Positions 1-64,000 of a DNA stretch of 64,000 bases are shown in pieces. This DNA comes from Bacillota bacterium (GTDB taxonomy: Bacteria; Bacillota; Clostridia; Peptostreptococcales; Anaerovoracaceae). Position numbers and translations under genes: made by a program. Every line of letters starts with the position of its first letter. Position 1 is the first letter of the stretch. The stretch is from assembly GCA_017436705.1 (NCBI GenBank), contig JAFSCP010000036.1, forward strand, positions 1-64,000, in the 5' to 3' direction. The notes under the pieces are model-generated. The model saw only the letters and a list, made by a program, of their open reading frames with translations. It was not told where the DNA came from and searched no databases.

Positions 1-573
1 GGGCGCAAGGCAAAAAATACATGGCTGGCCGGGAAGGTCAAGTGTGGCCGCTGTGGGTACGCCCTGATGAGTGTCGGCAATCCAACGGGGGCGCAGTATC
101 TGCGGTGCTCCAAACGGGCCGACAGCAAAAGCTGTGACGGGTGCGGTACGCTTCGTACTCCTGAATTTGAGCAGTTCGTATATGGCGAAATGCGGAAGAA
201 GATGGCCGAGTTCCAGACCCTCCGGGCCCGGAGCACAACGGTAAATCCCAAGCTGACCGCCCTGAATGTGGAGCTTGCACAGGTGGAGGCTGAAATTGAA
301 AAGCTGCTGAACACCCTGACCGGGGCAAACGCTGTTTTGCTCTCCTACGCCAACGGCAAGATCGAGGAGCTGGATACCCATCGCCAGACGCTGATCAAGA
401 CCATCGCGGAAATGTCTGCGGAAACAATGTCGCCGGGGCAGGCCGAGCTCATGTCGGCCCATCTGGACAACTGGCAGAACATTGACTTTGAGGACAGGCG
501 GCAAGTGGCCGATGGCCTGATCTCTCAGATCCGCGCCACCAGCGACCATGTGTCGATTGAGTGGAAAATCTGA
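1..573 (+). CDS. Large serine recombinase, C-terminal fragment (5' end outside window)
   Basis: The reading frame is open from base 1 to a TGA at 571-573 and gives about 190 residues. It begins with a zinc beta-ribbon of the type found in large serine recombinases: a CGRCGY motif, then paired cysteines in KSCDGCG. A Lys/Glu-rich helical, probably coiled-coil region follows (PKLTALNVELAQVEAEIEKL). The N-terminal resolvase catalytic domain would lie upstream of the window. Such enzymes integrate and excise phages and conjugative or mobilisable elements, and their gene usually lies at one end of the element. G+C content is clearly higher than in the genes from 642 onward, which supports transfer. 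The family call is firm; the type of element is unknown. Confidence 0.8.
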   Translation, partial: GRKAKNTWLAGKVKCGRCGYALMSVGNPTGAQYLRCSKRADSKSCDGCGTLRTPEFEQFVYGEMRKKMAEFQTLRARSTTVNPKLTALNVELAQVEAEIEKLLNTLTGANAVLLSYANGKIEELDTHRQTLIKTIAEMSAETMSPGQAELMSAHLDNWQNIDFEDRRQVADGLISQIRATSDHVSIEWKI

Positions 574-641
574 TCTTGAAATTCAACAAACACTTTGCAT
601 CGCCTGTGTGCCCTTGTCAAGCGATGTTTACGTTGAGATTA
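574..641. other. Probable edge of the integrated element
   Basis: Short non-coding stretch between the recombinase stop and the stop of the convergent permease gene. It holds an inverted repeat CATCGC (598-603) / GCGATG (621-626) without a T-run, so it is not a good terminator. Large serine recombinases recombine very short core sites lying near their own gene, so the attachment core is expected in or near here. The core cannot be fixed without the other end of the element. Confidence 0.35.
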
Positions 642-1451
642 TTAACATTCAGTTTCATTAGAAATCGTCTCCTTGCTTAATTTTTTTATCAGAAGCTCAA
701 GTATCATAAACACAAACAGTCCTGAAAAAATGAAGAATGATGAGTAGGCAGACATAAGTGGTCTGTCACCGCTCTGGATATAAGGGAAAAGTACCATTGC
801 GATTGTCTTCACGCGGCCGCCTCCGATAATCAGAGTAGTAAAATACTGGCTGTATGAAATGATGAAACCCATATTAAGGGACGCCAGAAATGCAGGTATC
901 ATATTGGGGAACGATGCCAGCCAGAAAGCTTTAAAAGAATTTGCACCAAGTATTATTGCCTGTTCTTCAAGCTGCGGTCCCAGAGCCCTTGTGGCATCGG
1001 TCATGATTGTGATGCAGTAAGGCAGGGATGATACCAGGTGAATAAGTATTACGCCCGCAACTGTATCCGTAAGATGGAGCCTGATAAACACTATCTGCAG
1101 GCCCATGGCCAGGACAGTCCCAGGGACAATGAGGGGCAACAGTGATGCGAATCTTATGAGTGACTTCCCGCGGAAAGTATAAAACTCGGAAGCTCTGGCG
1201 GTAAGTGTACCAATAACTGTGCCAAGGAGTGCCACGGTCATGGAAAGGCTTACGCTGCTGACAATAAGATGAAAGGCGTTGGCAGAGCCGAAAAGCAGTT
1301 CTCTGATGGTACGCATGGAGTAATCTTCAGGAAGAAGAAGGGGCCATGGCCAGCGTTGGACGAAAGACCAAAGCACCATAAGAAGCACCGGGACGATTAT
1401 TGCGATAAAGGTAATTGTGAGTACAGGGACATAAAAAGCTTTTTTATTCAT
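642..1451 (-). CDS. ABC transporter permease (second permease of a YnjBC-like system)
   Basis: A 269-residue integral membrane protein of the binding-protein-dependent permease superfamily, with about six hydrophobic segments. The cytoplasmic EAA-type loop that docks the ATPase is seen as EQAIILGANSFKAFWLASFPNMIPA. The start chosen is the ATG at 1449-1451 (MNKKAFYVP), preceded by a strong AGGAGG; a longer frame upstream lacks a ribosome site. It overlaps the end of the first permease by 8 bases, so translation is probably coupled. Together with the two preceding genes it forms a transporter like E. coli YnjB/YnjC, where the two permease halves are fused. No ATPase gene follows; a mobile-element edge does. 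Confidence 0.85.
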   Translation of the reverse strand: MNKKAFYVPVLTITFIAIIVPVLLMVLWSFVQRWPWPLLLPEDYSMRTIRELLFGSANAFHLIVSSVSLSMTVALLGTVIGTLTARASEFYTFRGKSLIRFASLLPLIVPGTVLAMGLQIVFIRLHLTDTVAGVILIHLVSSLPYCITIMTDATRALGPQLEEQAIILGANSFKAFWLASFPNMIPAFLASLNMGFIISYSQYFTTLIIGGGRVKTIAMVLFPYIQSGDRPLMSAYSSFFIFSGLFVFMILELLIKKLSKETISNETEC

Positions 1452-2319
1452 TTTTACCTCCTGTACGTTTAACAGCATATTGTATTGATATGAGATAAAG
1501 CACAGCAGCAAAAACAGCGAACATGAGAAGGACGCCGTTGGTCGCCATGGCGTATGGTCTGTTTAATAAATCCGGACTTGTAAATTCCAGAAAGGCAGTT
1601 ATCGGAAGAGCTTTAGGCAGGGTTGAACCAAGGAGCATAGGCAGCTCGTAGCCTGCAAAAGCGAATACGAAGATAATAAACGAAGCATTTGCAATTGCTG
1701 GCATTGAAAGTGGCAGTGTAACAGCAAAAAAGCTTCTGAGAGGTGATGCACCCAGATTCTGCGCAGCCTCTCCAAGAGATGAACTGATGCTTACCATGAG
1801 GGCATAAACAAAGAAGGCAACGAAAGGTGCTTCTTTCCACACATAAGCGACGATAACACCAAGGAAAGATTCAGTGTACAGCAGCGGAGTAAACTGGCTG
1901 TAATCAGCAATTAAGCCCAGTGCATAGGCAGCACGGGCAATGTGACCTGTCTGTGACAGGATATTGATAGCAAAAACTGCGACAACAGCATGTGGCACAA
2001 GGATGGGGAATCTGACAATGAAAGGAAATTTTCCTTTGCCTCCGGCTACGATTGCAGCACAGATAGCAACCCCAAGAACTGCTGAAATCACAGTTGAAAT
2101 TATTGATACACGCAAACTAACGGACAGCGAGCTTAAAAAGTCACTGTCCGTTAAAATTTCAGCATAATATTGAAGACTAAGTTCAGTGAGACCAAAGGCC
2201 GGAATCCAGCCAAGGCTCTGCATGATAACCACTGCGGCCGCCATGATAATAAGGGCTGTAACAAAAATGAAAGGGAGCAGCAGTATTAAAGGCATAAACT
2301 TGTTGTTTCTCATATGCAC
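1444..2319 (-). CDS. ABC transporter permease (first permease of a YnjBC-like system)
   Basis: A 291-residue membrane permease with an N-terminal hydrophobic helix and further segments typical of the MetI-like fold. The ATPase-contact loop reads EAAQNLGASPLRSFFAVTLP. The frame opens with a GTG at 2317-2319, with an ATG two codons later (2311-2313). Neither has a good ribosome site, so coupling to the solute-binding protein gene 10 bases upstream is likely. Its 3' end overlaps the second permease. By order (binding protein, permease, permease) it is the counterpart of the N-terminal half of E. coli YnjC. The substrate is unknown. Confidence 0.85.
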   Translation of the reverse strand: MHMRNNKFMPLILLLPFIFVTALIIMAAAVVIMQSLGWIPAFGLTELSLQYYAEILTDSDFLSSLSVSLRVSIISTVISAVLGVAICAAIVAGGKGKFPFIVRFPILVPHAVVAVFAINILSQTGHIARAAYALGLIADYSQFTPLLYTESFLGVIVAYVWKEAPFVAFFVYALMVSISSSLGEAAQNLGASPLRSFFAVTLPLSMPAIANASFIIFVFAFAGYELPMLLGSTLPKALPITAFLEFTSPDLLNRPYAMATNGVLLMFAVFAAVLYLISIQYAVKRTGGKNE

Positions 2320-2329
2320 ATTGCAGGAG

Positions 2330-3574
2330 TTATTTTCCTACAACCTCCTCTAACCAGATTTCTTCAATGATTGGTACAAGAGCAGCAGGCATTTCAGGGA
2401 GTCTGTGCGCAAGGAGTTCTTCCTGAGTAAGCACGCCCTGGCCGATTTCAACTGCGTTGAAAGAAGCAAGTTCTTCAGCAGATAACTTGGAATTGTCCAC
2501 AACAGGGAGTTCCTTAAGAGTCGCATACTGAGTGAGCTGGATTTCTGCAGAGAGGATAGCATCGATAACTACCATTGCACCGGCTTTGTTAGGTGAGTTG
2601 AAAGCGATTGCCATGTAGTTTGTGTTTCCGATTGTTCCGTTGTCAAATACGAAAGTCTTTACAGTATCAGCGTAACTTCCGTCAGCGATACCGGATGCTG
2701 CGGAGAAAGGACCGTAGCTCATGTGGAATAAAAGTTCGCCGTCAGCAAACATGGAATTTACAGTAGTTGAGGAATCAGGGAAAGTCTTTCCTTCGTTCCA
2801 GAGATATGGATTGAGTTCCTTTAAATATTCGATTGCAGGCTGGATTGCTGCTCTTACAGTTTCCTTGTCAGCTGCCATAGTCTGGAACTGTTCCCATCCG
2901 CAGAGTTCATAAACAAGGTTACGGACAAATGCACTGCCTGTAAAGTCAGGAAGTGCAGGGTAAGTTACCTTGCCTGGGTTTGCTTTACAGAATTCGAGAA
3001 ATTCCTGTGCGTTGGCAGGAACGTCAGTAACCTTTGCGCTGTCGTAAAGCATTATCATCTGGGCTCTTGCGTAAGGTGCTTCGTAGCCTTCAACAGGCAT
3101 ACAGAAGTCATTTAAAGTTTCAGGGTCATCAAGATCGATGTATTTTTCCATGTTAGGAAGCTGTGCTGTGAAAGGACCGTATAAAAGACCATTGGCCTTT
3201 GCGGAATAGAAGTTTTCACCATTGATCCATATCATATCAATGCTGCCTGATTCGCTGCCGGCCTGCTTTTCGCCGGAAAGCTTGGCAAGAATTTCATCAA
3301 TGTTCATGCCGACAACTTCTAAAGTGATGTCATAATTGTCTTTAACATAATCTGCAACTGTGGAGTTTAGCCACGAATTTCTGTTTTCATCTCCGCCCCA
3401 GCCGTAGAAAGTTACAGTTGTTCCTCTGGCAGCTTCAACGATTTCAGACCATTCAGCAGCTGAGAGGTCAAATTCGTTGTCAGCAGCAGGTTCGTCTGAA
3501 CCACATGCAGCCATTGTAAAAATCATTACAAAGATCATGAGAAGTGTGAAAACAATTTTTAAAGTCTTTTTCAT
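2330..3574 (-). CDS. YnjB-like ABC transporter substrate-binding lipoprotein
   Basis: A 414-residue extracellular solute-binding protein with a lipoprotein signal: basic start MKKTLK, hydrophobic stretch, then lipobox MAAC. After processing it would be anchored to the outer face of the membrane. The mature part carries stretches I recognise from E. coli YnjB (COG4134): TVTFYGWGGDENRNSW, DMIWINGENFYSAKANGLL and YGPFTAQLPNME. The ligand of YnjB proteins is not established. The start has an excellent site (GGAGGAGAA) and overlaps the stop of the nucleoside hydrolase gene as ATGA. It feeds the two permeases downstream; the matching ATPase is not in the window. Confidence 0.88.
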   Translation of the reverse strand: MKKTLKIVFTLLMIFVMIFTMAACGSDEPAADNEFDLSAAEWSEIVEAARGTTVTFYGWGGDENRNSWLNSTVADYVKDNYDITLEVVGMNIDEILAKLSGEKQAGSESGSIDMIWINGENFYSAKANGLLYGPFTAQLPNMEKYIDLDDPETLNDFCMPVEGYEAPYARAQMIMLYDSAKVTDVPANAQEFLEFCKANPGKVTYPALPDFTGSAFVRNLVYELCGWEQFQTMAADKETVRAAIQPAIEYLKELNPYLWNEGKTFPDSSTTVNSMFADGELLFHMSYGPFSAASGIADGSYADTVKTFVFDNGTIGNTNYMAIAFNSPNKAGAMVVIDAILSAEIQLTQYATLKELPVVDNSKLSAEELASFNAVEIGQGVLTQEELLAHRLPEMPAALVPIIEEIWLEEVVGK

Positions 3575-4458
3575 TTTTTCTCCTCCAGAATTTTAGCGTT
3601 AAAATATATCTGATACACATGTTCTGTGTAAGCAGCAGGGTCAGTTATTTCGGGCAGGAAACATTTTATCTCCGGACCGCCGCCGTTGAGGCTGCCGTTT
3701 TTCATTGATTCATGAGTAGGTGTGATTGTTGTTTCCTTTATATTGAAGTATTCCGGATGTACAAGCTGGACAGCAGCCATCACATCCCAGTTTATGAAAC
3801 CTTCAAGGTTCCAGTATTTTCTGTTATAGTCGTACCAGTACTGGATTTCTTCTCTGAGAAAATCTGACATTGCACATGGATTGGCTTCAGTAACAGCATG
3901 GAACTGAGCTTCAGAAAAGTATGACTTAAGGCAGTTGCCTGCTGATGCGATATAAATATCGTGAGCCTGAGAGAAAATATCAACCGTAGAAGCATAGTCT
4001 ATGGAAAAATTCAATTCACCCATGGGTTTACCGCCAACAAATAGTGGTTCAGTCAGTCCGCCCATGAAAGAAAATGCTTTTACATTCTGATAAAAATCAG
4101 GGTTAATGTCACCGGCACCGGCCAGATTGGTTGTGGAGCCAAGGCAGAGAACACGGAGAGAGCCTTTATATTTTTCAGACATATCTGCAAGAAAATGTGC
4201 AGCCGGAGATATTCTTCCGGCCGGAGAAGGTGAACCTTCCAGAACAGGAATTTCTTCACAGCGCCATTTTTTTAGCAGTCTCTTTACATTGTTGTAAACA
4301 TTATCCTGTGTACTGTTTCCATATGAACATGTTATGCCTTCAATCTTCACTTCTGAGCAACCCAGCATATACAGAATTGCAGTGCCGTCATCCACATCAC
4401 AGCCTGGAATTCCAAGAGTGCAGTCACAATCAATTATGAGCGGAATTTTACTTTCCAT
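3571..4458 (-). CDS. Inosine/uridine-preferring nucleoside hydrolase family protein
   Basis: A 295-residue protein of the ribonucleoside hydrolase fold, which cleaves the N-glycosidic bond of nucleosides using a calcium ion held by Asp residues. The N-terminal metal motif is a variant, PLIIDCDCTLGIPGCDVDDG, with the usual DxD...DD cluster spread by an insertion rich in Cys and Gly. Downstream GELNFSIDYAS matches the substrate-binding E-x-N-x3-D segment. The start is the ATG at 4456-4458 (MESKIP); the ribosome site is weak (GGACGG), and a TTG at 4489-4491 would add 11 residues. It is first in the operon with the YnjB-like transporter. The true substrate may be a nucleoside-like or glycosylated compound. 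Confidence 0.82.
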   Translation of the reverse strand: MESKIPLIIDCDCTLGIPGCDVDDGTAILYMLGCSEVKIEGITCSYGNSTQDNVYNNVKRLLKKWRCEEIPVLEGSPSPAGRISPAAHFLADMSEKYKGSLRVLCLGSTTNLAGAGDINPDFYQNVKAFSFMGGLTEPLFVGGKPMGELNFSIDYASTVDIFSQAHDIYIASAGNCLKSYFSEAQFHAVTEANPCAMSDFLREEIQYWYDYNRKYWNLEGFINWDVMAAVQLVHPEYFNIKETTITPTHESMKNGSLNGGGPEIKCFLPEITDPAAYTEHVYQIYFNAKILEEKK

Positions 4459-4495
4459 TATATGTACCGTCCGTAAATTTTTTTGTCGCAATAAT

Positions 4496-4525
4496 AATCT
4501 AACAGTTTCTGCTATAATTTGTCAA
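4496..4525 (-). promoter_or_regulatory. Sigma-A promoter for the nucleoside hydrolase-transporter operon
   Basis: Reading the minus strand, a perfect -35 TTGACA (4525-4520) is followed after 18 bases by TAGATT (4501-4496). It points into the operon starting at 4458. Confidence 0.5.
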
Positions 4526-4526
4526 C

Positions 4527-4556
4527 TTAAAAAAGCAATGGTACTATTGATATAAT
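4527..4556 (+). promoter_or_regulatory. Upstream candidate promoter for the rhodanese gene
   Basis: Extended -10 TGaTATAAT (4548-4556) with a weak -35 TTAAAA (4527-4532). It overlaps the -35 region of the divergent operon promoter, so the two directions could compete. Confidence 0.4.
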
Positions 4557-4591
4557 CTATATATAAACGGACCAGTATCTAAAAGTGCAAT

Positions 4592-4620
4592 TTGTCATTT
4601 TTGCCTCTCCATTATAAAAT
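4592..4620 (+). promoter_or_regulatory. Main sigma-A promoter for the rhodanese gene
   Basis: TTGTCA (4592-4597), 17-base spacer, TAAAAT (4615-4620). The transcript would start near 4627, leaving a leader of about 33 bases that contains the AGGAGA ribosome site. Confidence 0.6.
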
Positions 4621-4659
4621 GTTATTTGCTTTAGCAAACAAATTTAAGGAGAGAGACAA

Positions 4660-5550
4660 ATGAAAAAATTATTAACACTTTTATTAGTATTAGCAATGAT
4701 GTTCTCATTTGCAGCCTGCGGTCAGGACGAACCACAGCAGCCTGCAGATGATCAGCAGCAGGTAGAAGAAAACAACGTTGAAATGCAGAAGATGACAGCA
4801 GATCAGCTCTTAGAAGCTATGAAAGCTGGCGAAGACCTTCTTATCCTTGACGTAAGAAAAGCTGCAGACCACGAAGCTTCCCACATCCCTGGCGCTTATG
4901 GCGTAGACATGGATGCTGCTAAGGAAGGCGATTTCGAAGCTGGTGTAACAGCTATGAAGGCTGCTCTTACAGAAATCACAGGTTCTGAAAACGGTAACGG
5001 AGCTAAGATGGTATTAGTATGCTACTCCGGTAACAGATATGCTCAGGCTTCCACAAACGTTCTTGCTGAAATCGGTGCAACTATGGAAAACGTATTTACA
5101 CTTGAAGGCGGTTTCAATAACTGGTCCGAAGTAAATGCTGAAGTTGTTGTAGGCGGTGAAGAAGTAACAGACGTAGAAATGAAGTACATGACTGCTGACG
5201 AAGTTGCTGCAGTTCTTGAAGATGAAGCTTACTTAATCCTTGACGTAAGAAAAGCTGCAGACCACGAAGCAGCTCACATCCCTGGCGCATTCGGTATCGA
5301 CATGGATGCTGCTAAGGAAGGCGATACAGCTGCAGGCGTTGAAGCTTTAAAGGCTGGTTTATTAGAAGCAACTGGCGACGTTAAGGGCGGCGACAAGAAG
5401 ATGGTATTAGTATGCTACAGCGGTGCAAGATATGCTCAGGCTACTACTAACTGCTTAAACGCTATCGGCGCTGACATGGAAAACGTATTCACACTTGAAG
5501 GCGGTTTCAATGGCTGGTCCGAAACAAAGGCTGATTTAATCGAAAAATAA
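4660..5550 (+). CDS. Tandem rhodanese-domain lipoprotein (sulfurtransferase)
   Basis: A 296-residue lipoprotein: signal MKKLLTLLLVLAMMFSFAAC with lipobox FAAC, a Gln-rich linker, then two rhodanese domains (about residues 43-165 and 174-296). Both keep the active loop C-Y-S-G-x-R, with catalytic Cys121 and Cys252 exactly 131 residues apart. Rhodaneses carry sulfane sulfur, or selenium, as a Cys persulfide. Membrane anchoring on the outside is unusual and recalls E. coli YnjE, which also has an export signal. Codon use is strongly biased, suggesting high expression. It has its own promoter and terminator and heads the plus-strand cluster, opposite the YnjB-like transporter. Confidence 0.9.
   Translation: MKKLLTLLLVLAMMFSFAACGQDEPQQPADDQQQVEENNVEMQKMTADQLLEAMKAGEDLLILDVRKAADHEASHIPGAYGVDMDAAKEGDFEAGVTAMKAALTEITGSENGNGAKMVLVCYSGNRYAQASTNVLAEIGATMENVFTLEGGFNNWSEVNAEVVVGGEEVTDVEMKYMTADEVAAVLEDEAYLILDVRKAADHEAAHIPGAFGIDMDAAKEGDTAAGVEALKAGLLEATGDVKGGDKKMVLVCYSGARYAQATTNCLNAIGADMENVFTLEGGFNGWSETKADLIEK
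4843..5270 (+). repeat. Direct repeats from internal duplication of the rhodanese gene
   Basis: A perfect 35-base direct repeat lies at 4843-4877 and 5236-5270. A 27-base perfect match follows at 4906-4932 and 5299-5325. All matches share the same 393-base (131-codon) offset, so the two domain-coding halves are a duplication with no net insertion or deletion over that span. Confidence 0.85.
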
Positions 5551-5569
5551 TCAGAGATTTATTTAAAAG

Positions 5570-5596
5570 CGGGCATCTTCTGATGTCCGTTTTTTT
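5570..5596 (+). terminator. Rho-independent terminator after the rhodanese gene
   Basis: Stem CGGGCATC (5570-5577) / GATGTCCG (5582-5589), loop TTCT, then seven Ts. It probably lets only part of the transcription continue into the fusion gene 24 bases further on. Confidence 0.85.
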
Positions 5597-5619
5597 GACA
5601 TTAAAGGAATAATTAATTT

Positions 5620-7875
5620 ATGAAAAATATAAAAGCTGTTTCTAAAATTGTTGCATTTGCAGTGCTGGTCATGGCAGTTGTTTTGCTCAGCAATCATTTC
5701 GGCTGGGCTGAAATGATTACTCAGGGAGGGGATTTTACTTTTATCCGTGAGATGACAGCCGGCAATGAAACTGCTGGGATTGCAATATATATCGTACTTA
5801 CAATAATCGGATGCGTGGTGCTTGCTTTGCCGGGAATTACCTTTGCTGTTGCAGCAGGTATGCTTTTCGGGCCCGTGACCGGTATTTTTGCATGTCTTGC
5901 TGCCACAACACTGGGAGCGATGATTGCTTTTATTGTGGGAAGATTTTTCCTTAAAGATGGTGTCAAGCCACTGCTGGAAAAAAATAAAGTACTCAAGAAA
6001 CTGCTTTTTTCAGATAATAAAAAGAATGACCTGATACTGCTGATGGTCACAAGACTTGTGCCTTTGTTCCCTTACAATCTTCAGAATTTTGCCTATGGTA
6101 TTACTGACATCAGCTTTGCGAAGTACACATTGTATACTTTTGTATTCATGTTTCCGGGAGTTTCATTCTATACTATCGGTGCAGCAGGACTGACTGCAGA
6201 CGGTAACAACTGGGTGTATTTCCTGGTTGCAGGAGTGATTGCGCTGGCTGTTACAGAAATGGGACTTTATATTAAGAAAAAATATCTTAGTGAAGATCTG
6301 ACCAGTGAAAATGTAATAATTCTGTTTACCAGAGTACCGCTGGCCGGAAAGACCAAGACAAGACTGATGCCTTTCCTCAGCGGTGAGGAATGTGCTGCTG
6401 TTCACAGTAAGATAATCAGACGTGTCTATGAAACATGCTGCAGCGCTGATGCAGATTTAATTGTTTTCTATACACCGGAAGATGAAGAAGGTAAGCTCAG
6501 AAAACTTCTCGGAGACAAAAATACTGAATTCGTTGCCCAGAAAGGTGAAAATCTGGGCGAACGTATGGGCAGGGCATTTGAATATGTTTTTGATAAACAA
6601 TACAAAAAAGTGGTTCTCATCGGCACAGATATTCCGGAGATTTCCCGGGAAATACTTGATGAAGCTTTTGCAGCCCTTGGAATAAGTCAGTGTGTTATAA
6701 ATCCTACAGCAGACGGAGGTTTCTATCTGCTTGGAATGAAGGATGAATATACAGACGGATGGCAGATTGACCAGTATGGAAATTCCAGCGTGTTTGAAGC
6801 AACGGTATCCAGACTTGAAGAAAGGGGTATTTCAACTTCTGTCGGAACCAAGCTGCAGGACATCGATACCAGGGAAGACCTGCTGGATTATTACAGGAGA
6901 ACCGGTGGAAAAACAGCAGATGCAGATGACTGCATTCATTGTGGGAAATGTACGAAAAGCTGCGGTTTCCTTGAAAAATACGGACTTGATCTGGCGGGGC
7001 TGGCTGCAAGACCTGATCTGGCATACTCCTGTTTCCTGTGCGGCAGGTGTACGGAAGTCTGCCCGAAAGATATTGACGGAGCTGCAATTTCGCTTAACAT
7101 GAGAGCCAGACAGACTGAGCTGGAAAAGAAAGAGCCAGGTAAAGGGTATGACGGAATTCTTTTTGAGAAAAACCCTTATAAATTTGCCGGATATAAAAAG
7201 GGCAAGGGGGAAACTGTGATTTTTCCTGGCTGCAACTTCCCGGCATTTTTCCCTGAAACAATGGATAAGATTGAGGAAATTGCTGAGAAAAATGGTTTCG
7301 GCGTGATTTATGACTGCTGCCAGAAGCCTGTCAGAGAACTGGGGATGCTTGAGGCAGCAGACAACAATCTGCAGAGACTCAGAAAATATATTAAAGAAAA
7401 CGACGTAAAAGAAATCGTTACAATGTGTCCTAACTGCTATCACACTCTGAAAAGTTATGTTGATATTCCGGTACGCAGTATATACAGCAAGCTTCTGGAA
7501 ATCGGTGAGGGGCAGACAATAAAATGTGATAAAATGCCGGTGTATCTTCCATGCCCTGAGCGGTCTGATAACGGCTTTATGGCTGATATTGAAAAGTTTG
7601 TGGACGGGCATATTGAATTTGCATATAAAGAGGTGGAATGCTGCGGACTTGGCGGCTGTGCAGGTATAAAAGAACCTGAAATCGCAGAGAAGATGGTAGG
7701 CAAAGCCATAAGCAAGGAACAGCCGCTTTACACTTACTGTGCATCATGTATCAGTAATTTCAGAAGAAAAGGCAAGGAAGACTCATACCATATTCTTCCG
7801 ATGATTCTGGGGGTAGATGAAAAAGTTCCACTGGGAATAAAACCGACAATCAATCGCTTCAAGAGGAAATCTTAA
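5620..7875 (+). CDS. Three-part fusion: TVP38/VTT membrane domain + DUF2064 glycosyltransferase + ferredoxin/CCG iron-sulfur module
   Basis: A 751-residue protein. Residues 1 to about 225 form a TVP38/TMEM64 (VTT) membrane domain with the typical RLVPLFPYNLQNFAYGIT. Residues about 229-430 match the TIGR04282/DUF2064 glycosyltransferase-like family: ILFTRVPLAGKTKTRL, GENLGERM, VLIGTDIPE, PTADGGFYLLG. Residues about 436-485 hold two 4Fe-4S clusters' worth of Cys (438, 441, 444, 448 and 471, 474, 477, 481). The rest resembles CCG-domain proteins (HdrB/GlpC type), with Cys566-567, CPNC and Cys674-675-Gly. One chain thus joins membrane, sugar-transfer and redox functions. Stop and next start overlap as TAATG. 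Domain calls are good; the reaction is unknown. Confidence 0.85.
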   Translation: MKNIKAVSKIVAFAVLVMAVVLLSNHFGWAEMITQGGDFTFIREMTAGNETAGIAIYIVLTIIGCVVLALPGITFAVAAGMLFGPVTGIFACLAATTLGAMIAFIVGRFFLKDGVKPLLEKNKVLKKLLFSDNKKNDLILLMVTRLVPLFPYNLQNFAYGITDISFAKYTLYTFVFMFPGVSFYTIGAAGLTADGNNWVYFLVAGVIALAVTEMGLYIKKKYLSEDLTSENVIILFTRVPLAGKTKTRLMPFLSGEECAAVHSKIIRRVYETCCSADADLIVFYTPEDEEGKLRKLLGDKNTEFVAQKGENLGERMGRAFEYVFDKQYKKVVLIGTDIPEISREILDEAFAALGISQCVINPTADGGFYLLGMKDEYTDGWQIDQYGNSSVFEATVSRLEERGISTSVGTKLQDIDTREDLLDYYRRTGGKTADADDCIHCGKCTKSCGFLEKYGLDLAGLAARPDLAYSCFLCGRCTEVCPKDIDGAAISLNMRARQTELEKKEPGKGYDGILFEKNPYKFAGYKKGKGETVIFPGCNFPAFFPETMDKIEEIAEKNGFGVIYDCCQKPVRELGMLEAADNNLQRLRKYIKENDVKEIVTMCPNCYHTLKSYVDIPVRSIYSKLLEIGEGQTIKCDKMPVYLPCPERSDNGFMADIEKFVDGHIEFAYKEVECCGLGGCAGIKEPEIAEKMVGKAISKEQPLYTYCASCISNFRRKGKEDSYHILPMILGVDEKVPLGIKPTINRFKRKS

Positions 7876-8549
7876 TGAAATTATCAATTATCATACCAAT
7901 ATACAACGAAGAATCCACAATAGGCAAACTGATTCCTCAGCTGGATAATGTTAAAGAACAGACAGAGATTATTTTTGTGGATGGAGGAAGCAGCGACAGG
8001 ACGCTGGAAATGATACCGGAAGACTATACCGTTATCAGAAGCGGGAAAGGCCGCGCCCGCCAGATGAACACGGGCGCGGAAAACAGCACAGGGGACGTGC
8101 TGTTTTTCCTCCACTGTGACAGCCTGCTGCCGGAGGACTTTCCCGCTCAGATCGCAGAAGTAATGGAAGTCAGTGACATCGGCTGTTTCGGCATGCGTTT
8201 TGACAAGCCGGACCTGTTTCTGCTCAGCTGCCAGAGGGACTCCCATAAGAGAATTCTTAAAAAGAACATAGCCTTCGGGGATCAGGGAATTTTCCTGAAG
8301 AAAGAATTATTTTTCAGACTGGGAGGATTTCCTGAAATTCCCATTATGGAAGACTATGATTTTTCCAAAAAGGTCGGAGCGGCTGGTTGCAGGTACGTAA
8401 CAACAAGGGACAGGATAGTTACTTCTGCCCGCAGATTCAGAGAAGGTGGCAGCCTCCGTACCATGTACAGAATGGTCTGGCTCCGCAGGAAATATGATAA
8501 GGACATGGACATAAACGAGGTTGCCCGTATTTACAGAGATATACGCTAG
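7875..8549 (+). CDS. TIGR04283-type family 2 glycosyltransferase
   Basis: A 224-residue GT-A fold enzyme. Motifs run in order: SIIIPIYNEESTI (nucleotide-sugar binding), VDGGSSDRT, GRARQMNTGA, the DxD-like HCDS, FGDQGIFL and IMEDYDFS. This set matches the small glycosyltransferases annotated as TIGR04283 (arsenosugar-cluster type), which often occur with the TIGR04282/DUF2064 family present in the preceding fusion. The start overlaps the preceding stop (TAATG), so the two are translationally coupled. No membrane segment is seen, so it is probably cytosolic, perhaps held at the membrane by its partner. Donor and acceptor are unknown. Confidence 0.85.
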   Translation: MKLSIIIPIYNEESTIGKLIPQLDNVKEQTEIIFVDGGSSDRTLEMIPEDYTVIRSGKGRARQMNTGAENSTGDVLFFLHCDSLLPEDFPAQIAEVMEVSDIGCFGMRFDKPDLFLLSCQRDSHKRILKKNIAFGDQGIFLKKELFFRLGGFPEIPIMEDYDFSKKVGAAGCRYVTTRDRIVTSARRFREGGSLRTMYRMVWLRRKYDKDMDINEVARIYRDIR

Positions 8550-8564
8550 GAAAAGGTATTTGAA

Positions 8565-9575
8565 ATGGAAATTCTTAAAGGTCTTGATGAATATGTAAAA
8601 ACTGAACATTTCCGCAGTGCCATGGGAATTCCGGCAGGCAGTGAAATTATCCTGAAACCGCTGGCAATGGGAGAGTACAATGTAAACTATACTTTTGCTC
8701 ATCCTGAAGACGGCAGTGTACGGGTTCTCAGAGCCAATACGGGAAGTCAGATGCACCTCGATGATCAGATTGGCTACGAGTATGGTGCACTTAAGCTTCT
8801 GGAAGACTGCGGAAGAACACCAAAAGCTTATTTTGTGGACGGAAGCAGAGAAAAAACCGACTACGGAATAATGGTTATGGAGTTTCTGCCGGGAAAAGCC
8901 CTGGACTACAATACTGAACTGAATCTGGCAGCACCGATTCTGGCAGATATCCATGCGGTTGAACTCAAGCCGGACTGTGGCCTTATAATGCCGGCTGAAG
9001 CAGGTGAAGCCATTCTGGATGAATGTGACCAGATGATTGAAAAGTTTTATCAGTCACCTCTGGGACAGGCGCACACAAAGAAAAAAATAGAAGAAATGAT
9101 AAAAAAAGGCCGCCGCATTCTTGCGGATACTAATCCTTATACAGGACGGCGCTGCTGCATCAATACAGAACTTAATTCAGGCAATTTCCTTATCAATGGT
9201 ACTGTTCAGAAGAACTATCTTGTGGACTGGGAAAAGCCTCTGTACGCTGATCCGGCACAGGATCTGGGACATTTCCTGACGCCTACAACTACTTTCTGGA
9301 AGACCGATGTGATTCTTACCAGAGCCCAGCGCAGGGAGTTTGTCCGGGAATATATCCGGGCTGTTGACGGGCGGTATGATACAGCAGGTATGGAAGAAAG
9401 GGTAAATACATTTATCAGGCTTAACTGTCTCCGTGGAATCACATGGTGTGCAATGGCATGGGTAGAATACAGCGAGCCTGACAGGGCAATAAAAAATGAT
9501 TTTACTTTCAGGAAAATCATGGCATATATTCAGGATGACTTTCTTGATAATATCGACAGGAATTTTCTTGGATAA
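8565..9575 (+). CDS. Aminoglycoside-phosphotransferase/choline-kinase-fold protein with altered catalytic loop
   Basis: A 336-residue protein of the APH kinase fold. A nucleotide-loop-like segment (MGEYNVNYTF) is followed by VMEFLPGK in the hinge. The catalytic loop reads NTELNSGN instead of the usual HGDLHPGN, so His becomes Asn200 and the catalytic Asp becomes Glu202, while Asn207 is kept. The metal-binding Asp is present (VDWEKPLYADPAQDLGHF, Asp221). It lies 15 bases after the glycosyltransferase, clearly in the same operon. It could be a working kinase for a sugar or alcohol with a Glu base, or a pseudokinase. Confidence 0.75.
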   Translation: MEILKGLDEYVKTEHFRSAMGIPAGSEIILKPLAMGEYNVNYTFAHPEDGSVRVLRANTGSQMHLDDQIGYEYGALKLLEDCGRTPKAYFVDGSREKTDYGIMVMEFLPGKALDYNTELNLAAPILADIHAVELKPDCGLIMPAEAGEAILDECDQMIEKFYQSPLGQAHTKKKIEEMIKKGRRILADTNPYTGRRCCINTELNSGNFLINGTVQKNYLVDWEKPLYADPAQDLGHFLTPTTTFWKTDVILTRAQRREFVREYIRAVDGRYDTAGMEERVNTFIRLNCLRGITWCAMAWVEYSEPDRAIKNDFTFRKIMAYIQDDFLDNIDRNFLG

Positions 9576-9620
9576 TTGATAAACTATATAGAACGGAAAT
9601 TGTTCATTGAAAAGAAAAAT

Positions 9621-9650
9621 TGTACTTTCTCTCTTCTAAAACCTATAATT
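9621..9650 (+). promoter_or_regulatory. Internal promoter for the TVP38-yedF-DUF3343 genes
   Basis: TTGTAC (9621-9626), 18-base spacer, perfect TATAAT (9645-9650), just upstream of the ribosome site AGGAGA at about 9659. It would allow the last three genes to be expressed apart from the glycosyltransferases. Confidence 0.55.
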
Positions 9651-9672
9651 ATACTTACAGGAGATTTTTTAC

Positions 9673-10374
9673 ATGAATTTAAAAGACAAATTATCAAAAA
9701 TTATTTTACTGACAATCGTGGCGGTTTGTCTTGGTGCATATTTTTTAGTAGAGCCGTTCAGGGCATGGATTAATGAAATCGTTGTATTATTCAGCACTGG
9801 CGGTGTGGAAGGTGTGGCTGCATTTATCCGTTCATACGGTATTTATGCTGTTGCGGTTTCTTTCTTTCTCATGGTGTTTACTGCAATTGCGGCTCCACTT
9901 CCGGCGTTCCTGATCACATTCTCCAATGCAGCTATTTTCGGCTGGTGGCAGGGTGCAATTCTTTCATGGTCAAGTGCTATGGTGGGTGCAGTTGTATGTT
10001 TCTATATTGCGAGAATTGCAGGCAGAGATGTGGTCGAAAAGCTAACTTCAAAGTTTGCAATGGAGAGTATTGACGAATATTTTGAAAGATATGGCAGACA
10101 TACTATTCTCATCTGCAGACTTCTTCCGTTTGTATCATTTGACTTTGTAAGTTATGCGGCGGGGCTCACTGCAATGGGATTTGTTCCGTTTTTTATTGCG
10201 ACAGGTATCGGTCAGCTTCCGGCTACAATTGTTTATTCCTATGTAGGTGGCATGCTCACAGGCGGCGTGAAGATTGCAGTTACAGCAATCCTCATTATTT
10301 CCGCTTTATTCATACTTGTATCTTTAGCAAAGAAAATATATAATGATAAACATAAAACTCAGGAGGTTAAATAA
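9673..10374 (+). CDS. TVP38/TMEM64 (VTT-domain) membrane protein
   Basis: A 233-residue membrane protein related to YdjX/YdjZ and the DedA superfamily. Hydrophobic helices flank the conserved core: PLPAFLITFSNAAIFGWWQGA, then RLLPFVSFDFVSYAAGLT, which matches the family re-entrant-loop motif. It is the second VTT domain in this cluster, the first being the N-terminal part of the fusion; E. coli also has two such proteins (YdjX, YdjZ) beside ynjBCD. The start follows an AGGAGA site, and the stop overlaps the yedF start (TAATG). Transport or lipid-related roles are possible. Confidence 0.85.
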   Translation: MNLKDKLSKIILLTIVAVCLGAYFLVEPFRAWINEIVVLFSTGGVEGVAAFIRSYGIYAVAVSFFLMVFTAIAAPLPAFLITFSNAAIFGWWQGAILSWSSAMVGAVVCFYIARIAGRDVVEKLTSKFAMESIDEYFERYGRHTILICRLLPFVSFDFVSYAAGLTAMGFVPFFIATGIGQLPATIVYSYVGGMLTGGVKIAVTAILIISALFILVSLAKKIYNDKHKTQEVK

Positions 10375-10985
10375 TGGCTAATATTGTTGTAAATGCAGTA
10401 GGACAGAACTGTCCTATTCCAGTTGTAATGACTACTAAAGAACTCAACGCAGTGACTGAAGCAGGCACTGTTGAAACTCATGTTGATAATGAAGTTGCAG
10501 TTCAGAATCTTCTTCGTCTTGCTTCCAGCAAAGGCCTTGAAGCTAAGAGCGAAAAGATTGAAGAAAAGCACTTTGTTGTAACTATCACAGTTACAGGTCC
10601 TCTTGCTGAAGCAGCTTGCGAAGAATGTGAATGTGCAGGCGATGCAAGAGAAAATACAGTAGTTGTTGTAAGCTCTGACAGAATGGGCGAAGGCAATGAT
10701 GAGCTTGGTAAAGTTCTTATCAAAGGTTTCATCTACGCTGTTTCCCAGCTTGAAAAGCTCCCTAAGACAGTTATTTTCTACAACGGAGGTGCAACTCTTC
10801 CTGTGGAAGGTTCTGCTTCTCTTGAAGACCTTAAGAACCTTGAAGCTCAGGGTGTTGAAATCCTCACTTGTGGTACGTGTCTTGATTACTACAACCTTAA
10901 GGAAAAGCTTGCAGTAGGCTCTGTTACAAACATGTACACAATCGTTGAAACTATTGCAAATGCAACAAAGGTAATTAAGCCATAA
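10374..10985 (+). CDS. yedF: YedF-type sulfurtransferase-like selenium metabolism protein
   Basis: A 203-residue two-domain protein. Residues 1-75 are a TusA/SirA-like domain with the C-P-x-P motif (Cys13-Pro-Ile-Pro). Residues about 95-203 are a DsrE-like domain starting VVVVSSDRMGEGNDELG and carrying CGTCLDYY near the C-terminus. This is the layout of the TIGR03527 selenium-metabolism YedF family, generally found in genomes that use selenium. By analogy with TusA, Cys13 may carry sulfur or selenium. The ribosome site AGGAGG sits at 10361-10366, and the start overlaps the previous stop. The biochemical role of this family is unproven. Confidence 0.9.
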   Translation: MANIVVNAVGQNCPIPVVMTTKELNAVTEAGTVETHVDNEVAVQNLLRLASSKGLEAKSEKIEEKHFVVTITVTGPLAEAACEECECAGDARENTVVVVSSDRMGEGNDELGKVLIKGFIYAVSQLEKLPKTVIFYNGGATLPVEGSASLEDLKNLEAQGVEILTCGTCLDYYNLKEKLAVGSVTNMYTIVETIANATKVIKP

Positions 10986-10994
10986 CAAGATAAT

Positions 10995-11231
10995 ATGCTG
11001 GAAAAAACATTTAAAAAGGTATTTACCTTCAACTCCACCACAGATGCCATTGCTTTTGAAAGGGCTTGTAAAAACAATGACATTCCTGGCAGACTGATTC
11101 CTGTTCCACGTGCGATTTCTGCCGGATGCGGAATCTGCTGGTCAGTTCCTGCAGAAGATGGAGAAAAAGTTGAAGAATTTATGAAAGCATCAGAGCTCCG
11201 CTGCTCCGGAATCTACGATATGCTGCTTTAA
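10995..11231 (+). CDS. DUF3343 putative Se/S carrier-like protein
   Basis: A 78-residue protein of the DUF3343 family. It has the family core R-A-I-S-A-G-C-G-I-C-W (Cys45, Cys48), preceded by a FNSTTDAIAFERACK helix. Homologues are commonly encoded next to yedF in Clostridia and are annotated as possible sulfur or selenium carriers; that function is not demonstrated. It is the last gene of the cluster, 9 bases after yedF, and is followed by a strong terminator. The small size with a conserved Cys fits a carrier passing a chalcogen between partners. Confidence 0.85.
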   Translation: MLEKTFKKVFTFNSTTDAIAFERACKNNDIPGRLIPVPRAISAGCGICWSVPAEDGEKVEEFMKASELRCSGIYDMLL

Positions 11232-11256
11232 TATTTTAACAATCACAAAAAACAGG

Positions 11257-11298
11257 CAAGGCCTTCAGTGAGAATTACACTGAAAGCCTTGTTTTTTT
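11257..11298 (+). terminator. Strong bidirectional terminator closing the cluster
   Basis: Stem 11257-11270 pairs with 11278-11291 (CAAGGC-C-TTCAGTG against CACTGAA-A-GCCTTG) and is followed by seven Ts. On the minus strand the A-rich flank (11246-11252) gives a T-run, so it can also end the convergent cysteine-rich gene. Confidence 0.9.
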
Positions 11299-11314
11299 CT
11301 GATTTTATGCGTGT

Positions 11315-12394
11315 CTATCTCCGTGGCTGTGGTCTTGGCGGTCTTTGTGGTCTGCCTGGACCGGGACTGCATGGGTCGCAGGAGTCACATGGATCACAAG
11401 GGTCGCATGGCTCTGGTCTGCAAGGATTGCAGTGGTCCGGCCTGCATACATCGTCACATCCATCATCCCTGTCACCTGCAATCACGCCGCAGTTTTCCAA
11501 TGTGTCAGACGGTTTGATCTGATTAGGGAAAAGTGGCGGGAAGGTTGTGCATACTGCGTTCTGCTGGGCAGAAACCTGGACGAAACCTGTTGATAATACG
11601 CATATCTGCACAGGTACTACGATTTTCTTTTCGCAGGTAACGCAGATTGCAATGATGAGGTTGCCTGTTATGCTGCCGTCGGGGCCTACGCACAGGTCGC
11701 GGCCGTAGTTGTTTGTCGCAAGACGGGCTTCGCAGGCAGAGTTACAGAACTCAGTGAAACGGGGCAGGAATGCTGTATCGATAGCCGATGGCATACAGAT
11801 TTCAAAGAAGTTTGTCAGCACCAGCGGCTGGCATGCATCAGCCACATTTACATTGGTCCAGATTGTGAATACGCTTTCATTGTTGCAGCTGTCGCAGAGA
11901 AGAAGATCCAGTTCGATTATAACATTACCTGTGATTGATATGTTCTGTGTACCAAAAATCGGTGTGCCCATGCACTGGTCATCACAGGATGAAGTGTCTG
12001 CATAGAGCAGTTTTTCTGAAAAGTTTCCGTCAGCACCGACAACTTTAAGTTCTTCGCCCGCGCCGTTTTTAAGGAATGTGGCACCGGAAATAGTGGTGTT
12101 CACATCCAGAGTAAGATTTGCAGGATCATCTACATTGTCCGGATTGAAACTGCGTTTACATCTTATATCTATTACTCTTTTAACTCTGTGTCCGTGAGGA
12201 ATACAAGGGTAAAAGCTCTGGTTCTGAACTGTTTTCATGCCCTGAAGGTTAAAAAGTACGGCATCGTAGACTTTCTGTACATAAATCGGCTCAGTCACCA
12301 CGCTGGATAAATCTCCGTTGAATTCACAAAGGACATTGGAGTTGCAGCAATTCTGCCAGAGGTCCGGTGATACTCTTCCACCAAAGCAGCTCAT
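11315..12394 (-). CDS. Cysteine-rich hypothetical protein with C-terminal Cys-Asp-Pro repeats
   Basis: A 359-residue protein I cannot assign to a family. It has no signal peptide or membrane helix. The N-terminal 300 residues are beta-rich in look, with scattered Cys, including pairs (NCC, CDDQC, CDSC, CVTC). The C-terminus is a low-complexity tail of C-x-P-C-D units (CRPEPCDPCDPCDSCDPC) ending in a basic Pro/Arg stretch. The gene has a perfect AGGAGG site. Such compositions occur in spore-coat or exosporium proteins, and the upstream -10 resembles that of late sporulation sigma factors, but this is only a suggestion. It is a single-gene unit, convergent with the cluster at 4660-11231. Confidence 0.7.
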   Translation of the reverse strand: MSCFGGRVSPDLWQNCCNSNVLCEFNGDLSSVVTEPIYVQKVYDAVLFNLQGMKTVQNQSFYPCIPHGHRVKRVIDIRCKRSFNPDNVDDPANLTLDVNTTISGATFLKNGAGEELKVVGADGNFSEKLLYADTSSCDDQCMGTPIFGTQNISITGNVIIELDLLLCDSCNNESVFTIWTNVNVADACQPLVLTNFFEICMPSAIDTAFLPRFTEFCNSACEARLATNNYGRDLCVGPDGSITGNLIIAICVTCEKKIVVPVQICVLSTGFVQVSAQQNAVCTTFPPLFPNQIKPSDTLENCGVIAGDRDDGCDDVCRPDHCNPCRPEPCDPCDPCDSCDPCSPGPGRPQRPPRPQPRR

Positions 12395-12431
12395 AAAATT
12401 ACCTCCTTAAATAGTCCAATATCTTTCTCTG

Positions 12432-12460
12432 TTACTATATGAATTTTTGAGAAAATGTGT
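12432..12460 (-). promoter_or_regulatory. Possible sporulation-type (sigma-K/E-like) promoter for the cysteine-rich gene
   Basis: Minus strand: CATATAGTAA (12441-12432) fits the CATAnnnTA -10 of sigma-K. It has AC dinucleotides 15 and 17 bases upstream where the -35 AC is expected. No well-spaced sigma-A promoter was seen. Confidence 0.3.
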
Positions 12461-12466
12461 TACAAT
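12458..12466 (+). promoter_or_regulatory. Extended -10 promoter for the M16 peptidase gene
   Basis: TGtTACAAT at 12458-12466, without a convincing -35. It lies about 40 bases before the start at 12510 and partly interleaves with the divergent promoter. Confidence 0.4.
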
Positions 12467-12509
12467 ATATATTCAGTTTAAAGAAAATCAACCGGAGGGT
12501 AAATATAAT

Positions 12510-13763
12510 ATGGGTAATATCAGTATAAGAAAATTAGACTGCGGCGTGCGTGTAATCATGGAAAAAATCGACCATGTAAAGTCTGCTGCTTTTGGTGTCT
12601 GGGTAAAGGCAGGGGCAATTTACGAAACATCGGCCAATGCAGGTGTGTCACACTTTATTGAACACATGATGTTCAAGGGTACTGAAACTAGAAATGCACG
12701 TCAGATTGCAGAAGATATAGACAAAATCGGCGGCCAGATAAATGCTTTTACAGGCAAGGAAGCGACATGTTACTATGTCAAGACCATCGGTACCAATCTT
12801 GAAAAGGGTGCGGAAGTTATTCTCGACATGCTCAACAATTCAGTTTTCGACAAGCATGAAATGACCAAGGAACGGAAGGTTATCTGCGAAGAAATCAAGA
12901 TGATTGAAGACCAGCCTGATGATCTGGCACACGATACAGTGACTGAGCTTCTTTTCAAGGGAAATCCTCTTGGCAAGAGCATCATCGGTACACCGACTTC
13001 ACTTCGCGGAATAAGCCGCAATGTTATGGTTGAATACAAGGAAAGGGAATACACCCGTGACAGTGTGGTAGTATCCGTGGCAGGCAATTTCGATGAGGAT
13101 GATTTCTGTGCTTACCTTGAAGATAAATTTACAGGTCTTGGTGCGTCAAAAACTGTTGAAAAAGCCGAACTTGTACCGTACAGACCATCTTTCAGAACCA
13201 TTGTGAAAGACATCCAGCAGTCACATATCTGCCTGGCAGCAAAAGGCCTTGCACTGGATGATGAGCGTTACTATTCAATGAGCCTGCTCAATAACATCAT
13301 GGGCGGCAGCATGAGCTCAAGACTTTTCCAAAACATCAGAGAAGAAAAGGGTCTGGCATACAGCGTTTTCTCCATGGCAAGTTCTTTCTCCAATGACGGA
13401 TATTTCAACATTTATGCAGGTGTGGGACACGATAAAATCAAGGATGCTATGGGAGGAATTCTTGAGGAACTTGATATTCTGGACCGTGAAGGAGTTACTG
13501 AAGAAGAGCTGAGCATGGCCAAGGAACAGATGAAGGCCAACTACATATTCGGTCAGGAAAATGTGGCAAGCCGCATGTTTGCCAATGGTAAGAATCTGGT
13601 ACTTCTGGACCGTATCTTTACTGCTGAAGAAGTTATTGAGGGTATTGACAGTGTAACAATGGAGGACATTGACAATATCAAGAAGCTTATCTGCGATCCG
13701 GCTCTTTACACAGGCGTTGCAGTAACTGATAAGAGGGTTAACCTTAAGAAATTCTGGAAATAG
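12510..13763 (+). CDS. M16 family zinc metallopeptidase (processing-peptidase-like)
   Basis: A 417-residue protein of the pitrilysin/mitochondrial-processing-peptidase family (B. subtilis MlpA/YmxG type). The inverted zinc motif HxxEH is present as His48-Phe-Ile-Glu51-His52, and the distal Glu lies in the helix after it. The C-terminal half has the family signature RLFQNIREEKGLAYSVFS. The start is the ATG at 12510 with GGAGGG 10 bases upstream; the frame extends further up without a ribosome site. It is followed after 43 bases by dut. Processing of small peptides or exported proteins is likely; the substrate is not known. Confidence 0.9.
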   Translation: MGNISIRKLDCGVRVIMEKIDHVKSAAFGVWVKAGAIYETSANAGVSHFIEHMMFKGTETRNARQIAEDIDKIGGQINAFTGKEATCYYVKTIGTNLEKGAEVILDMLNNSVFDKHEMTKERKVICEEIKMIEDQPDDLAHDTVTELLFKGNPLGKSIIGTPTSLRGISRNVMVEYKEREYTRDSVVVSVAGNFDEDDFCAYLEDKFTGLGASKTVEKAELVPYRPSFRTIVKDIQQSHICLAAKGLALDDERYYSMSLLNNIMGGSMSSRLFQNIREEKGLAYSVFSMASSFSNDGYFNIYAGVGHDKIKDAMGGILEELDILDREGVTEEELSMAKEQMKANYIFGQENVASRMFANGKNLVLLDRIFTAEEVIEGIDSVTMEDIDNIKKLICDPALYTGVAVTDKRVNLKKFWK

Positions 13764-13768
13764 GCAGG

Positions 13769-13792
13769 AGATGTCCTGTAAACGGGACATCT
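13769..13792 (+). other. Hairpin between the M16 peptidase gene and dut
   Basis: A ten-pair stem (13769-13778 with 13783-13792, one G-T pair) closes a TAAA tetraloop. It ends just before the dut ribosome site GAGGAG (13795-13800). There is no T-run, so it is not a terminator; it may act as an mRNA processing or stability element. Confidence 0.55.
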
Positions 13793-13806
13793 GTGAGGAG
13801 TATAAT

Positions 13807-14250
13807 ATGGATAAAGAATTAAGAATAAAAATTGTAAGCAAAGGTGGTCAGATGCCTGAGTATGCAACTGCCGGTTCAGCAGGAGCAGACCTCCGTGCGT
13901 ACCTTGAAGAACCTGTAACGCTGATGCCGGGTGAGAGAAGACTGGTGCCAACAGGGCTATTTGTAGAACTTCCGCCTGGTGTGGAAGCGCAGATCAGAGC
14001 GCGTTCAGGTCTTGCAATCAAGCATGGAATCGGTCTTGTTAATGGTATAGGAACTGTTGACAGCGATTACCGCGGTGAGTGGAATGTGCCCATGATAAAC
14101 TGGGGGCAGGAACCTTTCACAATCAACAGCGGCGACAGGATTGCACAGGTGGTTTTTGCCCGTTTTGTTCAGGCTGATTTTGAAGAAGCAGAGGAAGTAA
14201 ATGAAACGGAAAGAGGTTCAGGCGGTTTCGGCCACACAGGGGTTAAATAG
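13807..14250 (+). CDS. dut: dUTP diphosphatase
   Basis: A 147-residue trimeric-type dUTPase, which hydrolyses dUTP to dUMP and keeps uracil out of DNA. The five conserved motifs are visible: AGSAGADLRA, ARSGLAIKHG, NGIGTVDSDYRGEW, GDRIAQVVF and the C-terminal flexible P-loop-like RGSGGFGHTG. The start is the ATG at 13807 with GAGGAG eight bases before; an upstream in-frame ATG would run through the hairpin. It is followed nine bases later by dgt, a second nucleotide-pool enzyme, pointing to one nucleotide-hygiene operon leading into dnaG. Confidence 0.96.
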   Translation: MDKELRIKIVSKGGQMPEYATAGSAGADLRAYLEEPVTLMPGERRLVPTGLFVELPPGVEAQIRARSGLAIKHGIGLVNGIGTVDSDYRGEWNVPMINWGQEPFTINSGDRIAQVVFARFVQADFEEAEEVNETERGSGGFGHTGVK

Positions 14251-14259
14251 GAGGCAGTT

Positions 14260-15270
14260 ATGCTTTTAAGAGAAAGTTTAGAACAGCGCGAATTCGAGAT
14301 ATTGTCAGAAAAGGCAGCTAAAAGTGCCCTCAGCCGGGGGCGTGCCATGGAAGAGGAAAAATGTGACCTTCGTACTGATTTTCAGCGCGACAGGGACAGA
14401 ATCATTCATTCCAAGGCTTTCAGAAGACTGATGCACAAGACACAGGTTTTTCTGGCACCGGAAGGTGACCATTTCAGAACCCGTCTGACACATACAATTG
14501 AGGTTTCGCAGATTGGCCGTACAATTGCACGGGCGCTTAACCTTAACGAAGATCTTGTTGAGGCGATTGCGCTGGGTCATGACCTGGGACATACACCTTT
14601 TGGTCACAACGGCGAAGATGTGCTTAACAAGATTCATCCGGGCGGTTTCGAACATAATGTGCAGAGCCTGCGTGTGGCAGATGTACTGGAATCAACGGCT
14701 TCCCGCAGGGGAATGAACCTTACGGCAGAAGTCCGCGATGGAATTGTAAACCATACAGGTTCTCTGAAACCTTTCACCCTTGAAGGACAGGTTGTAAAAA
14801 TCAGTGACCGTATTGCATACATAAACCATGATATTGACGATGCGGTGCGCAGCGGAGTTATCTCCATTGAAGATATTCCGCAGACTTCTCTTATTCTTTT
14901 CGGAAAAAGCCACAGGGAGCGCATAAACAATATGGTCAGCGATGTTGTCAGAAACTCAGAGGGGGCAGATGCGATTCTCCAGAGTGAAAATTTCAAAGAG
15001 GAACTGGATAACCTCCGCAGATTTATGTTTGCAAATGTGTATAAGAGCAACATGGTCAAAAAGGAAGAAGACCTCAATAAGGTCGACGTGGTTGTAAGCT
15101 CCCTTTATGATTATTTCCTGGAAAATACACATAAACTGCCGGAAGATCTCCGTGCCATTGCTGAAACAGATGGTAAGGCAGAAGCTGTAAAAGACTATAT
15201 TGCGGGTATGACAGACCGCTTTGCACTGCATACATACACCGATTTGTTTGTGCCTAAGGGCTGGAAATGA
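14260..15270 (+). CDS. dgt: Deoxyguanosinetriphosphate triphosphohydrolase-like protein
   Basis: A 336-residue HD-superfamily dNTP triphosphohydrolase that would split dNTPs into deoxynucleoside and triphosphate. The metal-binding HD pair lies in LGHDLGHTPFGHNGED. The N-terminal signature RDRIIHSKAFRRLMHKTQVF followed by RTRLTHTIEVSQIGRTIAR is that of the short Firmicutes-type Dgt (about 330 residues, against about 500 in E. coli). It has a GGAGG site overlapping the dut stop region. It lies directly before dnaG-rpoD, as in many Clostridia. Confidence 0.93.
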   Translation: MLLRESLEQREFEILSEKAAKSALSRGRAMEEEKCDLRTDFQRDRDRIIHSKAFRRLMHKTQVFLAPEGDHFRTRLTHTIEVSQIGRTIARALNLNEDLVEAIALGHDLGHTPFGHNGEDVLNKIHPGGFEHNVQSLRVADVLESTASRRGMNLTAEVRDGIVNHTGSLKPFTLEGQVVKISDRIAYINHDIDDAVRSGVISIEDIPQTSLILFGKSHRERINNMVSDVVRNSEGADAILQSENFKEELDNLRRFMFANVYKSNMVKKEEDLNKVDVVVSSLYDYFLENTHKLPEDLRAIAETDGKAEAVKDYIAGMTDRFALHTYTDLFVPKGWK

Positions 15271-15371
15271 TCGATTTTGTAAAATTTCACAAAAATATCA
15301 CAATTTAAAAAAAAGGAATTGACCCATTTTTGTCGTATATAAACGTATAAAGCGTTTTCAGGGAGATAAAA

Positions 15372-17129
15372 ATGGGTTTTAATTCAGGTGGGGCTACAAT
15401 TGAAGATCTTAAAAGCCAGATTAATATCGTTGATGTAATCGGGCGTGTTGTTCCTCTGAAAAGAGCAGGAGCCAACCATAAAGGCGTTTGTCCCTTCCAC
15501 AACGAGAAAACGCCGTCTTTTGTTGTTTCGGAGCAGAAGCAGATTTTTACATGTTTCGGCTGCGGCGCTACAGGAGATGTAATTGAATTTACCAAACGCT
15601 ACTACAACCTTGACTTCGGTGAAGCAGTTGAAAAACTGGCCAGGGAGCATGGAATCGAGCTTAAAAGTACCGGAAGCGGTGCAGGCAGCCAGGAAAGAGA
15701 AAAATTCTACGAAGTAAATAAAGAAGCGGCCAGATTTTTTTACAGAGCATTTACTGAAGGAAAGAACGCCGGCTACACATACATGAAAAAACGCGGCATT
15801 GACGATGCAATCCTTAAAAAATTCGGCATCGGTTACGCTGATGAAAGCTGGGACAGCCTTTACCAGTATTTCAAAGCTAAAGGCGTGGAGGAAAAAGTCC
15901 TTCTGGAACTAGGTCTTATTTCTGAAAAAAACGGCAAATATTATGATAAATTCAGAAACAGGGTTATCTTTCCCATCATCAATACCAACGGCAAGGTAAT
16001 AGGGTTCGGCGGCAGAGCAATCGGTGACGCAATGCCCAAGTACCTGAATTCCCCTGAAAACAGGGTTTTCCAGAAAAAAAATAATATCTACGCTCTGAAT
16101 ACCACCAAACAGGATGTGGGAAAAGAGGGTTACGCTATTTTAGTTGAAGGCTACATGGACGTTATTTCCCTTTATCAGGGAGGTGTACGGAATGTGGGTG
16201 CTTCGCTGGGAACAGCACTTACTGAAAATCAGGCCAAGCTGCTCAAGCGTTATACGCGGAATGTGGTGCTTTCATACGATGCTGACGAAGCCGGACAGAA
16301 TGCAGCGGTCAGAGGACTGGAAGTTCTAGGGGCTGAAGATATAAAAGTAAAGGTTCTTCACGTGACAGACGGTAAGGACCCGGATGAATATATAAAGAAA
16401 AACGGCAGGGAAGCTTTCCTCAGACTGGTTGACGGAGCACTGCCGATGATTGATTACAAGTTAAATACAGCCAGACGCGGACTGAATCTTTCGACAGAGG
16501 ACGGAAAGATTGATTACATGAAAAAAGCCTCGGAGATTCTTAAGACTCTCAGTCCGACTGCAGCTGATATTTATATAAAAAAATTGTCTGGTGACCTGAA
16601 AATTGCTGAGGGTGCAATAAGAATGGAAATCTTAGGCAATAATAATATGGGAGAGACTCAGACCGTCAGAAGGCGGCCGGTAAAAGAGGAAACTGCTTCA
16701 GAGTTTTCAAGTCTGGAAGCAACAATCTTTAAAGTTCTCCTTGTAAATCCTTATTTCTCAGAAAAACTTCTGGAAAATGAGGACATTATCCAGAGCACTC
16801 TGGGTAAAAAAATCGAAAATATTATGTTCGAAAAATATGGTCTGAACGGTGGTTTTGAACTTGGGGACATAATGGACAGTCTGGAACCTGATGAAAGCCA
16901 GCAGTTCGCAGCAGCCCTTGAAAAAATAATAGTTGCAGGCAATGAAGAACAGGTTTTCGATGAATGTATTAAAAAATGGAAGCTTAATAATGCAGTCAGA
17001 AAAGAGCAGGAGATAATTGACCGACTGGCTCTGGCTGACGAAGACAATAACAGTGATTCAATAAAAGAGCTGACAGCTGAACTGTTGAAGGTTCAGAAGG
17101 AAATTAACTCGTTTGGGGGAAGAAAATAA
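15372..17129 (+). CDS. dnaG: DNA primase
   Basis: A 585-residue primase that lays RNA primers at the replication fork. The N-terminal CHC2 zinc finger is [11 protein letters not shown] followed by [11 protein letters not shown]. The central TOPRIM domain has [14 protein letters not shown] and SYDADEAGQ. The C-terminal ~150 residues form the less conserved helicase-binding region. The start has a GGGAG site 7 bases upstream. The stop overlaps the rpoD start (TAATG), giving the classic macromolecular-synthesis pair dnaG-rpoD. About 100 A+T-rich bases precede it, with no clear promoter at correct spacing. Confidence 0.97.
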
Positions 17130-18319
17130 TGACAGCAGAAGACAACAAAAAATTTAATGCAAACAATATTGAAAATGGTGAGGCAGTAATGTCACCTGCA
17201 GAAAAAAAGCAGGAACTTCTCAACATTCTTGTTGAAAAGGCAAAGGCAAACAAGAGCAAGCTTACTTACTCTGCAATTGCTGACGTACTGGATGCTACAG
17301 ATCTGGACAAAAATCAGATGGACGACATCTATGATGCCCTTATTTCCAAGGATATCGAAATTGTGTCAGAACATGAACCTGATGATTTTGATGTGCTTCT
17401 CAACGAAGATATTGATCTTACTGAAGACCCTGATATCATCATGGATGAATCTGCCGATATCGATCTGGATGCAAGTATTCCTAAGGGAATTGCGGTTGAT
17501 GACCCTGTAAGAATGTACCTGAAGGAAATCGGTAAAGTTCCTCTTCTTTCCGCAGACGAAGAAATTGAACTTGCGAAGAGAATGGAGCAGGGCGATGAAG
17601 CTGCAAAGAAAAGACTATGCGAAGCTAACCTGAGACTGGTAGTAAGTATCGCAAAGAGATATGTCGGCCGCGGAATGCTTTTCCTCGACCTGATTCAGGA
17701 AGGTAATCTGGGTCTTATCAAGGCGGTGGACAAGTTCGACTACACCAAGGGTTACAAGTTCTCCACATATGCTACATGGTGGATCAGACAGGCAATCACA
17801 CGTTCCATCGCTGACCAGGCAAGAACCATCAGAATTCCTGTTCACATGGTAGAAACAATCAACAAGCTTATCAGAGTATCCCGTCAGCTCCTTCAGACTT
17901 ACGGACGTGAACCATCCCCTGAAGAAATCGCTGAAGAAATGGGTATCTCAGTAGATAAAGTAAGAGAAATCCAGAAGATTGCACAGGAACCTGTGTCACT
18001 GGAAACTCCTATCGGCGAAGAAGAAGACAGCCATCTTGGCGACTTTATTCCGGATGAAGATGTTCCTGCACCGGCAGAAGCTGCGGCTTTCTCAATGCTC
18101 AAGGAACAGCTGGTTGAAGTTCTGGATACTCTCACAGAAAGAGAACAGAAAGTTCTCAAGCTCAGATTCGGTCTTGAAGACGGCAGAGCAAGAACTCTTG
18201 AAGAAGTTGGTAAAGAGTTCGACGTTACACGTGAACGTATCAGACAGATTGAAGCAAAAGCTCTCCGTAAGCTTCGTCACCCAAGCAGAAGCAAGAAGTT
18301 AAAGGATTACTTAGAATAA
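17129..18319 (+). CDS. rpoD: RNA polymerase primary sigma factor (SigA/RpoD)
   Basis: A 396-residue housekeeping sigma factor. Region 1.1 and an acidic linker occupy the first ~125 residues. Region 1.2 reads [21 protein letters not shown]. Region 2 includes [31 protein letters not shown] and the -10-melting [16 protein letters not shown]. Region 4 ends [20 protein letters not shown], the -35-binding helix. Start and stop both overlap neighbours as TAATG. Promoters seen in this window (TTGnnn-17-TAnnnT) fit recognition by this factor. Confidence 0.98.
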
Positions 18320-19023
18320 TGGTAAAATTAACACCAAGATTAAAAACAATTGCAGATGAAATAAAAGCAGGAGAAACCATGGCGGACATTGGCACCGATC
18401 ATGGTTTTCTGCCTATTTATCTTTGGGAAGCAGGAATCAGCCCTCATGTCATCATGGCCGATATCAGCCGCGGGTCTCTGGACAAAGCCAGAGATAACTG
18501 CGAAATGCTCCATCCGGACAAGGAATTTGATCTGAGACTTGGGTCCGGCATCGAGGTTCTTGAAAACGGGGAAGTTGATGCGGTCGCAATCGCCGGTATG
18601 GGCGGAATTCTTATGACTGAGATTCTGGGAGCAGACTTCGAAAAGGCTCATTCCTTCAAACGGCTGATTCTCCAGCCACGCAACCATGTGGGTAAACTGC
18701 GTTACTGGCTGCTGAACAATGGCTTCAAAATTGTAAATGAGCAGCTGGTCCGTGAAGGCAAGTTCATCTGCGAGATACTTACAGTTGAGCCTAAGGAAGT
18801 TGCTGTATCCATGAATCAGGATGAAGATGATATTGAATATCAGTATCCACACACTCTTATAAAATTTAAAAATGATCTGACTGAGGAATATCTGCAGCGC
18901 AAGCTGAATCTTGAAAGACAGGTTCTGCGCAGTATGGCAATGGGCAGTCAGACGACAGAAGCGCAGCTTAAACGTGCTGAATACAGAATTGAATATCTGG
19001 AATACCTTTTAAGGAGGTTGTAA
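18319..19023 (+). CDS. trmK: tRNA (adenine(22)-N1)-methyltransferase
   Basis: A 234-residue class I SAM-dependent methyltransferase of the TrmK family, which makes m1A22 in tRNA, mainly Ser and Tyr types. The SAM motif is ADIGTDHGFLPIYL, followed by acidic MADIS. The catalytic-region AIAGMGGILM and the LQPRNHVGKLRYWL stretch are typical. The C-terminal 70 residues are a coiled coil, as in B. subtilis TrmK. It sits directly after rpoD and before the Nif3-like gene, the same neighbours as in B. subtilis (sigA, yqfN, yqfO). Confidence 0.92.
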   Translation: MVKLTPRLKTIADEIKAGETMADIGTDHGFLPIYLWEAGISPHVIMADISRGSLDKARDNCEMLHPDKEFDLRLGSGIEVLENGEVDAVAIAGMGGILMTEILGADFEKAHSFKRLILQPRNHVGKLRYWLLNNGFKIVNEQLVREGKFICEILTVEPKEVAVSMNQDEDDIEYQYPHTLIKFKNDLTEEYLQRKLNLERQVLRSMAMGSQTTEAQLKRAEYRIEYLEYLLRRL

Positions 19024-19025
19024 GG

Positions 19026-19808
19026 ATGATGAATATTAATGAATTTATAGCTGAAGTTGAAAAAATCGCTCCTCTTGAGCTGCAGGAAGAGTGGGACAAC
19101 TCCGGCTGGCAGATAAAGCTCACCAATGGTGATATTTCAAAGGTTATGGTAGCTCTGGAAGTAAACGGTGAAGTTGTCAGGGAAGCAGTAAACCAGAAAG
19201 CAGACCTGCTGCTTGTCCACCATCCCCTTATTTTCGGCAAAATTGCAAGAGTTGACAATAACAATATTACGGGAAAGCTTATAATTGAGCTGATAAAGCA
19301 TGGAATCAGCGTATATTCCACTCACACACCTTTTGACAAGTGTGCCGGTGGTAATAACGATTACCTGGGTAAGGTCCTCGGACTGGAGAATGTGCAGGTG
19401 ATGGAAGCTGATTTTACCGGACTTTGCAGAACAGGTATGGTCAGCGGTGAAGGCATGAGTGCTTCTGAGTTTATCGGACATGCAGCCAAGGCACTTAAGA
19501 TTGACAAAAAATTCTTTAATTATGCCGGCTCAATTGATGCGAAGATCAAAAAATGCGGCTGGTGTACCGGAGCAGGTGCAGAGTTCCTTAAAGCAGCAAA
19601 GATAACAGGCTGCGACCTGTTTATTACCGGCGACCTGAAGTACCATGCGGCCCAGGAAGCAAGAGAAACCGGAATCAACGTTCTTGACTGCGGGCACTTT
19701 GGTACAGAACAGATTTTCTGTGAAAATATGCTCACGCTTCTTGACAATCTGCCAGAAATTGATATAATTCAATGCGGTGTGGATTTGAATCCTTTCACTG
19801 CAATTTAG
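19026..19808 (+). CDS. Nif3-like dinuclear metal centre hexameric protein (YqfO family)
   Basis: A 260-residue protein of the Nif3/YqfO family, which forms hexameric rings with two metals per subunit. Metal ligands are visible as LLLVHHPLIFG and the C-terminal DCGHFGTEQ. STHTPFDKCAGGNND is the other conserved segment. The insert domain of the longer Bacillus form is absent. A role as a GTP cyclohydrolase-like or scaffold enzyme has been suggested for the family but is not settled. It starts at tandem ATGs (19026 and 19029), two bases after trmK, with AAGGAGG in the trmK 3' end. Confidence 0.9.
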   Translation: MMNINEFIAEVEKIAPLELQEEWDNSGWQIKLTNGDISKVMVALEVNGEVVREAVNQKADLLLVHHPLIFGKIARVDNNNITGKLIIELIKHGISVYSTHTPFDKCAGGNNDYLGKVLGLENVQVMEADFTGLCRTGMVSGEGMSASEFIGHAAKALKIDKKFFNYAGSIDAKIKKCGWCTGAGAEFLKAAKITGCDLFITGDLKYHAAQEARETGINVLDCGHFGTEQIFCENMLTLLDNLPEIDIIQCGVDLNPFTAI

Positions 19809-19831
19809 ACATCACAGGGGGGACATTAAAG

Positions 19832-19945
19832 ATGAAAAAAGCAATGAAAGCTGAAACCAAGCGCAGAATAATGCAGGTCGTTGTAGTCCTGCTGATTGCA
19901 GCTGTTGTGATTACATACAGCATCAGCTTCATAGGGTATTTATAG
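19832..19945 (+). CDS. Small single-span membrane protein (37 residues)
   Basis: ATG at 19832, preceded by GGGGGGAC eight bases upstream, and TAG at 19943-19945. The product has a basic N-terminus (MKKAMKAETKRRIMQ) and one hydrophobic helix (VVVVLLIAAVVITYSISFIG). This layout resembles the short DUF4044/Prli42-type membrane peptides of Firmicutes, where Listeria Prli42 anchors the stressosome. The likeness is in size and pattern only; no partner is seen here. It lies between the Nif3-like gene and rnpB, in the same direction. Confidence 0.6.
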   Translation: MKKAMKAETKRRIMQVVVVLLIAAVVITYSISFIGYL

Positions 19946-19971
19946 TGGATAATAACTAAATATAGTTTAAA

Positions 19972-20319
19972 TTCTGGGTAGAGCAGACGGTCGCGTGCCG
20001 AAAGGTATGAGGAAAGTCCGGGCTCCGCAGGGCAAGGGTGCCAGATAACGTCTGGCGTAGGTAACTATAGGGAAAGTGCAACAGAAACATTCCGCCGAAA
20101 CAGTACGGCTGTGGTAAGGTTGAAATGGTGAGGTAAGAGCTCACCGGCAGTATGGAGACATGCTGGCCGTGTAAACCCCACCCGGAGCAAGACCAAATAG
20201 GGATTAAGGGTGGCTGCCCGTCACCTCCCGGTAAGGTAGGTTGCTAGAGCTTGCCGGCGACGGCAAGTCGAGAAAGATGATCGTTTAATACAGAACCCGG
20301 CTTATAGCTCTGCCCGGAT
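19972..20319 (+). ncRNA. rnpB: RNase P RNA, bacterial class A
   Basis: The catalytic RNA of RNase P, which trims tRNA 5' ends. The conserved core is clear: GAGGAAAGTCCGGGCTCC near the 5' end (about 20010), the GGTAACTATAGGG region and the 3' segment AGAAAGATGATCGTTT. Helix P1 closes between TCTGGGTAGAGC (19973-19984) and GCTCTGCCCGGA (20307-20318). The RNA is about 348 nt, as expected. It fills the gap between the small membrane protein and prfC and ends at a terminator. Exact ends are estimated from P1. Confidence 0.95.
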
Positions 20320-20330
20320 TTATAAAGTAA

Positions 20331-20358
20331 AAAAACTCCTCAGCGATGAGGAGTTTTT
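20331..20358. terminator. Bidirectional terminator between rnpB and prfC
   Basis: Perfect 12-pair stem 20331-20342 / 20347-20358 (AAAAACTCCTCA with TGAGGAGTTTTT), loop GCGA. The A and T ends make it work in both directions, for rnpB on plus and prfC on minus. Confidence 0.9.
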
Positions 20359-20372
20359 CAATATACAAAAAT

Positions 20373-21965
20373 TTAATATTGTTTAACATCAAGTGCTTCA
20401 ACAAGTCTGATATCAGTGTGCTTGTCTGAGAAGTACTGCAGTGTGAACTGGTTAGCGAAGATGATGATTGGTCTGCGGAAGTGGTCAAATACCAGCATCT
20501 GACGTGAGTCAAGCTTGTCTTTGAGCTTTTCAATTCCGTCTGTGTCGTCAGGGTCCATGTCAACCCATCTTGCTACGCTGAAGTCCAGTCGGTCCATACG
20601 GATGTCCGCGTTGTATTCGTTCTTCAGTCTGTATTCAAAAACTTCAAACTGGAGCTGGCCGACAGCACCGATAATAACTTCGTTGTACTGGTTTCTGTAA
20701 ACCTGAATTGCACCTTCCTGAGCAAGCTGGTCAACGCCTTTCTGGAACTGCTTTGCTTTCATGGAGTTCTTAGGGGTTACCATTGCAAAGAGTTCAGGAG
20801 GGAAGGTTGGCAGCGGTTCGAAGAAAAGGGGTTCCTTGCGGTCTGTGAGCGTGTCACCGATCTGATAGTTTCCTGTATCATAGATACCGATGATATCTCC
20901 GGCGATGGCTGTTTCAACGTTTTCGCGTTCGTTTGCCATCATCATTGTAGACTGGGCAAGCTTCATTTCTTTACCTGTTCTGGAAAGCTTAACGGTCATG
21001 CCTCTTTCGAATGTACCGGAGCAGATTCTGAAGAACGCAAGTCTGTCTCTGTGAGCAGGGTTCATGTTTGCCTGAATCTTGAAAATGAATCCGCTGAAGA
21101 AATCATCCTCAGGATTTATTTCTCCTTCAGTAGTCTTACGCGGACCTGGAGCAGGGGACATATCGAGGAAGTGGTTCAGGAAAGAAACTGTACCGAAGTC
21201 AGCAAGTGCTGAACCGAAGAAAACAGGTGAAAGCTTACCTTTGGAGATAAGGTCCATATCAAATTCATTGCCCGCGCCCTGGATAAGTTCGATTTCATCA
21301 CGGAGCTGGGAAAGGTTATAGCCTGCGATTTCGCCTTCAAGTTCAGGCCCGAAAACGCCGTCTTCGCCAAGCTGGATTGTTTTGCCGGCTTTGTAGAGGA
21401 TAACCTCATTTTTCATGATATCGTAGATACCTTCGAAGGTGAGACCGGAGCCGATAGGCCAGGTCACAGGTGTGGAAGGAAGTCCGAGAACGTCTTCGAG
21501 TTCCTGTACCAGATCGAACGGATCCTTGGTTTCACGGTCCATTTTGTTTACGAAAGTGAAAATAGGAATGCCTCTCATAGAGCATACCTTAAAGAGCTTT
21601 TTTGTCTGGGTTTCGATACCTTTGGCACCGTCGATAACCATTACCGCACTGTCTACGGAAGTAAGGATACGGTAAGTATCTTCACCGAAGTCATTGTGAC
21701 CAGGGGTGTCCATGATTGAAACCACTTTTCCGCGGTACTCAAACTGCATAACTGATGAAGTTACGGAGATACCTCTCTGCTTTTCAATTTCCATCCAGTC
21801 GGAAGTAGCAAACTTTGCGTTTCTTCTTGCTTTGACAGTTCCGGCTTCGCGGATTGCGCCGCCGTGGAGCAGAAGCTTTTCTGTAAGTGTAGTCTTACCA
21901 GCGTCCGGGTGGGAGATGATACCAAATATTCTTCTTGATTGAATTTCTTCGTGTCTGGTTGTCAT
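20373..21965 (-). CDS. prfC: Peptide chain release factor 3
   Basis: A 530-residue translational GTPase that removes RF1/RF2 from the ribosome after termination. G1 is GIISHPDAGKTTLTEK, G3 is DTPGHNDF and G4 is TFVNKMDR. The length and the C-terminal RF3 domain (LQFEVFEYRLKNEYNADIRM) separate it from EF-G and TypA. The start is the ATG at 21963-21965 (MTTRHEE) with AAAGGAAA upstream; the longer frame has no ribosome site. It is a single-gene unit, convergent with rnpB and divergent from the MATE exporter gene. Confidence 0.96.
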   Translation of the reverse strand: MTTRHEEIQSRRIFGIISHPDAGKTTLTEKLLLHGGAIREAGTVKARRNAKFATSDWMEIEKQRGISVTSSVMQFEYRGKVVSIMDTPGHNDFGEDTYRILTSVDSAVMVIDGAKGIETQTKKLFKVCSMRGIPIFTFVNKMDRETKDPFDLVQELEDVLGLPSTPVTWPIGSGLTFEGIYDIMKNEVILYKAGKTIQLGEDGVFGPELEGEIAGYNLSQLRDEIELIQGAGNEFDMDLISKGKLSPVFFGSALADFGTVSFLNHFLDMSPAPGPRKTTEGEINPEDDFFSGFIFKIQANMNPAHRDRLAFFRICSGTFERGMTVKLSRTGKEMKLAQSTMMMANERENVETAIAGDIIGIYDTGNYQIGDTLTDRKEPLFFEPLPTFPPELFAMVTPKNSMKAKQFQKGVDQLAQEGAIQVYRNQYNEVIIGAVGQLQFEVFEYRLKNEYNADIRMDRLDFSVARWVDMDPDDTDGIEKLKDKLDSRQMLVFDHFRRPIIIFANQFTLQYFSDKHTDIRLVEALDVKQY

Positions 21966-22056
21966 ATATTTTCCTTTCTTTCTCTTATGTGAAAAAGTTG
22001 ATTGCATAATAAAATAAGGCTCTGTAAAGAGTCACACATATATAATAACATAAATC

Positions 22057-22085
22057 TTGAATTTGTAAAGAATTTGTTATATAAT
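22057..22085 (+). promoter_or_regulatory. Sigma-A promoter for the MATE exporter gene
   Basis: TTGAAT (22057-22062), 17-base spacer, perfect TATAAT (22080-22085). The start codon follows at 22111. Confidence 0.7.
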
Positions 22086-22110
22086 AACATTTTACGAAAG
22101 AGAGGACATT

Positions 22111-23469
22111 ATGGAAGAAAAAGAACGTGTAAATAAAATGGGTACAATGCCCGTCAACAAACTGCTTTTCAACATGGCATGGCCGGCAATCCTGTCCATG
22201 ACCATCAATTCATTATATAACATTGTAGACAGTATTTTCGTTGCGCAGGTAAGTGAAGATGCACTGACTGCTGTATCTATTGTAACACCTGTACAGATGC
22301 TTATCATCGCGCTTTCTGTGGGCAGCGGCGTTGGTATCAACTCCCTTATTGCCAGAAGACTGGGTGCGCAGAGACAGGAAGAAGCAGATAAAGCTGCAAG
22401 CACCGGTCTGAGAATCGGTCTTATCAATTATCTGATTTTCCTTTTTATCGGTATTTTTGTGGCAGGACCCTTTGTTGCTGGATATGCTGAGCCAGGAACA
22501 TATATTTACGAAGCTGGTTGCCAGTATCTTTCTATTGTCTGCATAGGATCAGTTTTCATTCATATTCAGGTTGTAATTGAAAAGATTCTCCAGTCCACCG
22601 GTAATATGGTAGGACCTATGGCATGCAGCCTTACCGGCGCTGTTGTAAACATTGCACTGGACCCTGTGCTGATTTTCGGATGGTTCGGACTGCCTGAATT
22701 GGGCGTGGCAGGTGCAGCAGTTGCTACTGTTATCGGTCAGCTTGCAGGTCTGATGGTAGGAGTGACAATTCTCGTAAGAGGCGAGCATCTGGTAAACATC
22801 CAGATCAAAGGATTTAAAATTGACTGGAAAGTTGTCGGTGATATTTACAAAGTGGGTCTGCCTTCAATCGTAATGCAGTCCATTGCCTCAGTTATGACCA
22901 TAGGCTACAATGCAATTCTTGTAGGCTATTCAACAACTGCAGTAGCGGTTCTCGGAATATACTTCAAGATTCAGTCATTCGTGTTTATGCCTGTATTCGG
23001 TCTTAACCAGGGTGCAATGCCTATCATGGGTTACAATTATGGTGCCCGCGACAGAAAGCGCCTTATGGACACATACAAGGCGGCAATGGTGTTCGCAGTT
23101 ACAGTAATGTCTGTAGGCCTTATACTTTTCCAGACAGCACCAAACCATCTGCTGGGGATGTTTGATGCTTCACCTGAAATGCTTGAAATCGGTGTACCTG
23201 CACTGAGAATTATCAGTATCTGTTTCCTGCCTGCAGCCTTTGGTATTATCACAGGAACCTTATTCCAGGCCACAGGTCATGGTATCTACAGCCTTCTGGT
23301 TTCAATCATCAGACAGCTGCTGGGTATCCTTCCGCTGGCATTCATTCTCATCAGAATCGGCGGAGTAACTCTTTCATGGGCATCATTCCCACTGGCAGAA
23401 GTGCTGGGACTCACATACAGTGCTATTATGCTGAGACGACTTTACAACAAGGAAATAAAGACATTATAA
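22111..23469 (+). CDS. MATE family efflux transporter
   Basis: A 452-residue, 12-helix MATE-family antiporter that would export drugs or metabolites using sodium or proton gradients. It begins KLLFNMAWPAILSMTINSLYNIVDSIFVAQ, a classic first-helix signature. FVFMPVFGLNQGAMPIMGYNYGA is the repeated signature at the start of the second half. It has its own promoter, and its stop overlaps the stop of the convergent LysR gene by six bases. The substrate cannot be read from the sequence. Confidence 0.93.
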   Translation: MEEKERVNKMGTMPVNKLLFNMAWPAILSMTINSLYNIVDSIFVAQVSEDALTAVSIVTPVQMLIIALSVGSGVGINSLIARRLGAQRQEEADKAASTGLRIGLINYLIFLFIGIFVAGPFVAGYAEPGTYIYEAGCQYLSIVCIGSVFIHIQVVIEKILQSTGNMVGPMACSLTGAVVNIALDPVLIFGWFGLPELGVAGAAVATVIGQLAGLMVGVTILVRGEHLVNIQIKGFKIDWKVVGDIYKVGLPSIVMQSIASVMTIGYNAILVGYSTTAVAVLGIYFKIQSFVFMPVFGLNQGAMPIMGYNYGARDRKRLMDTYKAAMVFAVTVMSVGLILFQTAPNHLLGMFDASPEMLEIGVPALRIISICFLPAAFGIITGTLFQATGHGIYSLLVSIIRQLLGILPLAFILIRIGGVTLSWASFPLAEVLGLTYSAIMLRRLYNKEIKTL

Positions 23470-24327
23470 TTTTTGTGAAATAATATATTCAATGAAATCC
23501 CTGACTGAAGATGAAGCAGGGATTTTTTTGTTGTACAGAAGAAAAAGTCCTGTCTGGAGCCTTTCATCGGTAAAATGCCGGATAAGGTAATCTTCATTAC
23601 CGGCCATTGAAGCTGAGGCTGTACCAGGAACTATTGCCACACCCATCTTCCTTCTGGCCATAGAAAGCGCGGTGTGATTGTCCTGGCAAATATATCTGAA
23701 ATTAAGGTTCTGCATCCCGTCCGGCCAGTATTTTTTTATGTGGTTGTACCAGCGGCGTGTGATAATAAGCGGTATATGAACCATATCCTCAAGAGATGCA
23801 TCAGACTTTCTGCTTTCCAGAAATTCTTTTTTTCCGACGAAGGTAAGGGAATCGTCCGTGATTTTCAGTGAAACTACATCATCTGAAATTTCAAAGGGTG
23901 AGCGTACAAGTGCCATGTCCAGCAGACCTTTTTCCAGCATTTTGATATGCTCAAAACTTTCTTTTTCATGAATGGAAAAATTCATATTTTTTTCAGTGCA
24001 ATAACTGCTGATAATGTCCAGTGCGTAATCAGTGGAAGAGGTAACAATCCCTATATTTATTGTATCAGCAGATGGTTCGTGAAGTTCGGTGAGGATTGAT
24101 TCGCTGTACGAAATCAGCGAAAGCGCTTTTTTATATAAGAGTTCGCCTTTATCTGTAAGTCTGATACCGCGGGGAGTCCTTACAAAAAGCGTAACATTGA
24201 GTTCTTTTTCAAGAGCCTGCATCTGTTTGGAAAGCGGTGGCTGGGAAATGTGCAGCTCGGCTGCTGCTTTGAGAATTGAGCCGCATTCAGCCACGGTAAC
24301 AAAGTTCTTAAGTGTTTTAATATCCAT
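23464..24327 (-). CDS. LysR family transcriptional regulator
   Basis: A 287-residue LysR-type regulator. The N-terminal winged helix-turn-helix reads TLKNFVTVAECGSILKAAAELHISQPPLSKQMQALEKELNVTLFVRTPRGIRLT. The effector domain follows from about residue 90. It is divergent from the lactate-permease-family transporter 128 bases away, the usual LysR layout, so that transporter gene is the likely target. The ribosome site AGGAGG lies just before the start. The effector is unknown but may be the transported acid. Confidence 0.92.
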   Translation of the reverse strand: MDIKTLKNFVTVAECGSILKAAAELHISQPPLSKQMQALEKELNVTLFVRTPRGIRLTDKGELLYKKALSLISYSESILTELHEPSADTINIGIVTSSTDYALDIISSYCTEKNMNFSIHEKESFEHIKMLEKGLLDMALVRSPFEISDDVVSLKITDDSLTFVGKKEFLESRKSDASLEDMVHIPLIITRRWYNHIKKYWPDGMQNLNFRYICQDNHTALSMARRKMGVAIVPGTASASMAGNEDYLIRHFTDERLQTGLFLLYNKKIPASSSVRDFIEYIISQKL

Positions 24328-24364
24328 ATAGGTCCTCCTGTAATATAAGGATTATAACATATAC

Positions 24365-24403
24365 CGTAAATGAATAACAGATATATATTATATATATTTT
24401 ACG
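24365..24403. promoter_or_regulatory. Candidate LysR operator
   Basis: Inverted repeat CGTAAA (24365-24370) / TTTACG (24398-24403) around an A+T-only centre, between the divergent LysR and permease genes. The right arm coincides with the -35 of the permease promoter. Confidence 0.45.
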
Positions 24404-24426
24404 AATAATAAAAAACATGCTAAACT
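24398..24426 (+). promoter_or_regulatory. Weak promoter for the lactate-permease-family gene
   Basis: TTTACG (24398-24403), 17-base spacer, TAAACT (24421-24426). Both boxes are imperfect, consistent with a need for an activator. Confidence 0.45.
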
Positions 24427-24454
24427 CACAATATTGAAAGGAGACTGCTTTGAA

Positions 24455-25963
24455 ATGGTTGAATTTATAATTTCTGCAGCGCCTATATGTGTGCTGCTTG
24501 TAACGCTTCTTATTATGAAAATGCCTGCCAGAAAAGCCAGCGCAATAGCCTTTGCTGTAGCAATGGCTGAGTTTCTGCTGATTTACAGACCTGAAACAAA
24601 GGGTGTGGCAATAGCAATTGAAAAAGGCCTGGCAATGTCTATATCTGTAGGACTGATTGCTGTTGGTGCTATGCTGCTTTATAACCTTGTTGATATGGCA
24701 GGTGGATTCAATACAATCAAACAGTTTCTCTCCACGCTTTTTGAGGACAGGTTTGCTCTGTTTCTTATGATCTGCTGGACCTTTACTGCATTTCTTCAGG
24801 GAATCGCAGGATACGGCCTTCCGGCAGTAATTGCAGCAACCATTCTTATCAAATCAGGCTATGATACCTCAAAGTCAGCAGCAGCGGCCTTGCTGGGACA
24901 TTCCTGGGCCATAAGTTTCGGTTCCATGGGTTCGTCAATATTCGGCATAGAAATTGTTACTGGCACTCCGCTCGGAGAAATCCTGGTGGCAATGTCAAAG
25001 TATGGTTCTGTCGGAATGCTGGCATGTGGTATGGGAATCTGCTTTATTTACGGTGGTTTCAGATATATTCTCAAAGGTCTGAAATTCCTCATTCCTGCAT
25101 GGATTACAATGTCCGTATCTCTTACAGTTATGGCAAAGTTTGAAATGGTGACCGTAATTGGTTTTGTTACAGGCATGGTGGGTCTTATTACGATGATGGT
25201 TACTTACCGCATTGTAAGCGGACATAAATACAGACATTTCAGCAAAGACGAGCTTCGCCAGCTCTTTGACGGGGTACTTCCGTATCTTCTTGTAATTGTG
25301 ATGTCAATCGGTTTCTTTATCATTAATCCTGGTCTGAAACTTTCAATAGATGTGCCGGGATACGAAATGGCAGCAGGCAAGGTAGTGGCAGCTGAAGAAG
25401 ATTTTGTTACCATGAATCTGATAAAATTCCCGTTTACAATCATTCTGATAACAGTATTTATAAGCTTGACATATTATCACATAAGGGGAATTCTTAAATT
25501 CAGCTGTCTTAAAACCATGGCCGGACGTACATATAAAAAAGTAAAGAACACGGTAATCACCCTGGTTCTTCTGCTTTGTACCACAAATATTATGATGGAC
25601 TGTGACATGGTTATCAACTTGTCATCATATATTGTTGCAGCAACAGGAAAACTTTATCCGTTTATGGCGGCTGTACTGGGGGCCACAGGAACTTTTATCA
25701 CAGGAAGCAACACCAATTCAAATATTCTGTTTGGTTCACTGCAGGAAAATGCTGCAATTGCAATGGGCGTTTCGCCTGCACTGATGTGCGCCTGCCAGTC
25801 AATAGCAGCATCTGTTACAGGTGCAATAGGGCCTTCCACAACGTCAATCGTTTCTGCATCCGTTGGTTTAAGCGGAAAAGAAGGGGATATTTACAAGTAT
25901 TCTCTCGGAACGTGTCTGGCTGCAGTGGCAGCACTCGGAATAATGAATATGATAAAAATTTAA
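24455..25963 (+). CDS. L-lactate permease family (LctP/LldP) transporter
   Basis: A 502-residue transporter with about 13 hydrophobic segments. The LctP-family signatures are FLQGIAGYGLPAVIAA in the N-terminal half and GTFITGSNTNSNILFGSLQ followed by ACQSIAASVTGAIGPSTTSIVSASVGLSGKEGDI near the end. Family members import lactate or glycolate with protons. Sequence differences in the first motif leave the real substrate open. The start is the ATG at 24455 after AAAGGAG; a TTG 21 bases earlier lies inside that site. A divergent LysR gene and operator suggest substrate-inducible control. A terminator follows. Confidence 0.85.
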   Translation: MVEFIISAAPICVLLVTLLIMKMPARKASAIAFAVAMAEFLLIYRPETKGVAIAIEKGLAMSISVGLIAVGAMLLYNLVDMAGGFNTIKQFLSTLFEDRFALFLMICWTFTAFLQGIAGYGLPAVIAATILIKSGYDTSKSAAAALLGHSWAISFGSMGSSIFGIEIVTGTPLGEILVAMSKYGSVGMLACGMGICFIYGGFRYILKGLKFLIPAWITMSVSLTVMAKFEMVTVIGFVTGMVGLITMMVTYRIVSGHKYRHFSKDELRQLFDGVLPYLLVIVMSIGFFIINPGLKLSIDVPGYEMAAGKVVAAEEDFVTMNLIKFPFTIILITVFISLTYYHIRGILKFSCLKTMAGRTYKKVKNTVITLVLLLCTTNIMMDCDMVINLSSYIVAATGKLYPFMAAVLGATGTFITGSNTNSNILFGSLQENAAIAMGVSPALMCACQSIAASVTGAIGPSTTSIVSASVGLSGKEGDIYKYSLGTCLAAVAALGIMNMIKI

Positions 25964-25974
25964 ATTGTAAACAA

Positions 25975-26023
25975 AAACTCCGGAAGACAGAAAGTGATTC
26001 TGTTTATCCGGAGTTTATTTTTT
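25975..26023. terminator. Terminator between the permease gene and the Cys-cluster gene
   Basis: Outer stem ACTCCGGA (25977-25984) / TCCGGAGT (26007-26014), inner arms ACAGAA/TTCTGT, then a T-rich run (26014-26023). A-rich sequence on the left allows partial function for the convergent gene. Confidence 0.85.
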
Positions 26024-26036
26024 TGTGCTTTAATTA

Positions 26037-26588
26037 TTAAAAATCCTCTTCAGCTTCGTCCCTTGCACGGGAGTCCATATCCACCAGGTCATAAATCAGC
26101 GGATCGCGAATAAGATGGGACCATACGGTATAAGTTGCTTTGACAAAGTCATCGTTCAGAGGAATCTGTTCCTCAATAAGAGGACAGGAGTATGGCAGTT
26201 CCTCGTCGTTATAAACCATCTGAAGAAAACCGTCTTCAGTAAGATAAGGAGCGAGAGGGTATGTACGGCACTGCAGCGGGCGCTTTTCACGGGGACACAC
26301 AGGAGGCGTCTTGCAGCGTACGAAATAGACAGGGCCGTTCCAGCTGTCAGGGAATTCAAATTCTGCGGCATCTTCAACTGTCCAATCCAACCAGTTGTCT
26401 TTTTTATTGTGTATTTTGTGCTCGCCGGGATAGAGGTAGATACCCATTTCCATGTCATCACCATTGGTGTCAGCACAGGTACAGCAGGCAGCGCCGCAGA
26501 GTTTACCACAGTCATAATCAATGGGTGAAACTCTGTCAAGAAGTCTGTATATTGCTTTCCATGTTCTTTTTTTGATAGTAGATTTCAT
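26037..26588 (-). CDS. YkgJ-like cysteine-cluster protein
   Basis: A 183-residue protein with a dense N-terminal Cys cluster (Cys27, 31, 35, 36, 38) and later CKTPPVCPREKRPLQCRTYPLAP. These match the CxxCxxCC/YkgJ-type domain, thought to bind zinc or an iron-sulfur cluster. Function is unknown. The only sensible start is the ATG at 26586-26588. It has no ribosome site and lies only eight bases after a good -10 box, so the mRNA may be leaderless or nearly so. The gene is a single unit, convergent with the permease. Confidence 0.75.
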   Translation of the reverse strand: MKSTIKKRTWKAIYRLLDRVSPIDYDCGKLCGAACCTCADTNGDDMEMGIYLYPGEHKIHNKKDNWLDWTVEDAAEFEFPDSWNGPVYFVRCKTPPVCPREKRPLQCRTYPLAPYLTEDGFLQMVYNDEELPYSCPLIEEQIPLNDDFVKATYTVWSHLIRDPLIYDLVDMDSRARDEAEEDF

Positions 26589-26596
26589 AATGTTAA

Positions 26597-26625
26597 ATTA
26601 TAAACGAAAATGTAAATAATTGCAA
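26597..26625 (-). promoter_or_regulatory. Promoter for the Cys-cluster gene, very close to its start
   Basis: Minus strand: TTGCAA (26625-26620), 17-base spacer, perfect TATAAT (26602-26597). Transcription would begin about at the ATG (26588). Confidence 0.6.
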
Positions 26626-26676
26626 GAACTTGAACAAAACCTTAACGCTTTTTTTCACAACAAAATCACATTTTAG

Positions 26677-26685
26677 TGGTAGAAT
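26677..26685 (+). promoter_or_regulatory. Extended -10 promoter for the activase gene
   Basis: TGgTAGAAT at 26677-26685 without a well-spaced -35. The leader to the start at 26744 is about 50 bases. Confidence 0.35.
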
Positions 26686-26743
26686 AACATGTCTTTATGT
26701 AGACAATTATGTAAACGTATTAGTAAATAAAAAGAGGTAACAG

Positions 26744-29700
26744 ATGAGACTTGGAATTGATGTAGGATCAACAACGGTTAAACTGGTCCTTATTGATGAA
26801 AAAGAAAACATTATTTATCAGCGTTATGAACGTCACATGTCCAGCGTTTTCAGCAAAGTAAGCGAACTTCTGGGCAATCTTTTCGAAGAAAAAGGGGATA
26901 TTGACGTTAAAACTGTAATCACCGGTTCCGGTGGGCTGGCACTTGCCGAAACCATAGGTGCAAAGTTCGAACAGGAAGTAGTTACCTGTTCACTTGCAGT
27001 CCAGAAAATCATTCCCCAGACTGATGTAGTTATTGAGCTTGGCGGGGAAGATGCCAAAATCACTTTCTTCGGAAGTACAGTAGAGCAGCGTATGAATGGT
27101 ACCTGTGCAGGCGGTACAGGTGCTTTTATCGACCAGATGGCAATTCTGCTTAACACTGATGGCAATGGTCTTAACGAAGCTGCTAAAAATTACAATATTA
27201 TTTATCCTATTGCAGCACGATGCGGAGTATTTGCCAAGACTGACATCCAGCCCCTTATCAATGAAGGTGCACCCATTGAAAATCTTGCGGCTTCAATCTT
27301 CCAGGCTGTTGTAAATCAGACCATCAGCGGTCTGGCCTGCGGACGAAGAATCAGGGGCAATGTTGCTTTCCTCGGCGGTCCGCTTACATACATGTCGGAG
27401 CTGAGAAAGAGGTTCACTGAGACTCTGGAACTTGAGCCTGAAGAAGTTATTTTCCCTGAAAATTCAAAGTATTTCGTTGCGCTCGGTGCTGCTTTCATGG
27501 CAGATAACTGCGAGCCAGTAAAACTCAGTGATCTTATGGGCAGAATCGGCTCTGTGGATTCGCTGGCAGCGTCATCAACCAAGAGGGTTGAACCGCTTTT
27601 CAGAGACCAGGCAGAGTATATGGAATTCAGAGAACGTCACTCACATGCTCAGATTAAAAGAAAGAATCTGGCAGACTGTAAAGGACCTCTGTTCCTGGGT
27701 ATTGACGCCGGCTCCACAACAACGAAGGCCGCCCTTATTGACCAGGACAAAAATCTTGTGTACTCTTTCTACAGAGGCAACGAAGGAAATCCGCTGGAAA
27801 CTACTAAACAGCTGCTCAATGAGCTTTACAGCCAGCTTCCGGCAGACTGCTATATCGGCAACACTACAGTAACCGGTTATGGTGAAGGACTTATCAAGGC
27901 CGGTTTCAGTGCAGACTACGGCATAATTGAAACAATGGCACATTACAAGGCTGCTGATGAGTTCCTCCCCGGCGTGGATTTCATCCTTGACATCGGCGGT
28001 CAGGACATGAAGTGCATGAGAATCAAAGACGGCGCAATTTACCATATTATGCTCAACGAAGCATGTTCTTCCGGCTGTGGTTCTTTCATTGAAACCTACG
28101 CCAAGTCGGTGGAAATGAAGGTTGAGGACTTTGCAAAAGTGGGCCTTATGTCACAGAATCCTGTGGACCTTGGTACACGATGCACAGTTTTCATGAACTC
28201 CATGGTCAAGCAGGCTCAGAAAGAAGGGGCCACCATCGGTGATATTGCAGCAGGCCTTTCATATTCTGTAATCAAGAATGCCTTATATAAAGTAATCAAG
28301 CTGAGAAACCCTGAAGAAGCAGGCGAAAAAATCGTCGTTCAGGGCGGTACCTTCTATAATGAGTCCGTTCTCCGTGCTATTGAAAAGGTCCTTGGCAAGG
28401 AGGTTGTAAGACCTGATATTGCTGGAATCATGGGTGCTTACGGCTGTGCGCTTAACTCCATGACAAACTGGGAAGAAGGGCATCATTCAAGCCTGATTCA
28501 CATGGAAGACCTGATTACTTTTGAGGCAGGAAATTCCAATGCACGTTGTGCAGGCTGCGAAAACAAGTGCATGCTGACAATTACCAGATTCAATGACGGA
28601 AGCCGCTATATCACAGGCAACCGCTGCGAAAAAGGTGAGGGCAGAAAAGATAAAAAAGCAGATTTACCAAATCTCTATGAATACAAACTGAAGAGACTGT
28701 TCTGCTACGAACCTCTCAGCGAAGAAGAAGCAAAACGTGGCAGCGTGGCCATTCCGCGGGTGCTTAATATGTTTGAAAACTACCCGTTCTGGCATACTTT
28801 CTTTACCAGACTTGGATTCCGCGTGGTGCTTTCACCGATGTCCACCAAGGAACTTTACGAACGTGGTATGGACACAATTTCTTCTGATACAGCCTGTTAT
28901 CCGGCCAAGTTGGTTCACGGACACATTAAGACTCTGGTGGACATGGGCGAAAAGTGGATTTTCTATCCATGTATCAACTATGAACAGAGTGAAGATCCGG
29001 ACGCTCCGAACCACTACAACTGCCCGATTGTTGCAACTTACCCTGAAGTAATTGCAAACAACATGAATGAAGTCTTTGAGGAGGCAGGAGTGGAATTCAC
29101 ACATCCTTTCGTGCCTTACGATAATGACAAGCGCCTTGCAGTGCGACTTCACGAAATTTTAGAAAGCCGCGGTGTTACTGCTGGTGAAATCAGAGAAGCT
29201 GTTGCGGCGGCACGTGCAGAGCAGAATGCTTTCAAGCAGGATGTGGAAGCCAAGGGCAGGGAAGCTCTGGATTACGCAAGAAAGCATAACAAAAAAGCCA
29301 TCGTTCTTTCAGGCCGGCCTTACCATCTGGACACTGAAATCAACCATGGCATTGATAAAATGATTACATCCTACGATATGGTGGTTCTGTCTGAAGACTC
29401 CATCTGCAACATGGAAAAACTGGCAAGACCGATCAGAGTTCTCGACCAGTGGACTTACCATTCCAGACTTTACAAGGCAGCCAACGTTGTAGGAAATCTT
29501 GAAGGGGTGGAACTGGTTCAGCTCAACTCTTTCGGCTGCGGTGTTGACGCAGTTACAACTGACGAAGTAGAAGAACTTCTTGAAAAGTCCAATAAACTTT
29601 ATACTGTACTTAAAATTGACGAAGGTACCAATCTGGGTGCAATCAGAATCAGAATCAGATCTCTCAAGGCGGCTATGGAAGAGCGCGACAAGAACAACGT

Positions 29701-30979
29701 GAAGCCTCTTCATGACAAAAAACCTTATCAGCGCAAGCTCTTCACCAAGGAAATGAAGAAAGATTATACAATCCTGATTCCGCAGATGTCACCGATTCAT
29801 TTCCAGTACCTTGAAGTCGGCTTTAAGGAAAGCGGCTACAATGCGGTTGTTATTCCTACAGATGACGAAGGCGCAGTTGATGAAGGTCTTAAGTATGTAA
29901 ATAACGACGCTTGTTATCCGACTCTGGTGACACTGGGCAAGATGATAAGCGTACTCAAGTCGGGCAAGTATGACCCGGACAAAACTGCTCTTATCATGTC
30001 ACAGACAGGAGGCGGATGCAGAGCCAGCAACTATATTGCGCTCCTCAGAAAAGCTCTCAAGGACCTGGGTATGGAGCAGATTCCTGTAATTTCCTTCAAT
30101 GCAGCAGGTCTGGAATCAAATCCTGGATTCAAGATTGATGCTGCCATGGGCAAGAGACTTATTATCGGCGCTGTATACGGAGACCTTTTCCAGAGAGTCC
30201 TTTACGCTACACGTCCGTATGAACTGGTGCCGGGTTCTGCTGAAGCAATTATGAAAAAGTGGGAACCTGCAATTTTCCAGAACTGCCGGGATGGTAAACT
30301 GAGCACATTCAGAAAACTGATTCCTCAGATTGTTGCAGATTACGACAACCTGCCGCTGCGCAATATAAAGAAACCGAAGGTTGGTGTAGTAGGAGAAATC
30401 CTTGTAAAATACCATCCTGATGCCAACAATTATATTGTTGATATCATCGAAAAAGAAGGCGGCGAAGCAGTAGTTCTTGACCTTATCGACTTCTTCCTTT
30501 ACGGCATGTACAGCAAGAAGTTCAACTATGAAAAGCTTTCTGGCTCATATAAGCAGTACAAACTCAATGCCATAGGCATCAGCCTTATCGAGTGGTTCAG
30601 GAAACCGCTGCGTAAGGCCCTCAGAGAAAGCAAACGCTTCGACGAGCCTTCATACATCGAACACACCGCCCATGAAGCATCTGAAATCGCTTCTATCGGC
30701 AACCAGTGCGGTGAAGGCTGGCTTCTTACAGGCGAAATGATTGAGCTTATCAAGAGCGGTGCAAGCAATATTGCCTGTCTGCAGCCATTTGCCTGCCTGC
30801 CGAACCATGTAACAGGCAAGGGAATGATGAAAGCCTTAAGAGAGCGCTATCCGAAGGCAAACATCGTGGCCATCGACTATGACCCGGGTGCAAGCAACGT
30901 TAACCAGCTGAACAGAATCAAACTGATGATGTCCACAGCACATAAACATCTGCAGACATCCTGCGAAGGAGAGTCGTAA
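26744..30979 (+). CDS. Giant acyl-CoA dehydratase activase-related protein (two ASKHA ATPase domains + DUF2229 + HgdB-like region)
   Basis: A 1411-residue protein. Two activase (HgdC/BcrAD-type) ATPase domains lie at about 1-260 and 320-580, each starting with a phosphate loop ([30 protein letters not shown]). Each has Cys that could hold a 4Fe-4S cluster ([13 protein letters not shown] with [19 protein letters not shown] with TRCTVF). A DUF2229-type region follows (about 640-870; [14 protein letters not shown]), then a part like dehydratase component B (from about 1000; [26 protein letters not shown]). Small activases inject low-potential electrons by ATP hydrolysis. What this large, widespread anaerobe-specific form activates is unknown. 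It stands alone with its own terminator. Confidence 0.9.
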
Positions 30980-31023
30980 TAATATGAAAAGTATTATGAT
31001 TGGCATAAATTTTGTATAAGTTA

Positions 31024-31068
31024 AAATCCCCTGACCGGCCGACCAGACCGGAAAGGGGATTGTTTTTT
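31024..31068. terminator. Terminator between the activase gene and glnA
   Basis: Outer stem AATCCCC / GGGGATT (31024-31030 with 31055-31061), inner CCGG pair, followed by a T-run (31062-31068). The minus strand has a shorter T stretch, so it may also end glnA transcription. Confidence 0.85.
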
Positions 31069-31070
31069 AA

Positions 31071-32495
31071 CTATAAATTAAAGTATCTGTCAAACTCAGC
31101 AGGGTGTGGAATCTTGGACATTTCCAGGAGTTCCTTTCTCTTGAGAGAGATGAAGTTCTTAATCAGTTCTTCAGGGAAAACGCCGCCTGCTGTCAGGTAG
31201 TCGTGGTCAGCTTCCAGAGCGTCCAGTGCATCGTCAAGACGTGTAGGGAGCTGAGTCAGCTTAGCCTTTTCTTCGTCGGAAAGGTGATAAAGGTTGAAAT
31301 CGTAAGGACCCCAGCCTGCTTCATGTGGATCGATCTGGTTCTTGATACCGTCGATACCTGCCATGAGAAGGGCAGCATAGCAGAAATAAGGGTTGCATGT
31401 TGCGTCAGGGTTTCTGATTTCGAAACGGCGGAGGTTAGGTGTCTTTGCGTATGCAGGAATTCTGATTACGGCACTTCTGTTGGAAGTTGCGTAGCCGACA
31501 GTTACAGGAGCTTCAAAGCCTGGAACCAGTCTCTTGAAGGAGTTGGTACTTGGGTTTGTGATGGCGCAGAGGGAAGCGATGTGCTTCAGCAGGCCGCCCA
31601 TGAACCAGTGAGCTTCTTTACTGAGATGTGAATATCCTTCGTCATCGGAGAAAACAGGCTGCCCGTCTTTGAGAAGGAGCATGTGAACGTGCATACCGTT
31701 GCCGGCTTCGCCGTAAACAGGCTTAGGCATGAATGTAGCAACTTTGCCGTATTTGAGGGCAGTGTTGTGGATTACGTATTTGATCATCATTGTGGCATCC
31801 GCCATCTTTGACATCTGGCCCAGCATAGGTTCGATTTCAAACTGGCCGGAAGCGCCTACTTCAGGATGGTGGTATTTGATTGCGATGCCCATCTTTTCAA
31901 GTTCAAGGCAGGCTTCACTTCTGCATTCGTATGTACTGTCAAAAGGCTTTGCAATGTGGTAGTTTTTCTGGTGAGGAACTACGCAGCCTTTGCCCTGTGT
32001 AGCGCTGTTCCAAGGTGACTGCTCAGCGTCGATTGTCATGCTGATATTGTTAGGAGCAAGGGACCAGCCGGCCTGATCAAACATGTGAAATTCGAATTCA
32101 GGAAGAATCAGCATTGTGTCCGCAATACCGTTGGATTTCATGTACTGCTCTGCAGCCTGGACGATGTTACGAGGATACTGCGCGAGAGGGCGGTTTTCAG
32201 GGTAATCAATAATCATTGCGTTTCCTGTGATGGAAAGAGTAGGAATTTCACAGTAAGGGTCGATTACTGCAGTATCAAGGTCAGGGATAAAGACCATGTC
32301 ACTTTTTTCTACTACTGCATAACCATAGTTGGAAGCATCGAATCCGATACCTTCTCTGATTGTATCAGGTGTAAACTGTGATGCAGGAATTGTTACATGG
32401 CGGAACTGGCCGTTGATATCAACGATTTTGAAGTCTACCATCTTTATGTTCTGTTCCTGGATCATCTGCATAATGTCCTGTGGTGTTCTTGTCAT
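31071..32495 (-). CDS. glnA: Type I glutamine synthetase
   Basis: A 474-residue enzyme that makes glutamine from glutamate, ammonia and ATP. Active-site segments are LPEFEFHMFD (metal-binding Glu), NGMHVHM, NPSTNSFKRLVPGFEAPV, SNRSAVIRIPAY and RRFEIRNPDATCNPY. The length exceeds the ~444 residues of Bacillus-type GSI-alpha. The region NLYHLS aligns with the adenylylation-site segment NLYDLP of GSI-beta enzymes, with Tyr403 in the modified position. The ribosome site is TAAGGAGG. It is a single-gene unit with its own promoter. No adenylyltransferase or GlnR gene is in the window. Confidence 0.95.
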   Translation of the reverse strand: MTRTPQDIMQMIQEQNIKMVDFKIVDINGQFRHVTIPASQFTPDTIREGIGFDASNYGYAVVEKSDMVFIPDLDTAVIDPYCEIPTLSITGNAMIIDYPENRPLAQYPRNIVQAAEQYMKSNGIADTMLILPEFEFHMFDQAGWSLAPNNISMTIDAEQSPWNSATQGKGCVVPHQKNYHIAKPFDSTYECRSEACLELEKMGIAIKYHHPEVGASGQFEIEPMLGQMSKMADATMMIKYVIHNTALKYGKVATFMPKPVYGEAGNGMHVHMLLLKDGQPVFSDDEGYSHLSKEAHWFMGGLLKHIASLCAITNPSTNSFKRLVPGFEAPVTVGYATSNRSAVIRIPAYAKTPNLRRFEIRNPDATCNPYFCYAALLMAGIDGIKNQIDPHEAGWGPYDFNLYHLSDEEKAKLTQLPTRLDDALDALEADHDYLTAGGVFPEELIKNFISLKRKELLEMSKIPHPAEFDRYFNL

Positions 32496-32534
32496 TGTTT
32501 ACCTCCTTAAGACTTAAAAAGTTATGTTAAGTAC

Positions 32535-32563
32535 AGAATACTAGAAAATCATATAGTTTGCAA
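32535..32563 (-). promoter_or_regulatory. Sigma-A promoter for glnA
   Basis: Minus strand: TTGCAA (32563-32558), 17-base spacer, TATTCT (32540-32535). Confidence 0.5.
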
Positions 32564-32584
32564 TTTATATTTTCGTAAAAAAAC

Positions 32585-32613
32585 TTGAAAATAGGCGTAT
32601 GCTATTGTATAAT
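32585..32613 (+). promoter_or_regulatory. Strong sigma-A promoter for yebC
   Basis: TTGAAA (32585-32590), 17-base spacer, perfect TATAAT (32608-32613). The leader is about 38 bases with GTTAGGAGG before the start at 32657. Confidence 0.75.
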
Positions 32614-32656
32614 ATGTTCGCAAAAATAAAAATAAACTAAGTTAGGAGGTGTCTCC

Positions 32657-33388
32657 ATGGGAAGACACGGTACAATCGCAGGTAGAAAAGCCGCACAGGA
32701 CTCTAAAAGAGCAGCAATGTTTACTAAGTATGCAAGAGCAATCACAGTAGCAGCTAAAGGCGGCGGAGACCCTGAGTACAATGCAACATTAAGACTGGCA
32801 ATTGAAAAAGCTAAAGCTATTTCAATGCCTAACGATAATATTACAAGAGCTATCAAAAAAGGTACTGGCGAACTTGCCGGTGAATCATACGAAGAACTTA
32901 CATTTGAAGGCTACGGCCTTGGTGGTGTAGCAGTAATCGTTGAAGCGCTTACTGACAATAACAACAGAACAGCATCTTCCGTAAGATCCACTTTTGACAA
33001 GTATGGCGGAAACCTTGGTACACCAGGATGCGTATCCTACATGTTCTCCAGAAAGGGTATCATCATCATTGACGCAGAAGATGCAGACATCGATGAAGAT
33101 GCACTTCTTGAAGCAGCTCTCGAAGCCGGAGCAGACGACATGGTTGTTCACGAAGACAGTTTTGAAATCGTGACAGAACCTGGCGTTCTTGCAGACGTAC
33201 ATGATGCACTGGTTGCAGCAGGTTACGAAATCGCTGAATCCGACGTTGAATACGTTCCATCAATGGAAGCAGCACCATCAGATCCTGCAGACATTGCAAA
33301 ATTAGCAAAGATGATTGAAATTCTGGAAGACAACGATGACGTTCAGAAAGTTCACACAAATTGCTCAATAGACCTTTACGAAGAATAA
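32657..33388 (+). CDS. yebC: YebC/PmpR family protein
   Basis: A 243-residue member of the YebC family: GRHGTIAGRKAAQDSKRAAMFTKYARAIT at the N-terminus, RAIKKGTGE in the first domain and EGYGLGGVAVIVEALTDNNNRT in the second. These proteins were first described as DNA-binding regulators; some have since been linked to translation of proline-rich stretches. Here the gene is monocistronic with a strong promoter and AGGAGG. The 6S-like RNA promoter overlaps its last codons. Codon bias suggests good expression. Confidence 0.94.
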   Translation: MGRHGTIAGRKAAQDSKRAAMFTKYARAITVAAKGGGDPEYNATLRLAIEKAKAISMPNDNITRAIKKGTGELAGESYEELTFEGYGLGGVAVIVEALTDNNNRTASSVRSTFDKYGGNLGTPGCVSYMFSRKGIIIIDAEDADIDEDALLEAALEAGADDMVVHEDSFEIVTEPGVLADVHDALVAAGYEIAESDVEYVPSMEAAPSDPADIAKLAKMIEILEDNDDVQKVHTNCSIDLYEE

Positions 33389-33403
33389 CTTTCGTAATAT
33401 AAT
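33375..33403 (+). promoter_or_regulatory. Promoter for the 6S-like RNA, inside the end of yebC
   Basis: TTTACG (33375-33380), 17-base spacer, perfect TATAAT (33398-33403). This places the RNA 5' end near 33411. Confidence 0.6.
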
Positions 33404-33410
33404 TAATAAT

Positions 33411-33600
33411 AATAAAGATCCTGGGTTACACGTTAAGGACTCATAATTGAACCTACACTTGAGCTTCGGGAGTCCGCAGTCTTTTGTCCGTTATGTCAGG
33501 CCCCCATGGTCAGGGGAAGACAGAGGGACATAGCAGGACACCCACCTATCGGAAGATAGGGCATCAATTATCTCCTCAACGGTATTCTGGGATTTTTTTA
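33411..33600 (+). ncRNA. ssrS: Probable 6S RNA
   Basis: A structured, non-coding stretch of about 190 nt. A long closing stem pairs 33418-33434 with 33578-33593, one bulge and one mismatch aside, and is followed by a T-run, so the RNA ends in its own terminator. Inside are GTCCGTTATGTC...GACATAGCAGGAC topped by CCCC/GGGG, a side hairpin CCTATC-GGAA-GATAGG on the 3' strand, and a 5'-side hairpin GGACTC/GAGTCC. Size, closing stem, long central arm and 3'-strand hairpin fit clostridial 6S RNAs, which bind sigma-A RNA polymerase. A covariance-model search would settle it. An RNA gene of some kind is near certain. Confidence 0.7.
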
Positions 33601-33656
33601 TTAAAAAACAAATACGTTAACGTAAATTGCACTTTGAAAGGAAAGGTAATATTACA

Positions 33657-35264
33657 ATGAACGAAAAACAACTTACAATCAGAGGACTTTTAATCGGTTC
33701 AATCGGGAGCATCATTCTTACAATGAGTTCTATGTTTATCGCCCTTAAATCAAGTTCTCTGCCATGGCCGATAATGTTCGTAGTGCTTGTTTCCATGGTA
33801 TCACTCAAAGTCCTTGGAAACACCAACCTGCAGGAAATCAATGTTACTCAGACAGCAATGTCTGCCGGTGCTATGGTAGCAGGCGGACTGGCTTTTACCA
33901 TCCCGGGAATCTGGATGCTGAAGCCGGACACCGAGCTTTCCGTTCCGGTGCTCCTTGTAATTGCTCTTGGGGGTACAATTCTCGGCCTGATTTTTACAGC
34001 ACTTTTCAGAAAGTATTTTATTGAGACCAAAGAACTTCCTTACGCAATGGGACAGGCTGCTGCGGCCACTCTGGAAGTAGGAGACAAGGACATGAAAAAA
34101 TCTGTCCTGCTTTTTGTTTCCATGGGTGCGGCAGGTATTTTTACATGGCTCAGAGACTGGTCCATGAAGCTTCCTGCAACGCTGCTCAGCAATAAGATGA
34201 TGAGTTATGGTTCCATGGCCGGAATCTGGCTTTCACCGATGCTTATCTCAATCGGTTACATAATCGGCCCTGTAGTAATAGGAGTGTGGTTCCTCGGGGC
34301 ACTTATCGGAGATTTTGGTATCCTTTTCGGTGGAGTTGAAATGGGTCTCTGGGACAGCGTAACTGCTGCAAATATCAAATCTTCCCTTGGTATAGGCATG
34401 ATGGTCGGTACCGGCGTAGGAATACTTGTAAAAGGAATAATTCCAAAGGCTAAGGACATCTTCGGCTCAATGTTCATAAAAGACAGACTTGGCGACAATT
34501 TCATCAACATGAGATGGGCACCTTTCGTTCTGGTTATCGTTGCAGCAGCATTCACCTTTATCACTGATATGGGTATTGTGGCATCTGTAATTACAATTCT
34601 TGGTGCGTGGCTTGCAACTTCCATGTCCGCACAGTGTGTAGGTCAGTCAGGAATCAATCCGATGGAAATCTTCGGTATAATCATTCTGCTGGGTGCAAAG
34701 GCAGTTTCATCAATCGGGGAAACTGAAGCATTCTATGTTGCAGCTGTAGTTGCGATCGCATGCGGACTTGTTGGCGATGTAATGAACGATTTCAAAGCAG
34801 GCCATATTCTTAATACTGACCCTAAGGCTCAGTGGCTAGCTGAAGTAGTAGGCGGACTTATCGGAGCTGTTGTTTCTGTGATTATTCTTGCAGTAATCCT
34901 CATGGCTTACGGCAGCGAAGCTTTCGGCGGAGAAATGTTCCCGGCAGCCCAGGCCTCTGCAGTAGCTGCAATGGTCGGCGGAATATCACATGTTCCGTCA
35001 TTCATAATCGGACTTGTAATTGCAGTTATTCTTTACTTTGTAAACTTCCCGGTGATTACACTGGGGCTTGGTGTTTACCTTCCGTTCTATCTCAGTGCTA
35101 CAGCATTTATCGGCGGCGTAATCCGTCTTGCAGTTGATAAAGTTTGTCCGCAGTTTGAAGAAGACGGGAAGGGCACAATCATCGCATCAGGTCTTCTGGG
35201 CGGTGAATCAATAGTAGGAGTAATAATTGCTATTGTCATGGCAATTCAGATATTAAACGCATAA
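33657..35264 (+). CDS. OPT family oligopeptide transporter
   Basis: A 535-residue membrane protein of the OPT superfamily with roughly 14 hydrophobic segments. Recognisable stretches are LTIRGLLIGSIGSIILTMSSMFIALKSSSLPWP at the start, ELPYAMGQAAAATLEVG after the fourth helix and AQCVGQSGINPMEIFGIIILL in the second half. OPT proteins import oligopeptides or metal-chelate complexes by proton coupling. The start is the ATG at 33657 (MNEKQL) with GAAAGG upstream. It has no ABC or peptidase partner next to it. The substrate is unknown. Confidence 0.85.
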   Translation: MNEKQLTIRGLLIGSIGSIILTMSSMFIALKSSSLPWPIMFVVLVSMVSLKVLGNTNLQEINVTQTAMSAGAMVAGGLAFTIPGIWMLKPDTELSVPVLLVIALGGTILGLIFTALFRKYFIETKELPYAMGQAAAATLEVGDKDMKKSVLLFVSMGAAGIFTWLRDWSMKLPATLLSNKMMSYGSMAGIWLSPMLISIGYIIGPVVIGVWFLGALIGDFGILFGGVEMGLWDSVTAANIKSSLGIGMMVGTGVGILVKGIIPKAKDIFGSMFIKDRLGDNFINMRWAPFVLVIVAAAFTFITDMGIVASVITILGAWLATSMSAQCVGQSGINPMEIFGIIILLGAKAVSSIGETEAFYVAAVVAIACGLVGDVMNDFKAGHILNTDPKAQWLAEVVGGLIGAVVSVIILAVILMAYGSEAFGGEMFPAAQASAVAAMVGGISHVPSFIIGLVIAVILYFVNFPVITLGLGVYLPFYLSATAFIGGVIRLAVDKVCPQFEEDGKGTIIASGLLGGESIVGVIIAIVMAIQILNA

Positions 35265-35290
35265 AAATTAAAAAGATGTGAGGAGTTTCA

Positions 35291-37945
35291 ATGAGTGGAA
35301 AGATAGTCATCATTGATGGCAACAGTTTAATAAACAGAGCGTTTTATGCAATGCAGAGACCTATGATTACCAAGGAGGGAATTTATACTCAGGGTATCTA
35401 CGGTTTTATCAACATGCTCAATAAGATTATGGGCGATTATGAGCCTGAATATATGGCAGTTGCTTTTGACCTTAAAGCACCGACTTTCCGCCATCTGGAA
35501 TATGCGGAGTACAAGGCAGGCCGTAAGGCTATGCCTCCTGAACTGGCAATGCAGATGCCTCTGATGAAGGACATTCTCCGTGCCATGAACATTGAAATTC
35601 TTGAGCTTGAGGGTTTCGAGGCCGACGATATTATCGGAACCGTTGCCCGCATGGGTGAGGAGCAGGGGATTGATCCCCTCATAGTTACGGGGGACAAAGA
35701 CGCCCTGCAGCTTGCAACAGAAAAGACCCATGTGCTCATTACAAAAAAAGGTGTAACTGATTTCGAGCTTTTTGACCATGATAAGATGATAGAAAGGTAC
35801 AATCTGACACCAACCCAGTTTATCGACCTTAAAGGCCTTATGGGAGACTCTTCTGACAACATTCCAGGTATTCCGGGTGTAGGTGAAAAAACTGGTATCG
35901 CACTTCTGGAGCAGTTCGGTTCTGTGGAAAATCTGATCGAAAACACTGACCAGATTTCCAAGGCAGGTCTCCGTAAAAAGGTGGAAGAAAACGTCCAGCT
36001 TGCAATTCTCAGCAAGCGCCTTGCGACAATAAACAGGTTCGTTCCTCTTGATATCCAGTTTGATAAATTTAAAGTGGAAGAACCGGATTATAATAAGCTG
36101 ATTGAGCTTTATCAGAAGCTTGAATTCAACAGTTTTTTAAAGAGATTAAAGGTGGAAGAGCCGGAACCTGAAATGGAACCGGCTGTTTCCGCTGTCGTTG
36201 AAAAGCGCGCACTGCGCACCAGAAGTGACCTTGAGGCGCTTAAATCTCTGTCAGGCAAGGAAGTTTACCTTAAAGTATTCGGAGATTATGGTCATGTGAA
36301 CCGACCTGAAATTCATGGTATATTCTTCATGTCTGATGACAAGGCTTTCTTCGCAGACTGCGTGTCTGTAAGTCCTGCAGAGATTACAGAAGTTCTCAAC
36401 GAATCAAAGCTTTCATTTACAGGACACGACCTGAAAGATGATCTTTATTCGCTTATGTGCTATGGTCTGACAAATTACGACATCTGTTTTGACACAGCGA
36501 TTGCAGAATATGTACTTGATGTGGCCCGCAGCAAATATGAGCTTAAGACGCTGGCTCTGGAAAAGCTTCATAAGGTTCTTCCTGAGCAGAGTGATTTTAT
36601 GGCAGGTGCCGGACAGCTTGATATGTTTGCAGATACAAGCAACTCATATCTTGACTACGGTGCAGTACTTGGCAGCACTGTATTTGCAGTAAAAAATGTG
36701 CAGAAGGCTGCAATTTCAGACAATAATCTGGAAAAGATTCTGTATGAAGTGGAACTTCCGCTGATTGAAGTTATGGCTGCCATGGAAGTGGAAGGTGTAC
36801 GTACAAACAAAGCTTTTCTCGATGAATTCGGTGCAGATTTAAAAGAAAAAATTGACCTCCTTGAACTTAAAATTTACGATCTGGCAGGGACAAAATTCAA
36901 TATTAATTCACCGGCTCAGCTGGGAGAAATTCTTTTTGAAACTCTCCAGCTCCCGTCCGGCAAAAAGACCAAGCGTGGATACAGTACCAGTGCAGACATC
37001 CTGGAAAAAATCAAGGATAACCATCCTGTTGTTCCCGCTGTTCTTGAGTACAGAAACCTTACAAAACTTAACTCTACCTATGTGGAAGGAATGAAACCGC
37101 TGATTTCTTCTGAGAGCAAGATTCATGCCCATTTCCAGCAGACTGTTACTGCAACAGGAAGAATCAGCTGCACAGAACCAAATCTTCAGAATATTCCTAT
37201 CAGACAGGAACTGGGACGTAATCTGAGAAGAGCTTTTGAGGCAGAAGAAGGCTATACCCTTGTGGGTGCCGACTATTCACAGATTGAGCTGAGAGTACTT
37301 GCGCATCTTTCCCAGGACCAGAGCCTGATTGACGCTTTCAACAATGGAGAAGATATTCACAAGATGACTGCATCCAGAGTTCTTGGCATTCCTGCTGATC
37401 AGGTTACAGTGGGAGACAGAAGCAGGGCCAAGGCTGTAAATTTCGGTGTAATTTATGGTATGAGCGGTTTCGGACTCAGTGAAGAACTGAATATTACCCG
37501 CAAGGAAGCCGAAAACTATATTGCTGAATATTTCAGAAAACACGAAAAAGTAAAAGAATATATGGACGGCCAGATTGCCAGTGCCAGGGAGACAGGATAT
37601 TCTGAGACGATTCTTGGCCGTAAGCGTGCAATCCATGAAATAAATGCATCTGCATATATGGTGCGTCAGCTTGGCGAGCGTCTTGCCATGAATAGCCCGA
37701 TCCAGGGCAGTGCTGCCGATATAATTAAGGTGGCAATGATAAAAGTATACAGGGAACTCCGGGAAAAACACCCTGATTCCAAACTTATTCTTCAGGTTCA
37801 CGACGAACTGATTATCCAGGCAAAAAACGATGAACTTGAGGAAATTAAAGAACTTCTTGTAAGGAATATGGAAAGTGCCATGAACCTGTCAGTAAAACTA
37901 CTTGCAGAAGTCAATACGGGCAGCACATGGTACGACCTTAAGTAA
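35291..37945 (+). CDS. polA: DNA polymerase I
   Basis: An 884-residue polymerase for repair and Okazaki-fragment processing. Residues 1 to about 290 are the 5' nuclease (VAFDLKAPTFRH, GDSSDNIPGIPGVGEKTG). The middle region (about 305-480) sits where the 3'-5' exonuclease lies but lacks the DxE motif, so proofreading is probably absent, as in many Firmicutes. The polymerase domain has motif A ADYSQIELRVLAH, motif B RSRAKAVNFGVIYG and motif C QVHDELI. It is followed closely by coaE, a common pairing. Confidence 0.97.
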   Translation: MSGKIVIIDGNSLINRAFYAMQRPMITKEGIYTQGIYGFINMLNKIMGDYEPEYMAVAFDLKAPTFRHLEYAEYKAGRKAMPPELAMQMPLMKDILRAMNIEILELEGFEADDIIGTVARMGEEQGIDPLIVTGDKDALQLATEKTHVLITKKGVTDFELFDHDKMIERYNLTPTQFIDLKGLMGDSSDNIPGIPGVGEKTGIALLEQFGSVENLIENTDQISKAGLRKKVEENVQLAILSKRLATINRFVPLDIQFDKFKVEEPDYNKLIELYQKLEFNSFLKRLKVEEPEPEMEPAVSAVVEKRALRTRSDLEALKSLSGKEVYLKVFGDYGHVNRPEIHGIFFMSDDKAFFADCVSVSPAEITEVLNESKLSFTGHDLKDDLYSLMCYGLTNYDICFDTAIAEYVLDVARSKYELKTLALEKLHKVLPEQSDFMAGAGQLDMFADTSNSYLDYGAVLGSTVFAVKNVQKAAISDNNLEKILYEVELPLIEVMAAMEVEGVRTNKAFLDEFGADLKEKIDLLELKIYDLAGTKFNINSPAQLGEILFETLQLPSGKKTKRGYSTSADILEKIKDNHPVVPAVLEYRNLTKLNSTYVEGMKPLISSESKIHAHFQQTVTATGRISCTEPNLQNIPIRQELGRNLRRAFEAEEGYTLVGADYSQIELRVLAHLSQDQSLIDAFNNGEDIHKMTASRVLGIPADQVTVGDRSRAKAVNFGVIYGMSGFGLSEELNITRKEAENYIAEYFRKHEKVKEYMDGQIASARETGYSETILGRKRAIHEINASAYMVRQLGERLAMNSPIQGSAADIIKVAMIKVYRELREKHPDSKLILQVHDELIIQAKNDELEEIKELLVRNMESAMNLSVKLLAEVNTGSTWYDLK

Positions 37946-37957
37946 AGAGTAAAAATT

Positions 37958-38566
37958 ATGAAAATTATAGGACTTACAGGCGGAATAGGAACAGGCAAAT
38001 CAACTGTTTCAGCCTATTTAAAAGAAAAAGGCTGCGTAATTCTTGACGCAGATAAAATGTCACGCCAGCTTACTGCACCGGGTGGAGATGCGCTTCCTGC
38101 AATCAGGAGAACTTTCGGTGATGAAGTGTTTTATGACGACGGAACACTTGACCGCAAGAAGCTTGGAAGCATTGTTTTTAACGATGCAGATAAGCTTAAG
38201 GCTCTGGAAGAAATCACGACACAGAAGGTAGTGGAACAGACTATTGATGGTCTTGTGCGCCTCCGCAAAGCATCTTATAACGGCATTGTTATTATTGATG
38301 CACCTCTTCTCTTTGAATGCGGAATGCAGGTGCTGGCTGAAGAAAACTGGCTTGTAACCGCCGGTCTGAAGGTCAGAATCGAGAGAATAATTAAAAGAGA
38401 TGGTCTGGACCGCCAGAGTATTCTGGACAGAATAAACAACCAGATGAACGACGAAGAAAAGATGACAATGGCCGACTATGTTATAGACAATTCAGGCAAT
38501 CTTGAGAGTCTCTATCAGCAGATTGACAAACTGATTGAAAGGGTTAAAACGGTGAATAATGAGTAA
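37958..38566 (+). CDS. coaE: Dephospho-CoA kinase
   Basis: A 202-residue P-loop kinase that phosphorylates dephospho-CoA in the last step of coenzyme A synthesis. The Walker A is GLTGGIGTGKST. ILDADKMSRQL and VIDAPLLFECGM are the CoA-site segments, and RDGLDRQSILDRINNQM lies in the lid region. It is 12 bases after polA. Its 3' end overlaps the next gene by 8 bases, so all three are one operon. Confidence 0.95.
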   Translation: MKIIGLTGGIGTGKSTVSAYLKEKGCVILDADKMSRQLTAPGGDALPAIRRTFGDEVFYDDGTLDRKKLGSIVFNDADKLKALEEITTQKVVEQTIDGLVRLRKASYNGIVIIDAPLLFECGMQVLAEENWLVTAGLKVRIERIIKRDGLDRQSILDRINNQMNDEEKMTMADYVIDNSGNLESLYQQIDKLIERVKTVNNE

Positions 38567-40199
38567 ACTCAGTTCCAGAAAAAAAATCATGCTTCTTAAA
38601 AAAATATTTCCTGTAATATTTGCTGCAGTGTTAATTATCGCTGTGGCTGTTTCCAGTGTGGATTTTTATAAGGAGGAAGTGCTCAATATTGACCCGGATA
38701 TGGAATATTCTGAGCAGGATACAGTTTACCTCTCATCTGAAAGAATTGACACACTTAACCCTGTAATTTCACAGAGTCAAGATGTCTATTATCTTTCCAA
38801 GCTTATATACAGCAGTCTTTTCACATACGATGAAAACCTTAATCTTAAGCCTGAACTGGCCGGTGAATATGAAATCAATACTGAAAAAGCTTACATAAAC
38901 ATCACCTTAAAAGAAGATGTTTTGTTTCATGACGGAGAAGAACTGAGAGCATCAGACGTTGCATTTACAATCAATGCAATGAAAGCTGCGGGAACTGAAT
39001 GTCCGTATTATGATAAAATTAAAAAAATAAACTCAGCTTTTGCAAGAAGCAAGTATGTTGTGACAATTTATTTCAACAATAATTATAACTGTTCTCTGGA
39101 TGACCTTGTTTTTCCTGTATTGAATGACGGCGATTACAGAGCAGCAAACCAGTTGGTATATGATAAAGATGATTTCATACCTGTGGGAACGGGGCAGTAC
39201 AAGTATAAGTCATACAACAGTACCAAGCAGCTCAGGCTTGTTCCGTACAAGGATTACTTTGCTTCTGCTGCAAAAAAAAATATTATTGTTACTATTCTTC
39301 CGGACAGGGAGCTGGCTTCAAACATGATGGAAATCGACAGCGTAAGCTGCTATGTTGACAGCGGCTCTGACAGAAAATCAATTGCTTCTGACAGAAATCT
39401 CAAGGTTTATGATTTTCCGTCAAATGATGTTGAATTCATTGTTTTCAATACAAATGCACTCTATATGTCCAGTAAAGAAGTAAGACATGCAGTTGCATAT
39501 GGAATTAATATCAACAAGATTCTGGAAAATTCCTATATGGGTGACGGTATCCTCACTGATACCATTTATTATCCGAACTTCCTTGGTGTAAAGGATACGC
39601 TGGATTATTATGAGTACAGTATGCCTGAGGCTATGTCGCTTCTTGCTTCTGTGGGATTTTCAGACAAGAACACCGATGGTTTCCTTGAAGATGCTGCCGG
39701 GGAAACAATAAACTTCACCATTCTTGTCAACAACGATAATGCAACGAGAAACTCTGCAGCAAGAAATATAAAGGCTGACCTGGAGCAGCTCGGTTTAAAA
39801 AGTACAATCAGTTCTCTGAGCGGCGATGAATATCTTAATGCAATACAAAACAGAAGTTTTGATATTTTAATTACAGGATACACAATCGGTGAAGAATATG
39901 ACCTGCGTAATTTCTTCAATGGAAAGAGTGAATGGAAGTATTACAACTATGAACTTTTTGAGCTTTCAAGAGAACTTGACAGGCTTTATACTCCTCAGCA
40001 GTATGCTGAAAAGTATCAGGAACTTAAAACAAAAATGATGGATGAACTGCCTTATTATCCTGTCTGCTATAAAAAGATGAGTCTGATCGGATTACCTTCA
40101 TTTGAAGCTGATAAACTGCCTATGTTCAACAATATATACAAGAACTGCAGCAGCTGGAAATGGAGCATTGTTTCTGAAAAAAATAATGACGAGAATTAG
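38559..40199 (+). CDS. Orphan peptide/nickel-type (family 5) extracellular solute-binding protein
   Basis: A 546-residue protein with an N-terminal signal anchor (LLKKIFPVIFAAVLIIAVAVSSV) and no lipobox Cys, so it is probably membrane-tethered. The body matches the SBP_bac_5 family: DTLNPVISQSQDVYYLSKLIYSSLFTYDENLNLKPELAGEYE, then DVLFHDGEELRASDVAFTINAMK. These normally bind peptides for an ABC importer, but no permease or ATPase gene is nearby. It is the last gene of the polA-coaE operon, and its start overlaps coaE. It may serve a transporter encoded elsewhere or have a non-transport role. Confidence 0.85.
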   Translation: MSKLSSRKKIMLLKKIFPVIFAAVLIIAVAVSSVDFYKEEVLNIDPDMEYSEQDTVYLSSERIDTLNPVISQSQDVYYLSKLIYSSLFTYDENLNLKPELAGEYEINTEKAYINITLKEDVLFHDGEELRASDVAFTINAMKAAGTECPYYDKIKKINSAFARSKYVVTIYFNNNYNCSLDDLVFPVLNDGDYRAANQLVYDKDDFIPVGTGQYKYKSYNSTKQLRLVPYKDYFASAAKKNIIVTILPDRELASNMMEIDSVSCYVDSGSDRKSIASDRNLKVYDFPSNDVEFIVFNTNALYMSSKEVRHAVAYGININKILENSYMGDGILTDTIYYPNFLGVKDTLDYYEYSMPEAMSLLASVGFSDKNTDGFLEDAAGETINFTILVNNDNATRNSAARNIKADLEQLGLKSTISSLSGDEYLNAIQNRSFDILITGYTIGEEYDLRNFFNGKSEWKYYNYELFELSRELDRLYTPQQYAEKYQELKTKMMDELPYYPVCYKKMSLIGLPSFEADKLPMFNNIYKNCSSWKWSIVSEKNNDEN

Positions 40200-40210
40200 T
40201 TAAAAAATAT

Positions 40211-40239
40211 TTGTATTTTCCGGCTTAATATGCTATTAT
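40211..40239 (+). promoter_or_regulatory. Sigma-A promoter for tRNA-Leu and yajC
   Basis: TTGTAT (40211-40216), 17-base spacer, TATTAT (40234-40239). The RNA would start near 40246, about 17 bases before the mature tRNA. Confidence 0.6.
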
Positions 40240-40262
40240 TGTAATGTTACGTGCAATGTTTT

Positions 40263-40349
40263 GCCGGCGTGATGGAATTGGCAGACGTGCGGGACTCAAA
40301 ATCCCGTGGTGGCGACACCGTATGGGTTCGACCCCCATCGCCGGCACCA
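40263..40349 (+). tRNA. tRNA-Leu (anticodon CAA)
   Basis: An 87-base class II tRNA. The acceptor stem GCCGGCG pairs with CGCCGGC, the anticodon stem CGGGA/TCCCG holds loop CTCAAAA with anticodon CAA at 40297-40299, and the T arm contains GGGTTCGACCCC. A long variable arm is present, as expected for Leu, and the CCA end is encoded. It reads UUG codons. It is followed 43 bases later by yajC without a terminator, so tRNA processing may free the yajC mRNA. Confidence 0.97.
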
Positions 40350-40392
40350 TCCAGCAAAATAAACAACAACACACTTGAGAGGAGAACAATCA

Positions 40393-40779
40393 ATGGAAGC
40401 ATTAATTCAGCTTTTACCTTTAGTATTCTTATTTGTGATCATGTACTTCTTAATGATCAGACCTCAGAAGAAAAAAGATAAACAGATTCAGGAAATGAGA
40501 AGATCTCTTTCCGTTGGCGATGAAATCGTTACAATCGGCGGTATCTGCGGTAAGATCGTTAAGACTAAAGAAGACACTTTCATCATCCAGGTTGGTGCCG
40601 ACAAGACTAAGTTTGAAATGATGAGATGGGCTGTTTCTTCTGTAACAAAGCCTTCCACAGTTCGTGAATCTGTAGAAGAAATGAAAGAAGAAGCTCCAAA
40701 GAAAGCATTACCTAAGAGATTAAAGAAAACTTCCGAAGTTGAAGAAGCAGAAGCTGCAGAAAAGACAACTGAAGAATAA
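40393..40779 (+). CDS. yajC: Preprotein translocase subunit YajC
   Basis: A 128-residue single-span membrane protein: hydrophobic helix LLPLVFLFVIMYFLMIRPQKKK, then the conserved cytosolic part SLSVGDEIVTIGGICGKIVK. It associates with SecDF to help Sec-dependent export. The acidic/basic tail after residue 90 is longer than in short homologues. The start is the ATG at 40393 after GAGAGGAG; an in-frame ATG 18 bases upstream lies before that site. secDF itself is about 3 kb downstream in its own unit. Confidence 0.95.
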   Translation: MEALIQLLPLVFLFVIMYFLMIRPQKKKDKQIQEMRRSLSVGDEIVTIGGICGKIVKTKEDTFIIQVGADKTKFEMMRWAVSSVTKPSTVRESVEEMKEEAPKKALPKRLKKTSEVEEAEAAEKTTEE

Positions 40780-40792
40780 TCAAGAGCTTTAT

Positions 40793-40818
40793 GACCTCGC
40801 ATCAGTGGGGTCTTTTTT
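40793..40818 (+). terminator. Terminator after yajC
   Basis: Short stem GACCTC (40793-40798) / GGGGTC (40807-40812), then six Ts. Confidence 0.65.
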
Positions 40819-40866
40819 CATAAGCAGAAATATTTTTGTAAAATTCAGAATTTTCTGAAAATTTAC

Positions 40867-40895
40867 TTTACAAACCTGCGTGAGAGTGCTACAAT
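40867..40895 (+). promoter_or_regulatory. Sigma-A promoter for the sodium:solute symporter gene
   Basis: TTTACA (40867-40872), 17-base spacer, TACAAT (40890-40895). Confidence 0.6.
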
Positions 40896-40929
40896 ACATT
40901 TATCTCAGAAAAAAAGGTAGGTTTTTGTT

Positions 40930-42483
40930 ATGGCTATTAAAATTCTAATGCTCATCGTATTTTTTGCAGTTACCATCGGCATCGGTGTTTACTGTAAAAA
41001 GCAGGCGACAGACGTAAGAGGTTTCGTTCTTGGCGGCCGTTCAGTAGGACCGTGGCTTACTGCTTTTGCATACGGTACATCATATTTCTCTGCGGTTATC
41101 TTTATAGGTTATGCAGGTCAGTTCGGATGGAAATATGGAGTGGCTGCAACATGGATCGGACTGGGAAATGCTTTTATCGGAAGCCTTATGGCCTGGGCAG
41201 TTCTTGGAAGAAGAACAAGAATCATGACACAACATCTGGACGCAGCTACAATGCCGGATTTCTTCGGTAAGCGTTTTGATTCACAGGCACTAAAAACTGC
41301 ATCGGCAGCAATTATTTTCATTTTCCTTATTCCTTATACCGCTTCTGTTTACAACGGTCTTTCCAGATTATTCGGAATGGCATTCAACATTGACTACTCA
41401 TACTGCGTTATTGCAATGTCTGTTTTAACAGCAATATATGTAATCCTCGGCGGATACATGGCAACTGCTGTAAATGACTTCATTCAGGGCTGCATCATGC
41501 TTGTGGGCATAGCGGTAATTATTGCTGCAGTACTTAATATAAACGGCGGTTTCCTTGGTTCACTGGAGGCTATGGCAAATGTGACAGGAAGCACACCTGC
41601 GGAACAGATACCTGGAATATTCAATTCATTCTTCGGTCCTGATCCTGTAAATTTACTTGGAGTAGTAATTCTTACATCACTTGGTACATGGGGACTTCCA
41701 CAGATGGTAGGCAAGTTCTATGCAATCAAGAGCGAAAAGGATATCAACATCGGAACAATTGTATCAACAGTATTTGCACTTGTAGTTGCAGGCGGATGTT
41801 ACTTCCTGGGCGGATTCGGCAGACTTTTCGGCGACATTATTGAATACAATCCTGCAACAGGAATTCCTGTATACGACTCAATTGTTCCATCAATGCTTTC
41901 AGTACTTCCTGATATCCTCATTGCAATCACTGTAATGCTGGTGCTTTCAGCATCAATGTCAACATTGTCATCACTTGTTCTTACATCCAGTTCTGTACTG
42001 ACTCTGGATCTTGTTAACGAAACAGTGGGAAAGGAAATGGATGAGAAGAAAAAAGTTTCAACCATGAGAATATTTATCGTTGTTTTCATTGTACTTTCTG
42101 CAGTAATTGCACTGATTCAGTACAAATCATCAGTGACATTCATTGCACAGCTTATGAGTATTTCATGGGGTGCACTGGCTGGCGCTTTCCTGGGACCTTT
42201 CCTCTACAGCTTATACTGGAAAAAGGTTACCAAGGCAGCTGTATGGGCAAGCTTTGCGGTTGGTGTAGGTCTCACAACCGGCAATATGATTCTCGGTTTC
42301 TTCGGCAAGGCAATCATTGCAAGCCCTATAAACTGCGGTGCAGCTGCAATGATTCTTTCACTGATAATTGTTCCTGCTGTAAGCATGATTACAGCAAAAC
42401 CATCAGAAACAAGAATGGAAGAAGTATTCAGCTGTTACGAAGAAAAGGTGCTTGTTTCCAAGAGAAATGCACTTGAAGATTAA
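40930..42483 (+). CDS. Sodium:solute symporter family protein
   Basis: A 517-residue transporter of the SSS family (PutP/PanF-like) with about 13 helices. Typical stretches are RGFVLGGRSVGPWLTAFAYGTSYFSAVIFIGYAGQ and GTWGLPQMVGKFYAIKSEKDI. VLSASMSTLSSLVLTSSSVLTLDL carries the Ser/Thr-rich sodium site of helix 8. It would bring in a small solute with sodium; proline, pantothenate or another acid cannot be told apart here. It is a monocistronic unit with its own promoter and a hairpin after it. Confidence 0.9.
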   Translation: MAIKILMLIVFFAVTIGIGVYCKKQATDVRGFVLGGRSVGPWLTAFAYGTSYFSAVIFIGYAGQFGWKYGVAATWIGLGNAFIGSLMAWAVLGRRTRIMTQHLDAATMPDFFGKRFDSQALKTASAAIIFIFLIPYTASVYNGLSRLFGMAFNIDYSYCVIAMSVLTAIYVILGGYMATAVNDFIQGCIMLVGIAVIIAAVLNINGGFLGSLEAMANVTGSTPAEQIPGIFNSFFGPDPVNLLGVVILTSLGTWGLPQMVGKFYAIKSEKDINIGTIVSTVFALVVAGGCYFLGGFGRLFGDIIEYNPATGIPVYDSIVPSMLSVLPDILIAITVMLVLSASMSTLSSLVLTSSSVLTLDLVNETVGKEMDEKKKVSTMRIFIVVFIVLSAVIALIQYKSSVTFIAQLMSISWGALAGAFLGPFLYSLYWKKVTKAAVWASFAVGVGLTTGNMILGFFGKAIIASPINCGAAAMILSLIIVPAVSMITAKPSETRMEEVFSCYEEKVLVSKRNALED

Positions 42484-42508
42484 CAGAAGTTTTGTGAAGA
42501 TTTAATGG

Positions 42509-42537
42509 CGTCCCTTGACATTTATTGTCAGGGGACG
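42509..42537 (+). terminator. Stable hairpin after the symporter gene (terminator without clear T-run)
   Basis: Twelve-pair stem 42509-42520 / 42526-42537 (CGTCCCTTGACA with TGTCAGGGGACG, one G-T pair), loop of five. It is followed by TATATTTATG rather than a pure T-run, so termination may be partial. Confidence 0.5.
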
Positions 42538-42583
42538 TATATTTATGTTCAGATATTTTCAGAGAATAACAGGGGATAGTTGT

Positions 42584-43564
42584 ATGACGGAAAAAAGTAA
42601 ACGTATAAATAGAGCTGCGAAGATTGGTGCAGCAGGTGCAGTTGGTATTTCAGCAGTTTTAGCGGCGGCAAAATGGGCTTATGGTTACGCATTTAAGCCG
42701 GACAGAGCAAAAACCTGTAACCCTTATCAGCTTATCGGCAAGCAGAGCGAAAATTACAAAGACGATATTTTTCAGTCCATTGAAAAGCTGGAGAAGCTGC
42801 CATGCGAATGGGTCCATACCAGGTCACAGGAAGGATTTAAGCTGGCAGGACGTTATTACCATCAGCAGGATGGGGCTCCGTTAATGATATTTTTCCACGG
42901 ATATAAGAGTCCTGCCTTACGTGATTTCTGCGGCGGATTCTGGATTTACCGTGAGCAGGGATATAATATTCTGGTAGTAGATCAGCGTGCTCATGGCAGA
43001 AGTGAAGGCAAGGCGCTTACCATGGGAATCAAAGAAAGATATGATTGTGTAAAGTGGGTGGAATTTGCTGTTGACAGATTCGGCAGTGATATAAGAATCC
43101 TGCTGGGCGGTATTTCCATGGGTGCAGCAACCGTAATGATGGCGGCTGAACTGCTCCAGGACTGCCAGAATGTAAAGGGTATTCTGGCTGACTGCGGCTA
43201 CAGCACAGTGGAAGGGGTCATGAAGCAGACTATACGCCAGATGAAACTGCCGGTGGAACCGTCATGGAGACTTCTTAAACTGGGAGCAAAGATTTATGGA
43301 GGATTTGATCTTAGTGAATCCAGTGCAGTAGAGTCCCTTAGAAATTCCCGTTTTCCTGTAGTATTTATTCATGGTCAGGCGGATGAACGTGTTCCCGCAG
43401 AAATGACAGAAGAGAATGTAGCAGCTGCTGCTGCCGAAAGGATTGTAACCTTTATGGTCCCTGAAGCTGAGCATGGAATGAGCTATTATATTGACCGGAA
43501 AGGGTACTATGATACGGTACTTCCATTCATAAAAGAACTTCTGGAAGATGGCATGCAGAAGTAA
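42584..43564 (+). CDS. Alpha/beta hydrolase
   Basis: A 326-residue serine hydrolase of the alpha/beta fold. One N-terminal hydrophobic helix (IGAAGAVGISAVLAAAKWAYG) probably anchors it to the membrane. The nucleophile elbow is GGISMG, the oxyanion region is FFHGYKSPALRDFCGG, and the acid and base are in HGQADERVP and EAEHGMSYY. The start is the ATG at 42584 with AGGGGA before it; longer in-frame starts have no such site. Similar membrane-tethered hydrolases are common in Clostridia; the substrate is unknown. A terminator follows. Confidence 0.88.
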   Translation: MTEKSKRINRAAKIGAAGAVGISAVLAAAKWAYGYAFKPDRAKTCNPYQLIGKQSENYKDDIFQSIEKLEKLPCEWVHTRSQEGFKLAGRYYHQQDGAPLMIFFHGYKSPALRDFCGGFWIYREQGYNILVVDQRAHGRSEGKALTMGIKERYDCVKWVEFAVDRFGSDIRILLGGISMGAATVMMAAELLQDCQNVKGILADCGYSTVEGVMKQTIRQMKLPVEPSWRLLKLGAKIYGGFDLSESSAVESLRNSRFPVVFIHGQADERVPAEMTEENVAAAAAERIVTFMVPEAEHGMSYYIDRKGYYDTVLPFIKELLEDGMQK

Positions 43565-43580
43565 AAAACAGTAATATTTA

Positions 43581-43605
43581 AAAGCCTTGGAAACAGGGCT
43601 TTTTT
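43581..43605 (+). terminator. Terminator after the alpha/beta hydrolase gene
   Basis: Nine-pair stem 43581-43589 / 43594-43602 (AAAGCCTTG with CAGGGCTTT), loop GAAA, T-rich run. Confidence 0.85.
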
Positions 43606-43640
43606 CTTTTGTTTTTTTGTTGGAAAATACACGATTTTGC

Positions 43641-43669
43641 TTGTATCGCAGTGCAAAAAGTAGTACAAT
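43641..43669 (+). promoter_or_regulatory. Sigma-A promoter for secDF and the genes after it
   Basis: TTGTAT (43641-43646), 17-base spacer, TACAAT (43664-43669). The leader carries a small hairpin, ATGCCC (43685-43690) / GGGCAT (43697-43702), before the start at 43737. Confidence 0.6.
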
Positions 43670-43736
43670 ATAATGTAAAATAAAATGCCCCTTTATGGGC
43701 ATATATATAAATTTTTATTGAGAGGTTATACAAAAA

Positions 43737-45950
43737 ATGAATTTAAACGTTAAACGTGGACTGGCCGTGCTGGTTATTATCGCACTTGTTTTTGGCTGGT
43801 TCGTATCCCTTTTCGGAATAGGGGAATACACTTCTGTAAAGGATGCTCTGAAATACGGGCTTGACATTGACGGTGGTGTTTACGTGGTTATGGAAGCACA
43901 GACAGATGCAACCGGTGATGAACTGACTCAGCTTATGGAGCAGACAAGAGCTGTTCTTGATAACCGTGTAAATCAGCTGGGCGTAGCGGAATCATCAGTT
44001 ACAATTGAAGGTACTAACAGAATCAGAATTGAAATGCCTGGTGTTGATAATGCTGAGGATGCAATCGCTGCAATCGGCAAGACTGCACAGCTTCATTTTA
44101 TTCTTGCGGATGGTACAATCGTTGTATCCGGAAGCAATGTAAAAGATGCACAGGTTGGCACTGAAGGTGCAGGATACGTTATTCATCTTCAGTTTGACAG
44201 CGAAGGTGCTGAAAAGTTTGCTGAAGGTACACGCAAAGCAATCAGCGGTACTGTTCCTGTAGAAGTTGAAGGAATGATGAAGGATCAGATTGCAATTGTT
44301 CTGGATAATGAAATCATTCAGAGCCCTCAGGTAAATGAAGTTATTCCTAACGGACAGTGCGTAATGGAAGGTAATTACACAAAGGAAGAAGCAATGACAA
44401 CTGCTGCTCTTATCCGTGGTGGTGCACTTCCTGTAGACCTTGTTGAAATCCAGTCTTCAGTACAGACAGCAACAATCGGTGCAGATGCTCTTGAAAAATC
44501 AATAATTGCCGGTGGCATCGGTCTTGGAATCGTATTCATTCTGATGATTGTGTTCTACGGCATGCTCGGTATTGTGGCAGACATTGCGCTTGCACTTTAC
44601 GTAGTAATGTTCCTGTGGGCAATGGTTGCATTCAATGTAGTACTTACACTTCCTGGTATCGCTGCACTGGTACTTTCAATCGGTATGGCAGTAGACGCAA
44701 ATGTAATTATTTTTGCAAGAATCAAGGAAGAAATTTCAGCAGGTAAAACTATTAGAGTAGCTGTTGATGCTGGTTTCAAGAATGCCCTTACTACAGTTCT
44801 TGATGCGCAGATTACTACACTTATCGCTGCAGTTGTACTTTATGAAGTAGGTACTACAGCAGTTAAGGGCTTTGCACTTACACTGATGATCGGTATTGTA
44901 TTCAGTATCTTCACAGCAGTAATCGTAACTCAGCTGTTCATTTCATTACTTGCAAACAGCAAGAAGTTTGCAAAGAACAAATACTTTGGCGTAAACGAAG
45001 ACGGTACTCCAAAGCAGCTGCTTAACAAGACTTTTACTTTTATCAGACACAGAAAGATTTACTATATCGTAAGCATTTCAATCATCGTTATCGGTCTCGT
45101 ATTCGCAATGATCGGCGGACTGAACTACGGTATTGACTTTACAGGCGGTACAAACATCCAGGTGGAAATGGGCAAGCAGGTTGATATCGACGAAGTAAAG
45201 GATGTGCTTAAAGAGTATGACCTTGATCCTCAGATTATCTATGCAGGGGAAGGAAATACACAGCTTGTAATCAAGACAATCAAGTCTCTTGAAAATGCTG
45301 AAAGAACAGAAGTAGTTGAAGCTCTCGGCAAAGTTTACGGCGTAACTCAGGATGACGTACTTGCATCTGAACAGTTCGGACCATCCGTAGGTGATGAACT
45401 GAAGGAAAACGCAGTTAAATCTGTTGTAATTGCATCAATTGGTATGCTGATTTATATTATCTTCAGATTCAGAGCATGGCAGTTCGGTTTTGCTTCAATT
45501 GTAGGTGTTCTTCACGACGTACTCATGGTAATTGCTTTCTACGCAATTTTCGGATTTACTGTAAATAACCCGTTCATTGCGGCAATACTGACATTAGTAG
45601 GTTACTCAATCAATGACACAATTGTTATCTTTGACAGAATCAGAGAAAACAAAAAGATTTATAATAAAGACAGCAATGAAGTAAACATTGACCGAAGCCT
45701 GAACCAGACTCTTAACAGAACAATCATGACTTCACTTACAACTCTCGTAGTTATGATTCCGCTCTGTATCATGGTTTCCGCTTCAATCAGAGAATTTATT
45801 ATTCCGCTTATGGTCGGTGTAATCGTAGGATGCCTGTCATCAATCTTTGTATGCAGCCCTCTGTACTACGACCTCTGCAGAAGTCAGGAAGAATCCAAAT
45901 ATTTAAGAAATACAGCAAAATCAAAAAAAGCTAAGAAATATTTCAAGTAA
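43737..45950 (+). CDS. secDF: Protein translocase subunit SecDF (fused SecD and SecF)
   Basis: A 737-residue fusion of SecD (about 1-420) and SecF (about 430-737), as in Bacillus. The motifs are YGLDIDGGVYVVME after the first helix, then the SecD helices with GIAALVLSIGMAVDANVIIFARIKEE. The SecF half has GGLNYGIDFTGGTNIQVEM and LVGYSINDTIVIFDRIREN. It uses the proton or sodium gradient to pull exported proteins through SecYEG, with YajC as a partner. It heads the long run of housekeeping genes to the right and is preceded by a promoter. Confidence 0.97.
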   Translation: MNLNVKRGLAVLVIIALVFGWFVSLFGIGEYTSVKDALKYGLDIDGGVYVVMEAQTDATGDELTQLMEQTRAVLDNRVNQLGVAESSVTIEGTNRIRIEMPGVDNAEDAIAAIGKTAQLHFILADGTIVVSGSNVKDAQVGTEGAGYVIHLQFDSEGAEKFAEGTRKAISGTVPVEVEGMMKDQIAIVLDNEIIQSPQVNEVIPNGQCVMEGNYTKEEAMTTAALIRGGALPVDLVEIQSSVQTATIGADALEKSIIAGGIGLGIVFILMIVFYGMLGIVADIALALYVVMFLWAMVAFNVVLTLPGIAALVLSIGMAVDANVIIFARIKEEISAGKTIRVAVDAGFKNALTTVLDAQITTLIAAVVLYEVGTTAVKGFALTLMIGIVFSIFTAVIVTQLFISLLANSKKFAKNKYFGVNEDGTPKQLLNKTFTFIRHRKIYYIVSISIIVIGLVFAMIGGLNYGIDFTGGTNIQVEMGKQVDIDEVKDVLKEYDLDPQIIYAGEGNTQLVIKTIKSLENAERTEVVEALGKVYGVTQDDVLASEQFGPSVGDELKENAVKSVVIASIGMLIYIIFRFRAWQFGFASIVGVLHDVLMVIAFYAIFGFTVNNPFIAAILTLVGYSINDTIVIFDRIRENKKIYNKDSNEVNIDRSLNQTLNRTIMTSLTTLVVMIPLCIMVSASIREFIIPLMVGVIVGCLSSIFVCSPLYYDLCRSQEESKYLRNTAKSKKAKKYFK

Positions 45951-45973
45951 ACTAATTTAAACAGGAGTTAATT

Positions 45974-48187
45974 ATGTTAACAAAAGCCGAATTTTTAGAA
46001 AAAATATTAAGTATTAATTCTAAATATAACACCGAACTTATAGGAAAGGCGTTTGATACTGGTATGAGACTGCACGAAGGGCAGCTTCGTAAGAGTGGTG
46101 AACCGTACTTTATTCACCCGATTAACGTGGCAATCATTCTGGCAGAAATCGGTATGGACGATGAGACCATTGTCGGTGGGCTTTTGCATGACGTAGTTGA
46201 AAACACTGAATATACAAGAGAGCAGCTGGTTGAAGATTTCAACGAAGATATTGCTCTTCTTGTAGACGGTGTTACGAAACTGGGATCCATCAAATTTGAG
46301 TCCAAGGAAGAAATCCAGGCTGAAAACTTCCGTAAGATGTTCCTTGCCATGTCGCAGGACATCCGAGTTCTGATTATCAAGCTGGCCGACAGACTGCACA
46401 ACATGAGAACCATGGGCTTTATGAAGCCTGAAAAAATCATTGAAAAGTGCAATGAAACCCTTGATATTTATGCTCCTCTGGCATCAAGACTGGGGATTTT
46501 CAGACTTAAATTTGAACTGGAAGACCTGGCGCTTAAATTCCTTCATCCTGAAGAATTCCAGGATCTTAAACAGAAGGTAAACAAGCGTAAAGAAGAAAGA
46601 GAAGAAACAATCAACCATGTTATCGCAGAAATCAAGGATTCTCTCGATGACATGAATCTGGAATATGATATTTACGGCAGAGCAAAGCACTATTACAGCA
46701 TTTATCGCAAGATGAAGAATCAGAACAAGCAGATTGATGAGCTTTTTGACCTGATTGCTGTACGTGTAATCGTGGATACTGTCAAAGACTGTTACGCAGT
46801 TCTCGGTATTGTTCACACTATGTGGAAACCGATTCCGGGCAGATTCAAGGACTACATTGCAATGCCTAAGCCTAACATGTACCAGTCACTTCATACCACA
46901 GTTATCGGCGACAACGGTGAACCTTTTGAAATTCAGATCAGAACCAAGGAAATGCACCGTATCGCTGAATACGGTATCGCTGCGCACTGGAAGTACAAGG
47001 AAGGCAACACTTCCGGACAGGCTTCCAATGATGATGTGAAGCTGGCATGGCTGAGACAGTCCCTTGAATGGCAGAAGGACCTGAGCGACCCTAAGGACTT
47101 CCTTGAAACTATGAAGGTTGACCTTTTTGCAAGTCAGGTATTCGTATTTACACCTCGCGGAGAAGTTATCGAACTTCCTGCTGGCTCCACGCCGCTTGAC
47201 TTCGCATTCAAGATTCATACAGCCATCGGATGCAAGTGCGTAGGTGCTAAGGTAAACGGCAAGATGGTAACAATCGACTATACACTGAAACACGGTGATA
47301 TTGTTGAAATTGTAACATCCGCTAATGCAGCCGGTCCAAGTATTGACTGGCTGAAGATTGCCAAGAGTTCCAACGCCCGTAATAAAATCAGAAGCTGGCT
47401 CAAAAAAGAAAACAAGTCAGATACCATTGAAAAGGGTAAGGATCTGCTTGACAAGACTCTCAGAAAGAAAGGCTTCGACCCTGCATTATGTGCAAAGCAG
47501 GCCTACCTCATAAAAGCTTTCAAGGCGATGAATTTTGCCAACGAAGAGGAAGCGTTCACTCAGCTTGCCAACGGCGGCACGCTGATGAGCAAATTCTGTA
47601 ATCTTCTCGTTGGATATTATGCGGAAGAAACCAAGACCGATGTTAAGTCCAATGAAGAAATCATGGAAGAAATCAAGGCTGCAGAAGCACGTAAAGCCAA
47701 GGCTGAAAAGCAGAAACGAATCAAGGATAAGGACAGACCTGGCATCATTGTCAAAGGTGCTGACAATCTGATGATCAAGCTTGCAAAGTGCTGCAACCCT
47801 GTTCCGGGAGATGACATTGTAGGCTTCATTACCAAAGGCAGAGGTATTTCTGTTCACAGATGTGACTGTTCAAATATTACTTCACTTCCTGAGGCCGAAA
47901 AGGCACGATTCATTGAAGTTGAATGGGAAGATATGAAGATGGGCAAGTCCTACAATGCTGATATTGTAATTGTGGGACAGGACCGAAAAGGTATTCTTTC
48001 AGTGATTTCCAAGGTATGCGATGATATGGACATCAATATCGCAGGTGTAAACGGTAAGGCAGACAAAGAAGGAAATCTTAATCTTCTGATTACACTTGAA
48101 ATTGCCAGCACACAGGAAATGCAGAAAGTACTCAGAAATCTGAGAAATATCGAAGGCATTGAACATGTTTACAGAGCAAAGTCATAA
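45974..48187 (+). CDS. rel: Bifunctional (p)ppGpp synthetase/hydrolase (Rel)
   Basis: A 737-residue stringent-response enzyme. The HD hydrolase domain has HP-INVAIILAEIGMDDE and GGLLHDVVENTEY. The synthetase domain has GRAKHYYSIYRKM and the EXQIRT-type FEIQIRT. TGS follows (VFTPRGEVIELPAGSTPLDFAF), then the zinc-finger/CC region around AKCCNPVPGDDIVGF, and the C-terminal ACT domain. All the parts for ribosome-linked control are present, so it should both make and degrade the alarmone. It lies 23 bases after secDF and before dtd, a usual Firmicutes order. Confidence 0.97.
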   Translation: MLTKAEFLEKILSINSKYNTELIGKAFDTGMRLHEGQLRKSGEPYFIHPINVAIILAEIGMDDETIVGGLLHDVVENTEYTREQLVEDFNEDIALLVDGVTKLGSIKFESKEEIQAENFRKMFLAMSQDIRVLIIKLADRLHNMRTMGFMKPEKIIEKCNETLDIYAPLASRLGIFRLKFELEDLALKFLHPEEFQDLKQKVNKRKEEREETINHVIAEIKDSLDDMNLEYDIYGRAKHYYSIYRKMKNQNKQIDELFDLIAVRVIVDTVKDCYAVLGIVHTMWKPIPGRFKDYIAMPKPNMYQSLHTTVIGDNGEPFEIQIRTKEMHRIAEYGIAAHWKYKEGNTSGQASNDDVKLAWLRQSLEWQKDLSDPKDFLETMKVDLFASQVFVFTPRGEVIELPAGSTPLDFAFKIHTAIGCKCVGAKVNGKMVTIDYTLKHGDIVEIVTSANAAGPSIDWLKIAKSSNARNKIRSWLKKENKSDTIEKGKDLLDKTLRKKGFDPALCAKQAYLIKAFKAMNFANEEEAFTQLANGGTLMSKFCNLLVGYYAEETKTDVKSNEEIMEEIKAAEARKAKAEKQKRIKDKDRPGIIVKGADNLMIKLAKCCNPVPGDDIVGFITKGRGISVHRCDCSNITSLPEAEKARFIEVEWEDMKMGKSYNADIVIVGQDRKGILSVISKVCDDMDINIAGVNGKADKEGNLNLLITLEIASTQEMQKVLRNLRNIEGIEHVYRAKS

Positions 48188-48205
48188 CTTAATTAAGAGG
48201 TAAGT

Positions 48206-48655
48206 ATGAGAGCAGTAGTACAGAGAGTTACAGATGCAGACGTATCTGTAGATAATAAAATAACAGGTTCAATCGGCAAAGGTTTTGTGGTATTGCTCGG
48301 CGTGGAAGACGGCGACACAGAAGCTGATGCAGATTATATGGTCGAAAAAATTACCGGTCTGAGAGTTTTTGAAGATGAAGAAGGCAAGATGAATCTTTCC
48401 ATGATGGATATCGGCGGTGAAATGCTTGCAGTTTCACAGTTCACTCTTCTGGCTGATGCCCGTAAAGGCAAAAGACCAAGCTTCATCAAGGCTGCAAGAC
48501 CTGAACAGGCCAAAGATCTTTATGATTATTTCACAACGAAAGTGCGTGAAAGGGGCGTGAAAGTCGGAGAAGGTATTTTCCAGGCAGAAATGCTTGTGAG
48601 AATCAACAACGACGGCCCGGTTACAATTTTGCTTGACAGCAAGAAATTATTCTAA
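48206..48655 (+). CDS. dtd: D-aminoacyl-tRNA deacylase
   Basis: A 149-residue DTD enzyme that removes D-amino acids (and glycine) from mischarged tRNA. The conserved segments are [32 protein letters not shown] and the cross-subunit NNDGPVTI motif that gives chiral selectivity. It follows rel by 18 bases with a GAGG site. The dtd-rel pairing is typical for Firmicutes. Confidence 0.96.
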
Positions 48656-48672
48656 AAGGAGGAATTACCTGA

Positions 48673-49293
48673 ATGAAAATCAATCATTATCTTACAGGAA
48701 TTTTAACTGTCAATACCTATATGGTTTATGATGAAAAAACCAAAGAAGGTTTCATCGTGGATCCGGGCGGATACAGTCCTAAAGTGACTGCAGACGTAAA
48801 AGAAGCAGGTGTTGACATAAAATATATTATTTTAACCCATGGCCACGGCGATCATATTGGTGGCGTAGCACAGACACTCGAAGATTTTCCTGACGCAAAG
48901 GTAATTGCTCATGAAGCAGAAGCTGAAATGCTTGGAAATGCTGCTGTCAACGAATCCAAGAGTTGCTGCAGAAGAGAAATTACTCTGGATGCAGACATTT
49001 ATGTAAAAGACAGAGAAACCATGAAAATCGGAGAAATGGAGCTTACTTTCCTCCATACACCGGGCCATACACCTGGCGGCATGAGCATCTATGTCGATAA
49101 ACATATTTTCAGCGGAGATACACTTTTCTGCCGTTCAATAGGAAGATCAGACTTCTGGGGCGGTGACTTCAGAACACTTATCAACTCAATCAAGGACAAA
49201 CTTTTCATGTTCCCTGATGATACAGTAGTTCTTCCTGGTCACATGGGACCAACTACAATCGGAGACGAAAAGAGGGGAAATCCTTTTGTATAA
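48673..49293 (+). CDS. MBL-fold metallohydrolase (glyoxalase II-like)
   Basis: A 206-residue metallo-beta-lactamase-fold enzyme. The zinc-binding motif is LTHGHGDHIGG, with later ligands in HTPGHTPGG and FSGDTLFC and the last His in LPGHMGPTT. Length and motifs match the small hydroxyacylglutathione-hydrolase-like group (YcbL/YqgX). It probably hydrolyses a thioester, but the substrate is uncertain. Its end overlaps the hemZ start by eight bases. Confidence 0.9.
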   Translation: MKINHYLTGILTVNTYMVYDEKTKEGFIVDPGGYSPKVTADVKEAGVDIKYIILTHGHGDHIGGVAQTLEDFPDAKVIAHEAEAEMLGNAAVNESKSCCRREITLDADIYVKDRETMKIGEMELTFLHTPGHTPGGMSIYVDKHIFSGDTLFCRSIGRSDFWGGDFRTLINSIKDKLFMFPDDTVVLPGHMGPTTIGDEKRGNPFV

Positions 49294-50689
49294 CTTTGTA
49301 ATCAGAAATGTTTCAAATAAATACGACTGTGAAGAGCTGATCAAAGTTTTCATTCCGGCTGATGATTTCAGAGCCTGGACAGAAGACGAATGGAATGCTC
49401 TGACTGATGAGGAAAAGGTTCCGTTCACTGAAGCAGAACAGGTTATCTTCAATGAAGAAATGCATGATGATAAGAATCATGTGAAGCGTGAAATATTCCG
49501 GTACATGAGCGGTCTTACCGGCACTCATCCTGCATGGGGCATTCTTACAGGCGTAAGACCTGTGAAACTGACCGGCGAGATTTATGACCGCCTGGGAAGC
49601 GAGGAAGCAGTCCGCATGGAACTGGCAGAAACTTATCTGCTGGACGACGAAAAGACCGATCTTCTCATTGATACATACAATTACCAGCAGGAAATCTGCG
49701 GCAGACCTGACCCAAAGTCGGTTGGAATTTACATCGGTATTCCGTTCTGTCCTACAAGATGCCTTTATTGTTCTTTCACCTCCAATCAGGTAGGTGACAG
49801 TGAAATTGCAAGGTATCTTGAGGCCCTGAAGACTGAAATTGCTTATGTGGGACGGCGCATGAGAGAAACCGGTCTCTGGCCTGAAAGCATATACATCGGA
49901 GGTGGTACTCCGACAACATTGACAGCAGAGCAGCTGGATGATCTTCTTGCAACTGTAAAAGAACATATTGATCTTGAAAAGTGCAGGGAATTCACTGTGG
50001 AGGCGGGAAGACCGGACACCATCACATATGAAAAGCTGGAAGCGATTAAAAAGCACGGCATTGAAAGAATCAGTATCAATCCTCAGTCAATGAAGGAAAG
50101 AACGTTGGAACTTATCGGACGTTCACATAAGCCGGGAGACATCGTGAAAGCTTTCCAGAAAGCTGACTGGGTCGGAATTCCAATGGTAAACGCAGACCTG
50201 ATTGCAGGACTTCCTGAAGAAGAACCGGAAGATTTCGAAAATACTATGGAAAGAATCCTGGCTCTTGACCCTGAAAACATCACAGTCCATACGCTGGCTG
50301 TAAAACGCGCCTCAAGGCTCATTGACGTGGACAAAGACTTCCATTTCAAACAGGCAGAGCGTGTCAAAAGGATGCTGGATATAGCGAAAGAAAAGTTAAA
50401 AAATGCAGGTTTCAGGCCATATTATCTTTACAGACAGAAGAACATGGCAGGCTCATTTGAGAATGTAGGTTACTGTAAAGAAGGCACACCTTGCATATAT
50501 AATATAAGGATTATGGAAGAAAAGCAGACCATAATCGCTCTCGGGGCAGGGGGCATCAGTAAGATGTACTACCCTGAAGAAAACCGTCTGGAACGCGTTC
50601 CAAACGTGTCAAACTACGAAATATACATTTCCCGTCTTGAGGAAATGCTCGAAAGAAAAGAAAAAAATATATTTATGGAGGTTATTTAA
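49286..50689 (+). CDS. hemZ: Coproporphyrinogen dehydrogenase HemZ (radical SAM)
   Basis: A 467-residue radical SAM protein of the HemZ family, the oxygen-independent coproporphyrinogen III oxidase paralogue of Firmicutes. The cluster motif is CPTRCLYC (C-x3-C-x2-C). It is followed by the family GGGTPTTL and by EAGRPDTIT and SINPQSM. The ~150-residue N-terminal extension before the radical SAM domain is the HemZ hallmark. The start is a TTG at 49286-49288 with AGGGGA upstream, overlapping the previous stop. No other haem gene is in the window, so a role other than haem synthesis is possible. Confidence 0.9.
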   Translation: MYNFVIRNVSNKYDCEELIKVFIPADDFRAWTEDEWNALTDEEKVPFTEAEQVIFNEEMHDDKNHVKREIFRYMSGLTGTHPAWGILTGVRPVKLTGEIYDRLGSEEAVRMELAETYLLDDEKTDLLIDTYNYQQEICGRPDPKSVGIYIGIPFCPTRCLYCSFTSNQVGDSEIARYLEALKTEIAYVGRRMRETGLWPESIYIGGGTPTTLTAEQLDDLLATVKEHIDLEKCREFTVEAGRPDTITYEKLEAIKKHGIERISINPQSMKERTLELIGRSHKPGDIVKAFQKADWVGIPMVNADLIAGLPEEEPEDFENTMERILALDPENITVHTLAVKRASRLIDVDKDFHFKQAERVKRMLDIAKEKLKNAGFRPYYLYRQKNMAGSFENVGYCKEGTPCIYNIRIMEEKQTIIALGAGGISKMYYPEENRLERVPNVSNYEIYISRLEEMLERKEKNIFMEVI

Positions 50690-50691
50690 GC

Positions 50692-51945
50692 ATGTTAACT
50701 AATGCACCTAAAGGAACTAAAGACATGATGCCTGATCAGGCGTACAAGTGGCACTATGTAGAAAAGAAGTTCGCTGAACTCTGCAGAAGATACGGTTTCA
50801 AAGAAATCAGAACTCCTATATTTGAACATACAGAATTATTCCAGAGAGGTATCGGAGATACCACTGACGTTGTTCAGAAGGAAATGTACACATTCAACGA
50901 CCACGGTAACAGAAGCATCACACTGAAGCCGGAAGGAACTTCACCTGCAGTAAGAGCTTTCATCGAACATAAGCAGTATGCTGAAGTTCAGCCTACAAAG
51001 TACTATTACGACATTCCTTGCTTCAGATATGAGAAGCCACAGTCAGGCAGACTCAGACAGTTCCACCAGTTCGGTATCGAAGTTTTCGGAACTCCTAATA
51101 TGCTTGCTGACGCAGAAGTAATCAGCCTTGGTTATGACATGATTACTGCAATGGGAATCAATGATATTGAACTGAGAATCAACAGCGTAGGCTGCCCTGT
51201 ATGCAGAAAGAACCACAGAGAAGCGCTTAAAAAGTTCCTTGAACCTAAATACAATGAACTCTGTGATACATGTAAGACAAGATTCAACAAGAACCCTATG
51301 AGAATCATCGACTGTAAGTCACCAATCTGCCATGAACTCGTTCAGGGCGCACCAATGATGGTTGATTATCTCTGCGATGAATGTAAGGATGCTTTTGAAG
51401 ATTTAAAGAAAAACCTTGAAGCACTCGGCATCGAATACACTGTTGACCCTACAATCGTAAGAGGCCTTGACTACTACACAAAGACTGCTTTCGAATTTGT
51501 AACAAACAGCATTGGTGCTCAGGGTACAGTATGCGGCGGAGGCAGATACGACCACCTTATCGAAGAGGTTGGAGGACCTCCAATTCCAGGCGTTGGCTGG
51601 GGTATGGGCATTGAAAGACTTATCATGACAGCTGAAGCAAACGGATTTGTTTTCCCTGAAGAAGATGAAGTTGATGTTTTCATCGCTGTTATGGGTGATG
51701 CAGCCAAGGCTTATGGACTTAAGCTCTGCAGAGAACTGAGAAGCAAAGGACTTTCAGCTCAGATGGACACTCTTGCAAGAAACATCAAGGGACAGTTCAA
51801 GTACGCAGACAGACTTAACGCTAAGTATACAGTAGTAATCGGCGACAACGAAATCGCTGAAGGAGTGGTATCACTCAAGAACATGGCCAAGTCCGAACAG
51901 ACACAGGTTAAGTTTGAAGATTTATACGAAGCAATTACAAAGTAA
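50692..51945 (+). CDS. hisS: Histidyl-tRNA synthetase
   Basis: A 417-residue class II synthetase. Motif 2 contains FRYEKPQSGRLRQFHQFGIE, and the His-specific segments are RGLDYYTKTAFE and GGGRYDHLI. Motif 3 is GVGWGMGIERL. The C-terminal anticodon-binding domain starts at about residue 325. It lies two bases after hemZ with a GGAGG site in the hemZ end, and hisS-aspS follow each other as in B. subtilis. No T-box leader is present, since there is no space. Confidence 0.98.
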   Translation: MLTNAPKGTKDMMPDQAYKWHYVEKKFAELCRRYGFKEIRTPIFEHTELFQRGIGDTTDVVQKEMYTFNDHGNRSITLKPEGTSPAVRAFIEHKQYAEVQPTKYYYDIPCFRYEKPQSGRLRQFHQFGIEVFGTPNMLADAEVISLGYDMITAMGINDIELRINSVGCPVCRKNHREALKKFLEPKYNELCDTCKTRFNKNPMRIIDCKSPICHELVQGAPMMVDYLCDECKDAFEDLKKNLEALGIEYTVDPTIVRGLDYYTKTAFEFVTNSIGAQGTVCGGGRYDHLIEEVGGPPIPGVGWGMGIERLIMTAEANGFVFPEEDEVDVFIAVMGDAAKAYGLKLCRELRSKGLSAQMDTLARNIKGQFKYADRLNAKYTVVIGDNEIAEGVVSLKNMAKSEQTQVKFEDLYEAITK

Positions 51946-51972
51946 TTAATATAAAACACAGGAGAAATTAAA

Positions 51973-53745
51973 GTGAGCAATTTATTAAAAAGAACACACA
52001 TGTGTGGAACTTTAAATATCAGCAACGTTGATCAGGAAGTTGTTTTAAACGGCTGGGTTGCAAAGAGAAGAAATCTGGGCGGACTGATTTTCGTTGACTT
52101 AAGAGACAAGACAGGTATTGTTCAGGTAACTTTTGACGATCAGATTCCTCAGGAACTTTTCGAAAAGGCTGACTCCCTCAGAAGTGAATACGTTGTGGGA
52201 ATCAAGGGTATCGTCAAGGAAAGAACAGCAAAGAATGCCAACATCCCAACAGGCGAAATCGAAGTATTTGCAACTGATTTAGTGCTTTACTCCGAAGCTG
52301 AGACTCCACCTATCTACATCAAGGATGACGACAATGTAGACGATAACCTGAGACTGAAATACCGTTACCTCGACCTGAGAAAGAACAAGATGCAGAGAAA
52401 TCTTTCTTTCAGACACAAGGTTGTAAAGATCGCAAGAGACTATTTTGACGCAAACGGTTTCACAGAAGTTGAAACACCAATGCTCATCAAGTCCACACCA
52501 GAAGGCGCAAGAGACTACATCGTACCAAGCAGAGTGTACCCAGGTTCTTTCTACGCACTTCCTCAGTCACCACAGCTCTTCAAGCAGCTGCTTATGGTAT
52601 CCGGTACTGACAGATACATGCAGATTGTAAAGTGTTTCCGTGACGAAGACCTCCGTGCTGACAGACAGCCTGAATTCACACAGATCGATATCGAAATGTC
52701 CTTCGTAGACATGGACGATGTAATCGCTGTTCAGGAAGGCTTCATCAAGAAAGTTTTCAAGGAAGCAATGGACATGGAAATCCAGACACCGTTCCCAAGA
52801 CTTACATGGGACGAAGCTATGGAAAGATACGGTTCCGACAAGCCTGATACAAGATTCGGCTTTGAACTGAAGAAGCTCAACGATGTAGTTGCAGGATGTG
52901 ATTTCAAAGTATTCACTGACGCACTTGCAAACGGCGGAGATGTAAGAGGTATCTGCATCGACGGCGGCAGCGAAAAGTTCAGCCGTAAGGATATCGACAA
53001 GCTGACAGACATGACCAAAGCATACGGTGCAAAGGGTCTTGTTTGGATCAGAGTAAACGAAGGAGAATATGCTTCTTCTGTAAATAAATTCTTCTCACAG
53101 GAGCAGCTGGCAGAAATCGCAAAGGTATTCGACGCTAAAGTTGGCGACCTCATCTTCATCTGCTCCGACAAGCCAAAGGTAGTATTTGCAAGCCTTGGCT
53201 TCCTCAGAAGAGAAATCGCAGGAAGACTTGGTCTTCTTGATGACAAGCAGTTCAACCTGCTCTGGGTTATTGACTTCCCAATGTTCGAAGAAGACGATGA
53301 AACAGGCGACCTTAAGGCAATGCACCATCCGTTCACTTGTCCTAAGCTTGACCAGCTTGACATGCTTGATACTGATCCTGTTGCAGTTAAGGCAAACGCT
53401 TACGACATCGTTCTCAACGGTGTTGAACTTGGCGGCGGTTCCATCAGAATCCATGACAAGGATCTTCAGGCTAAGATGTTCGAAATCCTTGGCTTAACTA
53501 AGGAAGAATGTGACGAAAAGTTCGGCTTCTTAATCGAAGCATTCAAATACGGCGTACCACCTCACGGCGGTCTTGCTTATGGTCTTGACAGACTTATCAT
53601 GCTTCTTCTGGGCGAACAGTCCATCAGAGAAGTTATTGCGTTCCCTAAGAACCAGAACGCACAGTGCCTGGTTTGCGAAGCACCTGCACCGGTTGACGAA
53701 GCACAGCTTGAAGAACTTGCACTGGAACTTGATCTGGAAGACTAA
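51973..53745 (+). CDS. aspS: Aspartyl-tRNA synthetase
   Basis: A 590-residue bacterial-type class II synthetase with the N-terminal OB-fold anticodon domain (VVLNGWVAKRRNLGGLIFVDLRD), the catalytic core (SPQLFKQLLMVSGTDRYMQIVKCFRDEDLRADRQPEFTQ) and the GAD insertion at about residues 290-420. Motif 3 is GLAYGLDRLIMLLLG. The start is GTG at 51973 with CAGGAG nine bases upstream; the next in-frame ATG is 13 codons inside. Whether it charges only tRNA-Asp or also tRNA-Asn cannot be decided by eye. Confidence 0.98.
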   Translation: MSNLLKRTHMCGTLNISNVDQEVVLNGWVAKRRNLGGLIFVDLRDKTGIVQVTFDDQIPQELFEKADSLRSEYVVGIKGIVKERTAKNANIPTGEIEVFATDLVLYSEAETPPIYIKDDDNVDDNLRLKYRYLDLRKNKMQRNLSFRHKVVKIARDYFDANGFTEVETPMLIKSTPEGARDYIVPSRVYPGSFYALPQSPQLFKQLLMVSGTDRYMQIVKCFRDEDLRADRQPEFTQIDIEMSFVDMDDVIAVQEGFIKKVFKEAMDMEIQTPFPRLTWDEAMERYGSDKPDTRFGFELKKLNDVVAGCDFKVFTDALANGGDVRGICIDGGSEKFSRKDIDKLTDMTKAYGAKGLVWIRVNEGEYASSVNKFFSQEQLAEIAKVFDAKVGDLIFICSDKPKVVFASLGFLRREIAGRLGLLDDKQFNLLWVIDFPMFEEDDETGDLKAMHHPFTCPKLDQLDMLDTDPVAVKANAYDIVLNGVELGGGSIRIHDKDLQAKMFEILGLTKEECDEKFGFLIEAFKYGVPPHGGLAYGLDRLIMLLLGEQSIREVIAFPKNQNAQCLVCEAPAPVDEAQLEELALELDLED

Positions 53746-53772
53746 AACAGTAAACTATTAAGGAGAAAAATC

Positions 53773-55053
53773 ATGGCAAAGGAATGTGCTGTCTGCGGTA
53801 AAACAATTTCATTACTTGAAAAGTCTGTAAAGCTGAAATATGCAGGCGCACATCTTTGCATGGACTGCGGAGCTGAGGCTGCTGGCCTTTATGCTCAGGC
53901 TGATGAGCTGCCTCAGGATGCAGCCGACGGATATATTTCTTCGGTTAAAAAAGATTTTTATGAAGAACTTAACAAAACCAGCTACAGCCCATACGTAAAG
54001 AGCATGATAAAGGATCAGCTTATATATACCATTGCTGCAAGAACTGGCCGCAAGGTTTCTATCTGCAAGTATTTCAGAGCAGGATTCGATGAATGCACTG
54101 AGGTTATACGTGCCAGCTGCAGTGCTGTGTCTGAGAACTATATCCAGCTTAATCCAGTTATAATCGGTGATGTAAAACAATGTACTTTTGTGTGTGAAAA
54201 GATATATTTAATGAGAAGCGACAGTTATGTAAGTATGTATGTCAATCTCATAAACACCGGAGGTATATCAGTAATTACAGCTGTCAGTGCAGGTGGAGGA
54301 AACGGTTTAAGTAATATTGACTGGGGTACTGAAAAGGCCTTTGTAAGTGAATTCTGGAAATCAGTGCGTGAAAAAAACCGCGGCTTCATGGAAAAGGAAA
54401 TCGAGGTGGCTGACCCGTCAAATGTTAAAATTGACCAGTCGATGGCACTGACTAACAGAATAGGTATTCTTGGAGGCACCTTTGACCCGATTCATCTGGG
54501 CCATAAAGCTTTAGGCGAAGCGGCACTCAGAGAAGGCGGCATAGATAAGCTGATTGTAATGCCTGCCAGAGTACAGCCTTTCAAGCAAGGTAAGAAATCT
54601 GCAGAAGGTCATCATCGTTTTGAAATGTGCAGACTTACTTTTGAAGATGCTGAAAATGTTGAGATTTCAGACTATGAACTCAATAATGAAAGCCTCTCAT
54701 ATACATACGATACGCTTAAGTTTATGCAGGAGATATATCCTGACAAGAAACTCTATTTTATCCTCGGTACAGACTCTTATCTGAAACTTGAGGACTGGTA
54801 TAAAGGCCTGCGTCTTCTTGAAAACTTTTCTTTTATAGTAGGAGACAGACCAGGATACCGTGAGGCGGAGCTTGACGAGGCTATAAAAAAGTACCGCAGC
54901 AAATACGGAACAGACACAATAAAAATTACAGCGGATATGCCGGATATTTCGGCAACTGAGATCAGAGAGGCACTTAAAGCGGACAAGTCAATTGGCCATC
55001 TGGTAACTGAAGCTGTAGAAAGGTACATCAGGGAAAATGGACTGTATAACTGA
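53773..55053 (+). CDS. nadD: Zinc-ribbon domain protein fused to nicotinate-nucleotide adenylyltransferase
   Basis: A 426-residue protein. Residues 228-426 are a complete NadD: NRIGILGGTFDPIHLGH (nucleotide-binding GGTFDPIHxGH), LGTDSYLKLEDW and DISATEIRE. It adenylates nicotinate mononucleotide in NAD synthesis. The first ~220 residues are an unrelated domain with a zinc ribbon (Cys5-x2-Cys8 and Cys29-x2-Cys32), resembling DUF4428-type ribbons. A mixed alpha/beta region follows that I do not recognise. NadD proteins are normally about 200 residues. The frame runs through without a break and there is one good ribosome site (AAGGAG), so this is a real fusion. Its end overlaps yqeK by 17 bases. 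Confidence 0.88.
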   Translation: MAKECAVCGKTISLLEKSVKLKYAGAHLCMDCGAEAAGLYAQADELPQDAADGYISSVKKDFYEELNKTSYSPYVKSMIKDQLIYTIAARTGRKVSICKYFRAGFDECTEVIRASCSAVSENYIQLNPVIIGDVKQCTFVCEKIYLMRSDSYVSMYVNLINTGGISVITAVSAGGGNGLSNIDWGTEKAFVSEFWKSVREKNRGFMEKEIEVADPSNVKIDQSMALTNRIGILGGTFDPIHLGHKALGEAALREGGIDKLIVMPARVQPFKQGKKSAEGHHRFEMCRLTFEDAENVEISDYELNNESLSYTYDTLKFMQEIYPDKKLYFILGTDSYLKLEDWYKGLRLLENFSFIVGDRPGYREAELDEAIKKYRSKYGTDTIKITADMPDISATEIREALKADKSIGHLVTEAVERYIRENGLYN

Positions 55054-55606
55054 AATCAGATCATATATTGAAAAGAATTTTAGTGATAAGCGAAAAGTAC
55101 ATACTGAAGGAGTGCGTCAGACCGCAATGAAACTTGCTGAACTGTACGGCGTAGACCCGCATAAAGCTGAAATTGCAGCGCTTTTCCACGATATGTACAG
55201 AGGCGTTTCTGAAAATTCGCTCAATTATTATGTAAAACATCTCGGAATGGACAAAAAATACATTAACAACGCAAACCTGGCCCACGGCAAGATTGCGGCT
55301 ATTATCATGGAAAGAGATTTTGATGTTGATGACAAGGACATTGTAAACGCTGTTTCTTACCATACAACAGGCCGAGCAGGAATGTCCACGCTGGAAAAAA
55401 TCATCTACATTGCAGATGCAGTAGAGCCGGGCAGAGTATATCCGGGAGTTGAGGAAATCCGCAGGATGGCTTTCGAAGACCTGGATATGGCATGTCTGAT
55501 GTCCATGAAGAGCACTGAAAATTTTGTAAAGTCCGCAGGGAAATTTTTAGATCCGGATACAGTACTCGCAAGAGAGTATTTAGAGAATATTATAAATAAT
55601 AAATAA
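55037..55606 (+). CDS. yqeK: HD-domain hydrolase YqeK (diadenosine tetraphosphatase)
   Basis: A 189-residue HD-superfamily enzyme. The metal site is HTEGVRQTAMKLAE with ALFHDMYRG, then VSYHTTGRAGMSTLEKIIYIADAVEPGR, which is the YqeK signature. Members of this family split Ap4A symmetrically to ADP. The start overlaps the nadD end by 17 bases, and the nadD-yqeK-rsfS order is highly conserved in Firmicutes, which secures the calls on both sides. Confidence 0.94.
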   Translation: MDCITEIRSYIEKNFSDKRKVHTEGVRQTAMKLAELYGVDPHKAEIAALFHDMYRGVSENSLNYYVKHLGMDKKYINNANLAHGKIAAIIMERDFDVDDKDIVNAVSYHTTGRAGMSTLEKIIYIADAVEPGRVYPGVEEIRRMAFEDLDMACLMSMKSTENFVKSAGKFLDPDTVLAREYLENIINNK

Positions 55607-55618
55607 AGGAGAAAATAA

Positions 55619-55963
55619 ATGACAATTAAGGAGTATGCATTACTTGCCGGCAAAACATTATCCGACAAGAAAGCTCAGGATATCGTAGTTATCGACATTC
55701 AGGGCAAGGCTTCCTTTGCAGACTATTTCGTAATCGCTTCCGGCGGTTCCGAAAGACAGGTCAACGCACTTGTTGACGATGTCGAAGATGCACTGGCAAA
55801 AGAAGGCCTTTTCGCAAAATCCATCGAAGGTAAACAGAACTCCGGCTGGGTTCTTATGGACTTCGGTGATATTATTGTAAACGTGTTCACTAAAGAACAG
55901 CGTGAAAAGTACAATATTGAAAAAGTTTGGGGCGACTGCAATTTCATTGAAGTGGAGGAATAA
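55619..55963 (+). CDS. rsfS: Ribosomal silencing factor RsfS
   Basis: A 114-residue RsfS/YbeB/Iojap protein, which binds uL14 and blocks subunit joining when nutrients are short. The family motifs are [23 protein letters not shown] and [32 protein letters not shown]. The ribosome site AAAGGAG stands 12 bases before the start. It follows yqeK directly and leads into leuS with 8 bases between. Confidence 0.97.
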
Positions 55964-55971
55964 ACTTAGAA

Positions 55972-58443
55972 ATGAACGAAAGATATAATTTTAATGAAAT
56001 CGAAAAGAAATGGCAAAACTACTGGGAAGAAAATCACAGCTTCAAAACAGTAGAAGATGAATCCAAAGAAAAATACTACTGCCTGGAAATGTTCCCATAC
56101 CCATCAGGGAAACTGCACATGGGTCATGTAAGAAACTATTCCATCGGTGACGTAATTGCCAGATTCAAGAAAATGGACGGTTACAATGTACTCCATCCGA
56201 TGGGCTGGGACTCCTTCGGTCTTCCTGCAGAAAACGCTGCAATCAAGCACGGTACTCATCCAAGCGAATGGACATGGAACAACATGGCAGAAATGCGCGC
56301 ACAGCTCAAAGAACTTGGTCTTGCTTACGACTGGGACAGAGAAGTTGCAACATGCCACGAAGATTACTACAGATGGATGCAGTGGATTTTCATCCAGTTC
56401 TACAAGAAGGGTCTTGCATACAAGAAGGAAAACCCTGTAAACTGGTGTCCTGACTGCCAGACTGTACTTGCAAACGAACAGGTAGTTGACGGATGCTGCG
56501 AAAGATGTAAATCACCTGTAGGAAAGAAGAACCTTTCCCAGTGGTATCTGAAGATTACTGATTATGCTGACAGACTGCTTGACAACCTTGAAACTCTTGA
56601 CGGATGGCCAAACAAGGTTAAAATCATGCAGAAAAACTGGATCGGCAAGTCTACTGGTGCTGAAGTACAGTTTGAAATCAAAGATTACGAAGAAACACTC
56701 ACAGTTTTCACAACTCGTGTAGATACTATTTACGGTACAACTTATATGGTACTGGCTCCTGAATACCCATCAGTTCTCAAGATGGTTGAAGGTACTGAAT
56801 ATGAACAGCCTGTTAAGGAATACATCGAAAAGGTTGAACATATGAACGATATCGAAAGAACTTCCACAACCAACGAAAAGACTGGTGTATTCATCGGTAA
56901 GTACGCAATCAACCCATTTACAAAGAAGGAAATTCCTATCTACATTTCCGACTATGTACTCATGGGTTATGGTACAGGCGCAGTAATGGGCGTTCCTGCA
57001 CACGACCAGAGAGACTTTGAATTTGCAACAAAGTTTGGTCTGGATATTATCCCTGTAGTTGACCCTGGTGATCCTGAAGTTGATCTTAATAACCTTACTT
57101 GTGCATGTGCTGCAGAAGGTACACTTATCAACTCCGGCGAATACAACGGAATGAACAACAAGGAAGCAATCGAAAAATTTGCTGAAGTTGTTGAACAGTG
57201 GGGCATCGGTAAGAAGACTGTAAACTACAGACTGAGAGACTGGCTCATTTCCAGACAGAGATACTGGGGTACACCAATCCCTATGATCTACTGCGAACAC
57301 TGCGGATGGGTTCCTGAAAAAGAAGAAAATCTTCCTGTTCTTCTTCCTACAGACGTTGAATTTACAGGAAAGGGTGAATCTCCGCTTACAACTTCTGCTA
57401 CATTCGGCAAGACAACTTGTCCTGTATGCGGAGCTGAAGCTAAGAGAGAAATGGATACAATGGATACATTCCTTGACTCCTCATGGTATTTCTTAAGATA
57501 CTGTGACCCTAAGAACAGCGAAGCAGCATGGGATCCTAAGAAGGCTAACTACTGGATGAACGTTGACCAGTACATCGGCGGTGTTGAACACGCAATTCTT
57601 CACCTTATGTACGCAAGATTCTTCAACATGTTCTTCTATGACTTAGGACTTGTAAAGACTGAAGAACCGTTCAAGAATCTGCTCACTCAGGGTATGGTAA
57701 ACAAGGACGGCAAGAAGATGAGTAAATCCATCGGCAACGTAGTTTCTCCTGAAGAAATCATCAAGACTTATGGTGCTGATACTGCAAGACTTTTCATTCT
57801 CTTCGCAGCACCACCTGACAGAGAACTTGACTGGTCCGATGCCGGCGTAGAAGGAAGCTACAGATTCCTTAACAGAGTATACAGACTGGTATACGAAATC
57901 ACAGAAAAATATCCTGAAATCCCTGCTGAATTTACTGTAAGCGGTTCTGCAGACAAATCACTTAACTACATGCTCAATGCTGCAATCAAGAAAGTAAGTG
58001 AAGACGTTGGCGGAAAGTTCAGCTTCAATACTGCAATTTCTTCCATCATGGAACTTGTAAACGAAATGTACAAGTATAAAGAAGGCGAAAACATCAACGT
58101 TGGTCTTCTTGGCAAAGCAGTTAAGGATTTAATCCTGATTCTTTCACCGTTCACACCACATATCTGTGAAGAAATGTGGCATCACATCGGACAGACAGAA
58201 TCAGTTACAGAAATGTCATGGCCTGAATTTGACCCATCTGCACTTGTTAAGGACGAAGTTGAAATCGTAGTGCAGATCAACGGCAAGCTGAAAGACAAGC
58301 TTTCCGTTCCAAATAACATGGATAAGGCCGAATTAGAAAAGGTAGCTATGGACAGCGAAAAAGTTCAGGCATTATTAGAAGGAAAAACAGTAGTGAAGGT
58401 AGTAGTGGTACCTAATAAGCTGCTGAACATCGTAGTAAAGTAA
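55972..58443 (+). CDS. leuS: Leucyl-tRNA synthetase
   Basis: An 823-residue class I synthetase. The HIGH motif is [20 protein letters not shown] and the KMSKS motif is [15 protein letters not shown]. The CP1 editing domain includes the threonine-rich [15 protein letters not shown] and the [13 protein letters not shown] segment, so proofreading should be intact. Zn-type Cys pairs (CPDC, CERC) lie in the ZN-1 region. There is no T-box leader upstream. It is co-transcribed with rsfS. Confidence 0.98.
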
Positions 58444-58512
58444 TTTAAAATTGAATAATGTTGATTGCTATCTTTTCATAGATTAAAGAGAAAGAGGACG
58501 GAAAATTTATTT

Positions 58513-60195
58513 ATGAGAAGAAGACAACCAAGTAACAAGAAGGTACCTGCCTTCAGAGTAATCCCTATAGGAGGGCTCAACGAGATCGGAAAAAACATGA
58601 CTCTCCTGGAATATAAGGATGAAATACTGATTATCGACTGCGGGCTTTCTTTCCCCGATGACGAAATGTACGGAATCGATATCGTTATCCCGGATTTCAC
58701 TTATCTTATAGCCAACAGAGAAAAAATCAAGGGCCTGATTCTTACCCACGGTCATGAAGACCATATCGGTGCGGTACCATATCTGTTAAAACACATTAAA
58801 GTTCCGGTTTTCGGAACCCGCCTGACTCTCGGCCTTGTGGAAAACAAGCTGAGAGAACATAATGTCATCGGTGATCTGAAGACAATCAAGGCAGGGGACA
58901 GAGTACAGATCGGAAGCTTTGACATAGAGACTATCAGAACAACACATTCGATAGCAGACTCCATCTGCCTGGCGATTACAACGCCGGCAGGTGTGGTTTT
59001 CCACTCAGGAGACTTCAAGGTGGACTATACACCTGTTGACGGAGAACCTATTGACTTCTCCAGACTGGCTGAAATCGGCAAGAAGGGCGTTACGCTGATG
59101 CTTTGTGACAGTACTAACGCCACAAGACCTGGCTTCACTGCTTCTGAAAAGGTGGTGGGCCAGACCATCGAAAATATCTTCCGCTCAGCCAAAACCCGTA
59201 TTATTATCGCAACATTCTCATCAAATGTGCATCGTGTACAGAAGATTATTGAAAATGCTGTGAAATACGGACGTAAAGTTGCAGTTTCCGGCAGAAGTAT
59301 GGAAAACGTTGTAGCTCTTGCGATTGAGCTAGGATACCTTGATATCCCGCCTGGAACACTTGTTGACCTTAAAATGACAAAGAATATTCCTGATGACCAG
59401 CTTGTAATCATCACAACAGGAAGTCAGGGAGAACCGATGTCAGCCCTTTCAAGAATCGCCTCCGGCGAACATAAGGCAGTTAAGCTTAAAAAAGGTGACA
59501 TGGTAATTCTTTCATCCACACCGGTTCCCGGCAACGAAAAGACAGTATCCAATGTTGTAAACAAGCTTTTTGAAAAGGGTGCAGAAGTAATTTACTCTGA
59601 CATCGCTGATATTCATGTATCAGGGCACGCATGCCAGGAAGAACTGAAACTGCTTCATTCCCTTATCAAACCTAAGTATTTTATGCCGGTTCACGGTGAA
59701 TACAGACACCTTATCCAGCACGCACGCCTTGCAGAAAGCCTCGGCATGAACAAGGAAAATATCTTCGTAATGGACAACGGTGAAATTCTTAAAGTAAACA
59801 AATTCAGAGCACTTAAAGAAGAAGCAACTGTAGAGGCAGATGCAATTCTGGTAGACGGTCTTGGTGTCGGAGACGTGGGAAATATCGTACTCCGTGACCG
59901 TAAGCTTCTTTCTGAATCAGGCCTTATCATCGTAGTTGCTGCTATTGAAAAGGAAAGCCAGATGGTGGTTTCCGGACCTGATATTATTTCAAGAGGTTTT
60001 GTTTATGTAAGAGAAAACGAAATGCTCATGGAAGAAGCACGCAAGGTGGCAATAGAAGCTCTGGAAAAATGCAGCAAAAAGAAAATGAAGGACTGGAACT
60101 CAATGAAGTCTCAGGTAAGAGATGCACTCAGCAGCTATATCTACGAGACAACAAAGAGAAGTCCGATTATCTTACCAATATTCCTGGAGGTTTAA
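58513..60195 (+). CDS. rnj: Ribonuclease J
   Basis: A 560-residue beta-CASP ribonuclease, an endo- and 5'-3' exonuclease for mRNA decay and rRNA maturation. The zinc site is LTHGHEDHIGAVPYL, with FHSGDFKVDYTP and the beta-CASP motifs CDSTNATRPGFTASEK and HVSGHACQEELKLLHSLIKPKYFMPVHGEYRHL. The C-terminal domain is complete. The start is the ATG at 58513 (MRRRQPS). The ribosome site is distant, and an in-frame TTG at 58465 would add 16 residues. It is separated from leuS by about 70 bases with no clear terminator. Confidence 0.95.
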   Translation: MRRRQPSNKKVPAFRVIPIGGLNEIGKNMTLLEYKDEILIIDCGLSFPDDEMYGIDIVIPDFTYLIANREKIKGLILTHGHEDHIGAVPYLLKHIKVPVFGTRLTLGLVENKLREHNVIGDLKTIKAGDRVQIGSFDIETIRTTHSIADSICLAITTPAGVVFHSGDFKVDYTPVDGEPIDFSRLAEIGKKGVTLMLCDSTNATRPGFTASEKVVGQTIENIFRSAKTRIIIATFSSNVHRVQKIIENAVKYGRKVAVSGRSMENVVALAIELGYLDIPPGTLVDLKMTKNIPDDQLVIITTGSQGEPMSALSRIASGEHKAVKLKKGDMVILSSTPVPGNEKTVSNVVNKLFEKGAEVIYSDIADIHVSGHACQEELKLLHSLIKPKYFMPVHGEYRHLIQHARLAESLGMNKENIFVMDNGEILKVNKFRALKEEATVEADAILVDGLGVGDVGNIVLRDRKLLSESGLIIVVAAIEKESQMVVSGPDIISRGFVYVRENEMLMEEARKVAIEALEKCSKKKMKDWNSMKSQVRDALSSYIYETTKRSPIILPIFLEV

Positions 60196-60198
60196 TTC

Positions 60199-60540
60199 AT
60201 GAATGTTTATGATCAGGCCCATGGCCTTGCTCAGGCTATCAAGGGCTCAGAAGAATTTAAAAGATATGATGCTTTAAAGAAGCAGATCGACAGCAATGAA
60301 AGTCTTGCTGCAATGGTCAAGGATTTCCAGCAGAAAAATCTGGAATTCCAGACTAAGCAGATGATGGGTGAACAGATGACCCCAGAAGACATGGCTCAGA
60401 TCCAGCAGCTTTATGCAATCATGACAAGAGATCCGCTGGCAGCTCAGTATTTTGAAGCTGAAATGCGCTTTTCACTGATGATGAAGGATGTATATGAAAT
60501 CCTCGGTGAAGCAATCGGGGCGGGTGGTCTCTTTGGTTAA
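60199..60540 (+). CDS. YlbF/YmcA family protein
   Basis: A 113-residue helical protein of the YlbF/YmcA (Com_YlbF) family: SEEFKRYDALKKQIDSNESLAAMVKDFQQKNLEFQ followed by a Met/Gln-rich linker and the C-terminal helix. In Bacillus, YlbF, YmcA and YaaT form an iron-sulfur complex that acts with RNase Y in mRNA maturation. The site right after rnj fits an RNA-decay role. Four bases separate it from rnj, and its end overlaps the next frame. Confidence 0.88.
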   Translation: MNVYDQAHGLAQAIKGSEEFKRYDALKKQIDSNESLAAMVKDFQQKNLEFQTKQMMGEQMTPEDMAQIQQLYAIMTRDPLAAQYFEAEMRFSLMMKDVYEILGEAIGAGGLFG

Positions 60541-61237
60541 TGTAAATGACAACATCAGAACACCGGAAGAACTTCTGCTGATCATGAAAGCAGAGGCCAT
60601 GGGAGACATGGTTTTTGAGCACATGCTGGACTATATAAAGGTTGGTATGACTGAAATCCAGATTGCCGATGAAATTGAAAAGACTTTCAGGAAGCTGGGG
60701 GCAGAAGGGCTTTCTTTCCCGACTATCGCAGTTTCCGGAGTCAATTCCAATCAGCCTCACGGAGTTCCTTCCGATAAAAAAATCTGCGAAGGTGAGTTCC
60801 TGACCATGGACATGGGCGCTGTGTACAAAGGTTACTGCGGCGACATGACAAGAACTGTGGCCATCGGATACGCAACCGATGAGATGAAAAAAGTTTACGA
60901 CGTAGTGCTCCAGTCCCAGCTGGCAGGTCTTAAGGCCGTAAAAGCCGGTGTGAAGTGCTTCGATGTGGACAAAATCGCTAGAGACATCATCACAGAAGCA
61001 GGTTATGGTGAATATTATATTCACGGAACAGGACATGGTGTAGGCAGAGAAGTGCATGAACCACCTACACTTAATACTAAAAGCAGCGAATTCCTCTGCG
61101 AAAACCAGGCAGTAACTGTCGAACCTGGAATTTATATCCCGGAAAAGTTCGGAGTTCGTATTGAGGACTTGGCAATTGTTACAAACTTTGGTATAATAAA
61201 TTGCACACAGTCAGTTAAGGAGTTAATCATACTCTAA
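60488..61237 (+). CDS. M24 family metallopeptidase (Xaa-Pro peptidase-like), catalytic domain only
   Basis: A protein of about 235-249 residues with the pita-bread metallopeptidase fold. Metal ligands are in TMDMGAVYKGYCGDMTRTV (Asp, Asp), HGTGHGVGREVHE (His) and VTVEPGIY and RIEDL (Glu residues). The sequence is closest to the C-terminal half of YqhT-type aminopeptidase P, but the ~130-residue N-terminal creatinase-like domain is missing. The start is uncertain: the ATG at 60488 overlaps ylbF by 53 bases, while GTG at 60524 and TTG at 60533 give less overlap. The efp gene follows, the same neighbourhood as yqhT-efp in B. subtilis. Confidence 0.85.
   Translation: MYMKSSVKQSGRVVSLVNVNDNIRTPEELLLIMKAEAMGDMVFEHMLDYIKVGMTEIQIADEIEKTFRKLGAEGLSFPTIAVSGVNSNQPHGVPSDKKICEGEFLTMDMGAVYKGYCGDMTRTVAIGYATDEMKKVYDVVLQSQLAGLKAVKAGVKCFDVDKIARDIITEAGYGEYYIHGTGHGVGREVHEPPTLNTKSSEFLCENQAVTVEPGIYIPEKFGVRIEDLAIVTNFGIINCTQSVKELIIL
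61169..61197 (+). promoter_or_regulatory. Internal promoter for efp
   Basis: TTGGCA (61169-61174), 17-base spacer, perfect TATAAT (61192-61197), inside the last codons of the M24 gene. It would give efp its own transcript with a leader of about 75 bases. Confidence 0.6.
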
Positions 61238-61276
61238 AGTAGATAAATTATTAATTAAAGAATGGAGAGATAAAAA

Positions 61277-61837
61277 ATGATTTATGCAGGCGACTTCAGA
61301 AAAGGTATGACATTTGAAATTAACGGTGAACCACATGTAGTTCTGGATTTCCAGCACGTTAAGCCAGGTAAGGGTGCAGCGTTCGTAAGAACTAAGTACA
61401 AAAACATCCTGACAGGTGCTACAAGAGAAGAAGCATTCAACCCAGATGACAAGTTCCCTAAGGCACACATCGATACAAGAAAAATGCAGTACCTTTACAA
61501 TGATGGTGAACTTTACTACTTCATGGACCCTGAAACTTATGACCAGGTTCCTATTCAGCACGAACTGGTTGAAGATGCCATCAAGTTCATGAGAGAAAAT
61601 GACGAAGCTATGGTTAAGTTCTTCCAGGGACAGCCTTTCCTCGTAGAAGCTGAAAACTTTGTAAACCTTGAAGTAATTGAAACAGAACCAGGTGTAAAGG
61701 GCAACACTGCAACTAACGTTACTAAGGCTGCTACAGTTGAAACTGGCGCTGTTGTACAGGTTCCTATCTTCATCGAAACAGGTGAAAAGATCCAGATCGA
61801 CACAAGAACTGGCGAATACTTAGGCAGAGCTAAATAA
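61277..61837 (+). CDS. efp: Translation elongation factor P
   Basis: A 186-residue EF-P that rescues ribosomes stalled on polyproline. The three KOW/OB-type domains are complete. The modification-loop region reads [20 protein letters not shown], with Lys at the tip as in Bacillus-type EF-P, and the C-terminal signature is [15 protein letters not shown]. The ribosome site GGAGAG lies nine bases upstream. It follows the M24 peptidase gene and is followed by a hairpin. Confidence 0.98.
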
Positions 61838-61857
61838 GAAAAATTATTTAGAAGTGA

Positions 61858-61895
61858 GAGGGGACGGGGAGCAGACGCTTTCTGTCCCTTTGTTT
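61858..61895 (+). terminator. Weak terminator after efp
   Basis: Ten-pair stem with three wobble pairs, 61858-61867 / 61882-61891 (GAGGGGACGG with CTGTCCCTTT), followed by a short interrupted T stretch. Read-through to mltG is likely. Confidence 0.45.
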
Positions 61896-61922
61896 AATTA
61901 AATGAGGTATGAAAAGGGTATT

Positions 61923-62966
61923 ATGAAGAAGATTATCATCGCACTACTAATTGTAATATTACTGGCAGCAGGAGCTGTATTTATGTTTCTGGGAAGTTTA
62001 GGAAAAGCTCTGGACTCAGATAATACCGAAACTGTCAGCCTTACAATTGAATCTGGTTCCGGTACAGGAACTATAGCCAATGTTCTTTTGGAAAAGGGCA
62101 TCATTGATAATGTCAATGAATTCAAACTCTGGTCCAGAATCAAAGGCTACGACAGCCAGTACAAGGCCGGCACATACACGCTTTCACCGTCTATGGACTA
62201 TCAGGCCATTGCAGACATTATCGTAGGGGGAAAAGTAAATACCACAAACTTCACCATTCCTGAAGGTTACACAATTTATCAGACTGCCCGCTCGCTGGCA
62301 GATCAGGGGCTTGGTGAATATGAAAAGTTTGTTGAGCTTATCGAGGCAGCTGATTTTGATTATGAGTTCCTTGAAGGGGCACAGAACAACAAGAATAAGC
62401 TTGAAGGCTACCTGATGCCTAATACTTACACAATTGATGAAGGAATGAGCGAAGAACAGATTCTTAAGGTTATGCTTAACCAGTTCAGAGAAGACGCTCA
62501 GGACGCTTATGATTACTATTACAACGAAGAATGCAATTCTCCTGCACAGGATTTTACCATCAATGAAATCGTCACTGTGGCGTCCATTATTGAACGTGAA
62601 TGTAAAGTTGACGAAGAAAGACCTCTGGTTGCAAGCGTAATCTACAACCGCCTTGAAAAAGGCATGCCGCTGCAGATGTGTTCCACAGTGCAGTACGTTT
62701 TAGGCAAGCAGAAAGAAGTTCTGACAATTGCTGATACAAAGATTGAATCACCATACAACACTTACATCAATCCGGGTCTTCCTCCAGGACCGATCGCTTC
62801 TCCTGGTAAGGCAGCCATAGAAGCGGCCCTCAATCCGGCAGACACCGATTACCTGTATTTTGTTGTAAGTGAAAAACTTGACGGCACATCAAACTTCTCT
62901 GCAACTTACGATAAATTCTTAAAGGACAAGGCTGCATATGACAAAGCATATTCAGCTGCAAATTAA
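61923..62966 (+). CDS. mltG: Endolytic transglycosylase MltG
   Basis: A 347-residue membrane-anchored YceG/MltG enzyme that cuts nascent peptidoglycan strands. One N-terminal helix (IIIALLIVILLAAGAVFMFLGSL) precedes a LysM-like region. The catalytic domain has TVASIIERECKVDEERPLVASVIYNRL, with the catalytic Glu in the IIERE stretch, and NPGLPPGPIASPG. The usual LQxDPTV reads LQMCSTV. The start is the ATG at 61923 with AAAGGG five bases before; an ATG 21 bases upstream lacks a ribosome site. The order mltG-trmR-U32 peptidase equals B. subtilis yrrL-yrrM-yrrN. Confidence 0.93.
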   Translation: MKKIIIALLIVILLAAGAVFMFLGSLGKALDSDNTETVSLTIESGSGTGTIANVLLEKGIIDNVNEFKLWSRIKGYDSQYKAGTYTLSPSMDYQAIADIIVGGKVNTTNFTIPEGYTIYQTARSLADQGLGEYEKFVELIEAADFDYEFLEGAQNNKNKLEGYLMPNTYTIDEGMSEEQILKVMLNQFREDAQDAYDYYYNEECNSPAQDFTINEIVTVASIIERECKVDEERPLVASVIYNRLEKGMPLQMCSTVQYVLGKQKEVLTIADTKIESPYNTYINPGLPPGPIASPGKAAIEAALNPADTDYLYFVVSEKLDGTSNFSATYDKFLKDKAAYDKAYSAAN

Positions 62967-62972
62967 TTTAAC

Positions 62973-63629
62973 ATGGAAAGAAACATTACTAATCATTTAG
63001 TCACTGAATATATAAATGGGTTTTATGTTCCGGCAACACCGGAGCTTGGTCAGCTCAGAGAAAAATCAGAGGCAGAAAAAGTACCGATTATACTTAAAGA
63101 AACAGAAGATTTTCTCAATGTGTTTCTTAAAATAACAGCCCCAAAGCGGATTCTGGAAATAGGATGCGCGGTGGGGTATTCTGCCATGTTCTTTTCAGAG
63201 TGCTGCGGCGCTCAGGTTGTGACCATTGAAAAAGACCCGGAAGTGGCAGAAACTGCTGCTTCCAATATCGCCCGTCTCGGTTATTCTGACCGCATCAGAG
63301 TGGAGCAGGGAGACGGCGAAGAGGCTGTAAACAGGCTCATTGAAGCCGGTGAAGAACCTTTTGACCTGGTTTTCATCGACGCTGCAAAAAGCCACTATAA
63401 ACGCTTTTTGGAAGCGTCTCTGCCGCTTTGCAGACCTGGGGCAATCATTGTCTCTGACAACGTGCTGATCAAAGGCTGCACAGCCTCAGACCAGTATGAC
63501 CCGACAGGCAAATTTAAAACCAATATCAGAAAAATGCGTGAATATCTGGAGTTCATAACTCACGATGAACGCATGGACACCACCGTAATGTCATGCGGCG
63601 ATGGTCTGTCCATCAGTAAATTAAAATAA
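62973..63629 (+). CDS. trmR: tRNA 5-hydroxyuridine methyltransferase (TrmR, O-methyltransferase family 3)
   Basis: A 218-residue class I SAM O-methyltransferase. The SAM motif is ILEIGCAVGYSAMFF, the metal-binding segment is FDLVFIDAAKSHYKRF and later IIVSDNVLIKG. B. subtilis TrmR (YrrM) methylates 5-hydroxyuridine at tRNA position 34 to mo5U. The call as TrmR, rather than a catechol-type enzyme, rests mainly on the U32-peptidase-family gene next door, whose relatives make the hydroxyuridine. It starts seven bases after mltG. Confidence 0.88.
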   Translation: MERNITNHLVTEYINGFYVPATPELGQLREKSEAEKVPIILKETEDFLNVFLKITAPKRILEIGCAVGYSAMFFSECCGAQVVTIEKDPEVAETAASNIARLGYSDRIRVEQGDGEEAVNRLIEAGEEPFDLVFIDAAKSHYKRFLEASLPLCRPGAIIVSDNVLIKGCTASDQYDPTGKFKTNIRKMREYLEFITHDERMDTTVMSCGDGLSISKLK

Positions 63630-63646
63630 CTCACACAGGAGAACTT

Positions 63647-64000
63647 ATGAAAAAAATCGAACTGCTGGCACCTGCCGGCGATCTTGAAAAACTTAAAATA
63701 GCAGTTCTTTACGGAGCTGATGCAGTGTACTTCGGCGGAGAAATGTTTTCTCTGAGAGCAGGTGCAGGCAACATGACTCTGGAAGAAATGGAGGAAGGTA
63801 TCGCATTTGCCCATGACCACGGTGTAAAGGCATACCTGACAATCAATATCTACGCACATAACGAAGATATCCAGCCGCTGAGAGAATATCTTGGTAAAAT
63901 CAAGGATTTTGACCTTGATGCTTTCATCGTCAGTGACCCTGGCATCGTGATGCTGATCAAGGAAATTATCCCTGGTGCAGAAATTCATCTGAGCACCCAG
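63647..64000 (+). CDS. Peptidase U32 family protein, N-terminal part (TrhP-like, 3' end outside window)
   Basis: The frame opens at ATG 63647 after ACAGGAG and continues to the window end (118 residues seen). It begins with the U32 signature: KIELLAPAGDLEKLKIAVLYGADAVYFGG, then the FSLRAGAGNMTLEEM segment and AYLTINIYAHN. U32-family members next to trmR (YrrN/YrrO, TrhP) take part in hydroxylation of tRNA uridine 34, probably using prephenate. That makes this gene and trmR one modification pathway. The C-terminal Cys-rich part is beyond the window. Confidence 0.92.
   Translation, partial: MKKIELLAPAGDLEKLKIAVLYGADAVYFGGEMFSLRAGAGNMTLEEMEEGIAFAHDHGVKAYLTINIYAHNEDIQPLREYLGKIKDFDLDAFIVSDPGIVMLIKEIIPGAEIHLSTQ

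Follow-up and report, generated by a model that had tools for sequence, protein, structure and literature searches.

The genes at positions 642-11231 of the window (the whole 64,000-nucleotide stretch of DNA analysed) belong to a real, conserved cluster found in many gut and environmental Clostridia, in which the families co-occur far beyond chance. The cluster is built of known families and is best described as a TIGR04282/TIGR04283 activation module combined with a ynj-type importer. It also appears to be undescribed: no functional description of it was found in the open-access literature on TIGR04282/04283, ynjBCD and ydjX/ynjE. We observed conservation of the module, the identities of its families, conserved active-site residues, a linkage to selenium use and patterns of exclusivity with other genes. 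Tentatively, and with slightly less than even confidence, we propose that the block recovers a sugar unit for transfer to an acceptor and that a sulfur/selenium redox arm is coupled to this process.

Organization of the gene block

The block consists of two divergent gene groups. The left half, on the minus strand, holds a nucleoside-hydrolase family gene, a YnjB-type binding protein and two permeases. The right half, on the plus strand, encodes a double-rhodanese lipoprotein, a TVP38-TIGR04282-ferredoxin/CCG fusion, a TIGR04283 protein, an APH-fold protein, a second TVP38 protein, YedF and DUF3343. The features, including those at the left edge, are as follows.

67..573, plus strand: C-terminal fragment of a serine-type recombinase (PF13408, 20 bits, below cut-off)
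624..658, minus strand: start of a transporter ATPase gene, interrupted (match to the intact copy on contig C43)
642..1511, minus strand: ABC permease, YnjC-type, second half (PF00528, 43.4 bits)
1444..2319, minus strand: ABC permease, YnjC-type, first half (PF00528, 26.0 bits; gathering 26.4)
2330..3574, minus strand: YnjB-type solute-binding lipoprotein (NF008633, 445 bits, cut-off 203)
3571..4491, minus strand: nucleoside-hydrolase family protein (PF01156, 108 bits)
4660..5550, plus strand: secreted lipoprotein with two rhodanese domains (PF00581 twice, 116 bits; lipobox FAAC)
5620..7875, plus strand: 751-aa fusion of TVP38/VTT, TIGR04282 and ferredoxin/CCG (PF09335; TIGR04282, 181.7 bits, cut-off 134; NF045663, partial)
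7875..8549, plus strand: TIGR04283 family-2 glycosyltransferase (235.3 bits, cut-off 182)
8565..9575, plus strand: APH-fold (kinase-fold) protein (PF01636, 48.5 bits)
9673..10374, plus strand: second TVP38/VTT membrane protein, YdjZ-like (PF09335, 94.9 bits)
10374..10985, plus strand: YedF, with TusA and DsrE domains (TIGR03527, 220.5 bits, cut-off 110; PF01206, PF02635)
10995..11231, plus strand: DUF3343, a Se/S carrier-like protein (PF11823 Se_S_carrier, 88.6 bits, cut-off 25)

All elements named in the preliminary description are present, as judged by profile matches to each family. Its gene list, however, missed the nucleoside hydrolase, and the single 751-aa fusion unites TIGR04282 and the FeS module with one of the TVP38 domains. 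No Rfam family scored over threshold in window positions 1-14000, and hence no known riboswitch is present there. The remainder of the window carries mostly housekeeping genes. A kinase-fold gene identical to that of the window is present in a goat-caecum metagenome-assembled genome (L163).

The importer and its interrupted ATPase gene

A complete transporter ATPase gene is absent from the window. Its ATG lies at complement 656-658, downstream of the last permease, and the gene is interrupted after ∼11 codons. Contig C43 of the same assembly (5952-6764) encodes the whole 270-aa ATPase, in which the Walker A, LSGGQ and Walker B motifs are all present. The window region is 97.2% identical to C43 over 181 bp, and the shared sequence begins only at window position 624. 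The contig starts at window base 1 with the recombinase fragment (GC 0.57 vs 0.43). This fragment belongs to an inserted element that cuts the ATPase gene near its start, and the copies in the window and on C43 probably represent strains that do and do not carry the element. With the YnjB-family binding protein and permeases of the window and the ATPase of C43, the E. coli-type ynj importer set is present. The first-half permease (1444..2319) is 49-50% identical to its orthologues in two relatives (L024 and L027).

A PDB sequence search with the binding protein returned no close relative. Its AlphaFold2 model (pLDDT 90.2) gave nearly tied fold matches, to a trehalose/maltose-binding protein (Z 27.9), UgpB (26.7) and the shorter 4r6y (26.4). 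The modelled fold does not fix the YnjB ligand, as sugar-, glycerophosphodiester- and other binding proteins match almost equally.

Nucleoside hydrolase and kinase-fold protein

The hydrolase gene overlaps that of the binding protein by 4 bp. Its Ca/ribose residues are kept (D23, D34, D35, N59, E159, N161 and D236); we take these to correspond to D10, D14, D15, N39, E166, N168 and D242 in the numbering of the IU-nucleoside hydrolases. The active-site histidine of that group (H241) is absent, and a tryptophan (W235) occupies its place in 13 of 13 aligned sequences. A ribosyl compound is therefore the likely substrate, whatever its leaving group. The hydrolase tracks the importer: YnjB is also present in 24 of the 26 loci that have the hydrolase (p=2e-9). 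Peptoclostridium acidaminophilum has the hydrolase and importer only. YnjB and the hydrolase also occur without glycosyltransferases nearby (L068, L140, L142).

The kinase-fold protein has no close relative by PDB sequence search, and plasmid records searched with it gave no match. Its model (pLDDT 94) superimposes on 3dxp with Z 22.8 (rmsd 3.1, 296 aligned residues); APH, choline and homoserine kinases match at Z about 22, and NahK at 19.8. The Mg-binding Asn and Asp are retained. The motif HxDxxxxN is replaced by NTExNSxN (N200-T-E202-x-N204-S-x-N207), in which N200, E202, N204 and N207 are invariant; the catalytic H and D are thus N and E (NxE) in all 41 sequences compared. Because of this altered motif kinase activity is uncertain; a glutamate may serve as the base in a kinase reaction, or the protein's activity may be a different one. 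AmgK/MurU and NahK represent pairs of an anomeric kinase and a nucleotidyltransferase. The APH fold likewise adjoins a nucleotidyltransferase-fold protein in the window, but the catalytic HxD of those kinases is NxE here.

Fusion protein, glycosyltransferase and redox proteins

Within the fusion, the TVP38/VTT domain spans ∼5620-6309, the nucleotidyl/glycosyltransferase TIGR04282 ∼6310-6894 and the ferredoxin plus CCG FeS part ∼6895-7875; the last is a partial match to NF045663 ('diclust_near_Sec'). Nucleotide and metal motifs are kept in TIGR04282 (KTRL, GxDxP, DxD) and in the GT2 protein TIGR04283 (NE, HxDS, GDQG, MED). The same three-part fusion occurs in L181. Other loci have TIGR04282-FeS fusions (L164-L166) and many have TIGR04282-TIGR04283 fusions. 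Searching the genome contigs with the whole fusion protein as a single query gave no matches. A flavoprotein of the NF045663 kind is present in many relatives' clusters, and the redox arm of rhodanese, FeS/CCG protein and this flavoprotein implies a sulfur or selenium step.

The gene grouping is conserved

We scanned one genome per species (84,980 species) with a kinase-fold alignment as query and kept the best 80 of 342 relatives, among which 70 loci had at least 11 kb of neighbourhood. As contigs end, the counts at these 70 loci are lower bounds: TIGR04283 and rhodanese in at least 62 each, TVP38 in at least 61, TIGR04282 in at least 60, an FeS protein in at least 46, YnjB in at least 33, the nucleoside hydrolase in at least 26 and ArsS in at least 11. 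No YnjB gene was found within 10 kb at 37 of the 70, so that the importer is either not obligatory or located elsewhere. YedF and the Se/S carrier (DUF3343) are occasional partners and not core members, as they were near the cluster in three loci and one locus, respectively.

In six relatives from three families of the same taxonomic order (L019, L020, L022, L024 and L027, plus L021 with a broken importer), the genes for TIGR04283, TIGR04282 and the kinase-fold protein adjoin those for the binding protein, permeases and ATPase. L178 is an 11-gene directon with gaps of ≤111 bp, comprising TIGR04283, TIGR04282, kinase-fold, two TVP38, FeS, binding-protein, two permease, ATPase and hydrolase genes. 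The two gene groups are co-present but unlinked in G204 and G091. Of 119 relatives, 12 have TIGR04282 and 24 have a YnjB match over cut-off. An even draw of 398 genomes from the phylum gave 27 with TIGR04282 and 30 with YnjB, each over its cut-off. Seven genomes have both, where 2.0 would be expected (p=0.002), and six of the seven carry the two genes no more than about 5 kb apart.

The preliminary description treated these families as a single pathway and pointed to E. coli ydjXYZ-ynjABCDE; the conserved neighbourhoods bear out a recurring functional unit with kinship to ydjXYZ-ynjABCDEF. The families co-occur beyond this genome, and the divergent halves belong together, as they form a single directon in L178 and other loci. 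The E. coli locus, whose ynj operon is FNR-activated (PMC3688515), shares the YnjB-C-D importer, two TVP38 proteins and a rhodanese. However, it lacks TIGR04282/04283, the kinase-fold protein and the nucleoside hydrolase, and has instead YnjA, YdjY and the CDP-alcohol phosphatidyltransferase YnjF.

The cluster is linked to selenium use

SelD is present in 260 (65%) and YedF in 214 (54%) of the 398 phylum genomes. In the 27 genomes with TIGR04282, SelD (p=9e-6) and YedF (p=3e-8) were both found without exception, and the YedF link persisted within SelD-positive genomes (p=0.001); SelD was also found in 28 of the 30 YnjB genomes (p=5e-4). All these p-values ignore shared ancestry. The preliminary description's link to selenium use is borne out by these counts. 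The window genome itself encodes SelD on C14 (379.8 bits, with an in-frame UGA).

YedE/FdhT-type membrane proteins and a TusA-like protein are cluster neighbours in some relatives. YedE halves adjoin the importer in eight loci (L022, L024, L114, L127, L274, L275, L277 and L278), most of which have a TusA-like gene between the halves and most also a LysR regulator. The LysR of L274 scored 241.6 against a cut-off of 250 for NF040786, the selenium-associated LysR. We had considered that the split YedE might be a selenoprotein with an in-frame UGA; this was ruled out, as two half-size YedE genes flank the TusA-like gene. Of the selenium genes treated by Lin et al. 2015 (PMC5322559), YedF and DUF3343 are present in the window, and YedE and LysR adjoin the cluster in relatives. 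Passages of that paper give one glycosyltransferase listed by STRING with YedE; they do not present the YnjB importer, TVP38, TIGR04282/04283, kinase-fold protein and hydrolase as a unit.

Alternative partners of the importer and of the activation module

We compared 26 YnjB neighbourhoods from the 30 YnjB genomes of the phylum sample. A CDP-alcohol phosphatidyltransferase without kinase-fold or hydrolase genes was found in 16, kinase-fold and/or hydrolase genes in nine, and both kinds in one (L114; p=3e-6). This phosphatidyltransferase is closest to archaetidylinositol-phosphate synthase, and its kind also occurs in Fusobacteria, Metabacillus, Acetoanaerobium, Aliiroseovarius and E. coli. Neither the genes identified in the block nor C43 include a YnjF-type CDP-alcohol phosphatidyltransferase.

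A second either/or pattern concerns ArsS. The 27 TIGR04282 genomes comprise nine with ArsS, seven with YnjB, none with both and eleven with neither. Several of these eleven have a BioB-like or other radical-SAM protein beside TIGR04282/04283, and some a flippase-like LPG_synthase_TM protein; BioB-like proteins without ArsS or importer are seen in L123, L130 and L132. Three genomes (G096, G106 and G113) contain both ArsS and importer without linkage, which weakens mutual exclusion at the genome level. At the locus level the two still exclude each other, with one exception (L213), as they do within the 398-genome sample. The common pattern would be one activation module with exchangeable precursor suppliers.

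The window's TIGR04282 and TIGR04283 proteins both score over the curated arsenosugar-cluster cut-offs. ArsS arsenosugar clusters, such as that of an Acinetobacter portensis plasmid (L064), share TIGR04282, TIGR04283 and TVP38 plus a redox protein, but have the radical-SAM ArsS and MtnP instead of the importer, nucleoside hydrolase and kinase-fold protein. In the window genome (92.5% complete), the best TIGR04167 (ArsS) match was 33.7 bits against a cut-off of 300; an arsenic route by ArsS, one of the possibilities raised earlier, is not encoded.

A proposed salvage pathway and its alternatives

In the sugar-salvage proposal, the YnjB-type ABC importer would take up a riboside or related glycoside, from which the nucleoside-hydrolase protein would free a ribose-type sugar. 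The APH-fold protein would phosphorylate this sugar, probably at C1. TIGR04282 would turn the sugar-phosphate into an NDP-sugar, and TIGR04283 would move the sugar from it to an acceptor. We guess at a lipid or glycerol as the probable acceptor, given the TVP38 proteins and the phosphatidyltransferase that is the alternative at other YnjB loci. Transport of that lipid, or of a small molecule associated with it, would fall to the TVP38 proteins, and a sulfur or selenium group would be dealt with by the redox arm, which here comprises the rhodanese, the FeS/CCG protein, YedF and the Se/S carrier. The precursor would come from a radical-SAM enzyme (ArsS or others) in related clusters, a role that the importer and hydrolase would take over here. 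We infer the order of the steps, the ligand, the element and the product.

In methylthioadenosine salvage MtnN and MtnK replace MtnP, a hydrolase plus a kinase being the usual substitute for a phosphorylase. By analogy, the proposal would be favoured by the Acinetobacter arsenosugar cluster, where the phosphorylase MtnP occupies the place of hydrolase and kinase and would yield sugar-1-phosphate in a single step; the steps from hydrolysis to sugar transfer are thus coherent, short of a demonstration. Several observations stand against the proposal. The invariant NxE of the APH protein may mean that the phosphorylation step is wrong. ArsS and a YnjB locus coexist in three genomes and share one locus. 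YnjB and hydrolase occur without nearby glycosyltransferases in three loci, and 37 of 70 loci are without YnjB.

The alternatives differ in what is imported. The importer might take up a sulfur or selenium species that passes via rhodanese, YedF and DUF3343 to an NDP-sugar through TIGR04283, yielding a thio- or selenosugar. SelD and YedF in every TIGR04282 genome, rhodaneses in 62 of the 70 kinase-fold loci and the YedE/FdhT halves, TusA-like protein and selenium-type LysR beside the importer in L022, L024, L127 and L274 argue for such a route. We nevertheless regard it as rather unlikely: the rhodanese is a secreted lipoprotein and the glycosyltransferase has no signal peptide, YedF and DUF3343 are seldom near the cluster, the nucleoside hydrolase is given no role, and the binding protein resembles sugar- and phosphodiester-binding proteins in fold. 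The hydrolase in the operon and this fold would point to a riboside or glycoside, and not to the chalcogen or arsenic species earlier suggested for the transporter. Import of an alcohol or glycerophosphodiester by YnjBCD as a lipid head group, for the CDP-alcohol phosphatidyltransferase or for a LicA-LicC-like route through the kinase-fold protein, TIGR04282 and TIGR04283, would account for the 16 to 9 division of YnjB neighbourhoods with a single overlap. The similarity to archaetidylinositol-phosphate synthase, the UgpB-like fold among the binding protein's top matches and the choline-kinase-like fold of the APH protein also fit it. The hydrolase would then act on a side substrate, which leaves its linkage to YnjB (24 of 26 loci) unexplained, as is the selenium linkage; we judge this reading unlikely.

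Most improbable is salvage of external arsenic-containing ribosides, with the ArsS-cluster enzymes rebuilding arsenosugar glycosides or lipids. The scores above NCBI 'arsenosugar' cut-offs, the TVP38, FeS and rhodanese neighbours common to ArsS clusters, and the alternation of ArsS and importer are in its favour. However, the window genome is without ArsS, the BioB-like clusters lacking both ArsS and importer suggest non-arsenic chemistry, and a broad distribution in gut Clostridia is ill-suited to a rare arsenic substrate.

Returning to sugar salvage, an extended form of it, which we consider doubtful, is a selenium-dependent route widespread in gut Clostridia. Modified nucleosides or glycosides would be imported, their sugar recovered by the hydrolase and the NxE enzyme, and a sulfur or selenium glycolipid built, replacing radical-SAM synthesis of the same precursor.

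The cluster gives a testable context to families without proven function, namely YnjB-type importers, TIGR04282/04283 outside arsenic metabolism, bacterial TVP38 proteins, YedF and DUF3343. It also connects these families with the use of selenium in common gut lineages, among them Coprococcus comes, Dorea, Enterocloster, Flavonifractor and Mogibacterium. The either/or pattern with the phosphatidyltransferase also gives the uncharacterised ynj operon of E. coli a likely partner step, in which the imported compound would be placed on a lipid.

The APH-fold subfamily and the importer

The protein encoded at 8565-9575 (+) carries NTExNSxN in place of the kinase motif HxDxxxxN, as does the entire APH-fold subfamily to which it belongs (342 relatives found), and the key positions are invariant across every sequence in alignments A1 and A2. 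Judged from this motif, the subfamily possibly has an unusual kinase activity or a non-kinase one.

We observed that the binding protein (2330-3574, -) is 75–79% identical to copies at three Oscillospiraceae loci (L226, L229 and L239), but the kinase-fold proteins of the same loci are <50% identical to that of the window. This disparity in sequence suggests that the importer half was transferred separately from the half containing the kinase-fold gene. Within 1-640, the ATPase gene is broken near codon 11 by a recombinase-bearing element; the intact junction is present on another contig of the same assembly (C43:6730-6910; 5 differences in 181 bp relative to the window).

At the other flank, a protein with a Cys/Pro-rich tail (CDPCDPCDSCDPC...) is encoded at 11315-12394 (-) and is apparently unrelated to the cluster.

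Gene content of related clusters

Many Lachnospiraceae clusters have a ∼148-aa membrane protein adjoining the rhodanese and TVP38/FeS genes; the L165 copy had no Pfam or NCBIfam matches.

Loci encoding the ∼148-aa membrane protein
L165:13913-14359
L166:655-1101
L183:6438-6881
L174:12128-12574

At L022:14919-16396, and similarly at L024, L114 and L127, YedE is encoded by a pair of half-size genes that flank a TusA-like gene. In the phylum sample, TIGR04282/04283 clusters devoid of ArsS or the importer (L123, L130, L132 and L134) encode BioB-like or other radical-SAM proteins, and some of them flippase-like LPG_synthase_TM proteins. Such clusters possibly represent further precursor chemistries.
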